This document shows positions 1-64,000 of a DNA stretch of 64,000 nt, piece by piece. The number at the start of each line of letters is the position of its first letter. The first letter of the stretch is position 1. A program made the position numbers and the translations under genes. The notes under the pieces were generated by a model. The model made no database searches. It worked only from the letters and a program-made list of their open reading frames with translations, and was not told the DNA's origin. The stretch comes from Pyrinomonadaceae bacterium (GTDB lineage: Bacteria > Acidobacteriota > Blastocatellia > Pyrinomonadales > Pyrinomonadaceae): NCBI GenBank assembly GCA_036277115.1, contig DASUNM010000023.1, forward strand, positions 806,001 through 870,000, in the 5' to 3' direction.

Positions 1-551
1 AACGCATACCAATACCCAGCAAGTGTCAGTTGCCACTGCGAGCCATCGGACGTTGCGTACCAGCTTCCTATTCCGGTGGCGATCTGCGCCCGCCATACCC
101 ATAGTCCAACTGTGTAGACCAGGATCAAAAGGCCAACTTCGACAATCCGCGAGTTGCGTGGCCGCATAGCCGCCGCGATGGCGGCGTGGAATCTCGGGAT
201 GTCTTCGCGAACGACAATCCTTCGATCTACAAACATCGTCACCACCGGCCGAAGGCGTGAATGAACGAGCAGCTCGGCAGCGATTAGAATGGGTAATGCG
301 ATCAGAAAACGAACGTGTGCTTCAATGTCGTAAAGGAAGGGAACCTTAATTGTGCCCCCAAAGGCATGCCCGCCAACGAGAGCCAACAATAACAGCGGCA
401 GCCAGGCAGCTAACGCAACCACCACGGCGCGTCGGCGCGTCCGCTCCAGTTCAGCTCCCGATAGACCTGCCCGTCGGTACAATTGGAACAGCGGACCGCC
501 GAGCACCAGGGAGAAGTCCGGAGATTCGACTAAGATTTCGGGCTTGGCCAT
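1..551 (-). CDS. Membrane protein, partial (C-terminus outside window)
   Basis: An open frame runs from an ATG at 551 to the left edge of the window, giving 183 visible residues beginning MAKPEILVESPDFSLV. A TAG lies in frame just upstream, so the start is well fixed. The visible part has a hydrophobic segment at about residues 53-68, a second one holding the motif FLIALPILIAAELLVHSRLRPVV, and a third near residues 150-165, so it is an integral membrane protein of unknown function. It starts 69 bases after the DUF4239 gene on the same strand and is probably the last visible member of the operon that begins with the formylglycine-generating enzyme. I do not recognise a named family. Confidence 0.75.
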   Translation of the reverse strand, partial: MAKPEILVESPDFSLVLGGPLFQLYRRAGLSGAELERTRRRAVVVALAAWLPLLLLALVGGHAFGGTIKVPFLYDIEAHVRFLIALPILIAAELLVHSRLRPVVTMFVDRRIVVREDIPRFHAAIAAAMRPRNSRIVEVGLLILVYTVGLWVWRAQIATGIGSWYATSDGSQWQLTLAGYWYA

Positions 552-620
552 GCGTAGCGCTTCATCTGGCTTCTAATCAGTTCTAGCCACAGTTCAGATT
601 TGTGTCCTTTTTCAACGCCT

Positions 621-1454
621 TCACGGAATACTTTTCATAAGCTGGTCGTAGACTAGCGTGTACGGATCCGCCCCAATTCCAAGATCGCCGCGAAACGGGC
701 GGTCGAGGGAAAGGATCATGAAAATCACCAGCCCGATGAAGATCGCCAGCAACAGCACCTCGAGTATGTGCAACCGCGCATCTTCGACTTTGAAAAAGAA
801 GCAAGCGCTCAAGCTGATGAAGGCACCGACGATGACTACCGCCCACATGACCTTCGGCAACCCGGTGCTCACCGCATCGAGGCGCATGCGGCGCGCCTGG
901 ATCAGGGTGTTGTAGGCGCGCAGAGTTTCGCCGTGCAAAAGCTTCTGGCCTTCGGTGGCCGGTTCGAATTTTGTCAACGCTACCTGAAAGCGGGTCATGT
1001 GTTCGATCCCACCGCCCGGAACTTTTCCTTGTTGCTGCAACGGCCAGGCTTCGTCAATTACATACCGGTTGTAATCGCGAAGTCCCTTCTGTAGTTCTGT
1101 GCGGCTCGGGTCGGGATAGCTGGTCACATCGCGGTAAAGCGCATTCAGTGCGGTGGCCTCCCCGGTAACGACCTTCTGCGTGTCGGAATAGGTTTGGAAT
1201 ACGGTCACAGCGATCAAAGCCACCGCCAGGCCATAGAACACCATCACCGACTGCAACATGGCACCGGTGAATTCCGAGTCTCCCGCATCAACGCGCAGTC
1301 TCGGAAGCACAAGACGGCGAACCAACAGCGATCCGCCCACTGCGAACAGGCACAGGGTTGCGATGATCACCGTGCCGGCGATCCAAAGCGGAATATCGAA
1401 GAGAGTCTCAAACACGGTATGTATTTTGAGAGCGCGGGCGCCCTCGCTGGCCAC
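621..1454 (-). CDS. DUF4239 (bestrophin-like) membrane protein
   Basis: The 277-residue protein has four predicted membrane helices: two near residues 25-50 and 65-90, and two near 200-225 and 230-250. A soluble loop of about 100 residues between the pairs carries the GEATALNALYRDV and YVIDEAWPLQQQG segments. This two-plus-two layout and the loop motif match the DUF4239 family, sometimes called bestrophin-like; its role is unknown. The start is uncertain: the first in-frame codon is a GTG at 1454 without a clear ribosome-binding site, and a GTG near 1415 is an alternative. It follows the preceding secreted-protein gene by only 12 bases, so the two are co-transcribed. Confidence 0.75.
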   Translation of the reverse strand: MASEGARALKIHTVFETLFDIPLWIAGTVIIATLCLFAVGGSLLVRRLVLPRLRVDAGDSEFTGAMLQSVMVFYGLAVALIAVTVFQTYSDTQKVVTGEATALNALYRDVTSYPDPSRTELQKGLRDYNRYVIDEAWPLQQQGKVPGGGIEHMTRFQVALTKFEPATEGQKLLHGETLRAYNTLIQARRMRLDAVSTGLPKVMWAVVIVGAFISLSACFFFKVEDARLHILEVLLLAIFIGLVIFMILSLDRPFRGDLGIGADPYTLVYDQLMKSIP

Positions 1455-1466
1455 GCGTGCACGCGA

Positions 1467-2195
1467 TTAATTGAGCGCGCGGTGACCGCTGTTCTCAACG
1501 ACGACCGTGATTTGTTTCGCCTTTGAATTGAGGACCGTTCGGCTTGAATAACTGGTTCCGTCAGGCAGTTGGCTAAAGCCGACCTCGAGCGTAATCGCGT
1601 CTTTTTGAGATTCGAGCCATGTCGCCACGTTGATCCCCAGGATCGTGTTCGATTGAATATTCAGGGTCGCCGAAAGCAGATCGCCTGTCTTTATGAAATC
1701 GTGGAAGCTCACGCGGAAAACCCGGTTTGGCTCGACGGGCTCGACGGCAACCTTCTTGGCGTTTTTTGAATAGGCGATCAACGCGGGATCCGGTGGCACA
1801 TATTGATGGACGAGACTGGCGGCCTGTTTCATGTAATCCGTCATCTCACCTGTCTTTTTCGCGACGATGCGACTCTTTATTCGGCCACGTCTTCTACCAG
1901 ACGACTGCTCTTGCGCCGGTGCAGCTTCGCCAATGGTCACTTTTTGGATCTGGCCGTCGGCTCCGTAATAACAGCGGTTCTGCTTCTGAGACTTCACTTC
2001 GCCTTTAAGGCTGACCGTGGTCGTCTCTATCCATTCGTATTTACGCAGGCCCGCCATGCTCTGCTGCACCGCCTGCTTTAGTGTGGCCACGCGCTGCTCT
2101 TGTTCAGACGCTTGGCCGAAGGCGACGGCGGTGATTACAAACACCGCGAGAAACAGCGCCGCCCTTGTCATGAGATTTTTTCTGTGGTTCCACAT
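1467..2195 (-). CDS. Secreted protein of unknown function
   Basis: The ATG at 2195 has a GGAG about nine bases upstream and opens with a signal peptide (MWNHRKNLMTRAALFLAVFV, cleavage likely after VAFGQA). The mature part of about 215 residues is predicted to be beta-rich: KYEWIETTTVSLKGEVKSQKQN near the N-terminus, a basic linker GRRRGRIKSRIV, and a C-terminal half that resembles periplasmic proteins binding lipids or envelope ligands. I recognise no named domain. It lies between the FGE gene (48 bases upstream) and DUF4239 (12 bases downstream) in one operon. An in-frame TTG at 2210 is a less likely start. Confidence 0.7.
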   Translation of the reverse strand: MWNHRKNLMTRAALFLAVFVITAVAFGQASEQEQRVATLKQAVQQSMAGLRKYEWIETTTVSLKGEVKSQKQNRCYYGADGQIQKVTIGEAAPAQEQSSGRRRGRIKSRIVAKKTGEMTDYMKQAASLVHQYVPPDPALIAYSKNAKKVAVEPVEPNRVFRVSFHDFIKTGDLLSATLNIQSNTILGINVATWLESQKDAITLEVGFSQLPDGTSYSSRTVLNSKAKQITVVVENSGHRALN

Positions 2196-2243
2196 GTTCC
2201 TGATCTCCAAATCGATCGCTTTTTTTGCGTTAGGTTCGGTCTT

Positions 2244-3449
2244 CTAACCTTGCTTCGGCGCATCCTTCACGCAACGGAAGCCAAGATGATTGCTGGCCGA
2301 GCGCACTTCGCCTTTGCCCCGCGTGCCCACCATATAGCGAGTGCAATACTCGTCTGTGCAAAGGAACGAACCGCCGCGGTGCACCCGCTTAGGCACATTT
2401 GGTTCGCTGGGGTCATGGCTGCTGGATGGGCCCTGAGGGTTGCGCGCGACACCGCCTTGTTGGGCCAGAGTTGAATAGTAGTCGGCGCGATACCAATCGC
2501 TGGTCCACTCCCATACGTTCCCGCCCACATCAAATAATCCGTAACCGTTGGCCTGAAACCGCGCGACCGGGGCAATGCCCTTAAAACCATCCTCGCCTTT
2601 GTCGGCGCCCTTCACCGGAAACTTGCCCTGATAAATGTTTGCCGGCCATTTGCCATTTGGCTTTAAGTCATCTCCCCAGGCATAGGTCTTTCCGCTGAGT
2701 CCACCGCGTGCGGCAAACTCAAATTCAGCTTCTGTGGGCAAACGCTTCCCGGCCCACTTCGCGTAGGCCTCTGCATCTTCATAAGCGATGTGTACGACCG
2801 GAGATTTCTCGCGGCCTTTCAGATCGCTTTGTGGCCCATCCGGATGGCGCCAGTTAGCACCCGCGACATAGCTCCACCACTGGTAATGATCATGGAGTGA
2901 AACAACCGGCCGCGGCGCAGGCGAAAAGACAACCGAGCCGGCCACCAGGTTTTCCTCGGGCGCATCGGGAAACTCTTCGCGGGTGGGCTTGCGCTCCGCC
3001 ACGGTCACGTAGCCAGTCGCTTTCGTGAACCGTTCAAACTCTTCATTGGTAACTTCGGTTTCGTCCATGAAAAACGCATCGACCGAAACACGATGAATCG
3101 GCCGCGCGTCATTCATCGGCTCGTCACCCCCGCAGTACATTTCCGTCGCGACCGGGTCAAGCGAGCCCATCGAGAACTCACCGCCGGGGATGTAGACCAT
3201 TCCTTCCGGTGGCGCGCTGGGCGCCGAAACCGGATTCGTGATCGTTGCGGCAAAATTGGGTTGGGCGTTGGGAGTGACTGCACGGCTCTTTGTGGCTGAG
3301 CTCACACCAACCTTCTGTGCCGGCGAGCGGAGCAGCAGCCATGCCAGTAAGGCAACGACTGCCAGTGCGATGGCAAGGAGGAGCACCGTTCGACCGTTCA
3401 TCGCGCGCTTATTTCCTTGAAATCTTATCGCCCTTGTCATGGTTGTCAT
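2244..3449 (-). CDS. Formylglycine-generating enzyme (sulfatase-activating), membrane-anchored
   Basis: FGE oxidises a cysteine in type I sulfatases to C-alpha-formylglycine, the catalytic residue. The 401-residue protein has an N-terminal membrane anchor (about residues 20-40), a low-complexity linker, then the FGE-sulfatase fold starting at YIPGGEFSMGS. The C-terminal segment RGGSFLCTDEYCTRYMVGTR places two cysteines (C364 and C369) exactly as in the copper-binding catalytic pair of true FGEs, followed by the family signature SASNHLGFRC. Many FGE-fold proteins lack these cysteines, so this one is probably active. It leads a minus-strand operon, has a palindrome-bearing promoter at 3552-3596, and an arylsulfatase with the substrate motif lies one transcription unit upstream (4387-6840). 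Confidence 0.92.
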   Translation of the reverse strand: MTTMTRAIRFQGNKRAMNGRTVLLLAIALAVVALLAWLLLRSPAQKVGVSSATKSRAVTPNAQPNFAATITNPVSAPSAPPEGMVYIPGGEFSMGSLDPVATEMYCGGDEPMNDARPIHRVSVDAFFMDETEVTNEEFERFTKATGYVTVAERKPTREEFPDAPEENLVAGSVVFSPAPRPVVSLHDHYQWWSYVAGANWRHPDGPQSDLKGREKSPVVHIAYEDAEAYAKWAGKRLPTEAEFEFAARGGLSGKTYAWGDDLKPNGKWPANIYQGKFPVKGADKGEDGFKGIAPVARFQANGYGLFDVGGNVWEWTSDWYRADYYSTLAQQGGVARNPQGPSSSHDPSEPNVPKRVHRGGSFLCTDEYCTRYMVGTRGKGEVRSASNHLGFRCVKDAPKQG

Positions 3450-3551
3450 GTCAGCCTCTCGTTTTCTGAAAGTAAGCCGTGGTTAGAGAAGGTCCGAACG
3501 GGCGTGACTGCCCAACTCATCGCTACCGCCCTTAGCGTGAACCAGGTTAGG

Positions 3552-3596
3552 AGTGTATCGGCGGCGGAATTGGACAGTAACTGTCAGTTTTGACAG
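3552..3596 (-). promoter_or_regulatory. Palindrome-type promoter of the FGE operon
   Basis: On the minus strand the 16-bp palindrome CTGTCAAAACTGACAG (3581-3596) is followed, after exactly 21 bases, by GATACACT (3552-3559), a plausible -10 box. The same arrangement recurs at 4206-4250 and 10820-10864 with identical spacing and at 12331-12376 with one extra base. No good -35 sits 17 bases before the -10, so the palindrome probably binds an activator next to a weak -35. Confidence 0.65.
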
Positions 3597-3640
3597 GCGC
3601 GAGAGGGAAGATAGCTGAAAGGCCTCGGTGCGTTTCTTGG

Positions 3641-3709
3641 TGAATCTTTGTGCCTCTATGGTGAGTGTTCCCCCGGTAAACCCACCACTGAGACACAGAG
3701 AATCACAAA
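3641..3709. repeat. Inverted 7-mer-type repeat
   Basis: The left arm (3641-3663, containing TTTGTGCCTCTATGGTG) and the right arm (3682-3709, containing CACAGAGAATCACAAA) are imperfect reverse complements made of short CA/GT words. The site lies between the FGE promoter and the end of the next minus-strand gene and belongs to the family of 7-base-period repeats found throughout this window. No ORF is visible here. A role as terminator or mRNA-stabilising hairpin is possible but unproven. Confidence 0.6.
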
Positions 3710-3756
3710 GGTGGCACAGAGGAAATCGAACCGGTTATTACTGACCGATGATAACT

Positions 3757-4149
3757 TCAGAGGCTGGATAATTTTCGGCGCGTAAACCAGATATTCGAAG
3801 CGCACCATATGCCGAGACCAAGATGTAAAAGGATCGCCGGCCAGAGCAATGCACTGCGCTGCTCCAAACGAGTGCCGGCATACACGAGCACCAGCGCGGC
3901 GGCAAAGTTATAAAACAGCATCGCCTGGACCACTCCACTGGCGGGGCTCCCCCGTTCGCCGTTTCTTGCTTGCCAACAGGCAATGGCAAGCGAAAGAAGC
4001 GCCGCACCGGCAATCCGCGCTGCGACCAAACCGGGATCTGTCTCCAGCGGCGCGCCGAGTAACACCGACGTCGCGAGGCCAGGCATGAGAAGCAAGGTGA
4101 GGCCGGCACCCGCTTCTACCACTGCCGCGATCATGAGTAGAAGTTTCAT
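3757..4149 (-). CDS. Small four-helix membrane protein
   Basis: This 130-residue protein is almost entirely hydrophobic, with four predicted helices (about residues 2-25, 40-60, 70-92 and 98-118) and a short basic tail. It resembles generic DoxX-like or SdpI-like small membrane proteins in size, but I see no diagnostic motif and leave the function open. It has its own promoter of the regulon type at 4206-4250, and the arylsulfatase terminator separates it from the sulfatase. A longer alternative frame on the same strand here is only a shadow. Confidence 0.7.
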   Translation of the reverse strand: MKLLLMIAAVVEAGAGLTLLLMPGLATSVLLGAPLETDPGLVAARIAGAALLSLAIACWQARNGERGSPASGVVQAMLFYNFAAALVLVYAGTRLEQRSALLWPAILLHLGLGIWCASNIWFTRRKLSSL

Positions 4150-4205
4150 GGAGATCTAAGTGGGATCGACTCGCCGTTCCCCCTCCTCGCGTAAACCATG
4201 ACCGA

Positions 4206-4250
4206 AGAGTATCTGCGAGTGAATTGGCCGGTAACTGTCAGTTGTGACAG
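4206..4250 (-). promoter_or_regulatory. Palindrome-type promoter of the small membrane protein
   Basis: On the minus strand CTGTCACAACTGACAG (4235-4250) is followed after 21 bases by GATACTCT (4206-4213). Palindrome, spacing and -10-like box match the FGE and 10780 promoters. The start codon at 4149 lies about 57 bases downstream. Confidence 0.65.
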
Positions 4251-4308
4251 GGGCTGGTCACAATTAGACGTAAACATTCAACGAGCTACGGAGCAGCTGG
4301 TCCCGCCC

Positions 4309-4349
4309 AAAAAAAGAATCGGCTGTAACCATCAAGGGTCACAGCCGAT
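4309..4349 (-). terminator. Rho-independent terminator of the arylsulfatase gene
   Basis: On the minus strand a 13-bp stem (ATCGGCTGTGACC, 4337-4349, pairing with 4318-4330 apart from one G-T) with a 6-base loop is followed after TC by seven T residues. It lies 38 bases beyond the arylsulfatase stop codon. Confidence 0.85.
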
Positions 4350-4386
4350 CCAAAGCGCACGGACGACCAGTCACGCACACTTTTAA

Positions 4387-6840
4387 CTAATTGGCCCCGG
4401 CCATTCGGATGGCAGTTTGACGACGAGCTTTCTCCGCTTCCGCAGCATCGGCCGCCGCCGGTTTCAACTCGACGGTTACCTTGTGGATCTTGCCGGTGAA
4501 CTTGAAGGGTATCTCGTAGGCCTTCGTAACCGCGGTACCTTCATCCAGGCCGACGTCGGTCCCTTCGTCCGCCGAAAACATATTCGCCTGGGTATTGTCG
4601 ATGCGTCCCGAGGCAACCTCTTGCCCATTGACAAAGATCTTGCCTACACCACCTTTACCACGCCCGCCGCCGTCATACGCAAACTCGAAACGGATCGTTA
4701 CCTTTCCGGCAGGCAAGGCCTGGGTCGAAGAAACCGTGTACTCATGCAGCCCGAGGTAGTTATAGGTATATGACGGCTTGCCGTCCTTTACGTACAGACT
4801 CCACCCGCCAAAGCGCCCGGCCTGGGCCAGTATCGCTCCGTTGACGGCAGCGCCGCCGGGGCTCTCAACCTCAGCCGTGATGTTGTGCGACATATTCTTA
4901 GCGTTGATAAAGACGTTCTCCGACATTCCGTGCATGCCTTCGTACACGGTCAGACTTTGGCGGCCGTTCATTAGATCCGGCCGTCCTGCGACATTGGGGA
5001 TCAGTCGTTCAATTCCCCGATCGTCTATGGGGAGCACGCGGTTCTTCTCGGCTTCTACCAGGAAGGCCGCCTGCATCTCCTTCAATTTCGCCGGGTTTTG
5101 CTTGGCAAGATCATTCGCCAAGCTGAAATCATTTCGCATGTCATAAAGTTCCCAGATATCGTCTTTCATGGGACGGCGAGGAGTACCTTCCCACGGAGCC
5201 CGATGGATGGTTGCTGCATACCAACCGTCCTTATAAATGGCCCGGTTCCCAAATATCTCAAAGTACTGCGTCTTGTGCCGGTCGGGCGACTTAGCATTAT
5301 CAAAGCTGTACATCATGCTTACGCCGTCCATCGGGATCTGCACGGTGCCATTGACGCTCTTCGGTTCGGGCAGTCTTGCTGCTTCGAGGATCGTCGGGGC
5401 GACATCGATAACGTGGTGCCACTGCGTGCGGACCTCATTCTTTGCCTTGATGCCCTTGGGCCAGTGAACGATCATGCCGTTTCGCGTGCCACCGTAGTTC
5501 GACGCAACCTGTTTAGTCCATTGGAACGGGGTGTTACCTGCTACGGCCCAACCAGCGGCCATGTGCGGGTAGGTGGTGGGATCGCCCCAAGTATCGATAT
5601 TCTTGAGCATGTCGGGCACGGTCTCAGGTACTCCATTAAAATAAGTCATTTCGTTATAGAGGCCGTTCATGCCGCCCTCGGCACTCGTCCCGTTGTCACC
5701 GAGGATGTAAAAGATAAGCGTGTTATCGAGCTGACCTGTAGCGCCGATCGCGTCAACCAGACGACCGACCTCGCTGTCTATATGCTCACCAAAGGCCGCA
5801 AAGACCTCCATCTGGCGTGCGAACAATTTCTTTTCGTCAGCTGAAAGCGTGTCCCAATCCTTGATAGCCGGGGGTTTTGGAGCAAGCTTTGTTCCTGCCG
5901 GCACCACGCCGAGCTTGATCTGGCGTGCGAGCGTTTCCTCGCGCAGTTTGTCCCAACCGCCGTCAAACTTACCCTTGTACTTTTCGATCCATTCCTTCGG
6001 TACATGGTGCGGTGCGTGGGTGGCACCCGGAGCGTAGTACATATAAAACGGCTTGTCGGGTGTCAGCGATTTTATGCCCTGCATCCACTCGATCGCTTTA
6101 TTGGTCATGTCGGTTGAGAAGTGGTAATCAGTTTCCTTCGAGATCTCTACCGGTGTCATTCCATCGTAAATGAATGGCGCCCATTGATTCGTCTCACCAC
6201 CCATGAAGCCGTAAAACTTGTCAAAGCCGGCTCGGGTGGGCCAGCGGTCCGTCGGGCCGGAGGGGCTGACTTCCCAAGCCGCGGTTTCGTGGTTTTTTCC
6301 AAATTGCGCCGTGCTGTAGCCATTAAGCCTGACCATCTCTGCCAGGTAAGCCACGTCATCCGGCCGGCTGCCGGTGTTTCCCGGAAACGCGGTCGCGGTT
6401 TCGGCGATCGCACCGAAGTTGACCACATGATGGTTTCGTCCCGACATCAGCGCCGCACGAGTCGGAGAGCAAAGTGCCGTGGTATGAAACTGGTTATATT
6501 TAAGGCCGGTTGCCGCCAGCCGCGTCGCGGTCGGCATGCGGACCGGTCCCCCAAAAGCGTCTGACATTCCGAATCCCATGTCGTCGATCAGTACGATGAG
6601 CACATTCGGCGCACCGTCAGGCGCCTTAACCTGAAACCTTGCCGGCGTCTGAGCTTCGCGTACGTCCTGCGTCGTCAGCTTTGGGATCATGGGGTGCGGA
6701 ATCGGAAGTATGGTGCGGTCAGTCGGGTAAAGGACCTTCGCTGGTTGAGGCTGCTGCGCCGAGACAGGAACGACTGCCAACGGAGCTGCCAGAAGCGCGA
6801 CTGCAAGCAGTTGAGTTACGAAAGCTCTAAATCTATCCAT
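4387..6840 (-). CDS. Secreted type I arylsulfatase
   Basis: This enzyme hydrolyses sulfate esters in the periplasm or outside the cell. The 817-residue protein has a signal peptide ending near VSAQQ (residue 30), the metal-binding start LIVLIDDMGFGMSDA (D86, D87) and the sulfatase signature LCSPTRAALMSGR, whose C124 in the CxPxR context is the formylglycine site. The second signature GTRNGMIVHWPKGIK, the YYAPGATHAPHH metal/substrate loop and LGDNGTSAEGG follow. Residues from about 620 form an extra C-terminal beta-domain, typical of the large AtsA-like enzymes of about 780-820 residues. The start has a strong GAGGAG before it. The FGE at 2244-3449 is its likely maturase, and the two share the palindromic operator type. 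Confidence 0.93.
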   Translation of the reverse strand: MDRFRAFVTQLLAVALLAAPLAVVPVSAQQPQPAKVLYPTDRTILPIPHPMIPKLTTQDVREAQTPARFQVKAPDGAPNVLIVLIDDMGFGMSDAFGGPVRMPTATRLAATGLKYNQFHTTALCSPTRAALMSGRNHHVVNFGAIAETATAFPGNTGSRPDDVAYLAEMVRLNGYSTAQFGKNHETAAWEVSPSGPTDRWPTRAGFDKFYGFMGGETNQWAPFIYDGMTPVEISKETDYHFSTDMTNKAIEWMQGIKSLTPDKPFYMYYAPGATHAPHHVPKEWIEKYKGKFDGGWDKLREETLARQIKLGVVPAGTKLAPKPPAIKDWDTLSADEKKLFARQMEVFAAFGEHIDSEVGRLVDAIGATGQLDNTLIFYILGDNGTSAEGGMNGLYNEMTYFNGVPETVPDMLKNIDTWGDPTTYPHMAAGWAVAGNTPFQWTKQVASNYGGTRNGMIVHWPKGIKAKNEVRTQWHHVIDVAPTILEAARLPEPKSVNGTVQIPMDGVSMMYSFDNAKSPDRHKTQYFEIFGNRAIYKDGWYAATIHRAPWEGTPRRPMKDDIWELYDMRNDFSLANDLAKQNPAKLKEMQAAFLVEAEKNRVLPIDDRGIERLIPNVAGRPDLMNGRQSLTVYEGMHGMSENVFINAKNMSHNITAEVESPGGAAVNGAILAQAGRFGGWSLYVKDGKPSYTYNYLGLHEYTVSSTQALPAGKVTIRFEFAYDGGGRGKGGVGKIFVNGQEVASGRIDNTQANMFSADEGTDVGLDEGTAVTKAYEIPFKFTGKIHKVTVELKPAAADAAEAEKARRQTAIRMAGAN

Positions 6841-6933
6841 GATTTTTCTCCTCGTGATTCCGCGATCGCATTCGCGGCACTGGTCCGATGATTAAGCGTT
6901 TTACATTCTTGGCGGAAAACCACCTCTGGTGAA

Positions 6934-6949
6934 CTGTCAAAACTGACAG
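6934..6949 (-). promoter_or_regulatory. Operator palindrome upstream of the arylsulfatase
   Basis: CTGTCAAAACTGACAG lies 94 bases upstream of the arylsulfatase start. It is a perfect 6-4-6 inverted repeat identical to the core at 3581-3596. The downstream -10-like box is less obvious than at the other sites (an AATGTAAA stretch at about the right distance on the minus strand). Confidence 0.6.
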
Positions 6950-6983
6950 CTCGCTTGTTCTCAAACGGCGTCTCGTTAACCGA

Positions 6984-7946
6984 CTAGTCACGAACTAACT
7001 TCCAGGTTGAATCCGGATTGTATTCAGTCATCGAGCCGGCAATCTCCGCGGTTCGCGCGCCGAGATCCTTTTCATAGACGCGGCCCTCCTGATTCACGAC
7101 AAAAGTCATCACGCCCGAATTACCCCACATGGCCGGATAAGCAACGAGGGCAAACCCGCCAATCATGTTGCCGTTGATGATGTAGTTGTAGGCGCCACCG
7201 GGCGCGCTCGGTCCCTGGCGCGTAAGAATCTTGAAGTGGTAACCGTGAAACGGAGCGGCAGTTTGCGTTCCCGATCCTTTTTTGCGGGTGTAGCCTTCGT
7301 TCGCCGCCAGCGCTACGAGCGGACCCAGAGGACTCGGTTCTTCATCACCAACAACTTCCCAGTACAGGCCATCCTTTTTGCCGGCCGAGCTGAGTAGCTT
7401 CACTGCGTACTCCGACACCTGGTCCCCATCCCAATCGCCATTGCCGAAATAATCGTCCTGGGCCAAGACATACGCGCGGCAGACAAGCGAGGCATCGATT
7501 TCATTGCCACCGATGCGGCGGTTGTGAACTTCCTCCACGCCGTTCTCAATGTCGAAACGCCACTGATTGCCGGCCTTGATGATGGGTATGGGAAACGGCC
7601 ACTTGTCATTGCCGACTATCAGCGTGACTTTCTGATCACTTTCCTTTTCGAGCTTCGTGCCTTCAGAGATAAAGGCGGACAAGTCTGAAAGATCATTAGC
7701 GTCTGAGACCGGGTCACCGGAGAGGAGCTCCTTGATTCGTGGGCCAAAGATCCGCGCCAGCGAGGCCCGGTCCCTGGCCTGGGAAGCAGCCACCAGCGCT
7801 CGAGTAGCTTCTTCGGGACTCGAGAAGAGTTGCTGTTGAGCCTGCGCCGATGCGACGACCGCCGCGCTGAGGGTTAAGACAATCAATGCAACCAGGTGCA
7901 AGCTGCGCCCGGCGAAATAATGTTTGTTACTGCTGCGGGTTTTCAT
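6984..7946 (-). CDS. DUF2950 secreted protein
   Basis: The 320-residue protein has a signal peptide (hydrophobic core LVALIVLTLSAAVVASAQA) followed by the DUF2950 domain over nearly its whole length. Family landmarks are RWRFDIENGVEEVHNRRIGGNE, a central YGDGDWDGD-like acidic segment, YHFKILTRQGP and the C-terminal FVVNQEGRVYEKDLG...TAEIAGSMTEYNPD. The function of DUF2950 is not known; it is often encoded next to DUF3300, as here, 26 bases downstream. Both probably belong to the transcription unit that starts at the promoter near 10820. Confidence 0.88.
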   Translation of the reverse strand: MKTRSSNKHYFAGRSLHLVALIVLTLSAAVVASAQAQQQLFSSPEEATRALVAASQARDRASLARIFGPRIKELLSGDPVSDANDLSDLSAFISEGTKLEKESDQKVTLIVGNDKWPFPIPIIKAGNQWRFDIENGVEEVHNRRIGGNEIDASLVCRAYVLAQDDYFGNGDWDGDQVSEYAVKLLSSAGKKDGLYWEVVGDEEPSPLGPLVALAANEGYTRKKGSGTQTAAPFHGYHFKILTRQGPSAPGGAYNYIINGNMIGGFALVAYPAMWGNSGVMTFVVNQEGRVYEKDLGARTAEIAGSMTEYNPDSTWKLVRD

Positions 7947-7972
7947 GATTAGTTCTCTTTCGTACTGATAAA

Positions 7973-9181
7973 TTAATTTCGCCGCCTCCCACCACCACTG
8001 AACGAACGAGTCTGTTGCGCGCTGGCGCGGCTGGCTTGTCCACGTTGACTCGCGGCTCTGGTCTGCCCGCCGCTGCGGAACCCACCAAAGGCCGAGGATC
8101 GCGGCTGCTGCGTCGCGGTTCGATTTGTAGTTCCTGTATTCGTATGCCCGCGCATTGAGTTGACGCGCGCGTCGTTGGCATTGATGTTCTTGCTCGAGAC
8201 GCTATTGCGGTTCACGTTGTTCGTGTTGACGTTGTTGCGGTTCACGTTGTTCACGTTCACATTGTTCACATTCACGTTGTTCCGATTGACGTTGTTCACG
8301 TTCACGTTGTTGTAGTTAACGTTGCGGTGCACGTTGTTGTAGTGGTTGATGTTGTTGTAATTGACATTGTGATGGACCACATTTCGGTTGACGTGGATGG
8401 TCGAGTAACTGCGATTGACGTACACGCTGTTGACGTGAACGTAACGTGAGCTGGTACTGATCCAGCCAACTCCGTGCCAACCGTGGTAGAAGACTGTGTG
8501 TGTATGCCAGTTGCAGTCGTTGTTAAGCCAGGCACCGATCGCCAGTCCAACGCCAAACGAAATTGCCGCAGTAGCAATCACCGTCCCGGTGGAGGGACCT
8601 GACGGCTGCTGCTGAACGTAGACGACCTGCGGGTTGTAAGTCGGTACATAGATTAGCTGGGGATTAGCCGGCACAATCTTGATTACTTCCTGCTCCACAA
8701 TCACAGTTTGCTGTGGCGTAGTGGCCAGAAAACCCGCCTTCTTCGCTAGTGACCGAAGTCGCTGGACAGACTTCAACACGTCCGCCGACTGATTGACGTA
8801 AGCCTGGCCCAAAGCCGTCGTCCAATCGAGCTTGTCGCTCATCATGTAGACCGCTTGCGGGTAGTGCGCGATCGACCTGACCGAGACATCCCATGCCTGG
8901 TTATCGACACCCGCGGTGTTGTTATTGTTGCCGCGCAACCAGCGCGCGGCCTGTTCGACTTGATCGACGAAGGTCGAAGCGGGAAACATCTGCGCCAACA
9001 ATGGATCCGGGTAAAGCGCAATCGGCGCCAGCAGGTTGTCCATCTGCTCGGCGGAGAGCCCTTCAGGAAGGATGGCAGCCGGTATGTTTCCCGCGGTGCT
9101 CCGTCGAGTGGCAGCTTGCGTGGCCACCGTCAAATTGGCGATCAGGCACGAGAGCAAGCAAAACATGATTGTCTTTTTCAT
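7973..9181 (-). CDS. DUF3300 secreted protein with Asn/Val repeat tail
   Basis: After a signal peptide the protein carries the DUF3300 domain (about residues 35-200), recognised by LSAEQMDNLLAPIALYPDPLLAQMFPASTF and VYVPTYNPQVVYVQ. A glycine-rich membrane-like stretch and HTHTVFYHGWHGVGW follow. Residues of about 270-345 are a low-complexity run of NVN, NNV and RNN units encoded by tandem DNA repeats (8211-8350), and the tail is rich in Ser, Arg and Gly. DUF3300 proteins are envelope proteins of unknown function. The ATG at 9181 with GGGAGA upstream is preferred over the TTG two codons earlier. It pairs with DUF2950 downstream. Confidence 0.88.
   Translation of the reverse strand: MKKTIMFCLLSCLIANLTVATQAATRRSTAGNIPAAILPEGLSAEQMDNLLAPIALYPDPLLAQMFPASTFVDQVEQAARWLRGNNNNTAGVDNQAWDVSVRSIAHYPQAVYMMSDKLDWTTALGQAYVNQSADVLKSVQRLRSLAKKAGFLATTPQQTVIVEQEVIKIVPANPQLIYVPTYNPQVVYVQQQPSGPSTGTVIATAAISFGVGLAIGAWLNNDCNWHTHTVFYHGWHGVGWISTSSRYVHVNSVYVNRSYSTIHVNRNVVHHNVNYNNINHYNNVHRNVNYNNVNVNNVNRNNVNVNNVNVNNVNRNNVNTNNVNRNSVSSKNINANDARVNSMRGHTNTGTTNRTATQQPRSSAFGGFRSGGQTRAASQRGQASRASAQQTRSFSGGGRRRN
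8211..8350. repeat. Tandem short repeats inside the DUF3300 gene
   Basis: On the plus strand the units GTTCACGTTGTT and GTTGCGGTTCAC recur with a 6- or 12-base period. They encode the Asn-Val runs of the DUF3300 protein. All changes keep the frame, so this is a protein-level low-complexity repeat that can vary by slippage without destroying the gene. Confidence 0.85.
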
Positions 9182-9249
9182 ACTCAAAGAATCTCCCTCT
9201 GGTCTGTGGCAAAAATACTGTCCCGGCCCAGTCGCGCTGCCCCTACGGA

Positions 9250-9846
9250 CTAATTCCTGCGCACGTTTCTCAGTTTGATCGGATCCATTCCGAGATACTC
9301 AATCTCGAGCTTGCCGTTCTCAATCTTCACCTGAGAGGCGTAGAGCAGAATGCCCTCGCCGACTTCTTTCCCTTTCTTATTCCTCACGAGATCGAGCACT
9401 ACAATTCCGAGTTTGTAATCCGTGGACCTGCTTCCGCCGTAGGCTTCTAAAAAGCCAATCGGACGATCCGAGACAGCGATGATTTGGCGGCCGGTCGGAG
9501 TTTTACGGGAGCGGATCAGTTTCAGGTCAAAAAACCCGACGCGCCGGCTCAGCGATGCGTGGCCGATGTCCTTCGCCTTTTCGAGATCCTTCACCAGTGC
9601 GTCCTGCCCGCCCTCGACGAGAACACCCGCCAGTCGCTTGGTCGTGGCATCGCTCGTGTAACGGTTAATCCAGATATCTACCCAAGCCGTCGCGGCGGCA
9701 GCTCGGGGTAGACTGGCCACCGCGCTGAAATGTTCAGTCTTGGGCTTTGGTTTGGGCTTGGGTTTTGATTGCTCGTTCGTCTGTGAAAATGCGGCGACAC
9801 TGACGCAGCAGATTGCGAACAGCAAACCGATTAATCTTTTCGTCAT
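9250..9846 (-). CDS. Secreted protein of unknown function
   Basis: The ATG at 9846 follows AAAGGGA by nine bases and opens with a signal peptide (MTKRLIGLLFAICCVSVAAFSQ). A Lys-Pro-rich linker (KPKPKPKPKTEH) then leads into a globular domain of about 150 residues with no motif I recognise; it is likely alpha/beta, with ATAWVDIWINRYTSDATTKRLAG at its start. It sits 16 bases after the MetA-like outer-membrane gene and 68 bases before the DUF3300 start, in the same transcription unit. The (KP)n linker is typical of proteins that span part of the periplasm or peptidoglycan. Confidence 0.7.
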   Translation of the reverse strand: MTKRLIGLLFAICCVSVAAFSQTNEQSKPKPKPKPKTEHFSAVASLPRAAAATAWVDIWINRYTSDATTKRLAGVLVEGGQDALVKDLEKAKDIGHASLSRRVGFFDLKLIRSRKTPTGRQIIAVSDRPIGFLEAYGGSRSTDYKLGIVVLDLVRNKKGKEVGEGILLYASQVKIENGKLEIEYLGMDPIKLRNVRRN

Positions 9847-9862
9847 ATGCTTTTGTCCCTTT

Positions 9863-10780
9863 CTAAAAACTCTTGCCAACTCCAACCACTACGGTGACAC
9901 CCTGCGTGCGATTGCGGGCGCCAAACTCGGGAAGAACTCGCACCAGGAAGTTGAGCTTTTTGGTCGGCAGGATTACTCCCAGCTCCGGGCCGATCGCGAA
10001 CACGCGATCCTTGTTGCCGGCCGTGAGCGCGGGAACAGCCGTTCCTGAATCATTCGTCAGTTGGAATTCGGCATATCCAACGACGCCAAACTGCACGAGT
10101 TGTTTCCCCTGGTTCTGAACAAAGATTTTGCCGACGCCGGCTTCAAGCGTCATGTTGTTGCCAACTTTCAGATCTTCGTGACGCTTCTTCTGGTGAAACT
10201 CCCAGTTGGTGCTGAAAGAAAATTGCGTGAGCTTGGATTTATCCAGATAAGCGGTGGTAGCAAACGTTATCTGATGGCCCCAGTAGTCCGTGGTGGTCGT
10301 GTCATTCCCGGTCTCGTCAAATTTCCCCGTGGGCGCCACGAATCCATAGGCCAATTTGACGTCGGCCTTCTTCAGTTTCCACCCGAGATTGATCGGCTCA
10401 ACGTAAAGGTCGGCTATGCCCGTAGGACTGGCCCCCGCACCGAGACGAGGAAGGGACACCGGCGTATTTACAATCGGCACGGCGACAGCCATGCCATAGT
10501 TAGCACCAAGAAATTTCGCTTTGGTCGTGTAGGCGAGCAGATTCACATCAACCAGCAGGTCGAGATCAAAAACGAGTGGTGACGTGTTCCCATTCTGATC
10601 TTTAAATTTCGTTGATGGATACCATGTGAATAGATTCGCGTAGGTGATTCCTTCGGGCGTCTGCATGCCCGAGTTGAGTCCAGCGGTTCCAGGAATATAT
10701 TGGCCACGCTCCTGGGCCATGGCCGGCAGCGAAATGATGACCAGCAATAAAAGACAACCCAAGGCGGCTCGACATTTCAT
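9863..10780 (-). CDS. MetA-pathway-type outer-membrane protein
   Basis: The 305-residue protein has a signal peptide ending at AMAQ and a predicted beta-barrel with alternating amphipathic strands and a C-terminal aromatic residue (VVVGVGKSF), as in outer-membrane proteins. The motifs YIPGTAGLNSGMQTPEGITYANLF, GIADLYVEPINLGW and KLAYGFVAPTGKFDETGNDTTTTDYWGHQ are those of the Phenol_MetA_deg family, implicated by association in uptake of hydrophobic compounds. The substrate here is unknown. It is the first gene after the regulon-type promoter at 10820-10864 and has a good GAGGAGAAG ribosome-binding site. Confidence 0.85.
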   Translation of the reverse strand: MKCRAALGCLLLLVIISLPAMAQERGQYIPGTAGLNSGMQTPEGITYANLFTWYPSTKFKDQNGNTSPLVFDLDLLVDVNLLAYTTKAKFLGANYGMAVAVPIVNTPVSLPRLGAGASPTGIADLYVEPINLGWKLKKADVKLAYGFVAPTGKFDETGNDTTTTDYWGHQITFATTAYLDKSKLTQFSFSTNWEFHQKKRHEDLKVGNNMTLEAGVGKIFVQNQGKQLVQFGVVGYAEFQLTNDSGTAVPALTAGNKDRVFAIGPELGVILPTKKLNFLVRVLPEFGARNRTQGVTVVVGVGKSF

Positions 10781-10819
10781 TCGACTTCTCCTCTAAGGGG
10801 TTCCCATCTAATGGCTTGA

Positions 10820-10864
10820 AGTGTATCGGCGTGCCGACGGGCGGGTAACTGTCAGTTTTAACAG
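10820..10864 (-). promoter_or_regulatory. Palindrome-type promoter of the MetA-like/DUF3300/DUF2950 operon
   Basis: On the minus strand CTGTTAAAACTGACAG (10849-10864), with one mismatch in the left half-site, is followed after 21 bases by GATACACT (10820-10827). This is the same architecture and spacing as at 3552 and 4206. Confidence 0.65.
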
Positions 10865-10918
10865 GCGCTCAACGGAATTTCTGAAGGGGAATGTCTGGGG
10901 AATCTGCCCGGCACGAAA

Positions 10919-11614
10919 TCAGAAGTAGATACTCAAGGCCGCGCCGAAGGCTTTTATTCGACTCGGCTGCGAGCGTGAGTCGTTCTGACGGGTGAAGAAG
11001 AGATCCAGCACCACATGGCGTTTGGGATCGGCCAGCTTGATAAGGGGAAAGCCCTTCTTGAAAGGGACCTGGAGTCCAACCGTGAGACGATTTCGATTCC
11101 ACGTGTCAAACCGGGTGTCGTAGTAGACCTCCGCCGAGGAGTAAGGCGTCAGCTGACGCCCAAGAACTTCAAACTCTCTCTCAACCGTGACGCGATTACG
11201 ATACCGAGCGGAAAACTGCCCATTGACCCAACGGAAATCTTCCCGATTTCTGTCAGTCAACAACACGTCCAGAGGTAGAGGATGTCGCAGCGTTTGTTCC
11301 AGGACGATGCGGTGCTCTTTGAAAGGGTCGCCTTCGCTTAAAGCAAAGCCGTACCGATATCCTCCGCGCAGCATGAATTTCCGGTTGACTGTGTAATCAA
11401 GGTGAATGCCGACCTGCCCTTCAAGATTATCTCTGGTCTCTTCAGCCTTAGTGACAGTGCCCAATAGGAACAGCTTGATCTTTGGACGGAGTGGGATAAA
11501 GACATCGACTTCTGGCCAGAATTGGAATTCTGCGGCGTCTTGCGCGTAGGTCGCCGTGACCGGCAATACCAAGAACATTACCAGGCAAAGAATCTGCACT
11601 ATCCTCGGCTTCAT
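10919..11614 (-). CDS. DUF2490 outer-membrane-like protein
   Basis: The 231-residue protein has a signal peptide (cleaved after TYAQ) and then a beta-barrel-like domain opening with FQFWPEVDVFIPLRPKIKLFLLGTV, the start typical of DUF2490. Family-like features include FMLRGGYRYGF, RHPLPLDVLLTDRNREDFRWVNG and a final strand ending in YF. DUF2490 proteins are presumed outer-membrane barrels with unknown ligands. It lies 128 bases downstream of the DUF4136 gene on the same strand; that gap shows no operator copy, so it is probably read from the 12331-12376 promoter. Confidence 0.8.
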   Translation of the reverse strand: MKPRIVQILCLVMFLVLPVTATYAQDAAEFQFWPEVDVFIPLRPKIKLFLLGTVTKAEETRDNLEGQVGIHLDYTVNRKFMLRGGYRYGFALSEGDPFKEHRIVLEQTLRHPLPLDVLLTDRNREDFRWVNGQFSARYRNRVTVEREFEVLGRQLTPYSSAEVYYDTRFDTWNRNRLTVGLQVPFKKGFPLIKLADPKRHVVLDLFFTRQNDSRSQPSRIKAFGAALSIYF

Positions 11615-11742
11615 CTCATTGCCTCTGGTGACTAACCCGGACTTTGGTAACAGCTGATCCTTCGGAAACAGGGCCGCACCGGTTTATCCGGGTTCATTTG
11701 TGGGCGCGCAAGGGTTCCCCAATTGAGCTTTTCCTCAAGAGG

Positions 11743-12273
11743 TCATTTTTTGACGGGATACTTACTGAACATTTTTTCGACGGACTTTTTCACTACGCTC
11801 TCAACACTCTTCGCATCTGCGGCCGCGTCCCCGGTCGGGCCATGACTCAGCGTTTTCTTGGCGATCGCACGCCAGACGTATCTCTCCGTCTTATGATCTT
11901 TAAGATCCACCACCAGCGTGCCTTTATTCACATTCATGGGCGGGGGTGGGCGATAAACTGCGCCCGTAGCGTAAGTGACCCGGCTGAAGGAGATGCCGCT
12001 CAGTTGCAGATCAAGATCCACCGCGGCCGCATACATGACCTGCAGATCGCCTCCGGCCTCAACCTTGGTGAGTCCTCTCGCCGCCATTTGCTGATCGACG
12101 GCGTCAATGATCATCTGATCAATGAGCGGATTTCGAGCCGGCATTCCCTTTACCCAGAAATAAGTTTTGTACTGTGAGAAGTCGACTGCTTTGTCGAGCT
12201 GGACCTTAACGCTCTGGCCCCAGACCGGATAAGCGAACAGAAGAAACACCAAACAGATTATTGCTCTTCTCAT
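11743..12273 (-). CDS. DUF4136 secreted protein
   Basis: This 176-residue protein has a signal peptide (cleavage near VWGQS) and a DUF4136 domain: DFSQYKTYFWVKG, then DAVDQQMAARGLTKVEAGGDLQVMYAA, then a C-terminal segment VNKGTLVVDLKDHKTERYVWRAIAKKTL. The family consists of periplasmic or lipoprotein-like small domains of unknown role. No lipobox cysteine is present here. It has a strong GAGAGGG ribosome-binding site and heads a unit under a palindrome-type promoter. An unusual C-terminal run of lysines (KSVEKMFSKYPVKK) ends the protein. Confidence 0.85.
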   Translation of the reverse strand: MRRAIICLVFLLFAYPVWGQSVKVQLDKAVDFSQYKTYFWVKGMPARNPLIDQMIIDAVDQQMAARGLTKVEAGGDLQVMYAAAVDLDLQLSGISFSRVTYATGAVYRPPPPMNVNKGTLVVDLKDHKTERYVWRAIAKKTLSHGPTGDAAADAKSVESVVKKSVEKMFSKYPVKK

Positions 12274-12330
12274 TTTTCCCTCTCGATCTGAAGCTGCAAT
12301 GCCGCTGCTGCTAACTCGTCTTCATCCTGG

Positions 12331-12376
12331 AGTGTATTGCCGCTAACGTCGGGGTCGCTACTGTTAACTTTGACAG
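12331..12376 (-). promoter_or_regulatory. Palindrome-type promoter of DUF4136/DUF2490
   Basis: On the minus strand CTGTCAAAGTTAACAG (12361-12376) is followed after 22 bases by AATACACT (12331-12338). It is one base longer in the spacer than the other members and has one half-site mismatch. Confidence 0.6.
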
Positions 12377-12400
12377 GTTAGAAACTGCTCGGGGGCCGAA

Positions 12401-12632
12401 CCAGCTGCGAAGCAGCGCTGATAGTTAAGCCCAAGGCGAGTCTGCGAGCCTTGGGTCAACGACCCCCGAGGTGGGCAAGCCCCGAAGGGGCGACAGCGAT
12501 CATTGTTAATCGGCGGGCCCTGGTCATGAACCTTCTGTCGCCGCTTCGCGGCTCGTCGACTAATGAATCAAAACCCAAGGCTCGCCAAGCCTCGCCTTGG
12601 GCTTAACTACGTCCGCTGCTTCGCAGCTGGTT
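12401..12632. repeat. Large REP-like cruciform with nested hairpins
   Basis: The outer arms are reverse complements: CCAGCTGCGAAGCAGC with AAGCCCAAGGCGAGTC at 12401-12455, against CTCGCCTTGGGCTTAA and CTGCTTCGCAGCTGG at 12580-12632. Inside are smaller hairpins (GCCCCGAAGGGGC and CCGCTTCGCGG). The 508-base gap 12274-12782 holds nothing else besides the two flanking palindromic promoters. Such multi-hairpin elements are common REP-like repeats in GC-rich environmental bacteria. Nothing coding is visible in it. Confidence 0.8.
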
Positions 12633-12679
12633 GACGTCACCCCAGGGTCCAGTATTCAGACTTTGTTGGGCATCCTTAC

Positions 12680-12725
12680 CTGTATGTTTTGACAGTATTC
12701 GTCCTCATCGCAATTCCCATAGCAT
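12680..12725 (+). promoter_or_regulatory. Palindrome-type promoter of the PP2C gene
   Basis: On the plus strand CTGTATGTTTTGACAG (12680-12695), with two left-half mismatches, is followed after 22 bases by CATAGCAT (12718-12725), a -10-like box. It points at the PP2C gene start at 12783. This ties the phosphatase to the same operator family as the minus-strand cluster. Confidence 0.5.
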
Positions 12726-12782
12726 GCAGTCCTTCTGAGAGATCCGCGGGTGTCGGATTAACAGGGCGATACGCGCGATTCT

Positions 12783-13721
12783 ATGAATCCAAATAGAGAC
12801 ATTGAGGATGACGACGACACAGTCGACACGTTAGCGCCCGGCGCAATGCCCCATCTTGCATTGCCGCTTGATCCGGCCTCGGCAAAGGTAGAGGTGGACG
12901 TCGCCGGCATGACGCATACGGGACATGTCCGAACAAACAATGAGGATCACTATCTCTGCGTGCGGATCGAGCGATCGCTGAAGACGATGATGACGAACTT
13001 AATCGGCGGATCGCTTCCGGAACGTTTTGATGAAGTCGCCTACGGCATGCTGGTGGCGGACGGAATGGGCGGGTATGCGGCCGGCGAAGTTGCCAGCAGC
13101 ATGGCGCTGGTCAAACTCATCGAGCTGGCGACCGAGACGCCCGATTGGGTGATGCGAATGCAGAAACGCGAGAACGCCGACCGCGTCATGCAGCGCATGA
13201 CTGAGCGCTTCCGCATAATCGACTCAGCGATGCGCGTCCAGGCCGAGGGCGATCCATCACTTCTCGGAATGGGTACTACCTTGACAGTGGTGGCGAGCCT
13301 GGGAGCGGAGCTATTTGTCGGACATCTCGGCGATTCGCGCGCATACCTGTTCCGAAACAAACGACTCCACCAACTGACCCGCGACAACACGCTGGCGCAG
13401 GAATTGATCGATGCGGGCATAGCGCGAGCCGAAGACACCGCCACGCAGGCCATGCGTCACGTCCTTACCGCAGCCCTCGCTACCGGCGACCAGGCCGATC
13501 CGCAAGTGCAGCGGTTTCATCTTTCACACGGCGATCAAATTCTTTTATGTACAGACGGTCTTACTGGAATGGTGCGGGACGAAACGATAGCTAAGATTCT
13601 GAACGATGCGGACTCATCCAACGCGGCGTGCCAAAGCTTGATTGACCAGGCGCTCGCGGCCGGTGGCTCTGACAACATCACTGTGGTTTTGGCACGGTAC
13701 CGGTTTCCCGCTTCAAGGTAA
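12783..13721 (+). CDS. PP2C-type serine/threonine protein phosphatase
   Basis: This enzyme removes phosphate from Ser/Thr residues on proteins using two metal ions. All PP2C motifs are present in order: GHVRTNNEDHY (residues 42-52), VADGMGGYAAGEVAS with the metal-binding Asp, GHLGDSRAYLFR, LTRDNTLAQELIDAG, LLCTDGLTGMV and SDNITVVLARY. It has an unusually acidic N-terminus (EDDDDTVD) and an insert after the first motif (ERSLKTMMTNLIGGSLPERFDE). There is no membrane segment, so it is cytoplasmic. No kinase gene is next to it. Its promoter carries a degenerate copy of the regulon palindrome. The start has only a weak ribosome-binding site. Confidence 0.93.
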   Translation: MNPNRDIEDDDDTVDTLAPGAMPHLALPLDPASAKVEVDVAGMTHTGHVRTNNEDHYLCVRIERSLKTMMTNLIGGSLPERFDEVAYGMLVADGMGGYAAGEVASSMALVKLIELATETPDWVMRMQKRENADRVMQRMTERFRIIDSAMRVQAEGDPSLLGMGTTLTVVASLGAELFVGHLGDSRAYLFRNKRLHQLTRDNTLAQELIDAGIARAEDTATQAMRHVLTAALATGDQADPQVQRFHLSHGDQILLCTDGLTGMVRDETIAKILNDADSSNAACQSLIDQALAAGGSDNITVVLARYRFPASR

Positions 13722-13796
13722 TACCTGCGGAAGTCATGCTCGAAACAAGTCGCGATTCAATTCCAAACTCATTTATTAATTTCAAGGAGCAAACCA

Positions 13797-14822
13797 ATGA
13801 GAAGTAACAGACCAGGAATCGCCAGGCTACTGGCATTCGCTTTTGTTTTTATTATTACTGCCAGCGTAAGTGCGCCGGCCCAAAACGCAAGCAACGTCCG
13901 TCCGGTACAAGTGGCGCTAGGACAGAAGCAAAAAGTTCAGGGCGTCGTCAGTGTCCGCTCCGGCGATTCGTTCAAAGTCCGGGACCCTGCGGGCAACGAA
14001 ACTACGGTGCTCTTAATGGCTGACACAGACGTGACTTCCCATCACCGGAGTCGTCTGAGGAAAAAGCACTACCCAATGACCTACATCATGCGCGGTCTTC
14101 GTTTGCAAGCTCAAGGCAGGGGGGATGCAAACGGAAATTTGGTCGCGGAATGGGTCAGATTTGATGAGCAGGACCTGCGAAGTGCTCAGGCTCTCGAGCA
14201 GACCGCTGAACTGGCCCAGGAAAACGAAGCGAGGATTAGAGCCGCAGAAGAGGCCGCTCGAGTGGCAGAAGAGAACGCGCGCATCATGGCCGGGCAAATC
14301 GCGGAAAATACGGCGCTCGCCAATGACGCCCGGGCGAAGGCTGAAGCGGCACAAGCCCAGGCCGATGCAGCTTATAAGGCTGCCGCGTTAGCCAACAACC
14401 GTATCAACGGACTCGATGATTACGAGCAGCTTCGGACCGTCTTCGTCCTGTTTAGAGTGAACAGCAGCATCATTGACCCATCTGCCAGGAAGCTGATCGA
14501 TGAAGCAGCGGCCTGGGCCAAGGAAGAGAAGGCCAAAGGTAACGCAAACGGTTGGCTGGTTGAAGTAGTGGGATTCGCAGATAAGACGGGCAACACGGCG
14601 AAGAATCGGGCCCTGAGTGAACGTCGTGCAAGGGCCGTGATTCAATACCTGGTTGGCGTCCATGATTTAGATCTGCGGCGGCTGGTCCAACCCTTTGGAT
14701 ATGGTGATTCCAAACCCGTCGCCAGTAACAAGACGGCCGCCGGGCGCGCAAAAAATCGCCGGGTCGAAATCAGGATTTTGCAAAATAAGGGAATTGCGAA
14801 TACGGTTGGTTCAAACCAGTAG
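13797..14822 (+). CDS. OmpA-family protein with coiled-coil stalk
   Basis: A good AAGGAG site precedes the ATG. The 341-residue protein has a signal peptide (FAFVFIITASVSAPAQ), a beta-domain at about residues 40-115 that resembles the OB-like DUF5666 fold (KVQGVVSVRSGDSFKVRDPAGNETTVLL), and an Ala/Glu-rich coiled coil at about 120-205. The C-terminal OmpA peptidoglycan-binding domain spans about 215-330 (FRVNSSIIDPSARKLIDEAA, VVGFADKTGNTAKNRALSERRARAV, GRAKNRRVEIRI). It probably links an envelope layer to the cell wall. It is 75 bases downstream of the PP2C gene and possibly co-transcribed. Confidence 0.88.
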   Translation: MRSNRPGIARLLAFAFVFIITASVSAPAQNASNVRPVQVALGQKQKVQGVVSVRSGDSFKVRDPAGNETTVLLMADTDVTSHHRSRLRKKHYPMTYIMRGLRLQAQGRGDANGNLVAEWVRFDEQDLRSAQALEQTAELAQENEARIRAAEEAARVAEENARIMAGQIAENTALANDARAKAEAAQAQADAAYKAAALANNRINGLDDYEQLRTVFVLFRVNSSIIDPSARKLIDEAAAWAKEEKAKGNANGWLVEVVGFADKTGNTAKNRALSERRARAVIQYLVGVHDLDLRRLVQPFGYGDSKPVASNKTAAGRAKNRRVEIRILQNKGIANTVGSNQ

Positions 14823-15194
14823 GGAATGACCTCTCAATCGCGCCCGGCTTCTTCTTTGAAGTTCGAGGCTCAAAGCTGCGCTTCGTTCTTTCGGTGGGAA
14901 CGGAGCGCAGATTGCTATCCAGGCATGCGTGACGAGGCCACCCTTCACGATCTCTGTTTCGTAACCTGCGACGCAGGTAAGACCGAATTTCCCTCAGCAG
15001 GCGAACCATGCTGTGGTAAACTTGCCCGTGCTGGAAATGCGGGTTTGCATGTTTTTCGGGTCGCTCTGTGCGCACTTTCGTCACGTTTTTCACAACCAAT
15101 TCACTTCGCTAATCATCAACTGCAATAGCACTGCTCTCCTCGATTTGCCTCGCGCGAATCGGCAAACAAATTCTTTCTTCCGTTGGAGGTCGCT
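14823..15194. other. Intergenic region without a recognisable gene
   Basis: This gap of about 370 bases has no ORF with a ribosome-binding site or a familiar product. It contains a small hairpin ACCTGCGACGCAGGT near 14968 and a strong GGAGG just before the next ATG. I see no riboswitch consensus. Confidence 0.5.
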
Positions 15195-15941
15195 ATGAAA
15201 AAGCTAGTGTTGCGCTCGGCCATCGTCCTGGTCGTAGGTTTGGGATTGACCCTGCCCGTACTGGCGGACACGATTCGTTTAAGGGATGGCAGCGTTATTC
15301 GCGGCGAGATCGTCAGCTTTCGTAACGAGCAGTTCACGATTCTGGTCGGCAGCGGCACGCGCGGGCGCAAGAGCCGCATAACCGTCTATATGGAAGACGT
15401 CGAATCGATCGAATTCGACGGCGCGGCAGCGGACGAAGGTGGCAACACCTCCACCACGCCGACGCAGCCGAATAACCAGCCACCGGCCAATACGCGGCCT
15501 TCGAACAATCCACCGGCATCACAGCCGGCGAGCAATCCGAACACTTCATCGAACCCTACCTTCTTTCCGGTGAACGTGCGCGTGCGTGCGGACAATTCGA
15601 CAAACGGTTGGACAAACAGCGGCCTGGTTGTCAGGCGCGGTCAGCGTTTGCGAATCAATGCGACGGGGCGGGCAAACCTTGGCGGCAACCGGTTTGCGAC
15701 ACCGGACGGACTGGCAAACGTCCAGGACCGCGAGAAGCTTATGCGGACGCAGCCGACGGGTGGCTTGATCGCCGTCATTGGCGATGACAACGACGATTTC
15801 ATTTTTGTCGGCAGCAGCCGCGACTTTGTAGCGCAACGCGATGGCGTGCTTTTCCTCGGCATCAACGAAGGAAACCTGAGTGACAACACGGGCACTTTTG
15901 AAGTCGTGATCGAGGCCGAAGCCGGCGGAAACCCGCGCTAG
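15195..15941 (+). CDS. Secreted protein with LecA/PA-IL-like domain
   Basis: The ATG at 15195 has TTGGAGG five bases upstream; an in-frame TTG at 15183 would put that site inside the gene and is rejected. The protein (248 residues) has a signal peptide (cleaved near VLADT), a short beta-domain DTIRLRDGSVIRGEIVSFRNEQFTILVG, a Pro/Asn/Thr-rich linker (about residues 85-120) and a C-terminal domain of about 120 residues. There NSGLVVRRGQRLRINATGRANLG, GGLIAVIGD and VLFLGINEGNLSDNTGTFEVVIE follow the pattern of galactose-binding LecA-like domains. A carbohydrate ligand is an inference from the fold. Confidence 0.75.
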   Translation: MKKLVLRSAIVLVVGLGLTLPVLADTIRLRDGSVIRGEIVSFRNEQFTILVGSGTRGRKSRITVYMEDVESIEFDGAAADEGGNTSTTPTQPNNQPPANTRPSNNPPASQPASNPNTSSNPTFFPVNVRVRADNSTNGWTNSGLVVRRGQRLRINATGRANLGGNRFATPDGLANVQDREKLMRTQPTGGLIAVIGDDNDDFIFVGSSRDFVAQRDGVLFLGINEGNLSDNTGTFEVVIEAEAGGNPR

Positions 15942-15944
15942 TTC

Positions 15945-16087
15945 AGGGTGTAGGGGATAGGGAGTAGGGTGTAATGAAGAGCCAAAGCTTGAGCCTTCTT
16001 ACTTAAGTTTGTTCTTAGCGTCCGGCCAAGGAACCGGAACTCCAAGACAAAACCGCCACACCCTAACCCCTACACCCCATACCCTGG
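15945..16087. repeat. Inverted 7-mer repeat, AGGGTGT/ACACCCT type
   Basis: The left arm (15945-15974) consists of AGGGTGT, AGGGGAT, AGGGAGT and AGGGTGT in perfect 7-base register. The right arm (16057-16087) is its imperfect complement with CCCTAAC and CCCTACA units, and C-rich units of the same type continue to about 16140. The gap 15942-16267 (326 bases) contains no gene. Confidence 0.8.
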
Positions 16088-16267
16088 ATTTAGCGGTTCT
16101 TACCGACACCCAACCCCCTACGACCCAAACCCCAGTTCTTCCAGGTAAACTCGGCCACCCCCATCAGCATCACACCTCAGACCGCGGCCCGGCCAGCTTG
16201 ACCCGTTTTCGGGCGCAACCTATAGTCCAATTCCCAGCTGAACCGGCCTGTAGTTGAAAGGTACGTG

Positions 16268-17509
16268 ATGATGAAGTTTCGTTTTTCCCAACGATTGGCA
16301 GTTTTCGTCGTTCTGGTAACGCTCGTTTTCGGCACTCAGACGATTTCGCTTTTGGCGCAGTCACGCCGCCAGCCGCCCACATCCGATCAGAAAAAGAACA
16401 AGCGACCGCCGCAAGGTCAGGAGACTGGCGAGAAAGAGCAAGAGCCTTTGCCGACCGACATTGTCGGCAAAGAGACCGAGACGGTTAAGGTCAGCACCAG
16501 CCTGGTCAATGTTGACGCAGTCGTTTTCAACAAAAAGTCCGGTCAGATTACGACTGGGTTAAAGAAGGACAACTTCGAACTCTGGGTTGACGGCGTCAAG
16601 AGAGACATCACGAACTTCTCGACACCCGAAGCGCCCATCACCATCACGCTCGTGGTTGAGTACAGCAAGCTCGGCCAAATGTTTGGCTTTTACGGGAGCG
16701 GCGGCCAGGAGGCGGGCCAACTGGAAGTAATTCGTCCGACCGCAATGTTTCTTTCGCAGTTCATCACCCCGCAGGATTATGTTTCGGTAATCGCATACGA
16801 CATGCGGCCGACGCCGCTGACAGATTTCACGAACAATCCGCAACGGATTCAGCAGGTGATCAGCCTGCTGCTTCGCAATACGCCGGCCTTTATTGAAACG
16901 AATATGTTCGACGCGCTGAAGTTAACGCTGGTCGGCGGCCGTGCGGATTCCGTGGTGCTGGAAGATGCCAAAGAGCGCACCACCGAATATGGCGGCATGG
17001 TGAGCGTCGCCAGCGATCGTCGCAAAGCGGTCCTGCTGGTCGCGTCGGGCATCGACACTTTCAGCAAGATCAACTTCGACAAGATACGAAAGATCGTGCA
17101 GAACTCGGGCATTCCGATTTACATCATCGGTACCGGCAAAATGTTCGAGAAGAAGTTCGGCGACGGAATGGATCCCGGCCGCGGGAGCATGATCCTGGGC
17201 GTGCCGATCGACAGGATGACTTTTCTGCAAGCCGACAACACCCTGAAAACATTTGCCAAAGATACTGGCGGCACCTACTACCCCGTCACATTTGAAGGTG
17301 AGTTGCCGAACGCGCTCAACTCGATCAATTCCCTGCTGCGCAATCAATACAGTCTGGGATTCAGCCCCGGTGACATCCGGGACGGGAAGAGCCACAAGAT
17401 CGTGGTCAAAGTTGATGTCGATGGCGACGGGACGACTGACGAGAAGGTATATACCGTGAAAGCTCGTGAAGTGTTCATCGCGCCAAAGGCGGACACGACG
17501 AAGCAGTGA
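16268..17509 (+). CDS. VWFA-related Acidobacterial-domain protein (degenerate MIDAS)
   Basis: The protein has a signal peptide (LAVFVVLVTLVFGTQTISLLAQ), a charged linker of about 60 residues and then the TIGR03436-type domain: VKVSTSLVNVDAVVFNKKSGQITTGLKKDNFELWVDG, VLLVASGIDTFSKINFDKI and the terminal NQYSLGFSPGDIRDGKSHKIVVKV. In canonical members a DxSxS metal site follows the first strand. Here the equivalent stretch is ITLVVEYSKLGQ, so the metal-binding motif is lost. These are secreted proteins abundant in Acidobacteriota with unknown function. GTG 16265 and ATG 16271 are alternative starts. The stop codon lies inside a 7-mer repeat. Confidence 0.85.
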   Translation: MMKFRFSQRLAVFVVLVTLVFGTQTISLLAQSRRQPPTSDQKKNKRPPQGQETGEKEQEPLPTDIVGKETETVKVSTSLVNVDAVVFNKKSGQITTGLKKDNFELWVDGVKRDITNFSTPEAPITITLVVEYSKLGQMFGFYGSGGQEAGQLEVIRPTAMFLSQFITPQDYVSVIAYDMRPTPLTDFTNNPQRIQQVISLLLRNTPAFIETNMFDALKLTLVGGRADSVVLEDAKERTTEYGGMVSVASDRRKAVLLVASGIDTFSKINFDKIRKIVQNSGIPIYIIGTGKMFEKKFGDGMDPGRGSMILGVPIDRMTFLQADNTLKTFAKDTGGTYYPVTFEGELPNALNSINSLLRNQYSLGFSPGDIRDGKSHKIVVKVDVDGDGTTDEKVYTVKAREVFIAPKADTTKQ

Positions 17510-17701
17510 GCAGTGTGCAGTAGGCAGTAAGCAGAATTAAGCAAAAGGCAGTAGCGGAGATCGATGGATCGATCTCCGCTTTTGTTTTGGTCAATCTGGC
17601 CTTCGGCTTTCGACCTGCTGCTTGCCTACTGCCTTCTGCTGTCCCCTTCTGCTTTCCGCTTAATGAGTTCCGCCCCCTGCTCACTGCCCACCGCCCACTG
17701 G
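17503..17701. repeat. Inverted 7-mer repeat, CAGTAAG type
   Basis: The left arm begins within the last codons of the VWFA gene (CAGTGAG contains its TGA) and runs CAGTGTG, CAGTAGG, CAGTAAG. The right arm (about 17614-17701) carries CTGCTTGCCTACTGCC and GCCCACCGCCCACTGG, the imperfect complement. A terminator hairpin lies between the arms. Confidence 0.8.
17554..17584 (+). terminator. Rho-independent terminator after the VWFA gene
   Basis: A 12-bp stem GCGGAGATCGAT pairs with ATCGATCTCCGC (17568-17579) across a GG and is followed by TTTTGTTTT. It ends the 16268-17509 transcript. Confidence 0.85.
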
Positions 17702-17803
17702 TTTAAGTGCTTGCTCTACCGCGTTCGCCGCGTGTAAAGTAGCGGCGGACAATCCCTTAACAATCTCCCCGCTTTTGCAAAACTCGTTCGGAGGTCAGAA
17801 CTG

Positions 17804-20398
17804 ATGCCGCGTGAAGTCATCAGCCCCGAGGAAGCCGCCCGTGCTCAGGAGTTTCCTGATCGCGTGGGGTTCAAGCCAGACAATCCATTTCTGGCGTCGT
17901 TTCGTCCGTACATCGATGCGCGAACCGTCATTCCTGAATTCACCGCGCGCGCATTGATTCTCGGCACGCTGCTCGGGATTATCTTCGGCGCTTCGTCGCT
18001 GTATCTGGTCCTGAAAGTCGGCTTGACGGTCAGCGCTTCAATTCCCGTCGCCGTCATCTCGATCAGCATCTTCGCCTTGTTGTCGCGGTTAAAGATCCGC
18101 AACGCGACGATCCTCGAAAACAACATCGTTCAGACCGCGGGTTCGGCGGGCGAGTCGATCGCCTTTGGTGTCGGCGTCACGATGCCGGCGATCATGATTC
18201 TCGGTTTCGACCTCGAGCTGACGCGCGTGATGCTAGTCGCGGTGCTCGGCGGCTTGCTGGGAATTCTGATGATGATTCCCCTGCGCCGCGCTCTGATCGT
18301 CGCGCAACACGGCTATTTGAAATACCCGGAAGGCACAGCCTGCGCCGAGGTTCTAAAAGCCGGCGCTTCGGAAGAATCGCGCGCGGCGGCTTCGGCTGAC
18401 GCCAAGGCCGAAATGCAAGCACGCGATGCCGGCGGCGCACACATCGGCGCGAAAACAATCTTCACCGGTTTCGGCATCGGCGTGCTGTATCAAGCGGCCC
18501 ACCGTGCGTTTTACACCTGGAAAGAAGCACCCGAAAGAATCTTCGGCGCGCCTTTCAACAAAGGCTCGCTCAGCGTTGAAGTCAATCCCGCGCTGCTCGG
18601 CGTCGGCTATGTCATCGGACCACGCATCGCTTCGATCATGTGCGCGGGCGGCGTGCTGGCGTACCTGGTTTTGATTCCGGCAATTGCGTATTTCGCCGGT
18701 GGCGAAACTACCGGCGCCGTTGCGCCCGGCACCAGTCCGGTGCGCGGCATGAGCCCCGGCGCAATTCGTAACAACTACATTCTCTATATCGGCGCGGGCG
18801 CAGTGGCGGCCGGCGGCATCATCAGTCTGTTTCGCTCTCTGCCGACGATTTGGCATGGCATGAAAGGCGGGTTAGCCGACCTGCGCGGTGGTAAAGCAGC
18901 CGCGGCGCGCGCGGAACGCACCGATCAGGACATTCCGATGAAGTTCGTGCTCGCGGGCATCATCGCGCTGATCGCGATGATCATGCTCTTCCCGCAACTT
19001 GGATTGCAGCAAAACTTTTTCACGGCGTTTCTCGGCGCCATCATGATCATCGCTTTTGGGTTTTTGTTCGTAACTGTCTCTTCACGCCTAACCGGCGAAA
19101 TCGGTTCATCGTCCAATCCCATTTCCGGCATGACCGTCGCGACGTTGCTGCTGACGTGTTTGATCTTTCTGCTGATGGGTTGGACTGGACCGCCGTATTA
19201 CGTCACCGCTCTATCGATCGGCGCGATCGTTTGTATCGCCGCGTCGAATGGCGGCACGACGTCTCAGGATTTGAAAACTGGTTTCCTCGTCGGGGCTACG
19301 CCGAAGTTTCAGCAGTACGCGATTCTCGTCGGCGCGCTCGCATCGGCTCTGATTTTGGGCCCAATTCTGATCGGCCTGAACGACCGCGGCACGGTTTACG
19401 CTCGCCGCATTACGTTTGCCAAAGTTGACGACAAGGTCGCTTCCTTGCCGCCAGACCAGAGCACCGGCCTGACGCCGTACACTGAAGAGTTAAAACCCGC
19501 CCAAGCCGGCGACTACCGGCTTCTTGTTCGCGACGCGAAGAGTCCGAAGATCGAAGGGTTGGACGAAGGTGAATATTTGGTGGATCCGTCAGGCAAAATC
19601 CTCTACAAGGTCGAGCGGAATTTCACGCCTGAGCTTCGGGCGAACCCGAGCCAACTCGGGCACGAAGAACAATTGAAAGGGCCACAGGCCGGCCTGGATT
19701 CAAACACCTATCGTGTCTGGCACAAGACCGATACGAACGGCGGCCGCGCCGGGCGCTATCTGGTCGACGCGCAAGGCGTGCCGCAATATATCGTCGATCC
19801 GGCCATCAACGGTCAGAACAAGATGCGTCCCGACGGTTCGACGGTCGAAAAATTCGACGCGCCAAAAGCCACCCTGATGTCCTACATCATCAAGGGCATC
19901 CTCAATCGCGAATTGCCCTGGAACCTCGTTTTGCTTGGCGTGATGATTGCCATCGTGCTCGAGATGGCCGGTATCCCTTCGCTCGCATTTGCGGTGGGCG
20001 TCTATCTGCCGTTGTCGGCTTCCAGTCCGATTTTCATCGGCGGGATGGTGCGGTGGTTAGTCGATCGGCACTTGCGACGCAAGCACGCGCAGCTTACCGA
20101 GGAACAAATCGTCGCTGAAACCGACAAGAGTCCGGGCGTGTTGATGGCCTCAGGCTACATCGCGGGCGCGGCGATCGCGGGCATCATCATCGCGTTCATG
20201 TCGGGTTACTTCACCGAAACCTCCGCTGCGGCTAAGGAATGGATGTTGAGTCACAATCCGTTCTTCGACGAGCCGCCGGGACATGTGAAGGGCTACGCTG
20301 ACCTGTTATCGCTAATCCCATTTATCGCGATTACTGTCTTGCTCTACGCGGTGGGTCGTGAATGGGTTCTGGCGAGTAAGAAGAAGCGCACTGACTAA
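17804..20398 (+). CDS. OPT-family oligopeptide transporter
   Basis: This 864-residue integral membrane protein belongs to the oligopeptide transporter family, which imports small peptides or metal chelates. It starts with the family segment FTARALILGTLLGIIFGASSLYLVLKVGLTVSASIPVAVISI, and contains YPEGTACAEVLKAG, SSNPISGMTVATLLLTC and a C-terminal EMAGIPSLAFAVGVYLPLSASSPIFIGGMVRW. I count about 14-16 hydrophobic segments. Residues from about 535 to 680 form a long hydrophilic loop with a repeat-like pattern (GDYRLLVRDA..GEYLVDPSGKILYKV and YRVWHKTD..GRYLVDAQGVPQYIV). The start ATG follows TCGGAGG closely. The next two genes follow at 18 and 27 bases, suggesting an operon. Confidence 0.93.
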   Translation: MPREVISPEEAARAQEFPDRVGFKPDNPFLASFRPYIDARTVIPEFTARALILGTLLGIIFGASSLYLVLKVGLTVSASIPVAVISISIFALLSRLKIRNATILENNIVQTAGSAGESIAFGVGVTMPAIMILGFDLELTRVMLVAVLGGLLGILMMIPLRRALIVAQHGYLKYPEGTACAEVLKAGASEESRAAASADAKAEMQARDAGGAHIGAKTIFTGFGIGVLYQAAHRAFYTWKEAPERIFGAPFNKGSLSVEVNPALLGVGYVIGPRIASIMCAGGVLAYLVLIPAIAYFAGGETTGAVAPGTSPVRGMSPGAIRNNYILYIGAGAVAAGGIISLFRSLPTIWHGMKGGLADLRGGKAAAARAERTDQDIPMKFVLAGIIALIAMIMLFPQLGLQQNFFTAFLGAIMIIAFGFLFVTVSSRLTGEIGSSSNPISGMTVATLLLTCLIFLLMGWTGPPYYVTALSIGAIVCIAASNGGTTSQDLKTGFLVGATPKFQQYAILVGALASALILGPILIGLNDRGTVYARRITFAKVDDKVASLPPDQSTGLTPYTEELKPAQAGDYRLLVRDAKSPKIEGLDEGEYLVDPSGKILYKVERNFTPELRANPSQLGHEEQLKGPQAGLDSNTYRVWHKTDTNGGRAGRYLVDAQGVPQYIVDPAINGQNKMRPDGSTVEKFDAPKATLMSYIIKGILNRELPWNLVLLGVMIAIVLEMAGIPSLAFAVGVYLPLSASSPIFIGGMVRWLVDRHLRRKHAQLTEEQIVAETDKSPGVLMASGYIAGAAIAGIIIAFMSGYFTETSAAAKEWMLSHNPFFDEPPGHVKGYADLLSLIPFIAITVLLYAVGREWVLASKKKRTD

Positions 20399-20416
20399 CA
20401 GGCCGGGTAAGGAAAC

Positions 20417-21241
20417 ATGATTTATCTTCGTAGAAAGCTGACTCTCCCACGCAGTCTGTTCGTTCGTCTGCTCCTGACGGTATTTGCGGTCACCGCATTG
20501 GCGGGCTCGCCCGCCGCGTGTACGGCAAAGACATCGTCACCCAATCTGGCCGCCCAACCGCGTACGCCTTCTGATGTCGTCCGTGAATTTTACAAAGCGA
20601 TGCGCGAGCACCGCTTCCAGGAAGCCTTCGCGTTGACGATCTACAAACCTGCCGTCGAAGGTCTGAATGCCGAAGAGATGGAAATTCTGCGGCCCGGGTT
20701 TGAAGAGAAAGCGGCGCAGATTCCCGCCAGTGTCGAAATCATGGGCGAACAGATCAGCGGCAAGATTGCGACTGTCTTTGTAAAGGTGCCTGCCGATGTT
20801 TCATCGCCGCAGGTCAATTCGCAACCGCTGAACCTTACCAACTCAGGAGGCACTTGGCTGATCGGCAGCGAAGCCGATGCGGCGGAAGTAAAAAAAGCCG
20901 GACGCCGGTATTTTCTTGACGCGCTCATCGCCGAGCATGAAGGCGACGTCGAGGACATTCTGAAACGGCTGGTCCTCTGGCAAGGGGTTTACAGCCAGCA
21001 GCACGGGGGACAATACGGGGATTTTCCGGCGCTGATTAAAGCCGGCATGCTCGGCGCCAACGTGATCGATCCGAAACTCAGCGGCTACAACTTCCGTATA
21101 ACGGTCGGCAAAGACGGCAAGAGTTATGTGGCCAACGCTGAACCGTTGCATCACGGCAAGACCGGCAAGCTCTCATTCTGGATGGATCAAACCGGGCTGA
21201 TTAAGAGTGCCGATAACGGCGGCAAACCGTTTAAACCTTAA
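20417..21241 (+). CDS. Probable lipoprotein of unknown function
   Basis: AAGGAAAC precedes the ATG. The N-terminus (LPRSLFVRLLLTVFAVTALAGSPAAC) ends in a plausible lipobox-like SPAAC. The first half (about residues 45-150) has the helix-then-sheet pattern of NTF2-like or DUF4878-like domains (SDVVREFYKAMREHRFQEAFALT). The second half (about residues 170-274) begins with a long helix and ends in a compact beta segment (LSGYNFRITVGKDGKSYVANAEP) that resembles the globular end of pilin-like proteins. This is a guess from pattern only. It lies between the OPT transporter and a VWFA protein, tightly spaced. Confidence 0.7.
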   Translation: MIYLRRKLTLPRSLFVRLLLTVFAVTALAGSPAACTAKTSSPNLAAQPRTPSDVVREFYKAMREHRFQEAFALTIYKPAVEGLNAEEMEILRPGFEEKAAQIPASVEIMGEQISGKIATVFVKVPADVSSPQVNSQPLNLTNSGGTWLIGSEADAAEVKKAGRRYFLDALIAEHEGDVEDILKRLVLWQGVYSQQHGGQYGDFPALIKAGMLGANVIDPKLSGYNFRITVGKDGKSYVANAEPLHHGKTGKLSFWMDQTGLIKSADNGGKPFKP

Positions 21242-21268
21242 CTCTCTCCTCGCGAAACCTTACTTACC

Positions 21269-22261
21269 ATGATGAATAAGAACCGCATCCGTGTGTGGCG
21301 CCTCCTCCTGCTTTCCCTGTTTGCGTTGGTTCCATCGTTCCTCGCCGCGCAGGAAGTCGATCCGAGCGAAGTCATCCGCGTGAACACCGACCTGGTCGTT
21401 CTCGACGCGCAGGTCATTGATCGGAAGACGCGTAAAGTTTTCGGCCCGCTTCGTAAAGAGGACTTCGAAATCCTGGAAGAGAATGTAAAGCAGGAGATCG
21501 CTTACTTTGGTCAGGACCAGTTGCCGCTTTCAATTCTGTTACTGCTCGATGTCAGCCGCAGCGTTCGGCCGGTCATCGAGCAAGTCGGTGAAGGCGCCAA
21601 CAACGCTCTGCGTCAACTGAAACCCGAAGATGAAGTCGCGGTGATGGCCTTCGCCGATTACCCAAAGCTCATCCAGCCTTTCACGAAAGACCGAACGCTG
21701 ACGGCGAACAAGATAACGGTTGCAAGCCAGGCGGAACTCGGCGACGGAACTTTTGTGTATGAGGCAATGCTGGTGGCGGTTCAGGAAATAAACAAAGGCA
21801 CAAATCCGGCGAACCGCCGGGCGATAATTCTGATATCGGACAACATCCCCAGCACCGGTGACGAGGATTATGTCGCCAGATTACAGCGCGAGCTGGCGGA
21901 ATCCGGCACGGTGGTTTACGGGTTGACCGTGCGCGGCGGCTTCGCGAAAGTCTTCAACGTGCTAACGCTGGGTAAAATTAAAGCCATCGATGTTTATGCC
22001 GAAGAGACGGGAGGCGAGGTCCTCGGCGCCAATCAAAGCGAAGTCGATTCACGTTTGGGTGAGATGTTCACGCGGCTCCGCACGCGCTACACGATCGGCT
22101 ATCGACCGCCTGAGACAAATGAGGAAGGCGCATTTCGGCACGTTAAAGTTCAGCTGGCTCCCGCGATCATGAAAGCTAACAAGAAGCTCGTGGTGCGTTC
22201 GCGGCGCGGTTATTACTTCCGCAAGAAGCCGGGAACGATTCCGCCTAGGCCTCAGCCATGA
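21269..22261 (+). CDS. VWFA-related Acidobacterial-domain protein
   Basis: The 330-residue protein has a signal peptide (LLLLSLFALVPSFLAAQ), the family start VIRVNTDLVVLDAQVIDRKTRKVFGPLRKEDFEILEENVKQEI, an intact MIDAS in LLLDVSRSVRPV (DxSxS), the strand AIILISDN and the end segment TRYTIGYRPPETNEEGAFRHVKVQL. This matches TIGR03436. Function is unknown, but it is likely a secreted, metal-dependent adhesion domain. It closes the OPT-lipoprotein-VWFA unit. Its 3' end overlaps the convergent TMEM175 gene by 17 bases. Confidence 0.9.
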   Translation: MMNKNRIRVWRLLLLSLFALVPSFLAAQEVDPSEVIRVNTDLVVLDAQVIDRKTRKVFGPLRKEDFEILEENVKQEIAYFGQDQLPLSILLLLDVSRSVRPVIEQVGEGANNALRQLKPEDEVAVMAFADYPKLIQPFTKDRTLTANKITVASQAELGDGTFVYEAMLVAVQEINKGTNPANRRAIILISDNIPSTGDEDYVARLQRELAESGTVVYGLTVRGGFAKVFNVLTLGKIKAIDVYAEETGGEVLGANQSEVDSRLGEMFTRLRTRYTIGYRPPETNEEGAFRHVKVQLAPAIMKANKKLVVRSRRGYYFRKKPGTIPPRPQP

Positions 22262-23015
22262 GCTGGTTCGCCAGCTTTTTTCGCCGGCCTCCGTTCCATT
22301 TTCCGTGGACAGTCATGACAACCGGCGTCACCATATAAATCATTCCCGCAAAACCTGCGTATTGGCCCCCGCCAATGATCGCAATCGCGAGCGAAACTAA
22401 TCCGATAGAGACGTTCAGCAGGCTCTCCCGAATGTCCGTGCGCGTGTCAAACGTTTCCAACTCCGTCAGTTCCAACTCAACGCGCTTGCGGTACGCGCGC
22501 CAATAGAGCAAGGCAAAGACGGCGAAGACCGCGACATATCCCACGCCGAAAATGATCATGAGATTCGCAACCTGATTGGCGTTCTCAACCATGCCTTCGA
22601 CGGTTCCATTCGGCAGACGCACTTCGCCGTGGCCGCCCGTAAATTTGTCGATGAGTAAGGTGAAAAGGAACTTCAGCGGATAAACGTAGAACAGCACCAC
22701 AAACAGCAGCACGGCGTTGATGACAATGGTGAGATTGTCATTCAGGCCATAGCGACGGAAAAACTTGTATTGATTGAACCAGACAACGAACAGTAGCGCG
22801 AAGCAAATAGCGAAAGCGCCAAACCCGCGCATTACTCCCATCAGCGCGTCGTAGGTCTTCGGCACTTCCAGCGCGACCACCAGTAACGTGATCGAAAAGG
22901 CGAAAACCGCATCGCTCAACGCTTCGATGCGCGAGACTTCATGACTGCGCCAGCGAAACTTTCGCGGATCGCCGACGCCTTTATCGATGAGTTTTTCTCG
23001 AATCATTTCATTCAC
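22245..23015 (-). CDS. TMEM175-family potassium channel (DUF1211)
   Basis: The 256-residue protein contains the TMEM175 signature RIEALSDAVFAFSITLLVVAL (about residues 29-49), where the RxxxFSD-like motif shapes the K+ selectivity region of helix 1. A second hydrophobic set follows, with FVVWFNQYKFFRRYG and NAVLLFVVLFYVYPLKFLFT, making about six helices. Bacterial TMEM175 proteins are leaky K+ channels with six helices per subunit. A GAGG site lies five bases before the ATG. No partner genes are evident. Confidence 0.88.
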   Translation of the reverse strand: MNEMIREKLIDKGVGDPRKFRWRSHEVSRIEALSDAVFAFSITLLVVALEVPKTYDALMGVMRGFGAFAICFALLFVVWFNQYKFFRRYGLNDNLTIVINAVLLFVVLFYVYPLKFLFTLLIDKFTGGHGEVRLPNGTVEGMVENANQVANLMIIFGVGYVAVFAVFALLYWRAYRKRVELELTELETFDTRTDIRESLLNVSIGLVSLAIAIIGGGQYAGFAGMIYMVTPVVMTVHGKWNGGRRKKLANQLMAEA

Positions 23016-23043
23016 ACCTCGCTTCAGTGAGGTCGAAAAAAGA

Positions 23044-23140
23044 ACTTTGTGATTCTCTGTGTGATCTCCGTGCCTCTGTGGTGAAGGTTTTCATAAGCAA
23101 TTTTCACCACAGAGACACGAGGAACCCAGAGTTAGCCAGA
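23044..23140. repeat. Inverted 7-mer-type repeat, CTCTGTG/CACAGAG
   Basis: The left arm (23044-23085: TTTGTGA, TTCTCTG, CTCTGTG words) and the right arm (23104-23140: CACCACAGAGACACGAGG) are imperfect complements around an A/T-rich loop. This is the same type as the repeats at 3641-3709 and 54769-54915. Confidence 0.7.
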
Positions 23141-23192
23141 GAGCCAATGTTTCTGACAGACCGTGAGCAAGGTGAAATTTTGCCCGGCGAGT

Positions 23193-23714
23193 TTACTTTT
23201 TCAGCGCGGCCTGCACAACAGTTTCCACTTCAGCCACGCTCTCTTCGCTAAAGCCGATGAAGTGCTTGACGATTCGGCCGTTGCGGTCGATGACGAATGA
23301 TTGCGGAATGTTCTGATTGACGCCGAGATAACGATCGACGAAATCCGTATCGGGAGTCGCTAGCGGAAACGGAATTCCATACTCCTGCTTGAACGCCGGC
23401 ACTTCTGCGTAGTCCTCTTCGCCGCCAACATTCAGCCCGACGATTTGCAAACCTTCAGCTTCGTACTTCCGATGCAAAGCAATCAGGTGCGGCATCTCTT
23501 GCCGGCACGGGCCGCACCATGTCGCATAAAAGTTCAGCAGCAAAACCCTGCCGGTGTAATCGCCGACGGTGGCGCGCTTTCCATCCTCGAAAACCCATCC
23601 CGCGGGTCCGCCGGGATTTGGCGGAGGGGTAACGCTCGGGCGACACGCGAACCCGGCCAGCGTTAGGAGTATCACTGCGAGCAGGCTGAACCTAGCGGGA
23701 CGGATTCTCTTCAT
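23193..23714 (-). CDS. TlpA-like thiol-disulfide oxidoreductase
   Basis: This is a periplasmic thioredoxin-fold redox protein. The ATG at 23714 gives [24 protein letters not shown], a signal/anchor sequence with a possible lipid-modified Cys24. The TlpA/AhpC-TSA fold follows, with the active site [16 protein letters not shown] (C67 and C70), [31 protein letters not shown] with the cis-proline (IPQS), and RIVKHFIGF. It overlaps the end of yacG by 23 bases, so the pair is translationally linked. A longer frame from 23759 would bury the signal peptide and is unlikely. Confidence 0.88.
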
Positions 23715-23895
23715 CAGTTTTGTCGGATGGCGGCGAGTCAGAAAGCTCGGCGGCGTCAATCTCCCGTCCCGGCACGCGATACTCTTCTTCGGCCCAGCGG
23801 CCGAAATCGATTAGCTGGCAGCGCTCGGAACAGAACGGCCGCCACTGATTGTCCTTCCATTCGACGGGCTTTTTGCAGCTCGGGCATTTGTGCAC
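23692..23895 (-). CDS. yacG: DNA gyrase inhibitor YacG (zinc-binding)
   Basis: The 67-residue protein carries the YacG zinc ribbon [10 protein letters not shown]...[24 protein letters not shown], with four cysteines and the invariant [10 protein letters not shown]-like stretch. YacG binds the GyrB C-terminal domain and inhibits gyrase in E. coli. The length is typical (60-70). The start is GTG at 23895. An acidic tail of about 25 residues overlaps the tlpA-like gene. Confidence 0.9.
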
Positions 23896-23943
23896 AAGGC
23901 AAAATTACCGGAGCAGTTACGAGAGCGCAAGCCAACGGGACAA

Positions 23944-24006
23944 TAGCCGACCGTAAGGGAGGGCGTAGATAACCGGGGTTTTACGCCCTCCCTTACGGTC
24001 GGGCTA
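23944..24006. repeat. REP-like palindrome (GACCGTAAGGGAGGGCG type)
   Basis: The left arm 23944-23967 and right arm 23982-24006 are near-perfect complements (core GACCGTAAGGGAGGGCGTA, then its complement). A truncated copy of one arm occurs at about 30655-30675 (CCCGACCGTAAGGGGCG), which shows the sequence is dispersed in this genome. It lies in the divergent spacer between yacG and the 24103 gene. Confidence 0.8.
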
Positions 24007-24102
24007 CTGCCCCGCTTTCATTCATAATTGTCTCGCTCCGCCAGGATCTTTCATTGAACACCACGCCCAGGCCGGGCGTAGAATAAGACCGGGAGTAATT
24101 CA

Positions 24103-25101
24103 ATGGCCGACTACAAAGAAAAACTGGATGACCTGCATCGCGCGGCGAAACGCAAAGCGCAGGAGCTGGACGAAAAGCTCGGCGTTAGCGGCATCGTCGA
24201 AGACACCGCGCGCGTCGCGGGTGACGCCGCGCGGCGTGGCGCGCGAACAATTGCGGACGGCGCGGGTCAACTCAAGGGGCAGGCAGAGCGATTCGCCGAC
24301 GACCCGAAAGTGCGCGAGACGGCGCGTCGCGCGGCCGACGAAACCAGGCGACGCGCGAAAGACGCAGGTCGCACCATACGCGATGCCGCGGGTGACGCCG
24401 GGAAAATCATTCGCGACACCGCCGGCCCAGCCGGCAAGAAGGCTGAGAAGGCTTTCGACGATGCCGTCAATTACGCGACGACTGCTACGAAGGTGGCCGG
24501 CACCGGCCTGCGCGCGACGAAAGCGTCAGCGGCGGCGACGGCAGGACTTCTCAAAGCGAAAGATTGGGTCAAAGAGAATCCCGGTAAAGCGGCGGCCGTT
24601 TCGGTTTCACTGATTCTCGGTATTCGTGCCGGCGCGAGCTTTCCCGGCATCGATGCGGTTCTTCTCGGCGCGCATCCGCACTGGCTGACGCATTCGGCGT
24701 TGCCGGTAATCGGATTGAGAAAGCTTTACGACAAGTTCGACGACTATCTCAAAAAGCAGGAAGCGTTGATCGCTGCTGGTCAACTCGATGACGCCGAACG
24801 CGAGCGCGTTGAGTTTCAGCGCAAAGCCGCAAAGTATGTGGGCGCGCCCTTGCTCGGCGCTTTCAGTTGCGCCGCGGGCGCGGCGATGTTCGCGCAAATC
24901 GGTTCACCGACCGGCATCGTCGGCGGGCCGGTCAGTTGGCTGCTCGGCGGCAATCCATTTCTCGACGGCGTCTGGTTGTTCGCGAACGGGGTGATCTGCT
25001 TCCACCAGGGCTACAAGTTTTTCATGATCGCCCTCGCGGATCAGGATGACGTGAAGAAGGTGGTGCGAGAGATTAAGGGGCTGCTTCCCGCCGCTTCCTG
25101 A
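24103..25101 (+). CDS. Protein with apolipoprotein-like amphipathic repeats and hydrophobic C-terminus
   Basis: Residues 1-150 are nearly all helix-forming, with 11-residue-like amphipathic repeats rich in Ala, Arg, Asp and Gly (DAARRGARTIADGAGQLKGQAE, RRAADETRRRAKDAGRTIRDAAGDAGKII). This is the pattern of stress- or LEA-like proteins that coat membranes. Residues of about 165-185 form one hydrophobic segment, and 245-310 form a Gly-rich hydrophobic region (LLGAFSCAAGAAMFAQIGSPTGIVGGPVSWLLGG). Function is unknown. A GGGAG site precedes the ATG. It faces the 25125 gene convergently. Confidence 0.75.
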   Translation: MADYKEKLDDLHRAAKRKAQELDEKLGVSGIVEDTARVAGDAARRGARTIADGAGQLKGQAERFADDPKVRETARRAADETRRRAKDAGRTIRDAAGDAGKIIRDTAGPAGKKAEKAFDDAVNYATTATKVAGTGLRATKASAAATAGLLKAKDWVKENPGKAAAVSVSLILGIRAGASFPGIDAVLLGAHPHWLTHSALPVIGLRKLYDKFDDYLKKQEALIAAGQLDDAERERVEFQRKAAKYVGAPLLGAFSCAAGAAMFAQIGSPTGIVGGPVSWLLGGNPFLDGVWLFANGVICFHQGYKFFMIALADQDDVKKVVREIKGLLPAAS

Positions 25102-25124
25102 TCGTAGGTCCCGCAGCGACCTGA

Positions 25125-25658
25125 TTACGGAACATCTTCGATAGTGGGATTCTTCGATTGCGCCCCTTCGACGAACTGCTTCGAGCTCGCCAGAAGCCGG
25201 GCCTCAACCTGGGTAAACTCAGGCGCGGTGGTTGACACTTGCTTTCCGTCTTCACCAATCCACCTGATCAATTTGTCGTCTTTGAAGTAGTAGCGATTCT
25301 CGGTCGTCCGGACGACCTTCCCGGTCAGCGGTCTGTTGTAATGCGAGTGTTTGCGAAAGATGAAGATGAGTTTGTCGTTCGCGTAATAGAATTCGTCGGT
25401 GGCCCTGCCCATCTCGCCATAAAACGTCGCCGTAATCTTTACAATTGATGGCCCCCTGGTAAACGCGACCAGCTCGCCGCCTTCCGCTGAGAATCCCAGC
25501 AGTTCCTTCTTGACCTTCTTATACCTGGCGGCGCCGCGATTGATGGCGGCGTACTGCTGACGAATTGTCTGAATCGGGTCTGTGCCTTGAGCCTGAGCTT
25601 CATACACAGCCAAAACTGCGAACAGTGCCATCGCGACGGCTGCTGAGATTTTCTTCAT
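25125..25658 (-). CDS. Secreted protein of unknown function
   Basis: The 177-residue protein has a signal peptide (MKKISAAVAMALFAVLAVYEAQAQ) and a mature domain of about 150 residues predicted to be mainly beta (IVKITATFYGEMGRATDEFYYANDKLIFIFRKHSHYNRP, then ENRYYFKDDKLIRWIGEDGK). These tandem hairpins with FYYxNDKL and YYFKDDKLIRW look like two related repeats, as in MORN-like or toxin-immunity beta-sheets. I recognise no exact family. It stands alone with its own promoter region and a hairpin upstream at 25697-25714. Confidence 0.7.
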   Translation of the reverse strand: MKKISAAVAMALFAVLAVYEAQAQGTDPIQTIRQQYAAINRGAARYKKVKKELLGFSAEGGELVAFTRGPSIVKITATFYGEMGRATDEFYYANDKLIFIFRKHSHYNRPLTGKVVRTTENRYYFKDDKLIRWIGEDGKQVSTTAPEFTQVEARLLASSKQFVEGAQSKNPTIEDVP

Positions 25659-25696
25659 TCGTGTCTCCTGCCCGCACCTCGACGGGTTCAGTAAAC

Positions 25697-25714
25697 CGGC
25701 GGGCGGTAGCCCGC
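25697..25714. terminator. Short GC hairpin between the M50 and 25658 genes
   Basis: GGCGGGC-GGTA-GCCCGCC forms a 7-bp stem with a 4-base loop just downstream of the M50 protease stop. The T-tract is poor on either strand, so it may be a REP-like hairpin instead of a terminator. Confidence 0.4.
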
Positions 25715-25744
25715 CTCTAAACTAACCTGCTGGTGTCTGCGGAA

Positions 25745-26773
25745 TTACGTAATCGTAATCGGAAACGGTAAAAAGCACAGCACAAAAACGATCAAGGTGA
25801 CCATCGCGACGATCTTCCGCGCCAAGCCAAGCGGCTCCATCTGCTGCGGCTGCGGATGACGCATGCGCAGCACAACCGCGAGCAGCACGACGTAAACAAA
25901 GCCGCTTGGACTGCCATGCCAGAACCAGCCGAGCACCGACACCACCGCCATGCTGACGAACGCGATGCGGCCAATCCACCAATGCGCTCGCTCGCCCAAA
26001 ACTGAAAACGTTCCATGTCCGCCATCGAGTTGCCCGACGGGCATCAGGTTCAAAGCTGTGACCAAAGCACCAAACCACGCGGCCAGATAAAACGAGTTTA
26101 CGATGCCGTCATCCAGCCGAATTCCAAATGCCCAACCGATCAGACGAAACAACAAAGGGTCGTTAAAAGTTATGCCTGACGCTCCCGGCGGGACGACTTG
26201 ATGTTGCAACGTCAGCAATCCGGCAAACGCGATGGGCACCATGACGACAAATCCGGCCAACGGTCCGGCCAATCCGATGTCGAACAACGCGCGACGCGAA
26301 GGTATGCTCGATTTAATTCTAATGAAGGCGCCAAAAGTTCCCGGGACCAGCAGCGGCGGCTGTGGAATGAAGAAAGGCAGCGTCGCATCGACGCCGTAGT
26401 AGCGGCAGAAGAAATAGTGTCCCGATTCGTGCGATGCGAGAATCGCCAAAAGCGAACCCGAGAAGATCACTCCCTCTTTCAGAATCGCCGGATTAGCAAA
26501 CGCGTACCGAATCAGCTCGAAAACCGCGAGGACGTAATACCAGGGTATCAGCCACAGCGAGCCCACGAAGCCACCGGTATCCGCCGAAGTAGTTGGATCT
26601 CCGCTCGCCGCGGGCAGCGACATCACGATTCCGCAAATCGTCGTGGTGGCAAACGTTACGAGGAGTAAGCCGATGTGCAGCGCCCATTGACGCGCGGTGA
26701 GTTTCGGCAAGCGGCCCCACGCTTCTGCTGTCCGGACACCACGCGAGTTTGAAGGTTTGTTCGAATCAGGCAT
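25745..26773 (-). CDS. Site-2 protease family membrane metalloprotease (M50)
   Basis: This intramembrane zinc protease has about six helices. The HExxH motif reads ILASHESGHYFFCRYYGVDATLPFFIP and the third ligand region is LNLMPVGQLDGGHGTF, the NPxxxxDGG motif of the site-2 protease family. GTFGAFIRIKSSIPSRRALFDIGLAGPLAGFVV between them matches the FtsH-like/EGY1-type M50 subgroup. The ATG at 26773 (MPDSNKPSNS) is preferred to 26824 because the extra 17 residues are not typical. Its substrate is unknown; no anti-sigma factor gene is nearby. Confidence 0.88.
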   Translation of the reverse strand: MPDSNKPSNSRGVRTAEAWGRLPKLTARQWALHIGLLLVTFATTTICGIVMSLPAASGDPTTSADTGGFVGSLWLIPWYYVLAVFELIRYAFANPAILKEGVIFSGSLLAILASHESGHYFFCRYYGVDATLPFFIPQPPLLVPGTFGAFIRIKSSIPSRRALFDIGLAGPLAGFVVMVPIAFAGLLTLQHQVVPPGASGITFNDPLLFRLIGWAFGIRLDDGIVNSFYLAAWFGALVTALNLMPVGQLDGGHGTFSVLGERAHWWIGRIAFVSMAVVSVLGWFWHGSPSGFVYVVLLAVVLRMRHPQPQQMEPLGLARKIVAMVTLIVFVLCFLPFPITIT

Positions 26774-26812
26774 GCGACATGCGAAATCTATCCGATACCA
26801 CAATCTTATTGT

Positions 26813-26950
26813 GCCGTTAGGCACGCGAGGTTTATAGCCATCTTCCCCTCTTTAGAACTAAGCCCGGCGGAATGAAAGCACCGCTCTCATTCCGCCGGGC
26901 AATCTCAATCCGCATCCCGGCTATAACATTTAGCGCCTAACGGCGCTTGG
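26813..26950. repeat. Composite REP-like palindrome with strong inner hairpin
   Basis: The inner stem GCCCGGCGGAATGA pairs with TCATTCCGCCGGGC around an 8-base loop (about 26863-26902). Outer arms pair CCGTTAGGCACGCGAGG plus TATAGCC with GGCTATAACATTTAGCGCC plus TAACGGCG. It lies between the M50 gene start and the HU stop and may also terminate HU transcription. Confidence 0.7.
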
Positions 26951-26983
26951 CGCTCGCGCCCTGCTTATTAAATCGCGCGAAAG

Positions 26984-27271
26984 TTATGTATCCGCCAAAC
27001 CGTCTTCGTGCGCCTGCAACTCTTTGCCCGGCTTGAAGCGAATCGTCTTCCCCGATGGAATCGCCACTTCCTCGCCGGTGCGCGGGTTGCGGCCGATGCC
27101 GCGTTTGCGCGGTTTCACCACAAAGACGCCAAAGCCGCGCAGCTCAATCCGGTCGCCGCGCGCCAGTGCGTCTTTCATTGAGTTGAACAGCGCGTCCACC
27201 GCCTGCTCTGCTTTTAGTTTTGGAATTCCCGTCTGGTCGGCGAGACGATTGATGATATCAAGCTTAATCAC
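26984..27271 (-). CDS. HU/IHF-family nucleoid DNA-binding protein
   Basis: This 95-residue histone-like protein bends and compacts DNA as a dimer. The full HU domain is present: KLDIINRLADQTGIPKLKAEQAVDALFNSMKDALARGDRIELRGFGVFVVKPRKRGIGRNPRTGEEVAIPSGKTIRFKPGKEL, with the beta-arm GRNPRTGEEVAIP and its intercalating Pro. The start codon is GTG, supported by GGAGG seven bases upstream. It is transcribed divergently from lepB. Sequence alone does not separate HU from IHF here. Confidence 0.93.
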   Translation of the reverse strand: MIKLDIINRLADQTGIPKLKAEQAVDALFNSMKDALARGDRIELRGFGVFVVKPRKRGIGRNPRTGEEVAIPSGKTIRFKPGKELQAHEDGLADT

Positions 27272-27500
27272 TTTAGTGCCTCCGTTGCGGCGCGCGCCGA
27301 CTGGTTCGATTCTGACTTTGAAGAGTTTCTTGAACGCGTCGGATGATAGAAAGCGGCGATGCGCACTGTCAAGTTTTCACCGTCTAACTATAGCCGGAAC
27401 GCTTGCCAACCATAGTTTGACAGGCAAGGAACCGAAGGCTAACCTCGAATTTGCGTGCGTTGAGCAGCCAACTCGCCGGCGTCGCACAACTAAGTAAGAC

Positions 27501-28196
27501 ATGTTTGGCAAGCAACCCACAGTTCCGCCGTTCGGCACCATCGACGTCAATGACGACACGGACATCGAAGTGCAGCGACCCAAAGAAGTCGCCCGTAAGC
27601 ATTTCTGGCAAGAGTCGCGGCTCCTGTTTCGTGATCTGCTTTTCGCGCTCATGGTGCTGGCGCTGGTAATGGTCTTCATTATTCAACCGGTTAAGGTTGA
27701 AGGCACCTCGATGCTCCCCTACCTGCACGACGGCGAACGCATCTTCGTCAACAAGCTTATTTACTACGATGAATATCGCTGGGCGCCGAAAGTCTATCGC
27801 GGCGACATCGTAGTGTTCTGGTTTCCCGAAGACCCTTCAAAGAGCTACATCAAGCGCGTGATCGGATTGCCCGGCGACACAGTCGAAGTGCAGGAGGGTC
27901 ACGTGCGCGTGAACGGGCGAGACCTGGACGAGGCTTATCTCGATCCGCAGTTCAACATGTCGCACGCCAGCCGCCCGCCGACGTACGTCAAGCCGGGTTA
28001 CTATTTCGTGATGGGCGACAATCGCGACAACTCGAGCGACTCGCGCATTTGGGGCCTGGTGCCGAAGAAATACGTTTACGGTAAGGCGCTGTTTCGGTAT
28101 TGGCCGCTCAGCACGGCGACCGTAATTAAGCGCGACATGCGCAATGGCTCAGTACCACCGGGAAGTTATCGCGGGGAATCCGGCGACGAGAGATGA
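27501..28196 (+). CDS. lepB: Signal peptidase I
   Basis: LepB cleaves signal peptides from exported proteins at the outer face of the inner membrane. A helix at about residues 44-63 anchors the protein. The catalytic Ser lies in VEGTSMLPYL (S70) and the general-base Lys in SYIKRVIGLPGDTVE (K118). Boxes D and E, GDIVVFWFPED and VMGDNRDNSSDSRIWG, are intact. Length (231) is typical. A cytoplasmic N-terminal extension of about 40 residues is acidic. Two hairpins at 28202-28259 separate it from the next gene. Confidence 0.95.
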   Translation: MFGKQPTVPPFGTIDVNDDTDIEVQRPKEVARKHFWQESRLLFRDLLFALMVLALVMVFIIQPVKVEGTSMLPYLHDGERIFVNKLIYYDEYRWAPKVYRGDIVVFWFPEDPSKSYIKRVIGLPGDTVEVQEGHVRVNGRDLDEAYLDPQFNMSHASRPPTYVKPGYYFVMGDNRDNSSDSRIWGLVPKKYVYGKALFRYWPLSTATVIKRDMRNGSVPPGSYRGESGDER

Positions 28197-28197
28197 G

Positions 28198-28264
28198 GTG
28201 GCACAGACTGTTCAGTCTGTGATCCGCCGTGTGCAGCAGACCCCAGACTCAAGTCTGGGCCACG
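28198..28264. repeat. Tandem perfect hairpins between lepB and the TPR gene
   Basis: CACAGACTG-TTCAGTCTGTG (28202-28221) and CCCAGACT-CAAGTCTGGG (28242-28259) are two adjacent hairpins, enclosed by GTGGC/GCCAC. This is a dispersed REP-like type (CAGACT/AGTCTG). Its position means an ORF frame that starts upstream at 28144 merely reads through it. Confidence 0.75.
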
Positions 28265-28266
28265 TA

Positions 28267-29601
28267 ATGACTGACTGGCTGCGATTCATTGGAATGATCT
28301 TTTACGCGCCGCTGCGCGGGATACGCGAAGTGCGCGATCGCGGCGGACTGCTACCCGCATTTATCTGCGCCTATCTTTCGCAGCTTCTTTATCTCTTCGC
28401 GGTGCAGTGGCTGAGCGGTGACCGGGCCTTTCTGGCGCGTCCGTCAGTCATTCTTGCCAACCTGTTCCATGCGGCGACGGCGCTGTTGCCCTTCGCGATT
28501 GTCTTAGTGCCGCTGATTGCACTGATCGCAAACCTTTTCGATCGTCGCGGGAGTTTTGGACTGGTCCTGCAACAGGAATACGCTTCGCTTGCTTCGGTCA
28601 TTTTCTATGTGCTGATCGCGGCCAACCTGATGACGATTTTGATTGCCACCTTCTTTCACTTCAGCGGCGTGCAGGCAGCTTACGTGGCCAGCACCCTGCA
28701 GCAGGCTGAGCAAATCAAGTCGCTCTTTAACTTGCCTGCCGAAGTGCGCGCACAACTCGATCAGGAATTGCGCAATCCGGCATTCATCGCGGGCAGCTTG
28801 TTTCGCACGGTCAAGATCGCTCTATTCACCGTCGGCGCGCTGGAAACGGTCCGCAAAGTTTTCCGCATGTCGATTCTGCGTTCCCTCGCGGTCCTCGGGC
28901 TGACTTACGCCGCGGCCTTCGCGCTGTCGCCGGTTTGGACGTTGTTGTTTACGACAGTCGTGGGGTCGCCGTTCATCCTGCTGATGCTGTTCTTTCTGCT
29001 GCGCGGCTATTTCGGCAGCGTCGTCAGCACACAGCGCGCGCGCGGGGCGTTCAAGCAAAATCTGGAAGCAGCCACCATCAATCCGCGCGATTCGTCGGCG
29101 CACTACAACCTCGGTTTGATTCACCAGAACCGCGGCGAGCTGGACGAGGCGCGCGAGCGATTTCAACGCGCGATCGACATCGATCCGGACGAAACTGACG
29201 CGCACTATCAGCTCGGCCGTATTTCCCGCTCGCAGAATCGCCTGGCTGAGGCGATTGGCCACTTCGAGCAAGTCGTGCAGCGCGATCAGTACCACTCGCA
29301 GAATGAAATCTGGCGCGAGATTGGCGCGACGTACATTGCGGCCGGTCAGTTCGCTGACGCACGCGAGGCTTTGCAGAAGTTTCTTGAGCGACGCGAGAAT
29401 GATCCGCAGGGTCTGTACCTGATGGGCCGCGCGCACGCTGGCCTCGGCGACCAGCAGGAAGCGGCAAGCTCAATGCAGGCTTGCATCAACGCCGTGAAAA
29501 CTGCGCCGGCGTACAAATATCGCGCTGAGAAGCGTTGGCTGCACGAAGCGCAACAGTTTTTGAAGGGTAAGAAACGCGAAGCGGTGAGTAGTGAGCGGTA
29601 G
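28267..29601 (+). CDS. Membrane protein with Yip1-like domain and TPR repeats
   Basis: The ATG at 28267 (MTDWLRFIGMIFYAPLRGIREVRDRGG) is chosen because an upstream ATG at 28144 would overlap lepB by 53 bases and translate two hairpins. The N-terminal part has about five membrane helices in a Yip1-like arrangement (residues 30-290). The C-terminal 150 residues carry TPR repeats: DSSAHYNLGLIHQNRGELDEARERFQRAIDIDP, ETDAHYQLGRISRSQNRLAEAIGHFEQVV and a third and fourth copy. Such proteins probably organise complexes at the membrane; the partner is unknown. The last codons and the stop lie in a GGTGAGT/AGTGAGC 7-mer stretch. Confidence 0.8.
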   Translation: MTDWLRFIGMIFYAPLRGIREVRDRGGLLPAFICAYLSQLLYLFAVQWLSGDRAFLARPSVILANLFHAATALLPFAIVLVPLIALIANLFDRRGSFGLVLQQEYASLASVIFYVLIAANLMTILIATFFHFSGVQAAYVASTLQQAEQIKSLFNLPAEVRAQLDQELRNPAFIAGSLFRTVKIALFTVGALETVRKVFRMSILRSLAVLGLTYAAAFALSPVWTLLFTTVVGSPFILLMLFFLLRGYFGSVVSTQRARGAFKQNLEAATINPRDSSAHYNLGLIHQNRGELDEARERFQRAIDIDPDETDAHYQLGRISRSQNRLAEAIGHFEQVVQRDQYHSQNEIWREIGATYIAAGQFADAREALQKFLERRENDPQGLYLMGRAHAGLGDQQEAASSMQACINAVKTAPAYKYRAEKRWLHEAQQFLKGKKREAVSSER

Positions 29602-29634
29602 TGACCTTATTCCATCAGCAGACAAGCACAACGC

Positions 29635-29762
29635 ATTTTCCATTTATCATTTTTCATTTATCATTTTCCATCTGAACCCGGTGATGGCGGGGCGTTCAAA
29701 GACGTTCCCTCCGTGCCTTAGATAACAAATGACAGCTGTCAAATGACAAATGGAAAATCATT
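29635..29762. repeat. Inverted 7-mer repeat, CATTTAT type
   Basis: The left arm (29635-29672) is CATTTAT, CATTTTT, CATTTAT, CATTTTC in exact 7-base register. The right arm (29721-29762) is its imperfect complement (ACAAATGAC, CAAATGGAAAATCAT). Together they flank a stretch of about 50 bases with no gene. Confidence 0.8.
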
Positions 29763-29797
29763 AGTTCTGCTCACCTTCGTATAAAGGAAGCAACATC

Positions 29798-30643
29798 ATG
29801 AACTGTCCTAATTGTGGTGCGCCTGCCGTGGCAGGCGGTTTTTGTGGGGGCTGCGGCAAGCGCGTCGAAGCCCGTCAAGGGGCACAACCCGGCACGATCA
29901 ACCTGGACATGGACGGCGAGGGCACGGGCCGCGGCTACACCTATCACATCGAACATCAGCCCGCTTTTTCGCTCGCGGTGCTTACGCTGCAACCGGAACA
30001 GTCGATCATGGCGGAAGCCGGCGCGATGGTTTCGATGTCGGCAAATGTTGAGTTGCAGTCGCAAATGAAGGGTGGCCTGTTAGGCGCCTTGAAAAGGGCC
30101 GCCGGCGGCGAATCGGCCTTCGTCTCGACATTTACCGCGCACAATGGACCGGGAGAAGTCACGCTCGCGCCCGGCGCGCCTGGCGACATCGCCGCGATCG
30201 AACTGAACAATCAATCGTTCTTCGTGCAGTCGAGTTCCTATCTCGCCGGCGACTCCAGTCTGAATGTCGATACGAAATGGGGCGGCGCGAAATCTTTCTT
30301 CGGCGGCGAAGGTTTGTTCGTGCTGATGGTGCAGGGCCAGGGGCTGCTGCTCGTTTCTTCATTCGGCGCCATTCATCGCAAGCGACTGCAACCCGGCGAG
30401 CGTTATGTCGTCGATACGGGTCACCTCGTCGCCTGGGAAGGCACAACGCAATACACTCTGCGCAAAGCCGCCGCGGGTTTCTTTCGCAGCATGGTTAGCG
30501 GCGAGGGCATCGTCGCCGAGTTCACCGGACCCGGCGAGTTATTAATTCAGACACGCAACCTGGCCGCGATGGCGGGATTGCTGAAACCGTTCTTCCCGTC
30601 GCAGGGTAGCGGCGGCGGATTCAATCTCAATCTGGGCGGCTAG
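29798..30643 (+). CDS. AIM24-family protein with N-terminal zinc ribbon
   Basis: The 281-residue protein begins with a compact zinc ribbon [24 protein letters not shown] (four Cys), then a linker, then the AIM24/TIGR00266 domain of about 220 residues: [60 protein letters not shown], then [35 protein letters not shown], and a C-terminal [14 protein letters not shown]24 domains form trimeric beta-rich folds; the bacterial function is unknown. The ribbon fusion is an established variant. It is cytoplasmic, with no signal peptide. Confidence 0.9.
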
Positions 30644-30683
30644 TCCGGGGCAGTGGCCCGACCGTAAGGGGCGCGCGCTAATA

Positions 30684-30709
30684 GATTCCTCTGTGACCTC
30701 TGTGATTAA
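30684..30709. repeat. 7-mer-type repeat arm overlapping the carA start
   Basis: The CCTCTGTGACCTCTGTGATT stretch at about 30688-30707 has two 9-base-spaced CTCTGTGA words of the CTCTGTG family seen at 23044 and 54769. The apparent GTG start codons of carA (30693 or 30702) fall inside it. Confidence 0.5.
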
Positions 30710-31796
30710 TTCACGCAATGCCATTCTCGCTCTTGAAGACGGCCGCGTTTGGCGCGGACGCTCGTGGGCTGCCGAAGGCGAGTCATGCGGCGAGATGGTT
30801 TTCAACACTTCCATGACGGGTTATCAGGAAGTGCTCACCGATCCGTCTTACGCGGCTCAGATCGTCTGCATGACGTATCCGCTGATTGGGAACTACGGCG
30901 TCAACAAAGAGGATTCCGAGTCCTCGCGGCCCTGGGTTGAAGGCTTCGTCGTGCGTGAAGCCAGTCGCATGCACTCCAACTGGCGTGCGGAAGAATCGCT
31001 CCCCGATTACTTAAAGCGTTGGAACATTGTCGCCATCGATCACATCGACACCCGCGCCCTCGTGCGGCACATACGGGATAAAGGCGCGATGCGCGCGTGC
31101 CTCTCGACCACCGACGCTGATGCCGAAAGCGTGATCGAAAAAGCACGCAAATCTCCGCCGATGGAGAATCGCGAACTCGCCAGCGTCGTCACTACGACCC
31201 GGCCTTATGAATTTCCGGCTGCCGGAGCGGAACGTTTTCACGTCGTGTGTTACGACTTTGGCGTGAAGTTGAATTCTCTGCGTGAGCTGTCGCAAGCCGG
31301 TTGTCGCGTGACCGTCGTGCCCGCTTCGACGCCTGCAAATGAAGTGTTTGCGATGAAGCCCGACGGCGTGTTTCTTTCAAACGGTCCTGGCGATCCGGCT
31401 TCGATGAACAAGGAAGTCGAAGAGGTGAAGCTCGTCGCACAATCAGGCACACCCACATTCGGCATTTGTTTCGGTCATCAACTGCTCGGGCGCGCGTTCG
31501 GTGGAAAGACTTTCAAACTGACTTTCGGTCATCGCGGCGGCAATCAACCGGTCAAGGATTTTCGCGACGGCCACGTCGAGATCACTTCACACAATCACGG
31601 GTTCGCGGTGCAGGCTGATTCACTGCCACCCGAAGTTGAAGTCACCCACGTCAATCTCAACGACCAGTGCGTCGAAGGCATGCGCCACAAAACGCTCCCC
31701 ATCATCTCAGTCCAATACCATCCGGAGGCCGCTCCCGGCCCACACGACGCCGAACATCACTTCAAAAGATTTATTGATTTGATGGAGAAGCGGTGA
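30693..31796 (+). CDS. carA: Carbamoyl-phosphate synthase, small (glutaminase) subunit
   Basis: CarA hydrolyses glutamine and passes ammonia to CarB for carbamoyl phosphate, used in pyrimidine and arginine synthesis. The N-terminal CPSase domain ([34 protein letters not shown]) and C-terminal class I amidotransferase are complete; the nucleophile is C259 in [12 protein letters not shown], with His and Glu in [12 protein letters not shown]. carB is not in the window. The start is unclear: no ATG is available, and GTG 30693 or 30702 lies in a 7-mer repeat arm. Related proteins begin about where NAILALEDG begins here. Confidence 0.95.
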
Positions 31797-31801
31797 CTGT
31801 T

Positions 31802-32392
31802 TTAGGGATACGCGACTTTTTCCCCGTTGATCTCAATGTGACCCGCTCGCTTTAGCCCGTCGACCACCTTGGTGATTTCTTGCGTGGATAGGTCGCGAAA
31901 GTGAGACAGAATGGTGCGTTGCAAAGCTCTAACTGTGGCAGGGCGAGCCTTGTTAGACGCAATCCGCTTCTCGTAGAAATCTGCGGCGCGGTCCTTTGAA
32001 TTCGCTTTCTCTGAAAGCTTTAAGGGCGGAATGTCCGAGAGTGATGCGACCCTGGAGCAAGAGATCTTCTGCTCTCTTAGATGTTTGACGAGCGGGTCAA
32101 AGCCCTTATCCTTGGAAATAATATGAAAGCACGCGTCTGGCTCGGCGGCAGAGAACTTGCCGATGTAATAGGCGATGTGAAAATCCAGGGCGTCTTTTCC
32201 TTTGTCGCTGACTTGGACATAACTGCCACTGTCGCCGAGCGAATGCACGGCAAGCACTATCGCTGAATCGATCCGCTTCTGATTTGCGCCCAGAAAGACC
32301 ACAACCCGAAAATGCTTGTGCTTAAGCTTCTCAACAGACTCAGGCTTAACGTTCTCCGAATCAATCAGAACAAAGTTGGTGCGCATTCTCAT
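31802..32392 (-). CDS. NYN/PIN-like nuclease-fold protein with C-terminal winged helix
   Basis: The N-terminal domain (about residues 1-125) follows the PIN-like/NYN pattern: FVLIDSENVKPESVEKL with the first acidic residue, VSDKGKDALDFHIAYYIGKF with a central Asp pair, and FHIISKDKGFDPLVKHLREQ with the third acidic site. These metal-binding acids suggest an RNase. Residues of about 145-195 look like a winged helix (LQRTILSHFRDLSTQEITKVVDGLKRAGHIEINGEKVAYP). It is close to proteins annotated 'PIN domain-containing' that occur in accessory regions. Target RNA is unknown. ATG 32386 is an alternative start. Confidence 0.8.
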   Translation of the reverse strand: MRMRTNFVLIDSENVKPESVEKLKHKHFRVVVFLGANQKRIDSAIVLAVHSLGDSGSYVQVSDKGKDALDFHIAYYIGKFSAAEPDACFHIISKDKGFDPLVKHLREQKISCSRVASLSDIPPLKLSEKANSKDRAADFYEKRIASNKARPATVRALQRTILSHFRDLSTQEITKVVDGLKRAGHIEINGEKVAYP

Positions 32393-32429
32393 CACCCATA
32401 CTCAGGGGTCAGAAACGAATCGTTTCCAA

Positions 32430-33668
32430 TCAACGTGGGATCGCGTAATAACTAGTGCGCCCCTCGACCACATACTCAGGATGGCCGCGCACTTCAATTC
32501 GCACTTTCCTCAGGCCTCCGTCAATGGTCTTATTTGTCGGATAGTAGCTGATGATATAGCGGTGATTTATATCTTCCAGAATTCGCCCATAAACTTTGCC
32601 CGCGTCTTTCTCCGACTCTAAAAATGATGTCCACCCGCCGGTTAGGTCGGCGACACGGGCGGCCGCGGTTTGCCCCTTGATCATATTTCTCGTAGCCATT
32701 TCTAAGAACTGCTGACGAAAGCCTTGTGGAAGCTCAAATGAATTATTTGAGTTTGGGTTCGGTTTGGGCGGGAGGCGTTCCATTCCGAACCACATATCTT
32801 TGTACTTAGCGCGGGCTAGTCTGCGCCTTTCCGCTACTAGCTCACTACGTGTGGCAATCTCTTCCTGCGGAACGTCAATCATCCGGATATCAGGTATCAC
32901 GGTGTAAATCTTGACGCGCGATCTCTCAGCCTCGGAGTAAACGGTATTTAAGTCATAGGCGGATGGCCCCTGATTCTCCCATCTGACGGCTTCATCCCCG
33001 TCCGTTTGAAAAATGATGATTGGTCTCTTCCGGCTCGTATCAATCAACTCTCTAAGAGTCGCCAACAGCGCACTAAACTGCTTGCTGCGAGTGTGGTAAC
33101 CATTAATGCTCAGCTTTCTGAGCGAGTCCAATGTCTTTTTTAGTTTGCTCTTGTCTTTAGTGAAGCCAATCGCCAGCTCTACGTCATCGGTTACGATCGC
33201 CATCTCATCCGACGGCGCGAGCTGATTAACTAAGGCCTTGGCCGCATCAATGCTGGCATCCAGGTAAGCAAACTGGCTTTGGCTTCGATCAAAGATAAGC
33301 ACAATCGAGCGCGGCAAGCGCGCGGCATCATCACCGACCGTCAAACTCGCAACCGTTTGAAGTTCATTATCTTCGGCGATTACAAAGTCATCTTTAGTTA
33401 GCCCCGTAATGTAGCGTGAGCTAGTGGCGTCTTTGACTAAAATATCCAGACTGACCAGCGAGGTATTTACCCTGACGATGTCTTCGACTCGTGGATCGGG
33501 TTCAATCGGCTTCTGGCCTAATTGTTCTTTTGTTTCGCTCTTAAGACTAGAGCCGAAAGGAGAAGGTTTTTCGGTGGATTGCGCGGAAGTGGAAATGGCT
33601 GACAGGGCGAAGATTAAAACTGTGATTAGAAGCGCTGATGAAAATTTATTCCCTAAGTCGTTTTTCAT
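32430..33668 (-). CDS. VWFA-related Acidobacterial-domain protein
   Basis: The 412-residue protein has a signal peptide (cleaved near STSAQ), the TIGR03436 opening VEDIVRVNTSLVSLDILVKDATSSRYITGLTKDDFVIAEDNELQTVASL, an intact MIDAS in IVLIFDRSQSQF (DxSxS), IIIFQTDGDEAVRW, and the end NHRYIISYYPTNKTIDGGLRKVRIEVRGHPEY. A Lys/Pro-rich insert near residues 285-315 (KPNPNSNNSF) is a species-specific linker. It is the third member of the family in the window and the only one on the minus strand. Confidence 0.88.
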   Translation of the reverse strand: MKNDLGNKFSSALLITVLIFALSAISTSAQSTEKPSPFGSSLKSETKEQLGQKPIEPDPRVEDIVRVNTSLVSLDILVKDATSSRYITGLTKDDFVIAEDNELQTVASLTVGDDAARLPRSIVLIFDRSQSQFAYLDASIDAAKALVNQLAPSDEMAIVTDDVELAIGFTKDKSKLKKTLDSLRKLSINGYHTRSKQFSALLATLRELIDTSRKRPIIIFQTDGDEAVRWENQGPSAYDLNTVYSEAERSRVKIYTVIPDIRMIDVPQEEIATRSELVAERRRLARAKYKDMWFGMERLPPKPNPNSNNSFELPQGFRQQFLEMATRNMIKGQTAAARVADLTGGWTSFLESEKDAGKVYGRILEDINHRYIISYYPTNKTIDGGLRKVRIEVRGHPEYVVEGRTSYYAIPR

Positions 33669-33711
33669 ACCTGCCTCCGATTAAGAAATATTTAGTTCCG
33701 TATAGGCGCCA

Positions 33712-34974
33712 CTATTCCTCTTCTTTCGGTATTTTCAATTCACCGGTGACCAGATCAGGACGGGCTTTGGCCATGTCTTCGGGTGTGGTCGTCGCGGTGG
33801 GATGAAGCGCTTCGTCTTCAGCCGTCTCGCCGTCAAGTGCGGCGTCAACAACGGCTTCCTCGATTACTTCCGCAATCGTTTCGCTGCCGCGATGCTCGAG
33901 CCAGTGGCGATAAGTAACCGTGAGAATTGCGATCACGGGAATTGCGAGAAAGATGCCGACTACCCCGGCGATCTCAGCGCCGGCAAGAATCGCGAGAATA
34001 ACCGCGAGTGGATGCAGGTGAATTCCTGTGCCGATGATGCGCGGGTAAAAAACATAATCCTGGACGATGCGCAGCACTCCGAGGAACAGCAGCACGATGA
34101 ATGCTTTGGTGAATCCGAACTGAAGAAGGGCGAGCGCGGAAGCCAAAACAGCAACCACCAACGGTCCGACTAACGGCACAAACTCCAAAATGCCGGCAAT
34201 CAGCCCGAGCACGAGGGGGCTCGGCAAGCCGAACAGCCAGAAGCCAATGGTGCAAATGATGCCGATCAGCAGACACGCGATGAGCTGCGCGCGGATGTAA
34301 GCGGCAAGAGTGCTATTGATGTCCTGAAAGAATTCGTCGCCGCGCCAACGCAGACGCCCGCGCGGCAGCATCGCCAGCACTGAACGCCGAAAGGCGTCGG
34401 CATCCTTCAGCATAAAGAAGCTGAGGATCGGAATCAGCACCAGCCAGGGAATGAAGATGACGTAATGCACCATGCCCTCGGCGGCGATGGTGACGAGATC
34501 ACCGACCTTCCCGATCAGCCCCTCTACGTACTTGGCCAGTCCTTCCGGCATGCGTCGTCCGCGAAAGTAACTGCTTATACTCTCGGTGCCGCCCCGAATC
34601 TTCTGGTAGTACGCGATCGCTTGTTGTTTGAATTCGGGAAACTGTGCGCTGAGTGAGGGAATGAGCAGGTAGATCGCCAGGCCAATCCCCACGAACAACA
34701 CGATGTAAACGATCGCAATGGCCAGGCTGCGGGGAATGACGCGCTCGCGGCCGCCGATTCTGAGCGGTTGCTGGACCAGATCGACCAGCGGCGCAATCAG
34801 GTAGGCGAAGAAGATCGAAAGAACAATAAGGAGGATTAGTGGCGTTAGCCGGTAAGTAATCCAGAGCAGACCTGCGACCAACAGCAGGAGCGCGAGGATT
34901 CTCAGCACAGCCCGCGTCTGCAGCCAGGTATGGGCGACGGCCTCTGAATGAACAGTTTCCTTGGGGTCGTTCAT
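33712..34974 (-). CDS. AI-2E family transporter (PerM-like permease)
   Basis: This 420-residue inner-membrane protein has about seven to eight helices in the usual arrangement: three in the first 90 residues, a soluble segment (SLSAQFPEFKQQAIAYYQKIRGGTESISSYFR), then WLVLIPILSFFMLKDADAFRRSVLAMLPRGRLRW and the conserved GIICTIGFWLFGLPSPLVLGLIAGILEFVPLVGPLVVAVLA region. Members export autoinducer-2 or act as Na+/H+ antiporters, so the substrate is not clear. A charged C-terminal tail of about 50 residues is extra. Confidence 0.9.
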   Translation of the reverse strand: MNDPKETVHSEAVAHTWLQTRAVLRILALLLLVAGLLWITYRLTPLILLIVLSIFFAYLIAPLVDLVQQPLRIGGRERVIPRSLAIAIVYIVLFVGIGLAIYLLIPSLSAQFPEFKQQAIAYYQKIRGGTESISSYFRGRRMPEGLAKYVEGLIGKVGDLVTIAAEGMVHYVIFIPWLVLIPILSFFMLKDADAFRRSVLAMLPRGRLRWRGDEFFQDINSTLAAYIRAQLIACLLIGIICTIGFWLFGLPSPLVLGLIAGILEFVPLVGPLVVAVLASALALLQFGFTKAFIVLLFLGVLRIVQDYVFYPRIIGTGIHLHPLAVILAILAGAEIAGVVGIFLAIPVIAILTVTYRHWLEHRGSETIAEVIEEAVVDAALDGETAEDEALHPTATTTPEDMAKARPDLVTGELKIPKEEE

Positions 34975-35007
34975 TGCTCAGGTAGCTTGCGGGTCTCGAT
35001 TTCCACA

Positions 35008-35391
35008 CTACAACTCGTCGTCGTCGAGTTCGTAGTCAGCTTCGTTCATCTTGATCATTGCTTCATGCCAGATGACTCCGCGCCATTCGTCGGTTTCCCC
35101 GACCAGTTGCAAAGCGGCCTGCGGATGGCCCGGGTTCCGCTCAATGCGCAGCACTTCGGCGATCACCCGCAGCTTCTCGCCGTCGTCGTCCATCACCAGG
35201 AGATTGACTGTGCTCCCCACCGGCGGCAGGACGCGTTGGAAATGGACCAGTGTGCCTTCGGGACCGACGTTTTCAGTCTCTCCTTCCGAGATCACATGCG
35301 CGCCATCGGGCGTGTCCCATTCAGCGCGAATTGGAAATGCAGCAACGTATCTGGGGCCTGAGCGGTGTTCCGCCATGACTGTGTCGGGCAT
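35008..35391 (-). CDS. PilZ-domain protein (cyclic-di-GMP-binding type)
   Basis: The ATG at 35391 is fixed by an AGAGGAG six bases upstream. The short protein (127 residues) carries a PilZ-like fold with EHRSGPRYVAAFPIRAEW at the start (the RxxxR-like cyclic-di-GMP switch appears as RSGPR) and ETENVGPEGTLVHF in place of the D/NxSxxG motif. The match is therefore partial: the second motif is NVGPEG. It probably is a PilZ relative with weakened ligand binding. An acidic tail (ELDDDEL) ends the protein. The AI-2E gene follows after 33 bases. Confidence 0.65.
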   Translation of the reverse strand: MPDTVMAEHRSGPRYVAAFPIRAEWDTPDGAHVISEGETENVGPEGTLVHFQRVLPPVGSTVNLLVMDDDGEKLRVIAEVLRIERNPGHPQAALQLVGETDEWRGVIWHEAMIKMNEADYELDDDEL

Positions 35392-35508
35392 CAACGACTC
35401 CTCTTTGGGTGAAGCAGGATCCAACGGCTGCATCATACAAGGAAAAGCGGGATTTGCAGAGAGGAAGTGTGTGTTGCGGCTTCGCCCAAAGGCCATCACG
35501 CACTTGAG

Positions 35509-35668
35509 TAATCCAGAACGCCGTAGGCGTTCACTAACCTTCAGCCCAGGGTTGCCAGAGTTCCTCCAGCAATCAATGAGGCTACCCAGCGAGTTGCCCT
35601 GGGCTGGAATTTGCAAACGCCTCTCGGCGTTCTCTCCAAAGCGGTCAGGGTTGATTACCCAAGAATGG
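35509..35668. repeat. REP-like multi-hairpin palindrome (AACGCC/CAGCCCAGGG type)
   Basis: Outer arms GTAATCC and GATTAC enclose AGAACGCCGTAGGCGTT with AACGCCTCTCGGCGTTCT, and an inner pair AGCCCAGGGTTGCC with GCCCTGGGCT. Arms are separated by a loop of about 60 bases. It lies in the 298-base gap between the PilZ gene and acs. Nothing coding is visible there. Confidence 0.8.
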
Positions 35669-35689
35669 TTTCAGAGGGAGAGGGCTTTC

Positions 35690-37648
35690 CTACTCTTCGT
35701 CGCCGCGAAGTTTTTCCAGGACGGAAAAATCTTCAAGCGTCGTGACATCGCCCGCGACGGCTCCGCTGGTAGCAATCTCGCGCAGCAGGCGTCGCATGAT
35801 CTTGCCGGACCGCGTCTTTGGTAGCGCGTCGGCGAATCGAAGATCGTCAGGCCGCGCCAGCGCCCCAATTTCTTTGGCCACGTGCTGGCGCAACTCTTCT
35901 TTCAAGGGCTCAGAAGCTACGCGATCGCCTTCCAGGGTCACGAACGCGACAATCGCTGATCCTTTCAGATCGTCGGGCTTGGCGACAACGGCAGCTTCCG
36001 CGACGGCAACGTGTGAGACAAGCGCGCTTTCGATTTCAGCGGTTCCCAAACGGTGACCGGCAACGTTAATGACGTCGTCGATGCGGCCCATGATCCAGAA
36101 GTAGCCGTCCTCATCTTTCCGCGCGCCGTCGCCCGCAAAGTAGACGCCGGGAATTTGTGACCAGTACTGCTGTTGGTAACGCTCGTCATCGCCGTAGATG
36201 GTGCGCAACATTGAAGGCCACGGCTTTTTGATCACAAGATATCCGCCTTCATTTGCTCCCACAGGCTTGCCGTCCCGCGTCATTACGTCAACGTCGATAC
36301 CGGGAAAAGGCTTTGTTCCCGATCCGGGTTTCGTCGGCGTCGCGCCAGGCAGAGGCGTGATCATGATCGCGCCCGTTTCCGTCTGCCACCACGTATCAAC
36401 AATTGGGCAACGCTCTTTCCCGATAACGCGGTGGTACCAAATCCACGCTTCGGGATTGATCGGCTCACCTACGGTGCCGAGCAAACGCAGCGAAGAGAGA
36501 TCGTGTTTCAAGGGCCACTGTTCGCCCCACTTTATGAACGCGCGGATCGCCGTGGGCGCGGTGTAGAGAGTGTTCACTTTATGCCGCTCAATGATGTCCC
36601 AGAAGCGATCCGGCTTAGGCCAGTTCGGGGCGCCTTCATACATCAGCACCGTGGCGCCGTTCGACAGCGGACCGTACACGACATAACTGTGACCCGTGAC
36701 CCAACCGATGTCCGCCGTGCACCAGTAAACATCTTCGTCTTTGATGTCGAACACCCATTTCGTGGTGAGGTGCGCCTGCAAGAGATAGCCGCCGGTCGTG
36801 TGCAGAATGCCTTTTGGCTTCCCCGTCGTGCCCGACGTGTAAAGAATGAACAGCGGATGCTCGCTGTCGAGCTCTTCCGCCTGGCAATTCGCGTCAACTG
36901 CCTCCGCTAGTTCGTGCCACCAATGATCGCGCCCGGATTCCATGTGAATCTCGCTGCCGGTTCGTTTGACGACAATGCAGTTCTTAACCGACGGCGTCTG
37001 TTTCAAAGCCTCATCAACCGCGGGTTTCAGCTTTACTTCATTGCCCCGTCGCCAGCCACCATCGGCCGTCACGACCAAATTGCACTGGGCATCGTTGATG
37101 CGATCGATAAGCGCCGTGCTTGAAAAACCGCCGAACACAACTGAATGAGTCGCGCCGATGCGCGCGCACGCGAGCATCGAGATCGCCAGCTCAGGAATTA
37201 GCGGCATATAGAGCGCGACGCGATCGCCTTTCTTAACACCAATCTTTCTTAGGACATTCGCGAAGCGACAGACTTCTGTGTGTAGCTGCTGATAAGTCAG
37301 CGTGCGCGCGTCGCCGGGTTCGCCTTCCCAAATCAAAGCAGCCTTGTTACGCCGCCAGCTGGACAGGTGACGATCGAGACAATTGTGAGAGATGTTTGTC
37401 TTGCCGCCGATGAACCACTGCGCGTGCGGGGCTTCCCACTTCAAGACCGTGTCCCACTTCGTGAACCAATCGAGCTCACTTTCAGCCATCCGCGCCCAGA
37501 ACTTTTCCGGATCGGCGGCTGCTTCGGCGCGCAGCGCTTCCAGCTCTTCCATTGATTTGAAATGTGCGTTGGCAGCGAATTCGGCTGGCGGGGGGAAGAC
37601 TCGCTCTTCGTGCTGCAGCGATTCGATGTTGGTTGCAGGTGTTGACAT
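35690..37648 (-). CDS. acs: Acetyl-CoA synthetase (AMP-forming)
   Basis: Acs activates acetate to acetyl-CoA via acetyl-AMP. The 652-residue protein is full length. It contains the P-loop A3 motif [22 protein letters not shown], the A5-A8 region [20 protein letters not shown] and [39 protein letters not shown], and the C-terminal catalytic/acetylation Lys in [17 protein letters not shown]. The Trp in VDTWWQTE restricts the acyl pocket to acetate. It is a single gene with its own promoter region (37649-37839), divergent from the 37840 gene. Confidence 0.96.
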
Positions 37649-37839
37649 GGTGGCTGCGTATATTACAACAGCCTAACAATGAAAGCAGGGACGCAACCTG
37701 ACGTTTCGCTCTGATCTTTCGTGCGAAGAAATACTTCTCCAACTTTGGGCATAACTGATGTAACGCCGAAACGGTGCTCCCTGAGTCCGAACCCTCGCCG
37801 GTCCGTGTAGGCGGAAAATTGCCCAACAAGGAGACATAT

Positions 37840-38310
37840 ATGCCTGGAACAAATTCTCGTAATCTGACTCTGACCCGCGAAGGAACAAACGTCAGAGTTA
37901 CCGTGACATACAACGCGCTATTCAGTGCATTTGAACGCGCCTTGGCCGGTCTTGGAATGCAGTTCGTCGAAAGAATTTCGACACTCGGCATAGACCCGCC
38001 CGGATCAACCACCGGAACAGTTCTGGCCGGCGGTGACTTCCCGCCGCAAGTGATCCCGGTGCCACCGGGCGCTGGGCCGATTTCGATTCCGCGAAGCCGG
38101 CAGATCCTCATGACCAGGACTCAACTGGATGAAGATGGAACCCCTTTTGTCTTCGCTGATTTCGATGCGGACGAGATTAGATGCCGCATCCGAATAGAGT
38201 CGCGTGGCCTTCCGGCCGCAGTCACGCCCGATGAATTTACCGATCAAGAGGTATTAGGGCTGGTGATTACCCCTGGGGTCAACGCCGCGGCAGCAGGATC
38301 ACAAACGTAA
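37840..38310 (+). CDS. Orphan protein of unknown function
   Basis: The ATG at 37840 has a perfect AAGGAGA site six bases upstream and the gene ends just before a strong terminator, so it is a real, probably well expressed gene. The 156-residue product has no signal peptide or helix. It starts SRNLTLTREGTNVRVTVTYNALFSAFERALAGLGMQF, has a Pro/Gly-rich middle (PPQVIPVPPGAGPISIPRSRQ), and a beta-rich end. This might be a small tube or sheath-like or ligand-binding beta-protein, but I recognise no family. Codon use resembles the neighbours. Confidence 0.7.
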   Translation: MPGTNSRNLTLTREGTNVRVTVTYNALFSAFERALAGLGMQFVERISTLGIDPPGSTTGTVLAGGDFPPQVIPVPPGAGPISIPRSRQILMTRTQLDEDGTPFVFADFDADEIRCRIRIESRGLPAAVTPDEFTDQEVLGLVITPGVNAAAAGSQT

Positions 38311-38330
38311 GAATTCAAGCGGTGACAGAT

Positions 38331-38356
38331 CAGGGGCAGGTTAAAAACTGCCCCTG
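38331..38356. terminator. Bidirectional terminator
   Basis: CAGGGGCAG (38331-38339) pairs with CTGCCCCTG (38348-38356) around an A-rich loop, with T-rich flanks on both sides. It separates the convergent 37840 and 38366 genes. Confidence 0.8.
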
Positions 38357-38365
38357 TTAAATCTT

Positions 38366-39220
38366 TCACCAGCCTGTCGCGAACAACCCGCTGGCACCTC
38401 GAAGGCCAATGCGTTGATAGGCCGAATAAGCTTTCGCTGCTCGCATTCGAACCTGCTCGTCAACTTCGTGATTCAACCAACCATCTAAGGCGGCTGAGAG
38501 AATGTAAGCTTCCGGCGCCATCAGGTTGGTCGTCCACAACAAGGGCTGTGCTCCCGTACTGCGCAAAGGCTCAGTGAAGTAACTCTTGCTCGCGCAAGCC
38601 AGGATGATGGCTTCCCGTTTCTCCTTATCACGTTTCTTCGGAATGGCACTGAGCTGGAAATCCATCAAACCGTTGTGGCCTATGTAGGCAAGCAGATCGG
38701 CGCTGCCACCCACGTGAATTTCAACTTCCTTACCGTCCACTGAAACAATTAGCTTCTCGCCCGGAACGCCTGCCGCCGCGTCGAGAAAATCCTCTGTAGC
38801 TCGCTGGATGTAACTGCCGCGATAAGCTTCCGCGATCAGAAACGCTCCGGTCCGGCGATGCCGGAATACGACACGATCGAGTATGACCAGGGGCAACTTG
38901 GATGACGCGTTCGACGGAGTAAGCGCCTGCCAATCTCTGTTCTTATTGAAGAAAGTCCTAACTCCGAACGCCGCGCCCCAATAGAGATTCGTGGCCGGAT
39001 TATCTCCGTTTCCCAGACTCGCCGAGACCGGCACGATGCCCTGGTTCACGTTGTCGCACAGAGCGACGAACACATGAATCACGGGGACAGAGTTTTTTGT
39101 GAGCGGGGGTTCAGTGATCGTTGAGGGCGCCGATTCGCGGACAGAGGCAAGTTGTGGCTGCGAGGCTGGAGCGCAGCCTGGAATGGCGAGAACGAGGCAA
39201 AGAAGAAATGCTCGCAGCAT
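38366..39220 (-). CDS. Lipoprotein with clan CD (caspase/CHAT)-like His-Cys motifs
   Basis: The ATG at 39220 has AAGG six bases upstream. The protein has a lipoprotein signal with Cys16 (LAIPGC). Its N-terminal half carries IHVFVALCDNVNQGIVPVSASLGNGDNPATNLYWGAAFGVRTFF, a stretch I recall from unnamed hypothetical proteins. The next segments are DLLAYIGHNGLMDF (H182) and AIILACASKSYF (C209), each after a hydrophobic strand. This His-Gly-then-Cys pattern with a spacing of about 27 residues is that of clan CD cysteine peptidases (caspases, CHAT). No catalytic activity has been shown for the group; the assignment is inference. It is a likely surface or periplasmic protein. Confidence 0.65.
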   Translation of the reverse strand: MLRAFLLCLVLAIPGCAPASQPQLASVRESAPSTITEPPLTKNSVPVIHVFVALCDNVNQGIVPVSASLGNGDNPATNLYWGAAFGVRTFFNKNRDWQALTPSNASSKLPLVILDRVVFRHRRTGAFLIAEAYRGSYIQRATEDFLDAAAGVPGEKLIVSVDGKEVEIHVGGSADLLAYIGHNGLMDFQLSAIPKKRDKEKREAIILACASKSYFTEPLRSTGAQPLLWTTNLMAPEAYILSAALDGWLNHEVDEQVRMRAAKAYSAYQRIGLRGASGLFATGW

Positions 39221-39278
39221 CGGCAACCTTCAGAATGTTTGCTTAGACGCCGCGTCAACCGAACCTGTTCCAACTATC

Positions 39279-40238
39279 TCAACTAGAGGAGAGTTCTTCC
39301 ACAATTTCGCGCATGACCACGCGTCCGCGCTCCACTTCATCGGGCGCAAACGAAATCGCGCCGACGACTGCGTGTCCGCCGCCACCGTAACGCTCGCAGA
39401 TGGTCGCGATGTTGTGACGGCGCGGCCGGGGCGCCCAGGGGTTCGAGCCGACCGAGATTTTCGTGCGCTTTGGCGCGCGGGTGAGCGCCACCGTATAAGT
39501 CGCTTCCGGAAACAGATAGTAGGGGATGAACTTGTTGAAGCCTTCGAAGCCCTCGTCCACCAGATCGAAGTGCACCACGTCGTGCTCGCAAACTGCTTTG
39601 CGCTTGATGGCTTCAAGGGTTTCGCGGTGCAGCTTCAGGATCGGCTGAAACCGCTGTTGTATCTCCGGGCTGGTGGCAACCTCGTTAAGCGGTCTCACCG
39701 TGAGGTCGCGGATGATTTGTTCTATGACAGATTCCTCCGGCGTGCCTTCGATCACCTGCATAAGTTGCAGCGCGGACTCTTTCAGCTCGACACACTGCGC
39801 GGCCGATTCGTAGAGCGCGCCGTCGATGATGTGCGCCCAATGAATCAGCTCTTTCAAAGGCTCAGGATTGAAGCCAAACTTTGTCTGCGCCACATCCGCG
39901 ATGAATTCCGTGCAGGACTTTCGGGTCGCATCGAGAAACTTTCTGCCGGATTCATCGGCGCGAAAGTGCGCTTCATCTTCAGGAGTGAGAAAGGCGGATT
40001 GATGATGATCGAACCACCAGGTCAGCTTTTCAGACGGCGAGTATTTGAAATCGACGATGGCATTTTCGTCGCCGTCAAACATGTCGCGATCAAAGAGCAG
40101 GTTATTCGGGCGATGCAGCAACCCACCGTAACTAACTTCAGCGTTGGGATGTATTCGCTCTTGATAAAAACGGGTGAAGGTCGCCGCCGAAGCGACGCCA
40201 TCAAAACAATGACCGTGGTAAAGGACGCGAAGTTTCAT
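39279..40238 (-). CDS. DHH-family phosphoesterase
   Basis: The DHH fold hydrolyses phosphodiester bonds in small nucleotides or short oligos. Motifs seen: [18 protein letters not shown] (motif I, D13), NAIVDFKYS (motif II-like), [13 protein letters not shown] (the DHH triad) and, in the C-terminal DHHA1 part, [16 protein letters not shown] (the GGGH substrate-binding loop). The 319-residue length and layout fit NrnA-like or pApase-like enzymes. The target cannot be assigned from sequence. The transposon lies 67 bases upstream of its start. Confidence 0.85.
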
Positions 40239-40295
40239 ACGTAGATAAAAAGCTGGTCATCTTAGCAATTGCGCGATACTTAACGCCAGCAAGGT

Positions 40296-40304
40296 AATTC
40301 AACC
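40296..40304. other. Left target-site duplication, 9 bp
   Basis: AATTCAACC immediately precedes the left terminal repeat of the transposon. The identical nine bases follow the right terminal repeat at 44213-44221. Confidence 0.95.
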
Positions 40305-40326
40305 GGTAGTGTCCTAATTTGAAATC
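40305..40326. repeat. Left terminal inverted repeat
   Basis: This 22-bp end is the exact reverse complement of 44191-44212 and starts with GGTAGTG as IS1-type ends do. Confidence 0.95.
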
Positions 40327-40327
40327 C

Positions 40328-40531
40328 TTACCGGAATAGTGGCCCAATGCGAATTGCAAGCACTCCCAGCGAGATCATCACGATTATTGCCCCGATACTT
40401 GAAATGACACACCCAGCCTTTATTCCTTGCACATCTTCCCGGTTCTTAGGACGGTTACTTATCCACCCTACCAACTGGCCGAAGCCGACGATAACGACAC
40501 CGATCACCAAGAACAGGATTGGATACCACAT
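40328..40531 (-). CDS. Small two-helix membrane protein (transposon cargo)
   Basis: The 67-residue protein starts with ATG 40531 preceded by GAGGAC. It has two hydrophobic helices (MWYPILFLVIGVVIVGFGQLVGWI and VISSIGAIIVMISLGVLAI) joined by a charged loop SNRPKNREDVQ. The stop lies next to the left terminal repeat. Function is unknown; small two-helix proteins often are holin-like or toxin-like, but no evidence supports that here. Confidence 0.65.
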   Translation of the reverse strand: MWYPILFLVIGVVIVGFGQLVGWISNRPKNREDVQGIKAGCVISSIGAIIVMISLGVLAIRIGPLFR

Positions 40532-40585
40532 AGGTTAGTCCTCATTAAACAATTCCGTAGTACACTAAATGGTATGTAGACAGAT

Positions 40586-40611
40586 GGGAATATCGGTAGT
40601 ACAGTATTCCC
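40586..40611. promoter_or_regulatory. Inverted repeat directly before the transposase start
   Basis: GGGAATA (40586-40592) pairs with TATTCCC (40605-40611), leaving three bases to the transposase ATG. The hairpin would cover the ribosome-binding region if transcription enters from outside, a known way of limiting transposase. It may alternatively be an operator for the cargo regulator. Confidence 0.5.
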
Positions 40612-40614
40612 ACG

Positions 40615-41454
40615 ATGGCAAACACGTTACCGAAAGACAAACAGATTCAAGTGACAGCGGCGCTAGCCGAAGGTAATTCGATCCGGTCTATTGAGCGAAT
40701 GACTGGGATTCACCGGGACACGATCATGCGCTTAGGCGTCAAGGTCGGTCAAGGTTGTGCGCGTCTGTTAGACGCGAAGATGCGCGGCCTCGATTGCCAG
40801 CGCCTTGAGCTGGATGAGGTGTGGGGCTACATCGGTAAGAAAATGCGCCACTGGCAAGTTGGCGACGATCCGACCTTTGGCGATGTTTGGACATACTGCG
40901 CGATTGATGCGGATACCAAGCTAGTCCCTGCCTATCGTGTCGCCAGTGCGCGTGACCATTACCAGACCACGGAGTTTATTGCCGACTTAGCATCGCGTCT
41001 TAACAACCGCGTTCAGATTTCAACCGATGCGATGAACGCTTACGAAGAGGCCATCGAAACAGTGTTCGGAATGGATGTTGATTACGGTCAGATCGTAAAA
41101 ACCTATCAGTCGGAGGACGGTAGAAAAGAGTACAACCCCGAGCGTCGTTACAGCCAACCGCGCATCGCTTCATCTAAGAAAACCGCGATGGCTGGCAATC
41201 CTGAGTGGGCACTAATCAGCACGTCCTACGTTGAACGGCTGAATGCCTCAACTCGTTTGCACATGAAACGGTTGGCGCGTCTGACTCATGCGTTCTCTAA
41301 GAAGTTTGAGAATTTCGAAGCTGCGGTTGCGTTGAATTTCGCCGCTCACAATTTCGTCAAAACGCATCGCACGTTGAAAATGACACCCGCGATGATGGCC
41401 GGAGTGACTAACGACTTTTGGAGCTACGGGGATCTATTCGAGGCGGCATCGTGA
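40615..41454 (+). CDS. IS1-family DDE transposase
   Basis: The 279-residue protein has an N-terminal helix-turn-helix (IQVTAALAEGNSIRSIERMTGIHRDTIMRL) and the DDE domain with LELDEVWGYIGKK (D67), QISTDAMNAYEEA (D138) and STSYVERLNAS (E207), all in the InsB-like context of IS1. It is a single full-length frame, so no programmed frameshift is needed, unlike classic IS1. It catalyses insertion and generates the 9-bp duplication seen. The next gene starts at GTG 41451 within its stop (GTGA). Confidence 0.93.
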   Translation: MANTLPKDKQIQVTAALAEGNSIRSIERMTGIHRDTIMRLGVKVGQGCARLLDAKMRGLDCQRLELDEVWGYIGKKMRHWQVGDDPTFGDVWTYCAIDADTKLVPAYRVASARDHYQTTEFIADLASRLNNRVQISTDAMNAYEEAIETVFGMDVDYGQIVKTYQSEDGRKEYNPERRYSQPRIASSKKTAMAGNPEWALISTSYVERLNASTRLHMKRLARLTHAFSKKFENFEAAVALNFAAHNFVKTHRTLKMTPAMMAGVTNDFWSYGDLFEAAS

Positions 41455-41768
41455 ATCACGAAGATTACATCGCAGAGTTACAAGCGGCGATCCTCAACGT
41501 GCATGGCGCTCAAGCTAAGCACGTTGAGACCGTTGCAGTAACAGAAGAGTTTGAAGGCAAAACCGTTTGGCAAGGTGAAGTCGAAGTGTTCGACATACGC
41601 GGCCATCCGAAAGCGAAACGGTGTTATGGCTGGGGGTACTCAACCGATGAAGATAGAGGGCGGCGATACGTTGCGGTGTTAGAACTGCCGCCCGTTGATT
41701 CACCACAGACAGCAGTTCAAGCGGCTGTGATTTCGGAGATCAAGAATGCCAAGAAAACAAAAGCCTAA
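41451..41768 (+). CDS. Cargo protein of unknown function, coupled to transposase
   Basis: GTG 41451 overlaps the transposase TGA, which implies translational coupling. A longer frame from 41418 overlaps the transposase more and has no ribosome-binding site. The 105-residue product is acidic and shows alternating beta/alpha character: NHEDYIAELQAAILNVHGAQAKHVETVAVTEEFEGKTVWQGEVEVFDIRGHPKAKRCYGW and RRYVAVLELPPVDSPQTAVQAAV. I know no named family. The gene overlaps the following ribbon-helix-helix gene by 23 bases, so transposase, this protein and the repressor-like protein form one operon. Confidence 0.75.
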   Translation: MNHEDYIAELQAAILNVHGAQAKHVETVAVTEEFEGKTVWQGEVEVFDIRGHPKAKRCYGWGYSTDEDRGRRYVAVLELPPVDSPQTAVQAAVISEIKNAKKTKA

Positions 41769-41928
41769 AGTCGGACGCCCTAGCTTGGGCAAGGATGCTA
41801 AGAGCGTAGTTCTACAATCCCGCGTTCAGGAATCGGAAAAAGAGACCTATCAACGCGCAGCAAACGCCGCCGGGAAAGACTTATCAACCTGGATTCGCGA
41901 GACTTTGAACCAAGCGATCAAAGCGTGA
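41746..41928 (+). CDS. Ribbon-helix-helix-like small protein (cargo)
   Basis: The 60-residue protein MPRKQKPKVGRPSLGKDAKSVVLQSRVQESEKETYQRAANAAGKDLSTWIRETLNQAIKA has a basic arm, a short beta-strand (SVVLQSRVQ) and two helices with the LSTWIRETLNQA motif of RHH/Arc-type DNA-binding proteins. It is probably a repressor of its own operon or of the transposase. The gene overlaps the upstream one, so it is coupled. Confidence 0.75.
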   Translation: MPRKQKPKVGRPSLGKDAKSVVLQSRVQESEKETYQRAANAAGKDLSTWIRETLNQAIKA

Positions 41929-41954
41929 TATTCTCCGTCCGGGCTGGGGGGTTC

Positions 41955-42049
41955 GGAAGACGTAGGAATCGAACCTCACGGTGGTATCAGCACCGCGCCC
42001 TATCAGGGTGTAAAGGCCTTACGTGGAGCCAACCACGGGGACGCCTTCC
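41955..42049 (-). ncRNA. tRNA-like structured sequence (possible degenerate class II tRNA)
   Basis: Read on the minus strand, GGAAGGC at the 5' end pairs with GTCTTCC at the 3' end (7 bp with one G-T). Next to the 3' strand lies GGTTCGATTCC, a T-loop-like segment, whose stem has a bulge. A D-arm-like hairpin CGTGG-TTGGCT-CCACG and a strong hairpin GCGGTG-CTGATAC-CACCGT lie between. The total is 95 bases, longer than an ordinary tRNA. I cannot place a normal anticodon arm, and no CCA is encoded. It lies between the cargo operon and its terminator. Confidence 0.35.
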
Positions 42050-42076
42050 TTACTTTGACAATCTGTTTGGCCTAGA

Positions 42077-42127
42077 CCTCAGAAGGGGCTTTTGATTTAC
42101 GGTCTGAACCCCTTCTGAGGTTTTTCT
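42077..42127 (+). terminator. Strong terminator of the transposase operon
   Basis: A perfect 12-bp stem CCTCAGAAGGGG (42077-42088) with CCCCTTCTGAGG (42109-42120) is followed by TTTTTCTGTTTT. Confidence 0.9.
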
Positions 42128-42152
42128 GTTTTACGCCCCGCCAAGTCGGCTC

Positions 42153-42464
42153 TTAACGGTGCTGGCTCTTCTTCTCATTCCACTTGCCCTCACGCTTGCG
42201 GCATCTTAAATCGGCCACGTCTGCCAATTCCGCCGGATAACCGAAACAGCCGACCCCCAGTAGCACCTCTGGAAAATCGGCTGTTCCGTTGAACTCGCAA
42301 ACGCGAGCAACCCCAATTCTATTCGCGGCTGGTGCTATACGCCGACGTACCTTGGAATTACAGGCACATACTTCTATTATCCAGCCGTTGTCCCGTTTAT
42401 AGCACCGAAAGCGGCCCTCTAGAGCCGTGAAAACGTGACATGCCACCCAAGCCGTGTCCGCCAC
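42153..42464 (-). CDS. Small Cys-rich protein (cargo, doubtful)
   Basis: This 103-residue frame (MADTAWVACHVFTALEGRFRCYKRDNGWIIEVCACNSKVRRR...) contains seven cysteines and a plausible beta-strand alternation, but it has no clear ribosome-binding site. Its first 25 bases overlap the divergent zinc-finger gene. It fills an otherwise empty stretch of 300 bases on both strands, so it may be real. I recognise no family. Confidence 0.4.
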   Translation of the reverse strand: MADTAWVACHVFTALEGRFRCYKRDNGWIIEVCACNSKVRRRIAPAANRIGVARVCEFNGTADFPEVLLGVGCFGYPAELADVADLRCRKREGKWNEKKSQHR

Positions 42465-43150
42465 GTCTAAAAAGACTCATTAAACGCGTGAATGCGGGTT
42501 CAGCCGACGAAGCCCACGCGTTAAGGCAAATCCTGCGCGCTTTCCACGCTAGACGCCAGAACAAGGGCGCGGACACGATTGCAATACAGAGCCTCAGTGA
42601 AATCACGATCAATCTCACTGAGTACAAGGTGACCGTAGTTAGCGAACTGGCCAAAGCTTTAGACGAGATCGACTCATGGCGGGTGGTTGACTCAATCCGT
42701 GAGTGCGTCCACCCGACTTGCAGCCAGATATTTTGGGCTGGCAGGGCCGACAAGGAAGCTTGTGACAAACATGCGCAACAATGGCGCAAGACGAGGCAAA
42801 GGCGAAAGGAAAGGGAGAATCAGGCGGAGGCCCATGCCAGACGCGAGGAAGCTCAGCTAAAGAGGACGATAACCCGGCTCAGCCCGACAGCCCATGCTGT
42901 GATAAGCGCGATTATGGCGAATCAGAAGCGGGTCTTTCTAAACATTGATGATTCAGCCGCTTCTTACCTTTACGGGACGGTACTGCACGTGCCGAGTCGG
43001 TACATCGTTCGCCAAACACTCACGATGCTAGTTAGGCGCGGATACTTAGACTACTTTGAGGATGTTAACCATAACGAGGATCGCTACTCTCCACGACAGA
43101 AGTTAATTGACCTTTGGTCAAGCATGCAACGCAAGCCCACAGACGAGTAA
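42440..43150 (+). CDS. Zinc-finger/winged-helix DNA-binding protein (cargo)
   Basis: The 236-residue protein has a Cys-X4-Cys...Cys-X2-His cluster, RECVHPTCSQIFWAGRADKEACDKHAQQWRKTRQRRKER (about residues 90-130), which resembles the CGNR zinc finger except that the usual CGNR is CDKHAQQ. A basic helix then leads to a C-terminal winged-helix-like part (about 155-220: SAIMANQKRVFLNIDDSAASYLYGTVLHVPSRYIVRQTLTMLVRRGYLDYFE). The N-terminal 80 residues have predicted helices. It probably regulates cargo or transposase genes. Confidence 0.7.
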   Translation: MPPKPCPPRLKRLIKRVNAGSADEAHALRQILRAFHARRQNKGADTIAIQSLSEITINLTEYKVTVVSELAKALDEIDSWRVVDSIRECVHPTCSQIFWAGRADKEACDKHAQQWRKTRQRRKERENQAEAHARREEAQLKRTITRLSPTAHAVISAIMANQKRVFLNIDDSAASYLYGTVLHVPSRYIVRQTLTMLVRRGYLDYFEDVNHNEDRYSPRQKLIDLWSSMQRKPTDE

Positions 43151-43186
43151 ATAAACTAAATCTATCAACGGGGTTAGGCTTCCGGC

Positions 43187-43315
43187 ATGGAAGAACACAC
43201 GTCCAACAAAGGCCTAATTGAGATTGCAAAGCCTTCCGAACTATGCGTAGAGCTTCACACCGTCGTCATCAAAGGCCACCTCATTTGCGACTCGATAGAA
43301 AACGGCTCGGCCTAA
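43187..43315 (+). CDS. Small 42-residue ORF (cargo)
   Basis: ATG 43187 to TAA 43313-43315 encodes MEEHTSNKGLIEIAKPSELC... ending in ENGSA. It follows the zinc-finger gene on the same strand, and the composition is protein-like. Its three stop bases touch the last codons of the convergent zinc-ribbon gene. No family can be given for so short a protein. Confidence 0.4.
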   Translation: MEEHTSNKGLIEIAKPSELCVELHTVVIKGHLICDSIENGSA

Positions 43316-43554
43316 GGCATCAGTCCAGCCGGAATTGCCGCAAACAGCCGGACGTGAGCGCAATTAGAACAGACCATAGGAACCATCGGCATGTTTTCGC
43401 CGCCAATGACCATGTTTCCTGCTGCATCAAGCACTGGGGCGGCGATGAGGCTGCCTAGTTTCCAGTGGTTCTTACGGCACGCTGGGCAGTCGAGGCTGAC
43501 TCCCTTTGAGGTAAACCACGACTGAATTTTGTTCTGCCGTTCTTGGATTGTCAT
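43312..43554 (-). CDS. Zinc-ribbon protein of unknown function (cargo)
   Basis: The 80-residue protein starts MTIQERQNKIQSWFTSKGV and carries two CxxC pairs, LDCPACRKNHW and MVCSNCAHVRLF, forming a rubredoxin-like zinc ribbon. AAPVLDAAGNMVIGGENMPMVPMV between them is a pattern I know from small unnamed proteins of many bacteria. AAGGA lies eight bases before the ATG. It shares a promoter motif with the 44078 gene. Confidence 0.75.
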   Translation of the reverse strand: MTIQERQNKIQSWFTSKGVSLDCPACRKNHWKLGSLIAAPVLDAAGNMVIGGENMPMVPMVCSNCAHVRLFAAIPAGLMP

Positions 43555-43601
43555 GAGGGCTTCCTTCCGAGGATTTTGGGATTTAGGGTTAGAGCGAGAG
43601 C

Positions 43602-43617
43602 CTTATATCACCAATCC
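43602..43617 (-). promoter_or_regulatory. Promoter element upstream of the zinc-ribbon gene
   Basis: On the minus strand GATTGGTGATATAAGG, with a GATATAAG -10-like core, lies 48 bases before the start codon. An almost identical element (GATCGGTGATATAAGC) lies upstream of the 44078 gene. Confidence 0.5.
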
Positions 43618-43781
43618 AAAGGGCTTCACAAAGTAAAAGGGCGACGCCGTTCGCTTCAGAGTAACGTCGCCCTAGATGTCTCAAACGATAGAGGCCTATC
43701 TATCCGAGACTGGTTTGTTCAAACTGAACGCCGATGATCATAACCCCAGCGTCAAGTAACGATCTTTTCCTAAGTGGCAAT

Positions 43782-44078
43782 TTATTGGCGGGGCGACGGA
43801 GCCAATAGCCCTGCCAATGCGCCTACCGCAGCAGAGCCCAGCGATATTAGAGCGTCGGGAACCCCCGAGGCAGTATTCGCTAGGTATATGGTGCCGATAA
43901 TGGCTATTACTACAACCAGACCCAGCGAAATGACTACTACTCGGTAAATCCACGCGTCCGATTGAAGAGGAGTTACGAGGTTTGCAATCGCATTCACGGG
44001 GTCTGCTTTTATCTGCTCTTGAAGTTCGGGATCGTGAGCGACCCTTTCTGCTAGTTCACTTGCTGATTGTACTCTCAC
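43782..44078 (-). CDS. Small membrane protein of unknown function (cargo)
   Basis: GTG 44078 is preceded by AAGGAG. The 98-residue protein has a soluble N-terminus (SASELAERVAHDPELQEQIKADPVNAIANLVTPLQ) and two hydrophobic helices (IYRVVVISLGLVVVIAIIGTIYLA and LISLGSAAVGALAGLLAPS). The C-terminal ALISLGSAAVGALAGLLAPSPR is a stretch I associate with unnamed small membrane proteins of proteobacteria, which suggests the cargo was picked up elsewhere. Confidence 0.75.
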   Translation of the reverse strand: MRVQSASELAERVAHDPELQEQIKADPVNAIANLVTPLQSDAWIYRVVVISLGLVVVIAIIGTIYLANTASGVPDALISLGSAAVGALAGLLAPSPRQ

Positions 44079-44119
44079 TTGATTTTCTCCTTGAGGCGGA
44101 AGGGTTTGAGGAACGAGCG

Positions 44120-44135
44120 GCTTATATCACCGATC
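44120..44135 (-). promoter_or_regulatory. Promoter element upstream of the 98-residue membrane protein gene
   Basis: GATCGGTGATATAAGC on the minus strand is the near twin of the element at 43602-43617 and lies 42 bases before the start codon. Confidence 0.5.
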
Positions 44136-44190
44136 AGGGTGGGTTACAATGGCTAGTCGGACAACTGGCGTGCCACAAAACCGTAGTACA

Positions 44191-44212
44191 GATTTCAAAT
44201 TAGGACACTACC
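44191..44212. repeat. Right terminal inverted repeat
   Basis: This is the exact reverse complement of 40305-40326. Confidence 0.95.
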
Positions 44213-44221
44213 AATTCAACC
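44213..44221. other. Right target-site duplication, 9 bp
   Basis: AATTCAACC is identical to 40296-40304 and is followed directly by the solo terminal repeat at 44222. Confidence 0.95.
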
Positions 44222-44242
44222 GGTAGTGTCCTCATTGAAATC
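44222..44242. repeat. Solo terminal-repeat remnant of a related element
   Basis: GGTAGTGTCCTCATTGAAATC differs from the transposon's left end by one substitution and one deleted T, and begins exactly after the target duplication. No matching right end is visible to 44,700, so it is a decayed end of an older element. The newer one inserted right beside it. Confidence 0.8.
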
Positions 44243-44303
44243 TAGAATTTCCAGACCCAACGATTTCTTTACATTTCGCGGCGTATAATCGCGGTGGCCG
44301 CCA

Positions 44304-44555
44304 ATGGTTCGTCGGATCACACTTGGTATTGTTATCGGAACTGCTTTAGGAGTTGCTGTCGCGGTCGTCTGGGTTTCCATCAATTGGATCTTAACGGCCC
44401 GGTCTGGTACTGCTCCTGTCCTCCCGTATGTCAGATATATCTACACAATTACCGCAACATGGTGCGGTTTCTGGGGTGCAGTACTTGGTGGGGTCGTGGG
44501 CGCGGCAGTCGGCCTTAACCATCGCCGAAAACGGAAAAATGACGCCGTGAAGTAA
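44304..44555 (+). CDS. Small membrane protein beside the solo repeat
   Basis: The 83-residue protein has two hydrophobic helices (ITLGIVIGTALGVAVAVVWVSINWIL and WCGFWGAVLGGVVGAAVGL) and a basic tail (NHRRKRKNDAVK). Start ATG 44304 has no strong ribosome-binding site. It may be cargo left from the element whose end is at 44222, by analogy with the small membrane protein at the left edge of the intact transposon. A GC-rich hairpin (AGCGGCG/CGCCGCT, about 44564-44590) follows and may end its transcript. Confidence 0.6.
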   Translation: MVRRITLGIVIGTALGVAVAVVWVSINWILTARSGTAPVLPYVRYIYTITATWCGFWGAVLGGVVGAAVGLNHRRKRKNDAVK

Positions 44556-44665
44556 CAAAACAAAAGCGGCGAAGCTCTCGCTCCGCCGCTGATTAGTGCC
44601 GCCCCAGTTTTACGACCGTTCAGATTGTCGCTCCGAACTAGTTCGGACTGAGTTAGGGAAATCTA

Positions 44666-45400
44666 TCAGACTTCGAGGGACTTACCCTCTTCTTTCAGCG
44701 CACGCGCCAAACGTTTCCGCCGGCGGACTGCCCCAGCCGTTCCCAACACTCCAGTCCCGAGCAGGAAAAGCGTGGCAGGCTCCGGCACGGCTGACTGTTG
44801 CGCGGCCGTAATTTGCCCAGTCAACGAAGCGGTCTGGCCCGGATCAAGCGCCAGGTCATTGACCGAGAACGAAAAACTGCCATTTCCGCAGGTCGTCTGT
44901 TGACCGGGAACGGTCGTCGCCCCGCAGTTCGTGTCGGCAAACGTAAAGAGCTGCGGCGTGTTATTGAAATCCACAAAAATACCGCCGTCGTCGGCAGCTC
45001 TGACTGCGCCCGTGATCGTCGCGATAAAGTTCGTCGTGCTGCTGCCGTTTATCCCCTGAGGGGCAGTAAAGGTCACTTGCATCGTGAAGAGGGTGTTAAA
45101 AGTATTCGGCGCAGTGCTTAGAGTGAGTGAACCCAGGTTGTTTACGTTGGCGCCGGGATTCGGGTTGCCGCCGAGCCCGCGAAAGCCATTGACGGTCGTC
45201 CCGGAAAACGTAGCATTGCTATAGGTCCCGCCGGGAATCGAAGCGGACGCGCCGGGTGTGCAACCGGCCCCGAAACAGCCGTTAGTGAAGCCGGCGATGA
45301 ATACCTCATCGGCGCGGGCCGATCCTGCTCCCACCGTCAGAATCGTGAAAAGAGCGACGACCAAGCCAAAAGCTTTGGCCGCCGTTGTTAAAGTCCTCAT
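44666..45400 (-). CDS. PEP-CTERM sorting-domain exported protein
   Basis: The ATG at 45400 follows GGAGGACAATT. The protein (244 residues) has a signal peptide (LTTAAKAFGLVVALFTILTVGAGSARA), a beta-rich body with GCFGAGCTP and a repeated small-residue pattern, and the C-terminal sorting signal AVPEPATLFLLGTGVLGTAGAVRRRKR. PEP-CTERM proteins are processed by exosortase and anchored or released at the surface, often with exopolysaccharide. A short extra tail (LARALKEEGKSLEV) follows the Arg cluster, which is unusual because the sorting signal normally ends there. No exosortase gene is in the window. Confidence 0.88.
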   Translation of the reverse strand: MRTLTTAAKAFGLVVALFTILTVGAGSARADEVFIAGFTNGCFGAGCTPGASASIPGGTYSNATFSGTTVNGFRGLGGNPNPGANVNNLGSLTLSTAPNTFNTLFTMQVTFTAPQGINGSSTTNFIATITGAVRAADDGGIFVDFNNTPQLFTFADTNCGATTVPGQQTTCGNGSFSFSVNDLALDPGQTASLTGQITAAQQSAVPEPATLFLLGTGVLGTAGAVRRRKRLARALKEEGKSLEV

Positions 45401-45670
45401 AATTGTCCTCCGAAAGAATTGGCACCGGCTGAATGTCCGGCACACAAGCGAGTCGCATCCCACGGCGACGCGGCTGGGTGCCGGCTAAAACTCTGCTTCG
45501 GCGCGTTCCGGGGCAACTGAACGTTACGAAGAGAACTGTGGATAGACTGAACGAAGAATCAAAACGGACAATGAACCTTAAGTTCCAGAAGTCATTTTGA
45601 AATAGTCAGGGTGAGAGGGTCGGTCGCGGGCCAAGTCTTGAGACCCGATATTTGTCGCGCCGTGGAAGTG
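45401..45670. other. Spacer between the PEP-CTERM gene and lgt
   Basis: This 270-base stretch holds imperfect GGCACC/GGTGCC inverted segments (about 45419-45483) and an A/T-richer part near 45530-45600 that should contain the PEP-CTERM promoter. I see no gene and no confident sigma-54 site. Confidence 0.4.
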
Positions 45671-46504
45671 TCAGGCTCGGGCACGGGTTGGCTCTCCCGC
45701 TTCGTTCAGAGCCCGTGATTCGCTCGCTCGTCGCCAGCGCGTTACAAACAGAATTAACGCGCCAATTCCCACCACGAGCCCAATGATTTGTGAAGTTGAA
45801 AGTCCCGTCAGCGTCGTCAGCCCGAGAATGTCGCCACGCGGATCGTCGCGGACAAACTCAATCAGGAATCGCACCGTTGCATAAAGGATCGCGTAAGCGA
45901 GAATCACCTGGCCGCTAAACTTTTTCCGCTTGTGCAGCCACAAGAGAAAACCGAAAACGACCAGCATCACAAGCGATTCGTAGAGCTGCGTCGGATGAAG
46001 ATGCACCCCGATGGGGACGCCAGTGATTTCATGCCCTTCTGGGGGGAAGCTAACGCCCCACGGCAAAGTCGTCGGTTTGCCCCAGCAACAGCCGGCGAAA
46101 AAACACCCGAGCCGCCCCAGCACACTTCCCAGCGCGATGCCCGGCGCGCACGCGTCGGCGGTCTTCCACCACGGCAGCTTTCCACGACGCATCAGCAAGT
46201 AGCCGGCGATGATCGCCCCCAACAGGCCGCCATAGAAAACTCCGCCTGAGCGCAGGAAATCGAGCGAGAAAAGCAGCAGCGGATTTTGCCGGTACTCAGG
46301 CTCAGTCAGGAGCATCAGGAGTTTTGACCCAACGAGAGAAGACAGCAGCAGCCACAAACAAAGATCGTAGATCTTATCTTTCGGCAATCCATCGCGCACC
46401 GCCAGCTTAACGGTCACAAAGATCGCGGAAAGAAATGCCAGCGCGAGAAACACGCCATACGCGTTGACGGGAAAGTTACCGATCCGGAAAAGAATTGGAT
46501 GCAT
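45671..46504 (-). CDS. lgt: Prolipoprotein diacylglyceryl transferase
   Basis: Lgt transfers diacylglycerol from phosphatidylglycerol to the lipobox Cys of prelipoproteins. The 277-residue protein has seven helices and the family signature GVFYGGLLGAIIAGYLL, then GSVLGRLGCFFAGCCWGKPT with the catalytic Arg-Gly region, and HPTQLYESL. It lies next to lspA and ileS, a common grouping. The gap to lspA contains one arm of a 7-mer repeat. Confidence 0.95.
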   Translation of the reverse strand: MHPILFRIGNFPVNAYGVFLALAFLSAIFVTVKLAVRDGLPKDKIYDLCLWLLLSSLVGSKLLMLLTEPEYRQNPLLLFSLDFLRSGGVFYGGLLGAIIAGYLLMRRGKLPWWKTADACAPGIALGSVLGRLGCFFAGCCWGKPTTLPWGVSFPPEGHEITGVPIGVHLHPTQLYESLVMLVVFGFLLWLHKRKKFSGQVILAYAILYATVRFLIEFVRDDPRGDILGLTTLTGLSTSQIIGLVVGIGALILFVTRWRRASESRALNEAGEPTRARA

Positions 46505-46543
46505 GGGCTAGTGAACAGTAAGCAGTAAGCTGTGAGCAGTTCT
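46505..46543. repeat. 7-mer repeat arm, GTAAGCA type
   Basis: GTGAACA, GTAAGCA, GTAAGCT, GTGAGCA in exact 7-base register fills the whole gap between lspA and lgt. It is the same word type as the arm at 17503. No opposite arm is seen. Confidence 0.7.
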
Positions 46544-47070
46544 CATGACTCTGAAGCCGCACCCTCTTTTGCTAAGCGGGACCTTTGCTCTTTGCGATGT
46601 GCGAAGATCATGTCGTAGGCCAAAAGCAGTGCTCCACAAGTAATGCTCGCATCGGCGACATTGAACGTGGGCCAATGGTATTGACCAGCATGCACCAGAA
46701 TGAAGTCGATTACGTAACCGAGCCGCACGCGGTCAGTTAGATTTCCAAGAATGCCGGCCAACAACAGCGCGCAGGCGCCCAGAACCCGATCGTCATTGCG
46801 CGGCGTGCGAAAGAAGTAAAACAAGACAGCCACCGCGGCCGCCGCGGCCAACACCGCAAAGAACCAGCGCCCAAACGCGCCGCCTTCCTGCAACTGGCCG
46901 AATGCTATGCCCGGATTCTCAGCGTAAGTGAAATCGAGAAAGCCGCTGATAACGGTGACATCCTGGACACGCAGGCGCCGCACAGCCCAGGCTTTGCTCG
47001 ACTGGTCGAGTAGATAAATGCCGAGCGACGCGACCAGGTAACCGATACGCCATGGAATGCGGGATTTCAA
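46543..47070 (-). CDS. lspA: Lipoprotein signal peptidase (signal peptidase II)
   Basis: LspA is an inner-membrane aspartyl protease that cleaves lipidated prelipoproteins. The 175-residue protein has four helices with the two catalytic aspartates in [20 protein letters not shown] and [30 protein letters not shown] is the N-terminal landmark. It overlaps the ileS stop by 4 bases (ATGA), and lgt follows, giving the chain IleS-LspA-Lgt in one operon. Confidence 0.94.
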
Positions 47071-50006
47071 TTCAGTTCAATCTCCTGCAGCGCCGTCACG
47101 CACCGCTCGCACACGGTCGGATACTTTGAAGCCTCGCCCACCCGCGTCGAGTAGTTCCAGCACCGCTCGCACTTTTCGCCATGCGCACGCGCGACGGTGA
47201 CGTCGATCGCGTCCGCGTCCATCTCTACATTTGCCTCTAACAACTGGACTTCAGAAACGATGAAGAGATAGCGCAGATCGTCTGCGTGCCGCTTCAGGTT
47301 GTCATACGCATTTGCGCCAGCCGAGATTTCCACGCGCGCTTCGAGCGAGCTGCCGATCAGTTTGGCGATGCGCGCATCTTCCAATTTGCCGAGCACCGCA
47401 TCGCGATAGCCGAACAAGTGCGCCCACGAGGTCAACAATTCTGCGTTGTCTGCTTCGCTCGCGGCGGGCAGCAGCGCGAGATGCACGGACTCCGCGCGCG
47501 GCTCATGCTCATCCGCGGGCAAGTTCTCCCAAATCTCATCAGCCGTGAAAACCAGGATTGTCGCCAGCATCCGCGCTAGCGCATCCGCGATTCTATAAAG
47601 CGCCGTCTGCGCAGATCGCCTGGCCGCATTGCGCGGGCCGAACGTGTACAGACGATCCTTGATGATGTCGAAATAGCGCGCCGACAAAGTCACGGTCGAG
47701 AACTGATGCAGCCTTTGATAGACCCCGTGGAAATCGTAGTCGCGGTAGGCATCGCGCACATCGACGATTGCTGAATCCAGCTCAGCCAGGGCCCAGCGAT
47801 CGATTTCGAGCATTGCGCGCTCAGCGACACTGTCGCGTGCCGGCTCAAAACCGGCGAGATTGCCGAGCGCAAAGCGCGCCGTGTTGCGCAGCTTGCGATA
47901 ACCGTCGGTGACGCGCTGCAGTATTTCATCTGAGCAGCGCATGTCTTCCATGTAATTGGACGACACGCACCACAGTCGCAGCGTCTCTGCGCCAAGTTTT
48001 GGAATGACTTCGTCCGGCGAGACTGCATTGCCCAGCGACTTGTGCATCGCTTTGCCCTGCGCATCGAGTGTCCAGCCATGACAGATCACTTCGTCATAAG
48101 GAGCGCGATCGTGAACGGCGAGTCCCACCATCAGGGACGAGTTGAACCAGCCGCGAAACTGGTCGCCGCCCTCGATGTAAACATTGGCCGGCCACCGGAG
48201 ATTTTCACGACCTTCCAAAACCGCGACGGAAGATGAGCCGCTGTCGAACCAGACATCGAGGATGTCCGTCTCTTTCGTGAACTCAGTCGCGCCGCACTCC
48301 TCACATTTGAAGGCTTCCGGAAGTAATTCGGCAGCTTCGCGTTTGTACCAGGCATCGGCGGTCTCTTTTTCGAAGATGTCGGCGACGTGCCGGATGACAC
48401 CTGCTTCGGCGACGACGTGCTGGCACTTGGCGCAGTAGAACGCGGGAATCGGCACACCCCAAACACGCTGCCGCGAAACGCACCAGTCCGGCCGGCCTTT
48501 GAGCATGTTGCGCATGCGCTCGCGGCCCCACGCCGGAATCCATCTCACTCGTTCATCCACATCGCGCAAAGCCATCACGCGGAGTGAGTTTTCGTTTGGC
48601 GCCGGTAAATGATCGGCGCCCCTCTCCGCCTGCGGCGAGGGAGAACCCCCGCCTTCGTCCATTGAAATAAACCACTGCGGCGTGGCGCGAAAGATGACCG
48701 GGTGCTTGCAGCGCCAGCAGTGCGGATAACGATGATCGTAATTTTCGCTGAACAGAAGCACGCCCTGTTCGCGCATGAAATCAACGATCTTTGGATTCGC
48801 TTCGAACACTGTCAGGCCGGCGAAGTGTTCGACCTCGGAAGCAAAACGGCCGGCATTATCGACGGGACAGTAAATTTCAAGCCCGTACTTTTTCCCGATT
48901 ACAAAGTCGTCGTGACCGTGTCCGGGCGCAGTATGCACGAGTCCGGTTCCGGCTTTCGTTGTCGCCGACTTATCGCGCGCTTCGCTGACGTCGAGCTCGG
49001 TTTCCGCGTCAGCTTCGCCACCCATCGTCACGTGCTCACCAACCATGAAAAGCGATGGGCGATCGATCCAGGGGTGCTTCGCTTCCAGCCGATCTAGTTT
49101 TGATCCGGGAAAGCGGGCCAGCACTTTCGGCTCCGCGAGGTTGCACCGTTTCGCAACCACGTCCAGTAATTCAGCCGCCACCAGATAAACTTCATTGCCA
49201 CTTTCAACCGCGACGTAATCAAAATCCGGATGCACGGCGATACCGAGGTTGGCAGGCAAAGTCCAGGGCGTGGTCGTCCAGATCAGCGCAAACACTTTGC
49301 GGCCGGCGAGCGCCGGATCGATCTGCGCGGGATCGCTTTTCAGCGGGAACTTCACATAAACCGATGGACTGCTGTGCTGATCGTATTCGACTTCAGCTTC
49401 GGCGAGCGCCGTCTGATCGTGAATACACCAGTAGACGGGTCGCGCACCTTTGTAGACGAAGCCGCGCTCAACGAAGCGCGCGAACAGCCGCGCCGTCTCG
49501 GCTTCATAATGATCGGACATCGTGCTGTAGGGGTTTTCCCACTCGCCCAGAATCCCGAGCCGCTGAAAATCTTTCGTCTGACGCTTCAGCGCATTCGCCG
49601 CAAACTCACGACACGCGCGCCGGATGCTCAGCGGCGGCATGTCCTTCTTCTTCTCGCCAAGCTTCCGCTCAACGTGCAATTCAATCGGGAGGCCGTGACA
49701 GTCATATCCCGGCACGTACGGCGCGTCGTAACCCAGCATCGTGCGCGATTTGACGATGAAATCTTTCAGAATCTTGTTCATCGCCGTGCCGAGATGGATG
49801 TCCGCGTTCGCGTAAGGCGGCCCGTCGTGCAGGATGAACTTTTCGGAGCCCGAACGAGCTTCGCGGATTTGCTCGTACAGCTTCATGTCCGCCCATTTCT
49901 TCAAACGAGCGGGTTCGGTCTGCGGCAGATTGGCCTTCTGCCCAAAACTGGTTTTCGGCAGATTGACAGTCTTTTTTAGGTCGAGTGTGGCTTCGTCAGT
50001 GGCCAT
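47067..50006 (-). CDS. ileS: Isoleucyl-tRNA synthetase with REP-derived insert
   Basis: IleS charges tRNA-Ile and edits valine. The 979-residue protein has the HIGH-type [21 protein letters not shown], the editing domain with [32 protein letters not shown], the KMSKS-type loop [10 protein letters not shown] (M-H-K-S in place of KMSKS), and a C-terminal zinc site [19 protein letters not shown]. After PQWFISMD there is an extra stretch ([24 protein letters not shown]) encoded by paired hairpins at 48598-48643. The rest is normal length. Confidence 0.95.
48598..48643. repeat. REP-like paired hairpins inside ileS
   Basis: GGCGCCG-N9-CGGCGCC (48598-48620) and CCTCTCCGCC-TGCGGCGAGG (48621-48640) are adjacent stems with short loops, as in bipartite REP elements. 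They are read in frame, adding about 24 residues of low complexity. Confidence 0.75.
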
Positions 50007-50092
50007 GTTTGACTAGTTAATCAAAAGCGAAATAGTAACAGATTTAAGAAGCATCGGTAGACCGGAGCGCAGCGTCTCGCTTTCCGAATGAA

Positions 50093-50171
50093 GTCAGTAC
50101 CACCCGCGTCAGTGGGTGGGTCAGTAACTCAAGGAGCGCTTTAACCCATCGCTGACGCGGATGGTACTGAC
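50093..50171. repeat. REP-like inverted repeat (GTCAGTACCACCCGCG type)
   Basis: The left arm GTCAGTACCACCCGCGTCAG (50093-50112) and the right arm, CTGACGCGGATGGTACTGAC (50152-50171), are imperfect complements separated by about 39 bases. It lies between ileS and the DUF948 gene terminator. Confidence 0.75.
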
Positions 50172-50186
50172 CTCGCTGCGCAGTGA

Positions 50187-50229
50187 AACAAAAAGCCCGA
50201 ACCACGTTGTCGAGACGATGGTTCGGGCT
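50187..50229 (-). terminator. Rho-independent terminator of the DUF948/YtxH operon
   Basis: On the minus strand AGCCCGAACCA (50219-50229) pairs with TGGTTCGGGCT (50194-50204) and is followed by TTTTTGTTTC. It lies 29 bases after the DUF948 stop. Confidence 0.85.
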
Positions 50230-50257
50230 TCAAAGCCTTTCGATGTTCTCTGCCGGG

Positions 50258-50818
50258 TTAGCCGATAAACATCTCATCGTCTCCATAGCTGCGGTCAATT
50301 GGACTGGGCGACGGCGCGACCAGGACCTCAAGGCCCCGCCGCAAACCTGCCAGGATCGCCGCGAGTTCGCGTGCCGGCTCAATTACCTTCCGTTGCAGGA
50401 ACTCAGTCGTTGTCGCCACGCGATCGTGAGTCGTATCAATCGCGCGACTAACCAATTCGACCTTCTCTTTCGCCATTTCGGCAGTGTCGTCCACGAGCAG
50501 CGTTAAGCCGCGCACCTCTTCTTTAATCAGCGCCGCCGATTCTGACAGGTGCATCGTCGCCGTCGAGAGATGGCCGGACATAACGTTAACCTGCTCGGCA
50601 ATCTGACGCCCTTGCACCGCGATCTTCTGACCCTGTTCGGTCAACGCGTTCGCGCGCACAATCAACGGATCAAGCTTCTCTTCGACGCGCTTGACCGTGT
50701 TGACCGCCCGCTTCACCGAAACGGCGATCGCAATCATCGCCGCGGCAATCACAAGGAAAGACACGGCGATGATCCCGGTAATGATTACCAACCAAAAGAG
50801 AGGATCGTTCGCGTTCAT
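50258..50818 (-). CDS. DUF948-family membrane-anchored coiled-coil protein
   Basis: The 186-residue protein has one N-terminal helix (FWLVIITGIIAVSFLVIAAAMIAIAVSV), then a long coiled coil with heptad-like leucine and valine pattern (VKRVEEKLDPLIVRANALTEQGQKIAVQGRQIAEQV...EVRGLTLLVDDTAEMAKEK), matching DUF948. The C-terminus is charged and carries a Pro-rich stretch. Such proteins are membrane-attached with unknown function. It is encoded 2 bases after the YtxH-type gene, so they act together, probably in stress response or envelope upkeep. Confidence 0.8.
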   Translation of the reverse strand: MNANDPLFWLVIITGIIAVSFLVIAAAMIAIAVSVKRAVNTVKRVEEKLDPLIVRANALTEQGQKIAVQGRQIAEQVNVMSGHLSTATMHLSESAALIKEEVRGLTLLVDDTAEMAKEKVELVSRAIDTTHDRVATTTEFLQRKVIEPARELAAILAGLRRGLEVLVAPSPSPIDRSYGDDEMFIG

Positions 50819-50820
50819 AC

Positions 50821-51282
50821 TTACATCGACTTCTCAGGCGTGTAGGTCGGCGCGGCTTCCGTGCGGCCGGAGAGTTCCGTCTTGCGCTTCTCTTCGACGT
50901 ACGCTTTCTTTCCGGCTTCAACGGCGGCCGCCAGTGAACCAGCCTGCGACGACACGGTCTCCTTCGTTTTGGCTACGACTTCGCCGGCCTTTGCCGATGC
51001 CGTGTCATACAAGTCAGTAGCGCGTTCGCGTGTCGCTTCGTAGTACTCACCGGCGGTTTCGCGCGCAGAGTCGTACATCTCAGTCGCCTTGGTGCCCAGT
51101 TGTTGCGCGGCCTCTTTCGATTTGTCGATGCCTTTACGTGTGGCGTCAGCGATGTCGCTGCGCAGCTCTTCACCTGACTTCGGTGCAAACAACAGCGCCA
51201 GCACGGCTCCGATGCCCGCCCCCACCAGGAAATACGTTAATCGGGTCGAAATTCCGTCCCCATAGTCACGATCGTTACCCAT
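50821..51282 (-). CDS. YtxH-domain stress-type protein
   Basis: The ATG at 51282 follows AAAGGA. The protein (153 residues) has one membrane segment in the YtxH motif LTYFLVGAGIGAVLALLFAPKSGEELRSDI, then a long Ala/Glu/Lys/Thr amphipathic helix (GIDKSKEAAQQLGTKATEMYDSARETAGEYYEATRER...), similar to general-stress YtxH or LEA-like proteins. It is the first gene of a two-gene unit with DUF948. A longer frame from 51390 would add a non-conserved tail. Confidence 0.82.
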   Translation of the reverse strand: MGNDRDYGDGISTRLTYFLVGAGIGAVLALLFAPKSGEELRSDIADATRKGIDKSKEAAQQLGTKATEMYDSARETAGEYYEATRERATDLYDTASAKAGEVVAKTKETVSSQAGSLAAAVEAGKKAYVEEKRKTELSGRTEAAPTYTPEKSM

Positions 51283-51447
51283 AACAATATCCTTTCTAGA
51301 GAGGCGAATCCCTGTGAATCCGCCAGTAAATTCAAGTTTTTTGGATGATGGCTGCTCGCGACTATAACAAACACCGCGGAAGGTGCGCAAGGAAACGTCG
51401 TTTCTTCATCGCTGAGCCACAACTTGAGTAGATCAGCGGAGAGAGTG

Positions 51448-52287
51448 TCAGCGAATTTTGACAGCCGTTACCTTCCCCTGTTCGATCTCCACAACATGGC
51501 CCTTATATTGAAGGATTGTCTTCTTACGGTCGGCTGTCGTAACTATGGCTTGGGGTTTTCCGAGGATCCGAACGACCTCCTTTTCTTCCATACCGGGAAC
51601 GATCATTTCCTCGTTGTACAGCTTGAACAGCGCCCACTTGGCGCAATCCCGGATCCGCTCGTTGGAGTGATGGAGAGCAGCATCGACATGTTTCCTTCCA
51701 TAAACCTTGCCAATCATCATAAGGAGTTGAGTCGGGAAAGCGTTCGAACATTCGTACCAGAATGCATCGAGAAAGGGGGCGTCTGCTGGATTCGTGGGAC
51801 CTCCGCTGGTTCGCATGGGCGGCGCATCTGTGCTTCCGGAAAAAGCGGTGCTATAGGTTGCTATTGTTGACCACTGCGATTCGCCCGTCGGCACCAATAA
51901 GATCTTTCCATCGATCTCGGCTGAGAGGTAAAAGACTGTGCCGGTTGTACCTCGCGTGAGGCTGTACGGGCTGTCGGGTAGTAGCGGCGCTTTGTAATAC
52001 CTAGTCCCGATAGCGGTTCCCACGACCGTAATCGTGAAGGTCAAGTCGCTAGGCCCTTCTCTATTGACGACCTTGAGCCCAGCAGCAGAAAGAAATTCTT
52101 CGGCTAGCGCTACCAATGGCAGATTCATGTTTGCTCCTTCGGGAAGTTTTTGAGTGACGGCAATGCGAACCGTGGTAGCGGCCCGAAACCTCTCGAAACG
52201 CCGTTCATCAAAGTCTTGGCCCTGAATTGTCAAGGGGAGAAGGAAAAGAGAGAGAACGACCAAGGCTGTTTTTGTTTGAAGAACCAT
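51448..52287 (-). CDS. Secreted protein with SmpA/BamE-like C-terminus
   Basis: The ATG at 52287 is preceded by GGAGGG at a good distance. It has a signal peptide (LQTKTALVVLSLFLLPLTIQGQ). The C-terminal 50 residues, GMEEKEVVRILGKPQAIVTTADRKKTILQYKGHVVEIEQGKVTAVKIR, match the SmpA/OmlA (BamE-like) pattern of a helix followed by beta-strands. The N-terminal part has VRIAVTQKLPEGANMNLPLVALAEEFLSAAGLKVV, with the alternation of a periplasmic alpha/beta domain, and YYKAPLLPDSPYSLTRGTTGTVFYLSAEID. The whole protein is of unknown function. Confidence 0.75.
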   Translation of the reverse strand: MVLQTKTALVVLSLFLLPLTIQGQDFDERRFERFRAATTVRIAVTQKLPEGANMNLPLVALAEEFLSAAGLKVVNREGPSDLTFTITVVGTAIGTRYYKAPLLPDSPYSLTRGTTGTVFYLSAEIDGKILLVPTGESQWSTIATYSTAFSGSTDAPPMRTSGGPTNPADAPFLDAFWYECSNAFPTQLLMMIGKVYGRKHVDAALHHSNERIRDCAKWALFKLYNEEMIVPGMEEKEVVRILGKPQAIVTTADRKKTILQYKGHVVEIEQGKVTAVKIR

Positions 52288-52436
52288 CGCTGCCCTCCAG
52301 CCGCAGGGATAGGAATTTTCATCTCGGCTAACGCCAGCCAGACCAATAAACAGCGTCACGTACGCGGAAGTCTACCCCGTTTGGATCTCGGATGGAACTG
52401 GCCTGGCCGGAGGGTCCGGTCCAGCGCGACGGGCGG

Positions 52437-52970
52437 TTACATGAATTGTAAGCGCGAACTGATGAACACGATGACCGTCGCGACGAGAATGATTGAGCCG
52501 AATAACAACGTCAGAAGAAAAGCCACGACCCCGCCCACAAATAGCCAGTCGGTGACGCGACCCTGCCGCAAATCCGTACCCGAAACCGTCGCGCGGGCGC
52601 GCAGCAAATTCAGATTGCGCATGTTCGGCTTCCACCAAATGGCGAAGAGGTCGCCGGCCAGGGGCACAAGACCGCCAATGAAATAGATCGCAATGTTAAG
52701 CGCCATCCGCAGTAGCGTGACCTTAGGCACTCGATAACGGACCGCGGAAACCAAAAGATAAAGCGCGATGATCGAAGTCGCCACATCACCAATGCCCGGG
52801 ACCAGATCGAGGATCGCATTCAAGCCAAAGCGCCAACCCAGTACGGGCACACGAAACTGGTTGTCCATGAACTGGCTGAAGACTTCCAGCTCACGTTCGA
52901 CTTGAATCGTTGTCGGACGAAGAACCTGACGATGCGAAGACACCGGTTCCAATTGCGCTTGAGTAGTCAT
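52437..52970 (-). CDS. DUF4112 membrane protein
   Basis: The ATG at 52970 directly touches the inner edge of a 7-mer repeat, so earlier starts are repeat-derived. The protein (177 residues) contains the DUF4112 domain: MDNQFRVPVLGWRFGLNAILDLVPGIGDVATSIIALYLLVSAVRY and LRMALNIAIYFIGGLVPLAGDLFAIWWKPNMRNLNLLRAR. About four helices are predicted, including a final one (GVVAFLLTLLFGSIILVATVIVFI). Function is unknown. Confidence 0.88.
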   Translation of the reverse strand: MTTQAQLEPVSSHRQVLRPTTIQVERELEVFSQFMDNQFRVPVLGWRFGLNAILDLVPGIGDVATSIIALYLLVSAVRYRVPKVTLLRMALNIAIYFIGGLVPLAGDLFAIWWKPNMRNLNLLRARATVSGTDLRQGRVTDWLFVGGVVAFLLTLLFGSIILVATVIVFISSRLQFM

Positions 52971-53079
52971 TTGTACTTTGTGCTTCGTACTTTGTGCTTT
53001 GACGTGAGATTCAGGAGGCCTTAAATCCAGGGGAACTTGCAAGGGAGAACTAAGAACAAAGTACAAAGCCCAAAGTACG
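52971..53079. repeat. Inverted 7-mer repeat, TTTGTAC type
   Basis: The left arm (52971-53003) is TTTGTAC, TTTGTGC, TTCGTAC, TTTGTGC in exact 7-base register. The right arm (53049-53079) carries AACAAAGTACAAAGCCCAAA. The arms enclose about 45 bases and fill the space between the DUF4112 start and the M1-like stop. Confidence 0.85.
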
Positions 53080-53082
53080 GTC

Positions 53083-54927
53083 TTACCTAATCCGTGTCAT
53101 CTGTTGCCAAAAAAACCTGCCGACGCGAGAGAATACGTTGCCACCCGTTTTCGGGTCTTTCACCGGCAATCCCAGCTCGGCGGCGAGTTTTGGATCCGGA
53201 GGCGCAATGTCTTCATCGCCATTCTTACTCGCCAACCAACGATCAAAAGTACGGCTCACGGTTCGTCTTTGTTCGACCGAAGCCTCTCCCACGACGGCGC
53301 CGCGTAAATCGTCCATCTGCGCGACTTCAAATCGGTTTGCGGCGTAATACTTGGCCAACGCGGCAAAAAACTTCTCGTCGCCAATCATTTTCCGCAGTGC
53401 TTCAAACATCAGCGCGCCTTTCCCGATGACAATGGCTGCGTACTGAAACGAGTTCCGGTACTCGCGCGCCGCGCGATTCGCCTCCATGTCTTCGCCGCCG
53501 AAAGTGCGATAGAGCTTGTAAACGCCGCGCAGTTGTTCCTCCAGAGCGACTTCAGCTTTCTTTTCGCCGTGCACTTCGCGGTAGTAAAGCAGAGCCGACC
53601 AGTTGGCCAGCGCTTCATCGAGCACCGGCTCGCGGCTTGGATCGTTGCCGACGGATGTTCCCCACCATTGATGAGCAACGACATGCGCGACTGTCCATTC
53701 CAGACTCTCTTCAACTGAGGCCCGCTGTTCTCGAATGATATCCGGCATGCTGCTGACGGCCGGCGAATCAAAATCCAGGTAAAAAGCGCTGGCGATTGCG
53801 GCGAAGCCAGAGAACTCCGCGTTGCTGAGCGTGGCTACCAGCGGCGCGTCAACCAGGCTAATCGTCCGCAGCGGCAGCGGGCCGATGCGCCGGACATAAA
53901 CATTGGCCGCGTCGGCCGCGATGGTTAAAGCCCGCCGCGCGGCCGTTTCATGCTCGTTGCGATAGATCGAACGAATCGTGATGCCGCTGATGACGCGCCG
54001 CTCCGCGCGCATGTTGCTGCCCGCGACGACGACAAAGTCGCGCAGGCTCTCGGCGGAAAACGTCGCGACTGTTCGTCCCTCCTTGCTGGTAACGTTGGAC
54101 GCCTCGACCGGGGTGAAGACCGAAACGCCGTGGGGACCATCGATGGTCACTTGATAATCAGCGACGTCGGTGACCACTGAGTCGCCGATGCTCGGTTCCA
54201 TCCGACGCAGCCAGTCGTCGCCGGCGCGAGCCGCGAGGACCGGATACCAACTGCCGAGTAACAGCACGCCCCGACAACGAAAATTGATCGCGCGTGCGCG
54301 TCGCATCTCGCGCGCGCTCCCGATCGCGGCGCTGACCTGTTGCATGACATGCGCCACCAGACCAGTCTCTTCCGGGTCGATCTCCGGCACCGAGCCTTTG
54401 AAAGTAATCACGACCTCGGTGGCTGCTTGAGGCGCGATCAACTCGCGGAGGCTGATCCGCAAAGTTGTGTCCTGATCCTCGAGGGTGAAGGGGATGGGCG
54501 CGTTTGTGTTCGCGGTGCGTACTTCCAGGACTTCGAGCCGAGGTTCGTCGGAAATTGCGTCACCACTCGCTGTTTTTTTCGGCGGCAAGTAGCCGGGCAC
54601 CCGCAGATTCGAATACAGGTGAAAGTACAGGGTCGAGGTTGCGCGTGTCCCTCGATTGACGAAGCGTACACGTTCCGTTCCAGTGTAGGTGCGTTTGTCG
54701 AAATCGAGCGTCAGTTGAATGTCGTAACGGTGGCGCTCGTTCGAAGCTTCGGTTTGTGCCACCACATCTCCACCACAGAGGGCACAGAGAAGAAGAACGG
54801 CAAAGGGCAAAGTGTGAAGGGCGAAGCGCCGATCGTGTTTTGGCGATCCGTCGTTGTTAGCCCTTTGCTCTTTCCACTGAGCTCTTAGCGGCTGTCTGCG
54901 TCCTCTGTGGTTGAATCTATCTTTCAT
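53083..54927 (-). CDS. M1-like metallopeptidase-fold protein lacking the catalytic Glu
   Basis: M1 aminopeptidases have HExxH-X18-E. Here the site reads VAHVVAHQWWGTSVGND...LDEALANW: H415, H419 and E438 (18 residues after H419) are in place as zinc ligands, but the catalytic Glu416 is Val. The N-terminal domain of the M1 fold is present (YDIQLTLDFDKRTYTGTERVRFVN, TLYFHLYSNLR), and the exopeptidase GAMEN motif appears altered (SNAEFSG). The protein is secreted; its signal peptide core is encoded by a 7-mer repeat. It probably binds rather than cleaves. It overlaps the upstream HEAT-cyclophilin gene by 11 bases, so the pair is coupled. Confidence 0.85.
   Translation of the reverse strand: MKDRFNHRGRRQPLRAQWKEQRANNDGSPKHDRRFALHTLPFAVLLLCALCGGDVVAQTEASNERHRYDIQLTLDFDKRTYTGTERVRFVNRGTRATSTLYFHLYSNLRVPGYLPPKKTASGDAISDEPRLEVLEVRTANTNAPIPFTLEDQDTTLRISLRELIAPQAATEVVITFKGSVPEIDPEETGLVAHVMQQVSAAIGSAREMRRARAINFRCRGVLLLGSWYPVLAARAGDDWLRRMEPSIGDSVVTDVADYQVTIDGPHGVSVFTPVEASNVTSKEGRTVATFSAESLRDFVVVAGSNMRAERRVISGITIRSIYRNEHETAARRALTIAADAANVYVRRIGPLPLRTISLVDAPLVATLSNAEFSGFAAIASAFYLDFDSPAVSSMPDIIREQRASVEESLEWTVAHVVAHQWWGTSVGNDPSREPVLDEALANWSALLYYREVHGEKKAEVALEEQLRGVYKLYRTFGGEDMEANRAAREYRNSFQYAAIVIGKGALMFEALRKMIGDEKFFAALAKYYAANRFEVAQMDDLRGAVVGEASVEQRRTVSRTFDRWLASKNGDEDIAPPDPKLAAELGLPVKDPKTGGNVFSRVGRFFWQQMTRIR
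54769..54915. repeat. Inverted 7-mer-type repeat within the M1-like coding start
   Basis: The left arm (54769-54826; CCACCACAGAGGGCACAGAG, then GGCAAAGGGCAAAGTGTGAA) and the right arm (54857-54915; TTTGCTCTTTCCACTGAGC, then GTCCTCTGTGGTTGAA) are imperfect complements. The whole element is translated as the N-terminus of the M1-like protein. Confidence 0.75.
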
Positions 54928-57139
54928 TAACAACTACCCGTACGATTCGATCGCCGCGCGCGATCCGATCGACAACTTCCATTCCGCGGATGACTCGGCC
55001 AAACACCGTGTAGCCACCGTCGAGATGGGGCTGCGGCGAGTGCGTGACGAACCACTGCGAACCGCCCGTATCCTTACCGGACAAAGCCATCCCGACCGAG
55101 GCGCGTTCGTAAGGTACTTCGTTAACTTCACAGCGAATCGAGTAGCCAGGGCCGCCGTTTTGATCGCCGCGCGGGTCGCCCGCCTGCACGACAAAATTCG
55201 CGACGACACGCGGAACCGTCTGTCCGTTGAAGTAACCGCGCTTCGCAAGCTGAAGAAAATTATCCACGTTGAGCGGAGCGTCTTCCGGCAAAAACTCGAT
55301 CGTGAACGAGCCTTTGCTGGTCACAACAGTGGCCGTCGGTTTCTTTCCGATGCGCGCAATCGCTCGCCGGTAGTCCGCTTCGGTGTTCTTTGTTTGCACC
55401 GTCCCGATGCGATCCGAAAAATCACCAACCGCGTTCGCCTTCAACAGCGACGCAGCCCGGCGTCTCAGCAGATGATCTTTCGCATCCAACGCCGTCTTAA
55501 TTGCGTCATTCGCCTCTTTGTTCTTCTGTTTCGCGAGCGCCCCGAGAATCGCCAGCGCCGCATCGTTGTCCGCGTCACGCATCGCAACCGGCAACGCATC
55601 AATCAACGCGCGAGTGTTCGCTTCGCCCGGCGGTTGTTCTCCGAGCAGCTCGGCTGCCGTCGCACGGACGATTACGTCCTGATGAAGCAACCGACTTGAA
55701 ATCGTCTTCTGAAGGTCCTCAGGTTTGAACGCCGCGTACGCGCGCAGAAATCCAGAAATGGAAATGTTTTGCACCGGAGTGCATCTTTGACCGCCCAGCA
55801 GCGTCCCTGGGGGCACTCGTAACGGTGCGATGCGTCGCCGCGGTTGAGCGGGGGGACAGCTAAGCGCGCGATAAATATAGTCTCGGGCCGCCTCTTTATT
55901 GCCGATATCAACAATCGCCATCCCCGTCTCAATCGTGGCGATCTCAGATAGGCCGCTGGCAAGGCTTGCTGTGTTCTTTCGCGCGGAGTTCAGCTCGGTC
56001 ACGTACTGTTGGGGCGCGACACGCGCGAATGCGACTTCAACCTCAACTGCATTGCTATCGGTGAGCTGGCGCAATCGCTTTAGAAAATCAATCGCCGTTT
56101 GGTTATTGCTATTTGGCAGCAGACGCCCGAGAACCGTCACGATTTCCAGCAGTTCATTCCGCGGTTCAATCGCAAACTGCCCGCTCACCTTTTCGAGTTT
56201 CAGGAGATACTCACCTCGTTCGAGCAGAGGCTGCACCGCGCGCGCATCTTTCAAGCTCGCCAAAGAGCGAAGTGCGCTGATCCCGACGCGCGAATCCGAA
56301 TCATGCAGGGCGCGATCAAGCAGCGCGTCGAAGGCCTGCTTGTCTTCGATGGCGCCGAGCAGGCGCGCAGCGTTCGCCCGCACGATTGGATCGTTGTGCT
56401 TTAGCAACTCGCGCGCCTTGTCATTCCCGTCCTTCAAACGCAGCCGCGCGAGCGTATTTAGTGCGTCGGCCACAATTCGCGAATCTTGATGATCAAGACA
56501 TTGCGCCAGTAGTTTCCCCGCCCCGTCAGGCTTGGCGCGCAGCACGGCAGTCAGCGCCAACAATATCGTCAATCGATTGGCTTGCGCACCACGACCGAGT
56601 TCAAACCTTAACGTATTCACGATTGGCGCCTTCGCGATGTCCAACCAATCGTCGTCCGGCTTCGCCGCGCCCGGACTGGTCACCGCGGCAATAATCTTCC
56701 CGAGAGCTTCCACGGCGCGCGCTCGCACCTCCGCCGGAGCTGTTTGCACACCGTCAGTTTTTAGGACTTGGGTCAGCGCGTACGCCCCGCCACCCGATTC
56801 AATCTCGCCGAGCGCAAATGCTGCCATTTGGCGCACATCAACGTCGCGATCGGTCAATACTCTTTCGGCAAGCAGCGGCACGGCGCCTTCGTTGCCAATG
56901 CGGCCGACCGCCAATAGCGCGCGCTTTCTGATTTTCGGATCGTCGTGCGCGATCAGTTTCTCGAGGTCGCCGTCCCAGCGACGGGTATCTTCTGCGCGGA
57001 TGATTTGCAGCAGAATTATTGGATCAATCCCCGCCGTTACCTCGCGGGGTGCGCGCGTGCGCTGCGCAAAAAGAGGCGGAGCAAGAAACAGAACGGTGAC
57101 TGTCAGAAAAGACAGTCTCAGGATTAGATGGCTCATCAT
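54917..57139 (-). CDS. HEAT-repeat/cyclophilin fusion protein
   Basis: The ATG at 57139 (MMSHLILRLSFLTVTVLFLAPPLFAQ) opens with a signal peptide; earlier in-frame codons add a non-conserved tail. Residues 45-560 are HEAT-like repeats (LIAHDDPKIRKRALLAVGRIGNEGAVPLLAERVLTDRDVDVRQMAAFALGEI and similar). Residues of about 590-740 are a cyclophilin-type peptidyl-prolyl isomerase (VVTSKGSFTIEFLPEDAPLNVDNFLQLAKRGYFNGQTVPRVVANFVVQAGDPRGDQNGGPGYSIRCE, SGKDTGGSQWFVTHSPQPHLDGGYTVFGRV). It presumably helps fold exported proteins, with the HEAT part as a scaffold. Confidence 0.9.
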   Translation of the reverse strand: MMSHLILRLSFLTVTVLFLAPPLFAQRTRAPREVTAGIDPIILLQIIRAEDTRRWDGDLEKLIAHDDPKIRKRALLAVGRIGNEGAVPLLAERVLTDRDVDVRQMAAFALGEIESGGGAYALTQVLKTDGVQTAPAEVRARAVEALGKIIAAVTSPGAAKPDDDWLDIAKAPIVNTLRFELGRGAQANRLTILLALTAVLRAKPDGAGKLLAQCLDHQDSRIVADALNTLARLRLKDGNDKARELLKHNDPIVRANAARLLGAIEDKQAFDALLDRALHDSDSRVGISALRSLASLKDARAVQPLLERGEYLLKLEKVSGQFAIEPRNELLEIVTVLGRLLPNSNNQTAIDFLKRLRQLTDSNAVEVEVAFARVAPQQYVTELNSARKNTASLASGLSEIATIETGMAIVDIGNKEAARDYIYRALSCPPAQPRRRIAPLRVPPGTLLGGQRCTPVQNISISGFLRAYAAFKPEDLQKTISSRLLHQDVIVRATAAELLGEQPPGEANTRALIDALPVAMRDADNDAALAILGALAKQKNKEANDAIKTALDAKDHLLRRRAASLLKANAVGDFSDRIGTVQTKNTEADYRRAIARIGKKPTATVVTSKGSFTIEFLPEDAPLNVDNFLQLAKRGYFNGQTVPRVVANFVVQAGDPRGDQNGGPGYSIRCEVNEVPYERASVGMALSGKDTGGSQWFVTHSPQPHLDGGYTVFGRVIRGMEVVDRIARGDRIVRVVVNER

Positions 57140-57271
57140 GATTTGGTGTCCGGGGGTGTGCCCAAATTGTACCTTGCGACAACTGATTGTGGTGAGTCCG
57201 CAACGACGCGCAAACAAAAAGGACGGACAATCTGCCCGTCCTTCAAGGTTCAGTTTTGATTTAGAGTAGTC

Positions 57272-57889
57272 TTAGCTCGCGGCGGCAATGCTCGCCACTT
57301 TGGGCGCTTCAGCCTTGACCTCGGGCTTGGGCGTGTCGATCACGTTCTCTTTGCGCTCGACGCGGGCCGGCTTTTCGGATGCAGCCTTCTGCTGAATCAT
57401 CTTGCAGCTTCCTTCAAACACAGCGCCCTGCTCAATCATCAGCGACGGAGTCTGAATGTTGCCGTTCAATTTTCCCGCGCGGCCGAGTTCGATGCGTTGC
57501 GTGGCAATGATGTCGCCATTAACGGTGCCCTGGATCGTGGCGATGGATACTTCGATGTTCGCATCGACAACGCCACCGGCGCCGACTATCAACGTGCCGC
57601 TCGGTGACGCGACGCGTCCCGAAAACTTGCCATCGATGCGCAACAGCGATTTGAACGTAGCCTCGCCGGTGATGGCTGTGCCACTGCCGACAAAACCGCT
57701 CAAGGTGCCGTCCTTAATCTCGCGAGCGATGGTTTCGCTCTCGCTCAGAGCCCTTTGGGCCGCGGGGACCTCGGGGGCTTTCTGTTCAGGCTGATACGGT
57801 GCGTATGCGCGCTGACTGTAATTGTCCGCGCCGGGTTGCGTTGGGGTCGGGCTCTTTTCTTCGTTAGGGTTCTTTCCCATCCTCAGCAT
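57272..57889 (-). CDS. Bactofilin
   Basis: Bactofilins polymerise into filaments that position proteins or shape the cell. The 205-residue protein has a disordered N-terminus (PTPTQPGADNYSQRAYAPYQPEQKAP) and a right-handed beta-helix (about residues 55-165) with the family pattern GFVGSGTAITGEATFKSLLRIDGKFSGRVASPSGTLIVGAGGVVDANIEVSIATIQGTVNGDIIATQRIEL. A Lys/Glu/Pro-rich C-terminal tail follows. GGAGG lies nine bases before the ATG. The protein stands alone. Confidence 0.92.
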   Translation of the reverse strand: MLRMGKNPNEEKSPTPTQPGADNYSQRAYAPYQPEQKAPEVPAAQRALSESETIAREIKDGTLSGFVGSGTAITGEATFKSLLRIDGKFSGRVASPSGTLIVGAGGVVDANIEVSIATIQGTVNGDIIATQRIELGRAGKLNGNIQTPSLMIEQGAVFEGSCKMIQQKAASEKPARVERKENVIDTPKPEVKAEAPKVASIAAAS

Positions 57890-58114
57890 ATGACTAATCC
57901 TCCGATTAAGTATTCAGCGGAAACTAGTCCCGACCGCCTTCGGGGCGACGAACACTTAACTCCGCTGCGAACCTGGAGACTGACCGACCGCCGGTCAGCC
58001 GCTGTGTGTGGGGCGCTCCCTCGAGCGGGCAGGAATAATAAACAAAGGAGGCAAGGCTGTCCAGCAGTTTAATTTCCTCGTGGGCCAAGCCCAGCATAAG
58101 CGCATGGTTAGACC

Positions 58115-59050
58115 TTACTGCGGCAGCAAATTCTCGAGAATGAGGTCTTCGTGAAAGTTTTCCAGCAACGGGAAGTAGGCCGCGTCGCGGTCCAGGGCAG
58201 CCCTGGGAATGAGCCCGACGATCTCCGCCCCCTGAACTTTTATCTCCAGGCGCGTGGCTTCCGCACGCACAGCGTCGAACGCGCGCGCGATCGAAGTCTG
58301 TTCGTAATTGATGAGGTTCATCGACACCTGCACAATGTGGCGCGACTGCAAATCAAACCCGAGGGCCTTCACAAACGGCAGGCCACCGTCACGTTCGCGC
58401 ACGACCCGCGCAATCCGGCGCGCGATCAGAATGTCATCGGTTTGCAGAGTAACGTTGAAGGCGATCAGGAAAGGTCGCGCGCCGATGGCGATTGCTCCCG
58501 CCGTTTTGTGCAGTCGCAACTCGCCCACGTCGGGTTTGCGATCCGGATTCGTCGCGATCTCTTCGCGAAGCGCTTCGAAGCCTTTGCCGCGCACATGTTC
58601 CAAACGCTCCCGGTCTGAGCGCAGCGCCGCCCGTTCGTAGTAATAAACCGGAATTGAAAGCTCGCGCCAGATTCTTTCTCCTGCTTCACGGGCGAGCGCG
58701 ATGCAGTCTTCAATCGTGACGCCGCTCACCGGAACGAAGGGGAGCACGTCCGTCGCGCCAATGCGCGGATGCTCACCCCCATGCTGTCGCAGATCGATCA
58801 GCTCAGTGGCTTTCGCGACCGCGCGGACCGCCGCTTCGACGATCGCTTCAGGTGGAGCGACAAACGTGATCACGGATCGATTGTGATCCGAATCGATGTG
58901 ACGATTGAGAACAGTGGCTCTGTCCACCGCTCTGATCGCTTGCGCGATCAGTTCCACGACCTCGGGCTTGCGGCCTTCACTGAAGTTTGGTACACACTCA
59001 ACCAGACGGTACTTGGTACTTTGAACTTTGGTCTTTGGATCCACTCGCAC
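58115..59050 (-). CDS. ftcD: Glutamate formimidoyltransferase
   Basis: FtcD moves the formimino group from formiminoglutamate to tetrahydrofolate in histidine breakdown. The core begins LVECVPNFSEGRKPEVVELIAQAI, followed by HIDSDHNRSVITFVAPPEAIVEAA, LRQHGGEHPRIGATDVLPFVPVSGVTIEDC and YYYERAALRSDRERLEHVRGKGFEALR. No cyclodeaminase domain is fused. No ATG lies near the family start: the only good start is GTG 59050 (GAGG seven bases upstream), and residues VDPKTKVQSTKYR before the core are encoded by a 7-mer repeat. Confidence 0.9.
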   Translation of the reverse strand: MRVDPKTKVQSTKYRLVECVPNFSEGRKPEVVELIAQAIRAVDRATVLNRHIDSDHNRSVITFVAPPEAIVEAAVRAVAKATELIDLRQHGGEHPRIGATDVLPFVPVSGVTIEDCIALAREAGERIWRELSIPVYYYERAALRSDRERLEHVRGKGFEALREEIATNPDRKPDVGELRLHKTAGAIAIGARPFLIAFNVTLQTDDILIARRIARVVRERDGGLPFVKALGFDLQSRHIVQVSMNLINYEQTSIARAFDAVRAEATRLEIKVQGAEIVGLIPRAALDRDAAYFPLLENFHEDLILENLLPQ

Positions 59051-59103
59051 GAAACGTCCTCGCTCAAAGCACAAAGTACCAAGTACAAAGTACTAAGCAC
59101 AAT
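59009..59103. repeat. Inverted 7-mer repeat, TACAAAG type, across two gene starts
   Basis: The left arm (59009-59039: TACTTGG, TACTTTG, AACTTTG) lies in the first codons of ftcD. The right arm (59065-59103: CACAAAG, TACCAAG, TACAAAG, TACTAAG, CACAATG) ends in the ATG of the divergent spoIIM gene. Both genes therefore share repeat-derived 5' ends. Confidence 0.85.
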
Positions 59104-60079
59104 GCCGCTTGATCGATTCATCAACCAACGCAAGAACGCCTGGCAGCGTTTAGAACAGCTGTTGGAGCTGCTCGATCGGATGACGATGCGTCGGCTGCAT
59201 CGCGAAGAGGTGCGCGAGCTTGGCCGCATCTATCGCCGCACCGCTTCAGACCTGGCGATCGCCCGCGCTGAATCGCGCGACCCGCGTCTCATCAACTATC
59301 TGAACAGCCTGGTGATTCGCGCCCACGGCCGCATTTATCGGGCCAATGCCCAGGGCGGTCGCCGTCTGGGCACATTTTTCGCACGCGATTTCCCCCGAAC
59401 TTTTCGCCGCACCTGGCGGTACACGGCGACGGCTTTTGGCGTCTTTCTTTTATTCAGCGCGGTGGCTTTCTTTGGTACCCGTTATGACCCGAATTTCTCG
59501 GAATTTGCAGGGATTACGGCCTCATGGAAGGCCCGCAACACAGACCAGAAAAGACGCTGGTGGGAACGAATCAATCTCGAAAACCAGGTCGAGTCGGCCG
59601 GAATCCTGACCAACAATATTCGCGTAACTTTTTACGCGTTCGCGCTCGGAGCGATGTTGGGGTTGGGTACGTTGTACATCATGGCGTTGAACGGCGCGCT
59701 GTTCGGTTCGATCCTGGCGCTCACTTATCAGGCGGGTTACGGCAACGACCTGGTCACCTTCGTCGTGGGACACGGGGTCATTGAACTGACGTGTATCTTC
59801 ATCGCCGGAGGCGCAGGCTTGCTCATCGGCACGGCGCTGGTGATGCCGCGCGATCTCACTCGCGCAGACGCTTTGAAATCGAGAGGGCTGGAAGCAGTGC
59901 GTCTGATTGTCGGCTGTATTCCATTGTTGGTGATTGCCGGCATCATCGAAGGCTTCATCTCGCCCGCGCCGATCAATCCCCTGATTAAGTTCACCGTCGC
60001 CGGGGTGACGGGCATCGCTCTCTACTCGTATTTGTTTCTTGCTGGACGCGAGAATGATGGGGAAGAGATGAGTCAGTAG
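59102..60079 (+). CDS. SpoIIM-family (stage II sporulation protein M) membrane protein
   Basis: The ATG at 59102 lies in the last unit (CACAATG) of a 7-mer repeat. The protein (325 residues) has a helical cytoplasmic N-terminus (FINQRKNAWQRLEQLLELLDRMTMRRLHREEVRELGRIYRRTASDLAIARA), then about six helices, with the SpoIIM pattern FYAFALGAMLGLGTLYIMALNGALFGSILALTYQ and FVVGHGVIELTCIFIAGGAGLLIG. In non-sporulating bacteria this family is encoded next to DUF58, MoxR and DUF4350 proteins, as here. Its role is unknown. Confidence 0.88.
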   Translation: MPLDRFINQRKNAWQRLEQLLELLDRMTMRRLHREEVRELGRIYRRTASDLAIARAESRDPRLINYLNSLVIRAHGRIYRANAQGGRRLGTFFARDFPRTFRRTWRYTATAFGVFLLFSAVAFFGTRYDPNFSEFAGITASWKARNTDQKRRWWERINLENQVESAGILTNNIRVTFYAFALGAMLGLGTLYIMALNGALFGSILALTYQAGYGNDLVTFVVGHGVIELTCIFIAGGAGLLIGTALVMPRDLTRADALKSRGLEAVRLIVGCIPLLVIAGIIEGFISPAPINPLIKFTVAGVTGIALYSYLFLAGRENDGEEMSQ

Positions 60080-60089
60080 CAGGGGATGC

Positions 60090-61409
60090 TCACAGCAGTC
60101 CTCTCTCTTTCACTCGCAGATAAGTTTCCAAGAGCTTCGGCACGAGTGCCGCGGCCGTCACATCCAACGCCAACCCGCCCTGCGATTCAACCAGACGCAA
60201 AGCCGCTTCGCGCTGATACATGATCTCTTCAGCAACTGACTGCGTGAACAAATCGTTTTCAGTTTCGGGAGTCTCGCGCACGACGGCTCTCAAGTCTCGA
60301 TCCGCGATTGTAACCACCAGGGGCAGATGCCGTGGCCGCAGCAGTTTTAGCGACGTCAGCAATTCCGCCGACCCCTCTTCGTCAACCAAATCTGTCAGCA
60401 CGACGACTAGCGAGCGCCGGCGGCTGTTAGCGGAAACGAACTCAAAGGCGCGCGAGTAGCTCGGCTCAATCATCTCAGGTTCGACCGCGTGCAGAGCTTC
60501 AAGCGCCGCATCGAGATGTTCAGCCCCACGCTTGGGCGGCAGAAACGTTTTGATGCGACGGCCGAACACCAGCAGACCCGCATTGTCTCCGGCGCGCGCC
60601 GCCGCCGACATCAGCGCCAGCGTCGCGTGCACCGCAAGATCCAGCTTTGATTCATTTTCCATCCGACCGGTCATCAAACGGCCGGCGTCCAGCGCGATTA
60701 AGATTGTCTGGTCTCGCTCCATCTGATACTGCCGCGTGACCAACTTGCCGCGTCGCGCCGTAGCGGTCCACGAAATATGCCGCATCTCGTCGCCGCGGAC
60801 GTAATCGCGCAGCGACTCAAAGTCGCGCCCTTCGCCGCGCCACTGCGATTTGCGGCGCGCGGCGACAAATGAACGAGTGCCGAGCGCTTTCAATTCAGCT
60901 TCGCGCGCTCGGCGCATGTTCGGGTAAACCTTAACGGTGATCGGATCGCCAACCATCGTCTGACACCAGGACAATCGCCAACGCGAAAGATAACGAACGG
61001 CAATTCGGCCAAATGAAAATTGACCGCGTTTTGGCGGCTTCAGGCTGTAGATGAACGACGCACTGGTTTGGGCCTCAACCTCAAGCCGCGCCTCGCGCGT
61101 GCCCGTGAGTATCATCTGCGGCGGATATTCGTCCTTGAGAACAAGGTCGAGGTCGCGCGAAGTGTGATTCGCAACCTCGATGCGCACGTCCGTTTCGGCG
61201 CCGACAGCAAACCGCCCCCCAAAGTGACGGGCGATGCGCACGCTTTCTGGAAGTTTGCTATTCCACGCATCGAACAGCGCCGCGGCGATGATGATTAGGT
61301 CATAAGCGAGCGCGAGCCAGCCCAGAATCGGCCGCCCCCACGACAGGGAGATCGGGATCAGCCCAACGGCCAATAAGGCGTAGAAGAGTTTGCTGAATAC
61401 AAAACGCAT
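60090..61409 (-). CDS. DUF58 protein with VWA-like fold
   Basis: The 439-residue protein has two N-terminal helices (LFYALLAVGLIPISLSWGRPILGWLALAYDLIIIAAALF) and a beta-domain, then the DUF58 signature WRGEGRDFESLRDYVRGDEMRHISWTATARRGKLVTRQYQMERDQTILIALDAGRLM. The VWA-like part contains ALDAGRLM with an altered DxSxS metal motif. DUF58 proteins work with MoxR ATPases in protein-complex assembly. The gene lies downstream of the MoxR gene, from which a 7-mer repeat separates it. Confidence 0.9.
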   Translation of the reverse strand: MRFVFSKLFYALLAVGLIPISLSWGRPILGWLALAYDLIIIAAALFDAWNSKLPESVRIARHFGGRFAVGAETDVRIEVANHTSRDLDLVLKDEYPPQMILTGTREARLEVEAQTSASFIYSLKPPKRGQFSFGRIAVRYLSRWRLSWCQTMVGDPITVKVYPNMRRAREAELKALGTRSFVAARRKSQWRGEGRDFESLRDYVRGDEMRHISWTATARRGKLVTRQYQMERDQTILIALDAGRLMTGRMENESKLDLAVHATLALMSAAARAGDNAGLLVFGRRIKTFLPPKRGAEHLDAALEALHAVEPEMIEPSYSRAFEFVSANSRRRSLVVVLTDLVDEEGSAELLTSLKLLRPRHLPLVVTIADRDLRAVVRETPETENDLFTQSVAEEIMYQREAALRLVESQGGLALDVTAAALVPKLLETYLRVKERGLL

Positions 61410-61415
61410 AAAGAT

Positions 61416-61540
61416 GTCGGGTGTCAGCTGACGGGTATCGGTCGCATGGTATCAGGTGTCAGGTCACGTGTATCGGTCGTTCGCTCAAGCTCCTGCTGTC
61501 ACCCGACACCCGACACCCGACACCCGGCACCCGGCACCTA
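61416..61540. repeat. Inverted 7-mer repeat, CCCGACA type
   Basis: The left arm (61416-61475; GTCGGGTGTCAGCTGACGGG, GGTATCAGGTGTCAGG) and the right arm (61496-61540; CCCGACA three times, then CCCGGCA twice in exact 7-base register) enclose about 20 bases. It fills the gap between the MoxR stop and the DUF58 start. Confidence 0.85.
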
Positions 61541-62488
61541 CCTCGGCACTTCAGAGGACTGCAGGATGTCACTGATCACTGAATCGGGTGTGGCGCCATC
61601 GAGTTCGGCTTCCGCGCGCAGCGTCAGGCGATGTCGCAGCACGGGTCGCGCGATGTCACGCACGTCATCGGGAGTCGCAAAGTCGCGACCGCGAATTGCC
61701 GACAGCGCTTTCGAACACAACAACAAAGCGACCGCGGCGCGCGGGCTGGCGCCGTAGTGCGCGGCGGCGTGATCGCGCGTGCGCCGAACAATGTCCACTA
61801 TGTAGCGCTGCACGCCGGGCTCGACCCGCATATTTCGTACTTCGGCGCGACAGGCAGAAATCGCGTCCGGCGCCAGCGGCTGAATTTCAATATCGGTCAG
61901 GCGACGGGCGTTAAAGCCCGCATCCCAACGGGCCACCACCTGCTGCTCTTCTTCGGCTGACGGATACCCTAAGAGAATCTTCAGCAGGAAACGATCGAGT
62001 TGCGCTTCCGGCAACGGATACGTGCCCTCGTATTCGATCGGATTCTCAGTCGCAAGCACCGTGAATAGCGGCGACAGCGGATACGATTCACCATCGATGG
62101 TCACTTGACGTTCTTCCATGGCTTCCAACAAAGCCGCCTGGGTCTTTGGCGGAGTGCGATTGATTTCGTCCGCCAGGAGGAGATCCGTAAACACCGGGCC
62201 GCGACGCAAACTGAAATTCGACGACGCCACGTTGAATACATTTGTGCCGGTGATGTCCGACGGCATCAAGTCGGGGGTGAACTGAATCCTGCCAAAGTCG
62301 GCATTCAGAATCCGCGAGAGCGTCTTGACCGTCAGTGTTTTGGCGGTGCCGGGAACGCCTTCGATCAAGGCGTGACCTTCGGCCAGCAACGCCACCAGGA
62401 TCTGTTCGATCGGTTCGTCCTGGCCGACAATTACTTTACGCAGCTCGCCGGTAATGTGTGCGATGGTGTTCGAAACGTATTCAGGCAT
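61538..62488 (-). CDS. MoxR-family AAA+ ATPase
   Basis: This AAA+ ATPase drives protein maturation with VWA/DUF58 partners. The 316-residue protein has Walker A in [24 protein letters not shown], Walker B in [31 protein letters not shown], sensor [28 protein letters not shown] and the C-terminal lid with [27 protein letters not shown]. Length is typical. Its DUF58 and DUF4350 neighbours confirm the context. There is no clear ribosome-binding site. Confidence 0.95.
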
Positions 62489-62530
62489 TTGATTGGATGG
62501 TCACTTACTCAAAGGGTTCAGGTGATAGAG

Positions 62531-62630
62531 CTTTGTACTGTGAACTTTGAACTTGGTGCTTTGTGCTTGGTGCGTAGTGCCTGGTACTCGGAATGCTGAT
62601 CAAAGCACAAAGACCAAAATACAAAGACCA
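62531..62630. repeat. Inverted 7-mer-type repeat, CTTTGTG/CACAAAG
   Basis: The left arm (62531-62590; CTTTGTACTGTGAACTTTGA, TTGGTGCTTTGTGC) and the right arm (62601-62630; CAAAGCACAAAGACCAAAAT) lie between the MoxR start and the DUF4350 stop. Confidence 0.75.
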
Positions 62631-62639
62631 GCCTTTGCT

Positions 62640-64000
62640 TCAGTCAGCTTGTTTCACGTCGCGCGATCGGGTGCGCAAGCCGAGCTTCGACTCGATGTCC
62701 CGGAGCCGTTGCGCGATGCGCAGGACTTCTTTCGCGTGTGTCGGCGCGCCGTTGATCGTCTCTTCACTCTTTCGCATGAGTGTTTCCAGCTCTGCGCGAC
62801 CCAGTCCGGAGCGGATTGCGACACGACGGGCAATTTCCGCGCGCGGCGTGCTGTTGTTCACCCCGGCATATCGCACCAGCACGCGCCGCACGCGAGCGTA
62901 AATATTTTCCAGGGCCAGATCGTGAGCGCGAGCGCGTTGCTGCAACTCAGCCATCGACGCCACGAATTCCAATTTCGAACGGCGATCGACCTGCGGCAAC
63001 GGCAGCGGACGAGCAAAACGACGTCCCTGTGACCACACAACTGCGATGCCGATGAGCGCGAGTTGCGCGCAAATGGCCGCTACGGGCGTACCGGAGAAAT
63101 ATTGAAACAGCGCGTTGTGCGTTGCGGGGTGGCCTTGATGAAATTCGTCAAATGCGATCATTCCCCCGCCAGCCGTCACCGCATTCAGAGCCAGCAGCAA
63201 ATTATCGGCGCGGCTGATTCCGTTATTCGCTACGAGATAAGGATCTGACAGTAGAACGATCCGGCCATTGCCGTACGGATAATCGACCAGCAGCGCACCG
63301 CGCTTTTCACCAAAGTGAACCACGGGCGCAGTCGAGCGCTCGTTGTTCTTACCGGCCGGCGTTCCGGCTTCGGTTGTAGGCAGACCAACTCCGGGGGAGG
63401 GCTCACGCTCGTAGTCATCCGGCTCTTCTTCTTCATTATCAACCAGCTCGTCCACTTCGTCGGGCGTTGGCTGGCTTTCGGGTGTGCGCGGCGCAAACGT
63501 AATCGCACTCATGAATCGCGACGGCATAACTGAATCAACGTTGCGCGCCAACGCCGTCGGCTGTGCCGGTTTAAGCGGCGCCATACCCGAGGTCATCTGT
63601 TCGAAGTTATTCGGATCGAGATCATTCCATGGATAACCCAGCTGGTCGCTCGAAATCATCCACTCGCTGTCCGGTCCGAGCAAACCGGGATTGGGGTTTC
63701 GATCGACGATGACCAGCCGGCCGCCCGATTCGACCCATTGCATCAGTTCGCGAGCTTCACGCTTTGTGTACCCGACCTTCAGCGGGCCGATTACGACGAG
63801 TGTTGATGGCTTCGGGTCAGCCGAACCGAGCAACGATGACGTGCCCTCGCGCCAGCGCATAACCGGTTGGCCCGACTCGTCCAGAAAGTCGTAGAGGGCT
63901 TGCGTCCCCGTCTCCCCCGAATTGAAGGTCGAGCGATCAGGTGAAGCTTCGGAGTCCCCGGCCGACTCGACGCGCACGTACGAAGCCGCGTTAAGCGCTA
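62640..64000 (-). CDS. DUF4350-domain membrane protein, partial (N-terminus outside window)
   Basis: The frame is still open at the right edge (ALNAASYVRVESAGDSEASPDRSTFNSGETGTQALYDFLDESGQPVMRW), matching the start of DUF4350 just after its usual first helix, so only a few tens of residues are missing. The DUF4350 body shows STLVVIGPLKVGYTKREARELMQWVESGGRLVIVDRN and a segment FGEKRGALLVDYPYGNGRIVLLSDPYLVANNGISRADN. A helix near VAAICAQLALIGIAVVWSQG and a cytoplasmic end (residues of about 350-445 of the visible part) with VRRVLVRYAGVNNSTPRAEIARRVAIRSGL follow. An acidic linker with EPDDYEREPSPG interrupts the domain. It acts with the MoxR/DUF58 pair downstream. Confidence 0.88.
   Translation of the reverse strand, partial: ALNAASYVRVESAGDSEASPDRSTFNSGETGTQALYDFLDESGQPVMRWREGTSSLLGSADPKPSTLVVIGPLKVGYTKREARELMQWVESGGRLVIVDRNPNPGLLGPDSEWMISSDQLGYPWNDLDPNNFEQMTSGMAPLKPAQPTALARNVDSVMPSRFMSAITFAPRTPESQPTPDEVDELVDNEEEEPDDYEREPSPGVGLPTTEAGTPAGKNNERSTAPVVHFGEKRGALLVDYPYGNGRIVLLSDPYLVANNGISRADNLLLALNAVTAGGGMIAFDEFHQGHPATHNALFQYFSGTPVAAICAQLALIGIAVVWSQGRRFARPLPLPQVDRRSKLEFVASMAELQQRARAHDLALENIYARVRRVLVRYAGVNNSTPRAEIARRVAIRSGLGRAELETLMRKSEETINGAPTHAKEVLRIAQRLRDIESKLGLRTRSRDVKQAD

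Follow-up and report, generated by a model that had tools for sequence, protein, structure and literature searches.

Genes and palindromes at the locus

The left part of the window (the whole stretch of 64,000 nucleotides analysed) holds the following genes, regarded here as putative targets of a common regulator:

2244..3449, minus strand: FGE-sulfatase (formylglycine-generating enzyme-like) protein, first in its operon (Pfam PF03781)
3757..4149, minus strand: small membrane protein, without Pfam match
4387..6840, minus strand: arylsulfatase (Pfam PF00884)
6984..7946, minus strand: DUF2950 protein, member of the operon led by 9863..10780 (Pfam PF11453)
7973..9187, minus strand: DUF3300 protein, member of the same operon (Pfam PF11737)
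9863..10780, minus strand: MetA-like outer-membrane protein, first in its operon and followed by 9250-9885, DUF3300 and DUF2950 (Pfam PF13557)
11743..12273, minus strand: DUF4136 lipoprotein-like protein, followed by DUF2490 at 10919-11614 (Pfam PF13590, PF10677)
12783..13721, plus strand: PP2C-type protein phosphatase, divergent and only a possible target (Pfam PF00481)

A scan of the window with the consensus CTGTCA-N4-TGACAG, against which mismatches were counted, recovered all six palindromes of the original prediction at their positions, those starting at 3581, 4235, 6934, 10849, 12361 and 12680 carrying 0, 0, 0, 1, 1 and 2 mismatches, respectively. All six candidate operators lie outside predicted genes:

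3581..3596, minus strand: CTGTCAAAACTGACAG, upstream of the FGE operon
4235..4250, minus strand: CTGTCACAACTGACAG, upstream of the 130-aa membrane protein
6934..6949, minus strand: CTGTCAGTTTTGACAG, upstream of the arylsulfatase
10849..10864, minus strand: CTGTTAAAACTGACAG, upstream of the MetA-like/DUF3300/DUF2950 operon
12361..12376, minus strand: CTGTCAAAGTTAACAG, upstream of DUF4136/DUF2490
12680..12695, plus strand: CTGTATGTTTTGACAG, weak, with two mismatches, upstream of the PP2C gene

At up to two mismatches the window holds seven matches against 1.68 expected, and none of the shuffles gave seven. The seventh match, at 57100 (CTGTCAGAAAAGACAG), lies within an open reading frame and has its conserved TNACAG half broken; it is considered a chance match and not a regulon site.

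Promoter layout

The palindromes are accompanied by -10-like boxes:

3552..3559, minus strand: GATACACT, palindrome 3581 at 21 bases
4206..4213, minus strand: GATACTCT, palindrome 4235 at 21 bases
10820..10827, minus strand: GATACACT, palindrome 10849 at 21 bases
12331..12338, minus strand: AATACACT, palindrome 12361 at 22 bases
12718..12725, plus strand: CATAGCAT, palindrome 12680 at 22 bases

GATAC[A/T]CT is found exactly 21 bases downstream of three window palindromes (3581, 4235 and 10849). The predicted spacing, 21 bases at three sites and 22 at two, is correct, but the 22-base pair carries AATACACT and CATAGCAT and not GATAC; at the arylsulfatase site (6934) a recognisable -10 was sought at the usual spacing and none was seen. 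The palindromes do not recur at the same rate in coding regions or at unrelated spacing, the sites being intergenic and their spacing fixed. Of 23 oriented sites, taken from loci picked by protein homology together with the own region and that of genome G145, 16 have a TANNNT that begins at a distance of 22-23 bases, and the base directly after the palindrome is T in all 23. Every one of 89 unique palindromes has A or T at the unconstrained position 8, and none has G at position 5 or C at position 12. By this layout the palindrome is lux-box-like, its centre lying some 43 bases upstream of the inferred transcription start, and class II activation appears to be the likeliest mode of action at these promoters.

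The conserved TGACAGTTAC block and -10, with their fixed spacing, could also be read as the -35 and (as GATAC) the -10 of an extended ECF sigma factor promoter that needs no separate activator. However, the outer half-site is retained as well as the inner one at the window sites, the degenerate positions 5 and 12 of the palindrome vary dyad-symmetrically, a match in Pandoraea is a lux box and the occurrence of the motif tracks a GerE response regulator (see below), all of which makes a sigma factor promoter very unlikely.

Restriction of the motif to a 25-kb island

The exact palindrome is present in three copies in the 4.85-Mb genome, all inside the window, while palindromes with at most one mismatch number 14 genome-wide, seven of them in C23:793938-818376 (Poisson P ~1.5e-14 for seven in 24.8 kb). 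The original prediction had proposed a genome scan for the palindrome with its spaced -10, and the outcome bears it out: CTGT-N8-ACAG-N20..24-ATANNNT has seven matches in the genome, all in a single 25-kb stretch (C23:793909-818725), against no control matches. Two further members of this cluster are found just before the first position of the window:

C23:805278: TATACACT at 21 bases
C23:793938: AATAGGAT at 21 bases

The single-mismatch palindromes on C27 and C30 lack a spaced -10 and are attributed to chance.

A candidate regulator and its distribution

Also to the left of the window lie the following regulatory genes:

C23:793400-793810: receiver-only protein
C23:794041-794685: NarL-type response regulator, receiver (REC) plus GerE/LuxR helix-turn-helix, candidate operator-binding protein
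C23:794700-795863: cytoplasmic PAS/HisKA_3 kinase, adjoining the NarL-type regulator
C23:796647-797345: FixJ-like response regulator, with a periplasmic-sensor kinase

The NarL-type regulator is located 11.3 kb before window position 1 (11-12 kb upstream), in the same 25-kb island as the palindromes. Its receiver (PF00072, 1.4e-24) and GerE domain (PF00196, 4.7e-15; L016:8041-9099) follow the NarL/FixJ order, and an alignment of 16 proteins shows that the phosphorylation residues of the receiver are kept (DDH, the Asp of VVLDI and a later Lys). The adjoining kinase gene encodes HisKA_3 (1.5e-09) and HATPase_c domains, and the same pairing recurs in relatives. A genome-wide search turned up only four GerE proteins, of which two belong to the 25-kb stretch. 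The recognition helix RTVA[FY]HKY is retained in the regulators of the motif-bearing genomes, that of nearby paralogs being RTAESHKY. A palindrome separates the NarL-type regulator from the receiver-only gene in the own genome and in G104, G096, G114 and G075, other genera included, and in a gp1 acidobacterial genome (L171) a palindrome is directly downstream of a homologous regulator; in several genomes the receiver-only gene is without an exact upstream palindrome.

The composite pattern CTGTNANNNNTNACAGTTAN{18,21}TANNNT was searched in 162 genomes of the same class and occurs in 12 of them and in none of the other 150, with no control match in any genome. With no control match across the 162 genomes, the composite motif has the specificity required for cataloguing the regulon in further acidobacterial genomes. 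Homologs of the NarL-type regulator (threshold E<=1e-50) are present in 14 of the 162 genomes, including 10 of the 12 with the motif (Fisher p = 2.4e-11, the counts not being phylogenetically independent); inside genus g8 alone the co-occurrence has p = 5e-5. G134 (62% complete) and G147 (~990 contigs) have the composite promoter without a regulator at this threshold, and G053 and G154 encode a homolog of the regulator (50-54% identity) but lack the strict composite. The bare palindrome, devoid of promoter context, matched 12 of 60 relatives, mostly as single sites, and was uninformative, and when the composite was made very strict (ATACNCT), most relatives were no longer matched. A phylum-wide sample gave matches only in the own genome and G098, since it contained few genomes of the positive genera. 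Of the four non-self matches in a scan of 84,980 species, three are in Acidobacteria; the fourth is in Pandoraea, upstream of a luxI-like gene that adjoins a luxR-like gene.

The existence of one dedicated regulator is supported by the clustered genome scan. That it is not encoded in the visible cluster was literally true, although the NarL-type protein (C23:794041-794685) is close by in the same island and becomes the candidate because of its genome-wide co-occurrence, conserved synteny and conserved recognition helix. The FixJ-like regulator (C23:796647-797345), which has the same type of DNA-binding domain, is likewise one of the two GerE proteins of the 25-kb stretch. Its homologs (E<=1e-50) are, however, found in six other genomes (G001, G040, G041, G046, G047 and G050), none of which has the composite, and at the motif loci of relatives it is the NarL-type regulator that is present, with a FixJ-like match in only one (27% identity). 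The FixJ-like protein does not track the motif, and by this distribution it was set aside as a very unlikely binder.

CTGT-N8-ACAG, to which every site formally conforms, is also the consensus classically given for LexA in gamma- and beta-proteobacteria, and the genes could then form a repressed DNA-damage regulon. LexA is widespread in bacteria, whereas the motif is missing from 150 of the 162 class genomes; the families found downstream belong to the envelope or are secreted (DUF4136, MetA-like, DUF3300, sulfatase and similar), with no SOS repair families among the 25 commonest, and an AT-rich centre located upstream of the -35 fits an activator better. An SOS box is therefore extremely improbable.

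Proposed mechanism

The sites, their fixed geometry, their restriction to one cluster, the synteny and the regulator co-occurrence are observed directly in the sequence. On these grounds CTGT(C/A)A-N4-TGACAG is very probably the operator of a two-component activator, most likely the NarL-type regulator C23:794041-794685, that would switch on envelope genes. The adjoining cytoplasmic PAS/HisKA_3 kinase would be its partner, and the phosphorylated regulator would dimerise and then bind the operator. The AT-rich centre of the palindrome is placed some 43 bases ahead of the presumed start; it adjoins a poor -35 (TTAC..) and precedes a TANNNT -10 by about 22-24 bases, the position from which LuxR-type helix-turn-helix proteins act as class II activators. 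Once bound, the regulator would turn on outer-membrane proteins, lipoproteins, the arylsulfatase, its maturation-like FGE and the receiver-only protein (C23:793400-793810), the last of which could exert negative feedback by drawing off phosphate. What we infer from the sequence is that the regulator is phosphorylated, binds the operator and activates, and does not repress, its targets, and that the receiver-only protein feeds back. The sign of regulation is not readable from geometry alone and the palindrome borders directly on the -35 neighbourhood, so that the NarL-type regulator might instead act as a repressor, expression being released on dephosphorylation; yet the poor -35, the TANNNT-like -10 at a nearly fixed distance and a centre near -43, the usual position for lux-box activation (PMC4471428), render repression unlikely.

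More tentatively, the kinase, the response regulator, a receiver-only feedback protein under autoregulation and about eight operons bearing the operator may form a whole envelope-remodelling regulon, a compact 25-kb island that moves between Acidobacteria and disperses in some host genomes, the receiver-only protein possibly serving as the phosphate sink that sets the response.

Relation to known regulons

The system would be a NarL/FixJ regulon, a known regulon type: the regulator shares with the GerE-type family the receiver, the helix-turn-helix and the adjoining HisKA_3 kinase. The nearest solved structure is NarL (PDB 1a04), from which it differs in operator sequence, targets and recognition helix, the NarL heptamer sites being unrelated in sequence to the operator described here. 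TodT/StyR, of the same regulator family, may recognise ATAAAC-N4-GTTTAT (PMC5874301). The 6-4-6 inverted-repeat layout is thus shared, but the half-site here is CTGTCA, the targets are envelope proteins and not aromatic catabolism, and the kinase type is also different. Lux boxes, inverted repeats of the form CT-N12-AG, are usually centred at -42.5 (PMC4471428), close to the position predicted here. A lux box upstream of the Pandoraea luxI has been reported (PMC6691176), and the Pandoraea luxI-like promoter fits the whole composite pattern. The acidobacterial regulator has a phospho-receiver in place of the autoinducer-binding domain and is therefore not a quorum-sensing LuxR. A search of the literature on this motif and on sulfatase regulons in Acidobacteria retrieved no published description.

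Targets across genomes

Across genomes the targets encode components of the envelope (DUF4136 lipoproteins, MetA-like channels, DUF3300 proteins and arylsulfatase). The description as a sulfatase/secreted-protein regulon was right, the arylsulfatase being one target, but narrow: the commonest downstream families are DUF4136 lipoproteins, MetA-like outer-membrane proteins and DUF3300 proteins. The palindrome upstream of sulfatase homologs is retained in G096, G098, G099 and G143. Sulfatase-homolog loci have an upstream site in five genomes with the regulator and in 0 of 10 loci from genomes without it; several such loci of regulator-bearing genomes also have no site, and the comparison favours the regulator link, short of being decisive. 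Envelope enrichment was gauged by N-terminal hydrophobicity, which marks 44 of 56 targets versus 35 of 68 background ORFs, a background that contains regulon genes, so that the difference is only indicative.

To our knowledge, few regulons have been worked out in Acidobacteria. The palindrome fronts secreted and outer-membrane genes at a fixed distance in certain soil Acidobacteria, and the candidate regulator, operator and promoter layout give envelope protein families of unknown function (DUF2950, DUF3300, DUF4136 and DUF2490) a testable control circuit. In root nodule bacteria the DUF3300 and DUF2950 genes have been noted to lie together and to be induced jointly, their products being secreted, and nothing hinted at what they do (PMC4653623). 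Both secreted families recur here, again with DUF3300 upstream of DUF2950, but in an operon behind the palindrome, whereas the passage describing the root nodule pair names no regulator or motif. With a regulator and a defined site, the signal that induces DUF3300/DUF2950 can now be asked for.

Palindromes in the window and in the genome

All six CTGTCA-N4-TGACAG palindromes of the original prediction are present, starting at 3581, 4235, 6934, 10849, 12361 and 12680 with 0, 0, 0, 1, 1 and 2 mismatches, respectively, and none is contained in a predicted gene. The fixed spacing described for them is retained as 21 bases at three sites (GATACACT, GATACTCT and GATACACT), while the boxes at the two 22-spaced sites are AATACACT and CATAGCAT rather than those named; at 6934 no -10-like box of this kind is found downstream. 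The exact palindrome occurs only three times in the 4.85-Mb genome, these being the three exact sites of the window. Allowing one mismatch at most raises the genome-wide count to 14 palindromes, seven of which fall within 24.8 kb of contig DASUNM010000023.1 (C23; Poisson P ~1.5e-14), the contig on which the window occupies 806001-870000. The genome scan proposed as a check, palindrome plus spaced GATAC, gives in a loose form (CTGT-N8-ACAG-N20..24-ATANNNT) seven matches, all clustered within C23:793909-818725, and the reversed pattern, used as control, gives none in this genome. Two of these seven lie outside the window, to its left:

C23:793938, site upstream of a receiver-only response regulator
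C23:805278, site upstream of a gene that encodes a signal peptide, after which comes an Omp85 protein

Between operators 12361 and 12680, a 45-base inverted repeat (12399-12443 and 12588-12632; 89% complementary, 144 bases between the arms) may represent a small mobile or REP-like element splitting a formerly common intergenic region.

A candidate regulator beside the window

Directly left of the window is a dense two-component cluster:

C23:793400-793810, minus strand, receiver-only protein
C23:794041-794685, minus strand, NarL-type response regulator (receiver and GerE domains)
C23:794700-795863, minus strand, PAS/HisKA_3 kinase
C23:796647-797345, minus strand, FixJ-like regulator
same cluster, minus strand, second receiver-only protein
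same cluster, minus strand, kinase with an ABC_sub_bind-type sensor

Two of the cluster's proteins are of the GerE type, of which only four were found genome-wide. Many genomes of the family have a homolog of the receiver-only protein, often with a full NarL-type regulator ~0.9 kb away, and the gap between the two genes holds a palindrome in this genome and in the compared genomes G104, G096, G114 and G075. Near this module, homologs of window genes (arylsulfatase, DUF4136, MetA-like, DUF3300, Omp85, PP2C) recur in the same five genomes and in G143-G146. In a survey of 162 genomes from the class, the strict composite of palindrome and spaced box, CTGTNANNNNTNACAGTTAN{18,21}TANNNT, is present in 12 and absent from 150 (control: zero matches), and is almost entirely restricted to genomes carrying the NarL-type regulator, which was itself detected in 14 at E<=1e-50 and co-occurs with the composite in 10 (Fisher p = 2.4e-11, genome counts not being independent). 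Within one genus (g8) alone, the composite is found in four of five regulator-positive versus none of 36 regulator-negative genomes (p = 5e-5). Exceptions are G134 and G147 (motif present, regulator absent at threshold), G053 and G154 (regulator present, motif absent), and G075 and G114 (regulator and palindromes present, strict composite absent); several of the compared genomes are fragmented. The neighbouring FixJ-like regulator was rejected as reader, as none of the six other genomes in which it is found has the composite.

The recognition helix RTVA[FY]HKY is common to the regulators of the motif genomes, nearby paralogs having RTAESHKY, and in a gp1 acidobacterial genome (L171) a homolog with the RTVA[FY]HKY helix has a palindrome immediately downstream. 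At the thresholds applied, six congeners of the window's genome carry no regulator, no motif and no close sulfatase homolog, which fits either acquisition of the 25-kb island bearing the sites or its repeated loss.

In the proposed circuit, the kinase would phosphorylate the NarL-type regulator, which would bind the palindrome and bring RNA polymerase to a weak -35; it would also turn on the receiver-only gene, the product of which could serve as a phosphate sink. A search of the open-access literature found no publication describing this regulon.

Site architecture and likeness to lux boxes

A set made up of this region, G145 and loci retrieved through protein homology contains 28 palindromes, 23 of them oriented. 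Of the 28, 25 lie outside ORFs, and the remaining three fall within called ORFs whose starts may be set too early. A T directly follows the palindrome in all 23 oriented sites, and TANNNT begins 22-23 bases downstream in 16 of the 23. Positions left free by the pattern are likewise constrained among 89 unique sites, position 8 being A or T in all, 5 never G and 12 never C. If TANNNT, from which the start is inferred, is taken as -12 to -7, the palindrome spans ~-51 to -36 with its centre at ~-43, the usual position of a lux box (-42.5; PMC4471428). A composite scan of 84,980 species gave four non-self matches, three in Acidobacteria and one in Pandoraea pneumonica (NZ_CABPSK010000004.1; L049:7900-7944), the latter upstream of a luxI-like gene adjoined by a luxR-like gene; luxI of Pandoraea is reported to have a lux box in front of it (PMC6691176). 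Because of the centre near -43, this match and the reported box, the acidobacterial site is lux-box-like, with a phospho-receiver protein as its probable reader here. TodT/StyR, of the same family as the NarL-type regulator, may recognise ATAAAC-N4-GTTTAT, which has an identical 6-4-6 layout (PMC5874301).

Downstream genes and neighbouring elements

A Pfam tally of 56 downstream proteins comprises DUF4136 (8), MetA-like (5), DUF3300 (3), sulfatase, receiver, DUF202 and SBF transporter (2 each), and DUF2254, FGE, bestrophin-like, OEP and DUF2490 (one each); by a rough measure, 44 of the 56 have a hydrophobic N-terminal segment. Sulfatase homologs are preceded by a site in this genome, G096, G098, G099 and G143; in genomes without the regulator, none of ten loci has one. 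On G098:C12 (L181), the stretch ~200-480 bases upstream of a sulfatase homolog holds a stack of three exact palindromes plus a near-palindrome, possibly a multi-site promoter. Tandem sulfatase homologs at G143:C61:11649-16702 (L180/L199/L201), are 72-75% identical to the window protein, and the first of them is preceded by an exact palindrome. The DUF3300 gene contains a 15-base repeat of eleven steps (8166-8369), its product repeat being rich in asparagine and valine (NNVNVNNVNRNNVN).

Elsewhere in the window, two ORFs, one transposase-like (40615-41454) and the other at 42440-43150, lie between 34-base inverted repeats 3.9 kb apart (40298-40331 and 44186-44219), and the element bounded by these repeats looks like a transposon. 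Three stretches (52964-53078, 59054-59107 and 62526-62636) consist of AAAGTACAAAGCAC-type repeats that are related to one another and run in both orientations. Three consecutive long proteins with a HELTHVAQ/HELAHVAQ motif, encoded ~25-35 kb left of the window (C23:771073-781093; L015:5073-15093), may be carried as cargo by a contractile injection-like system.
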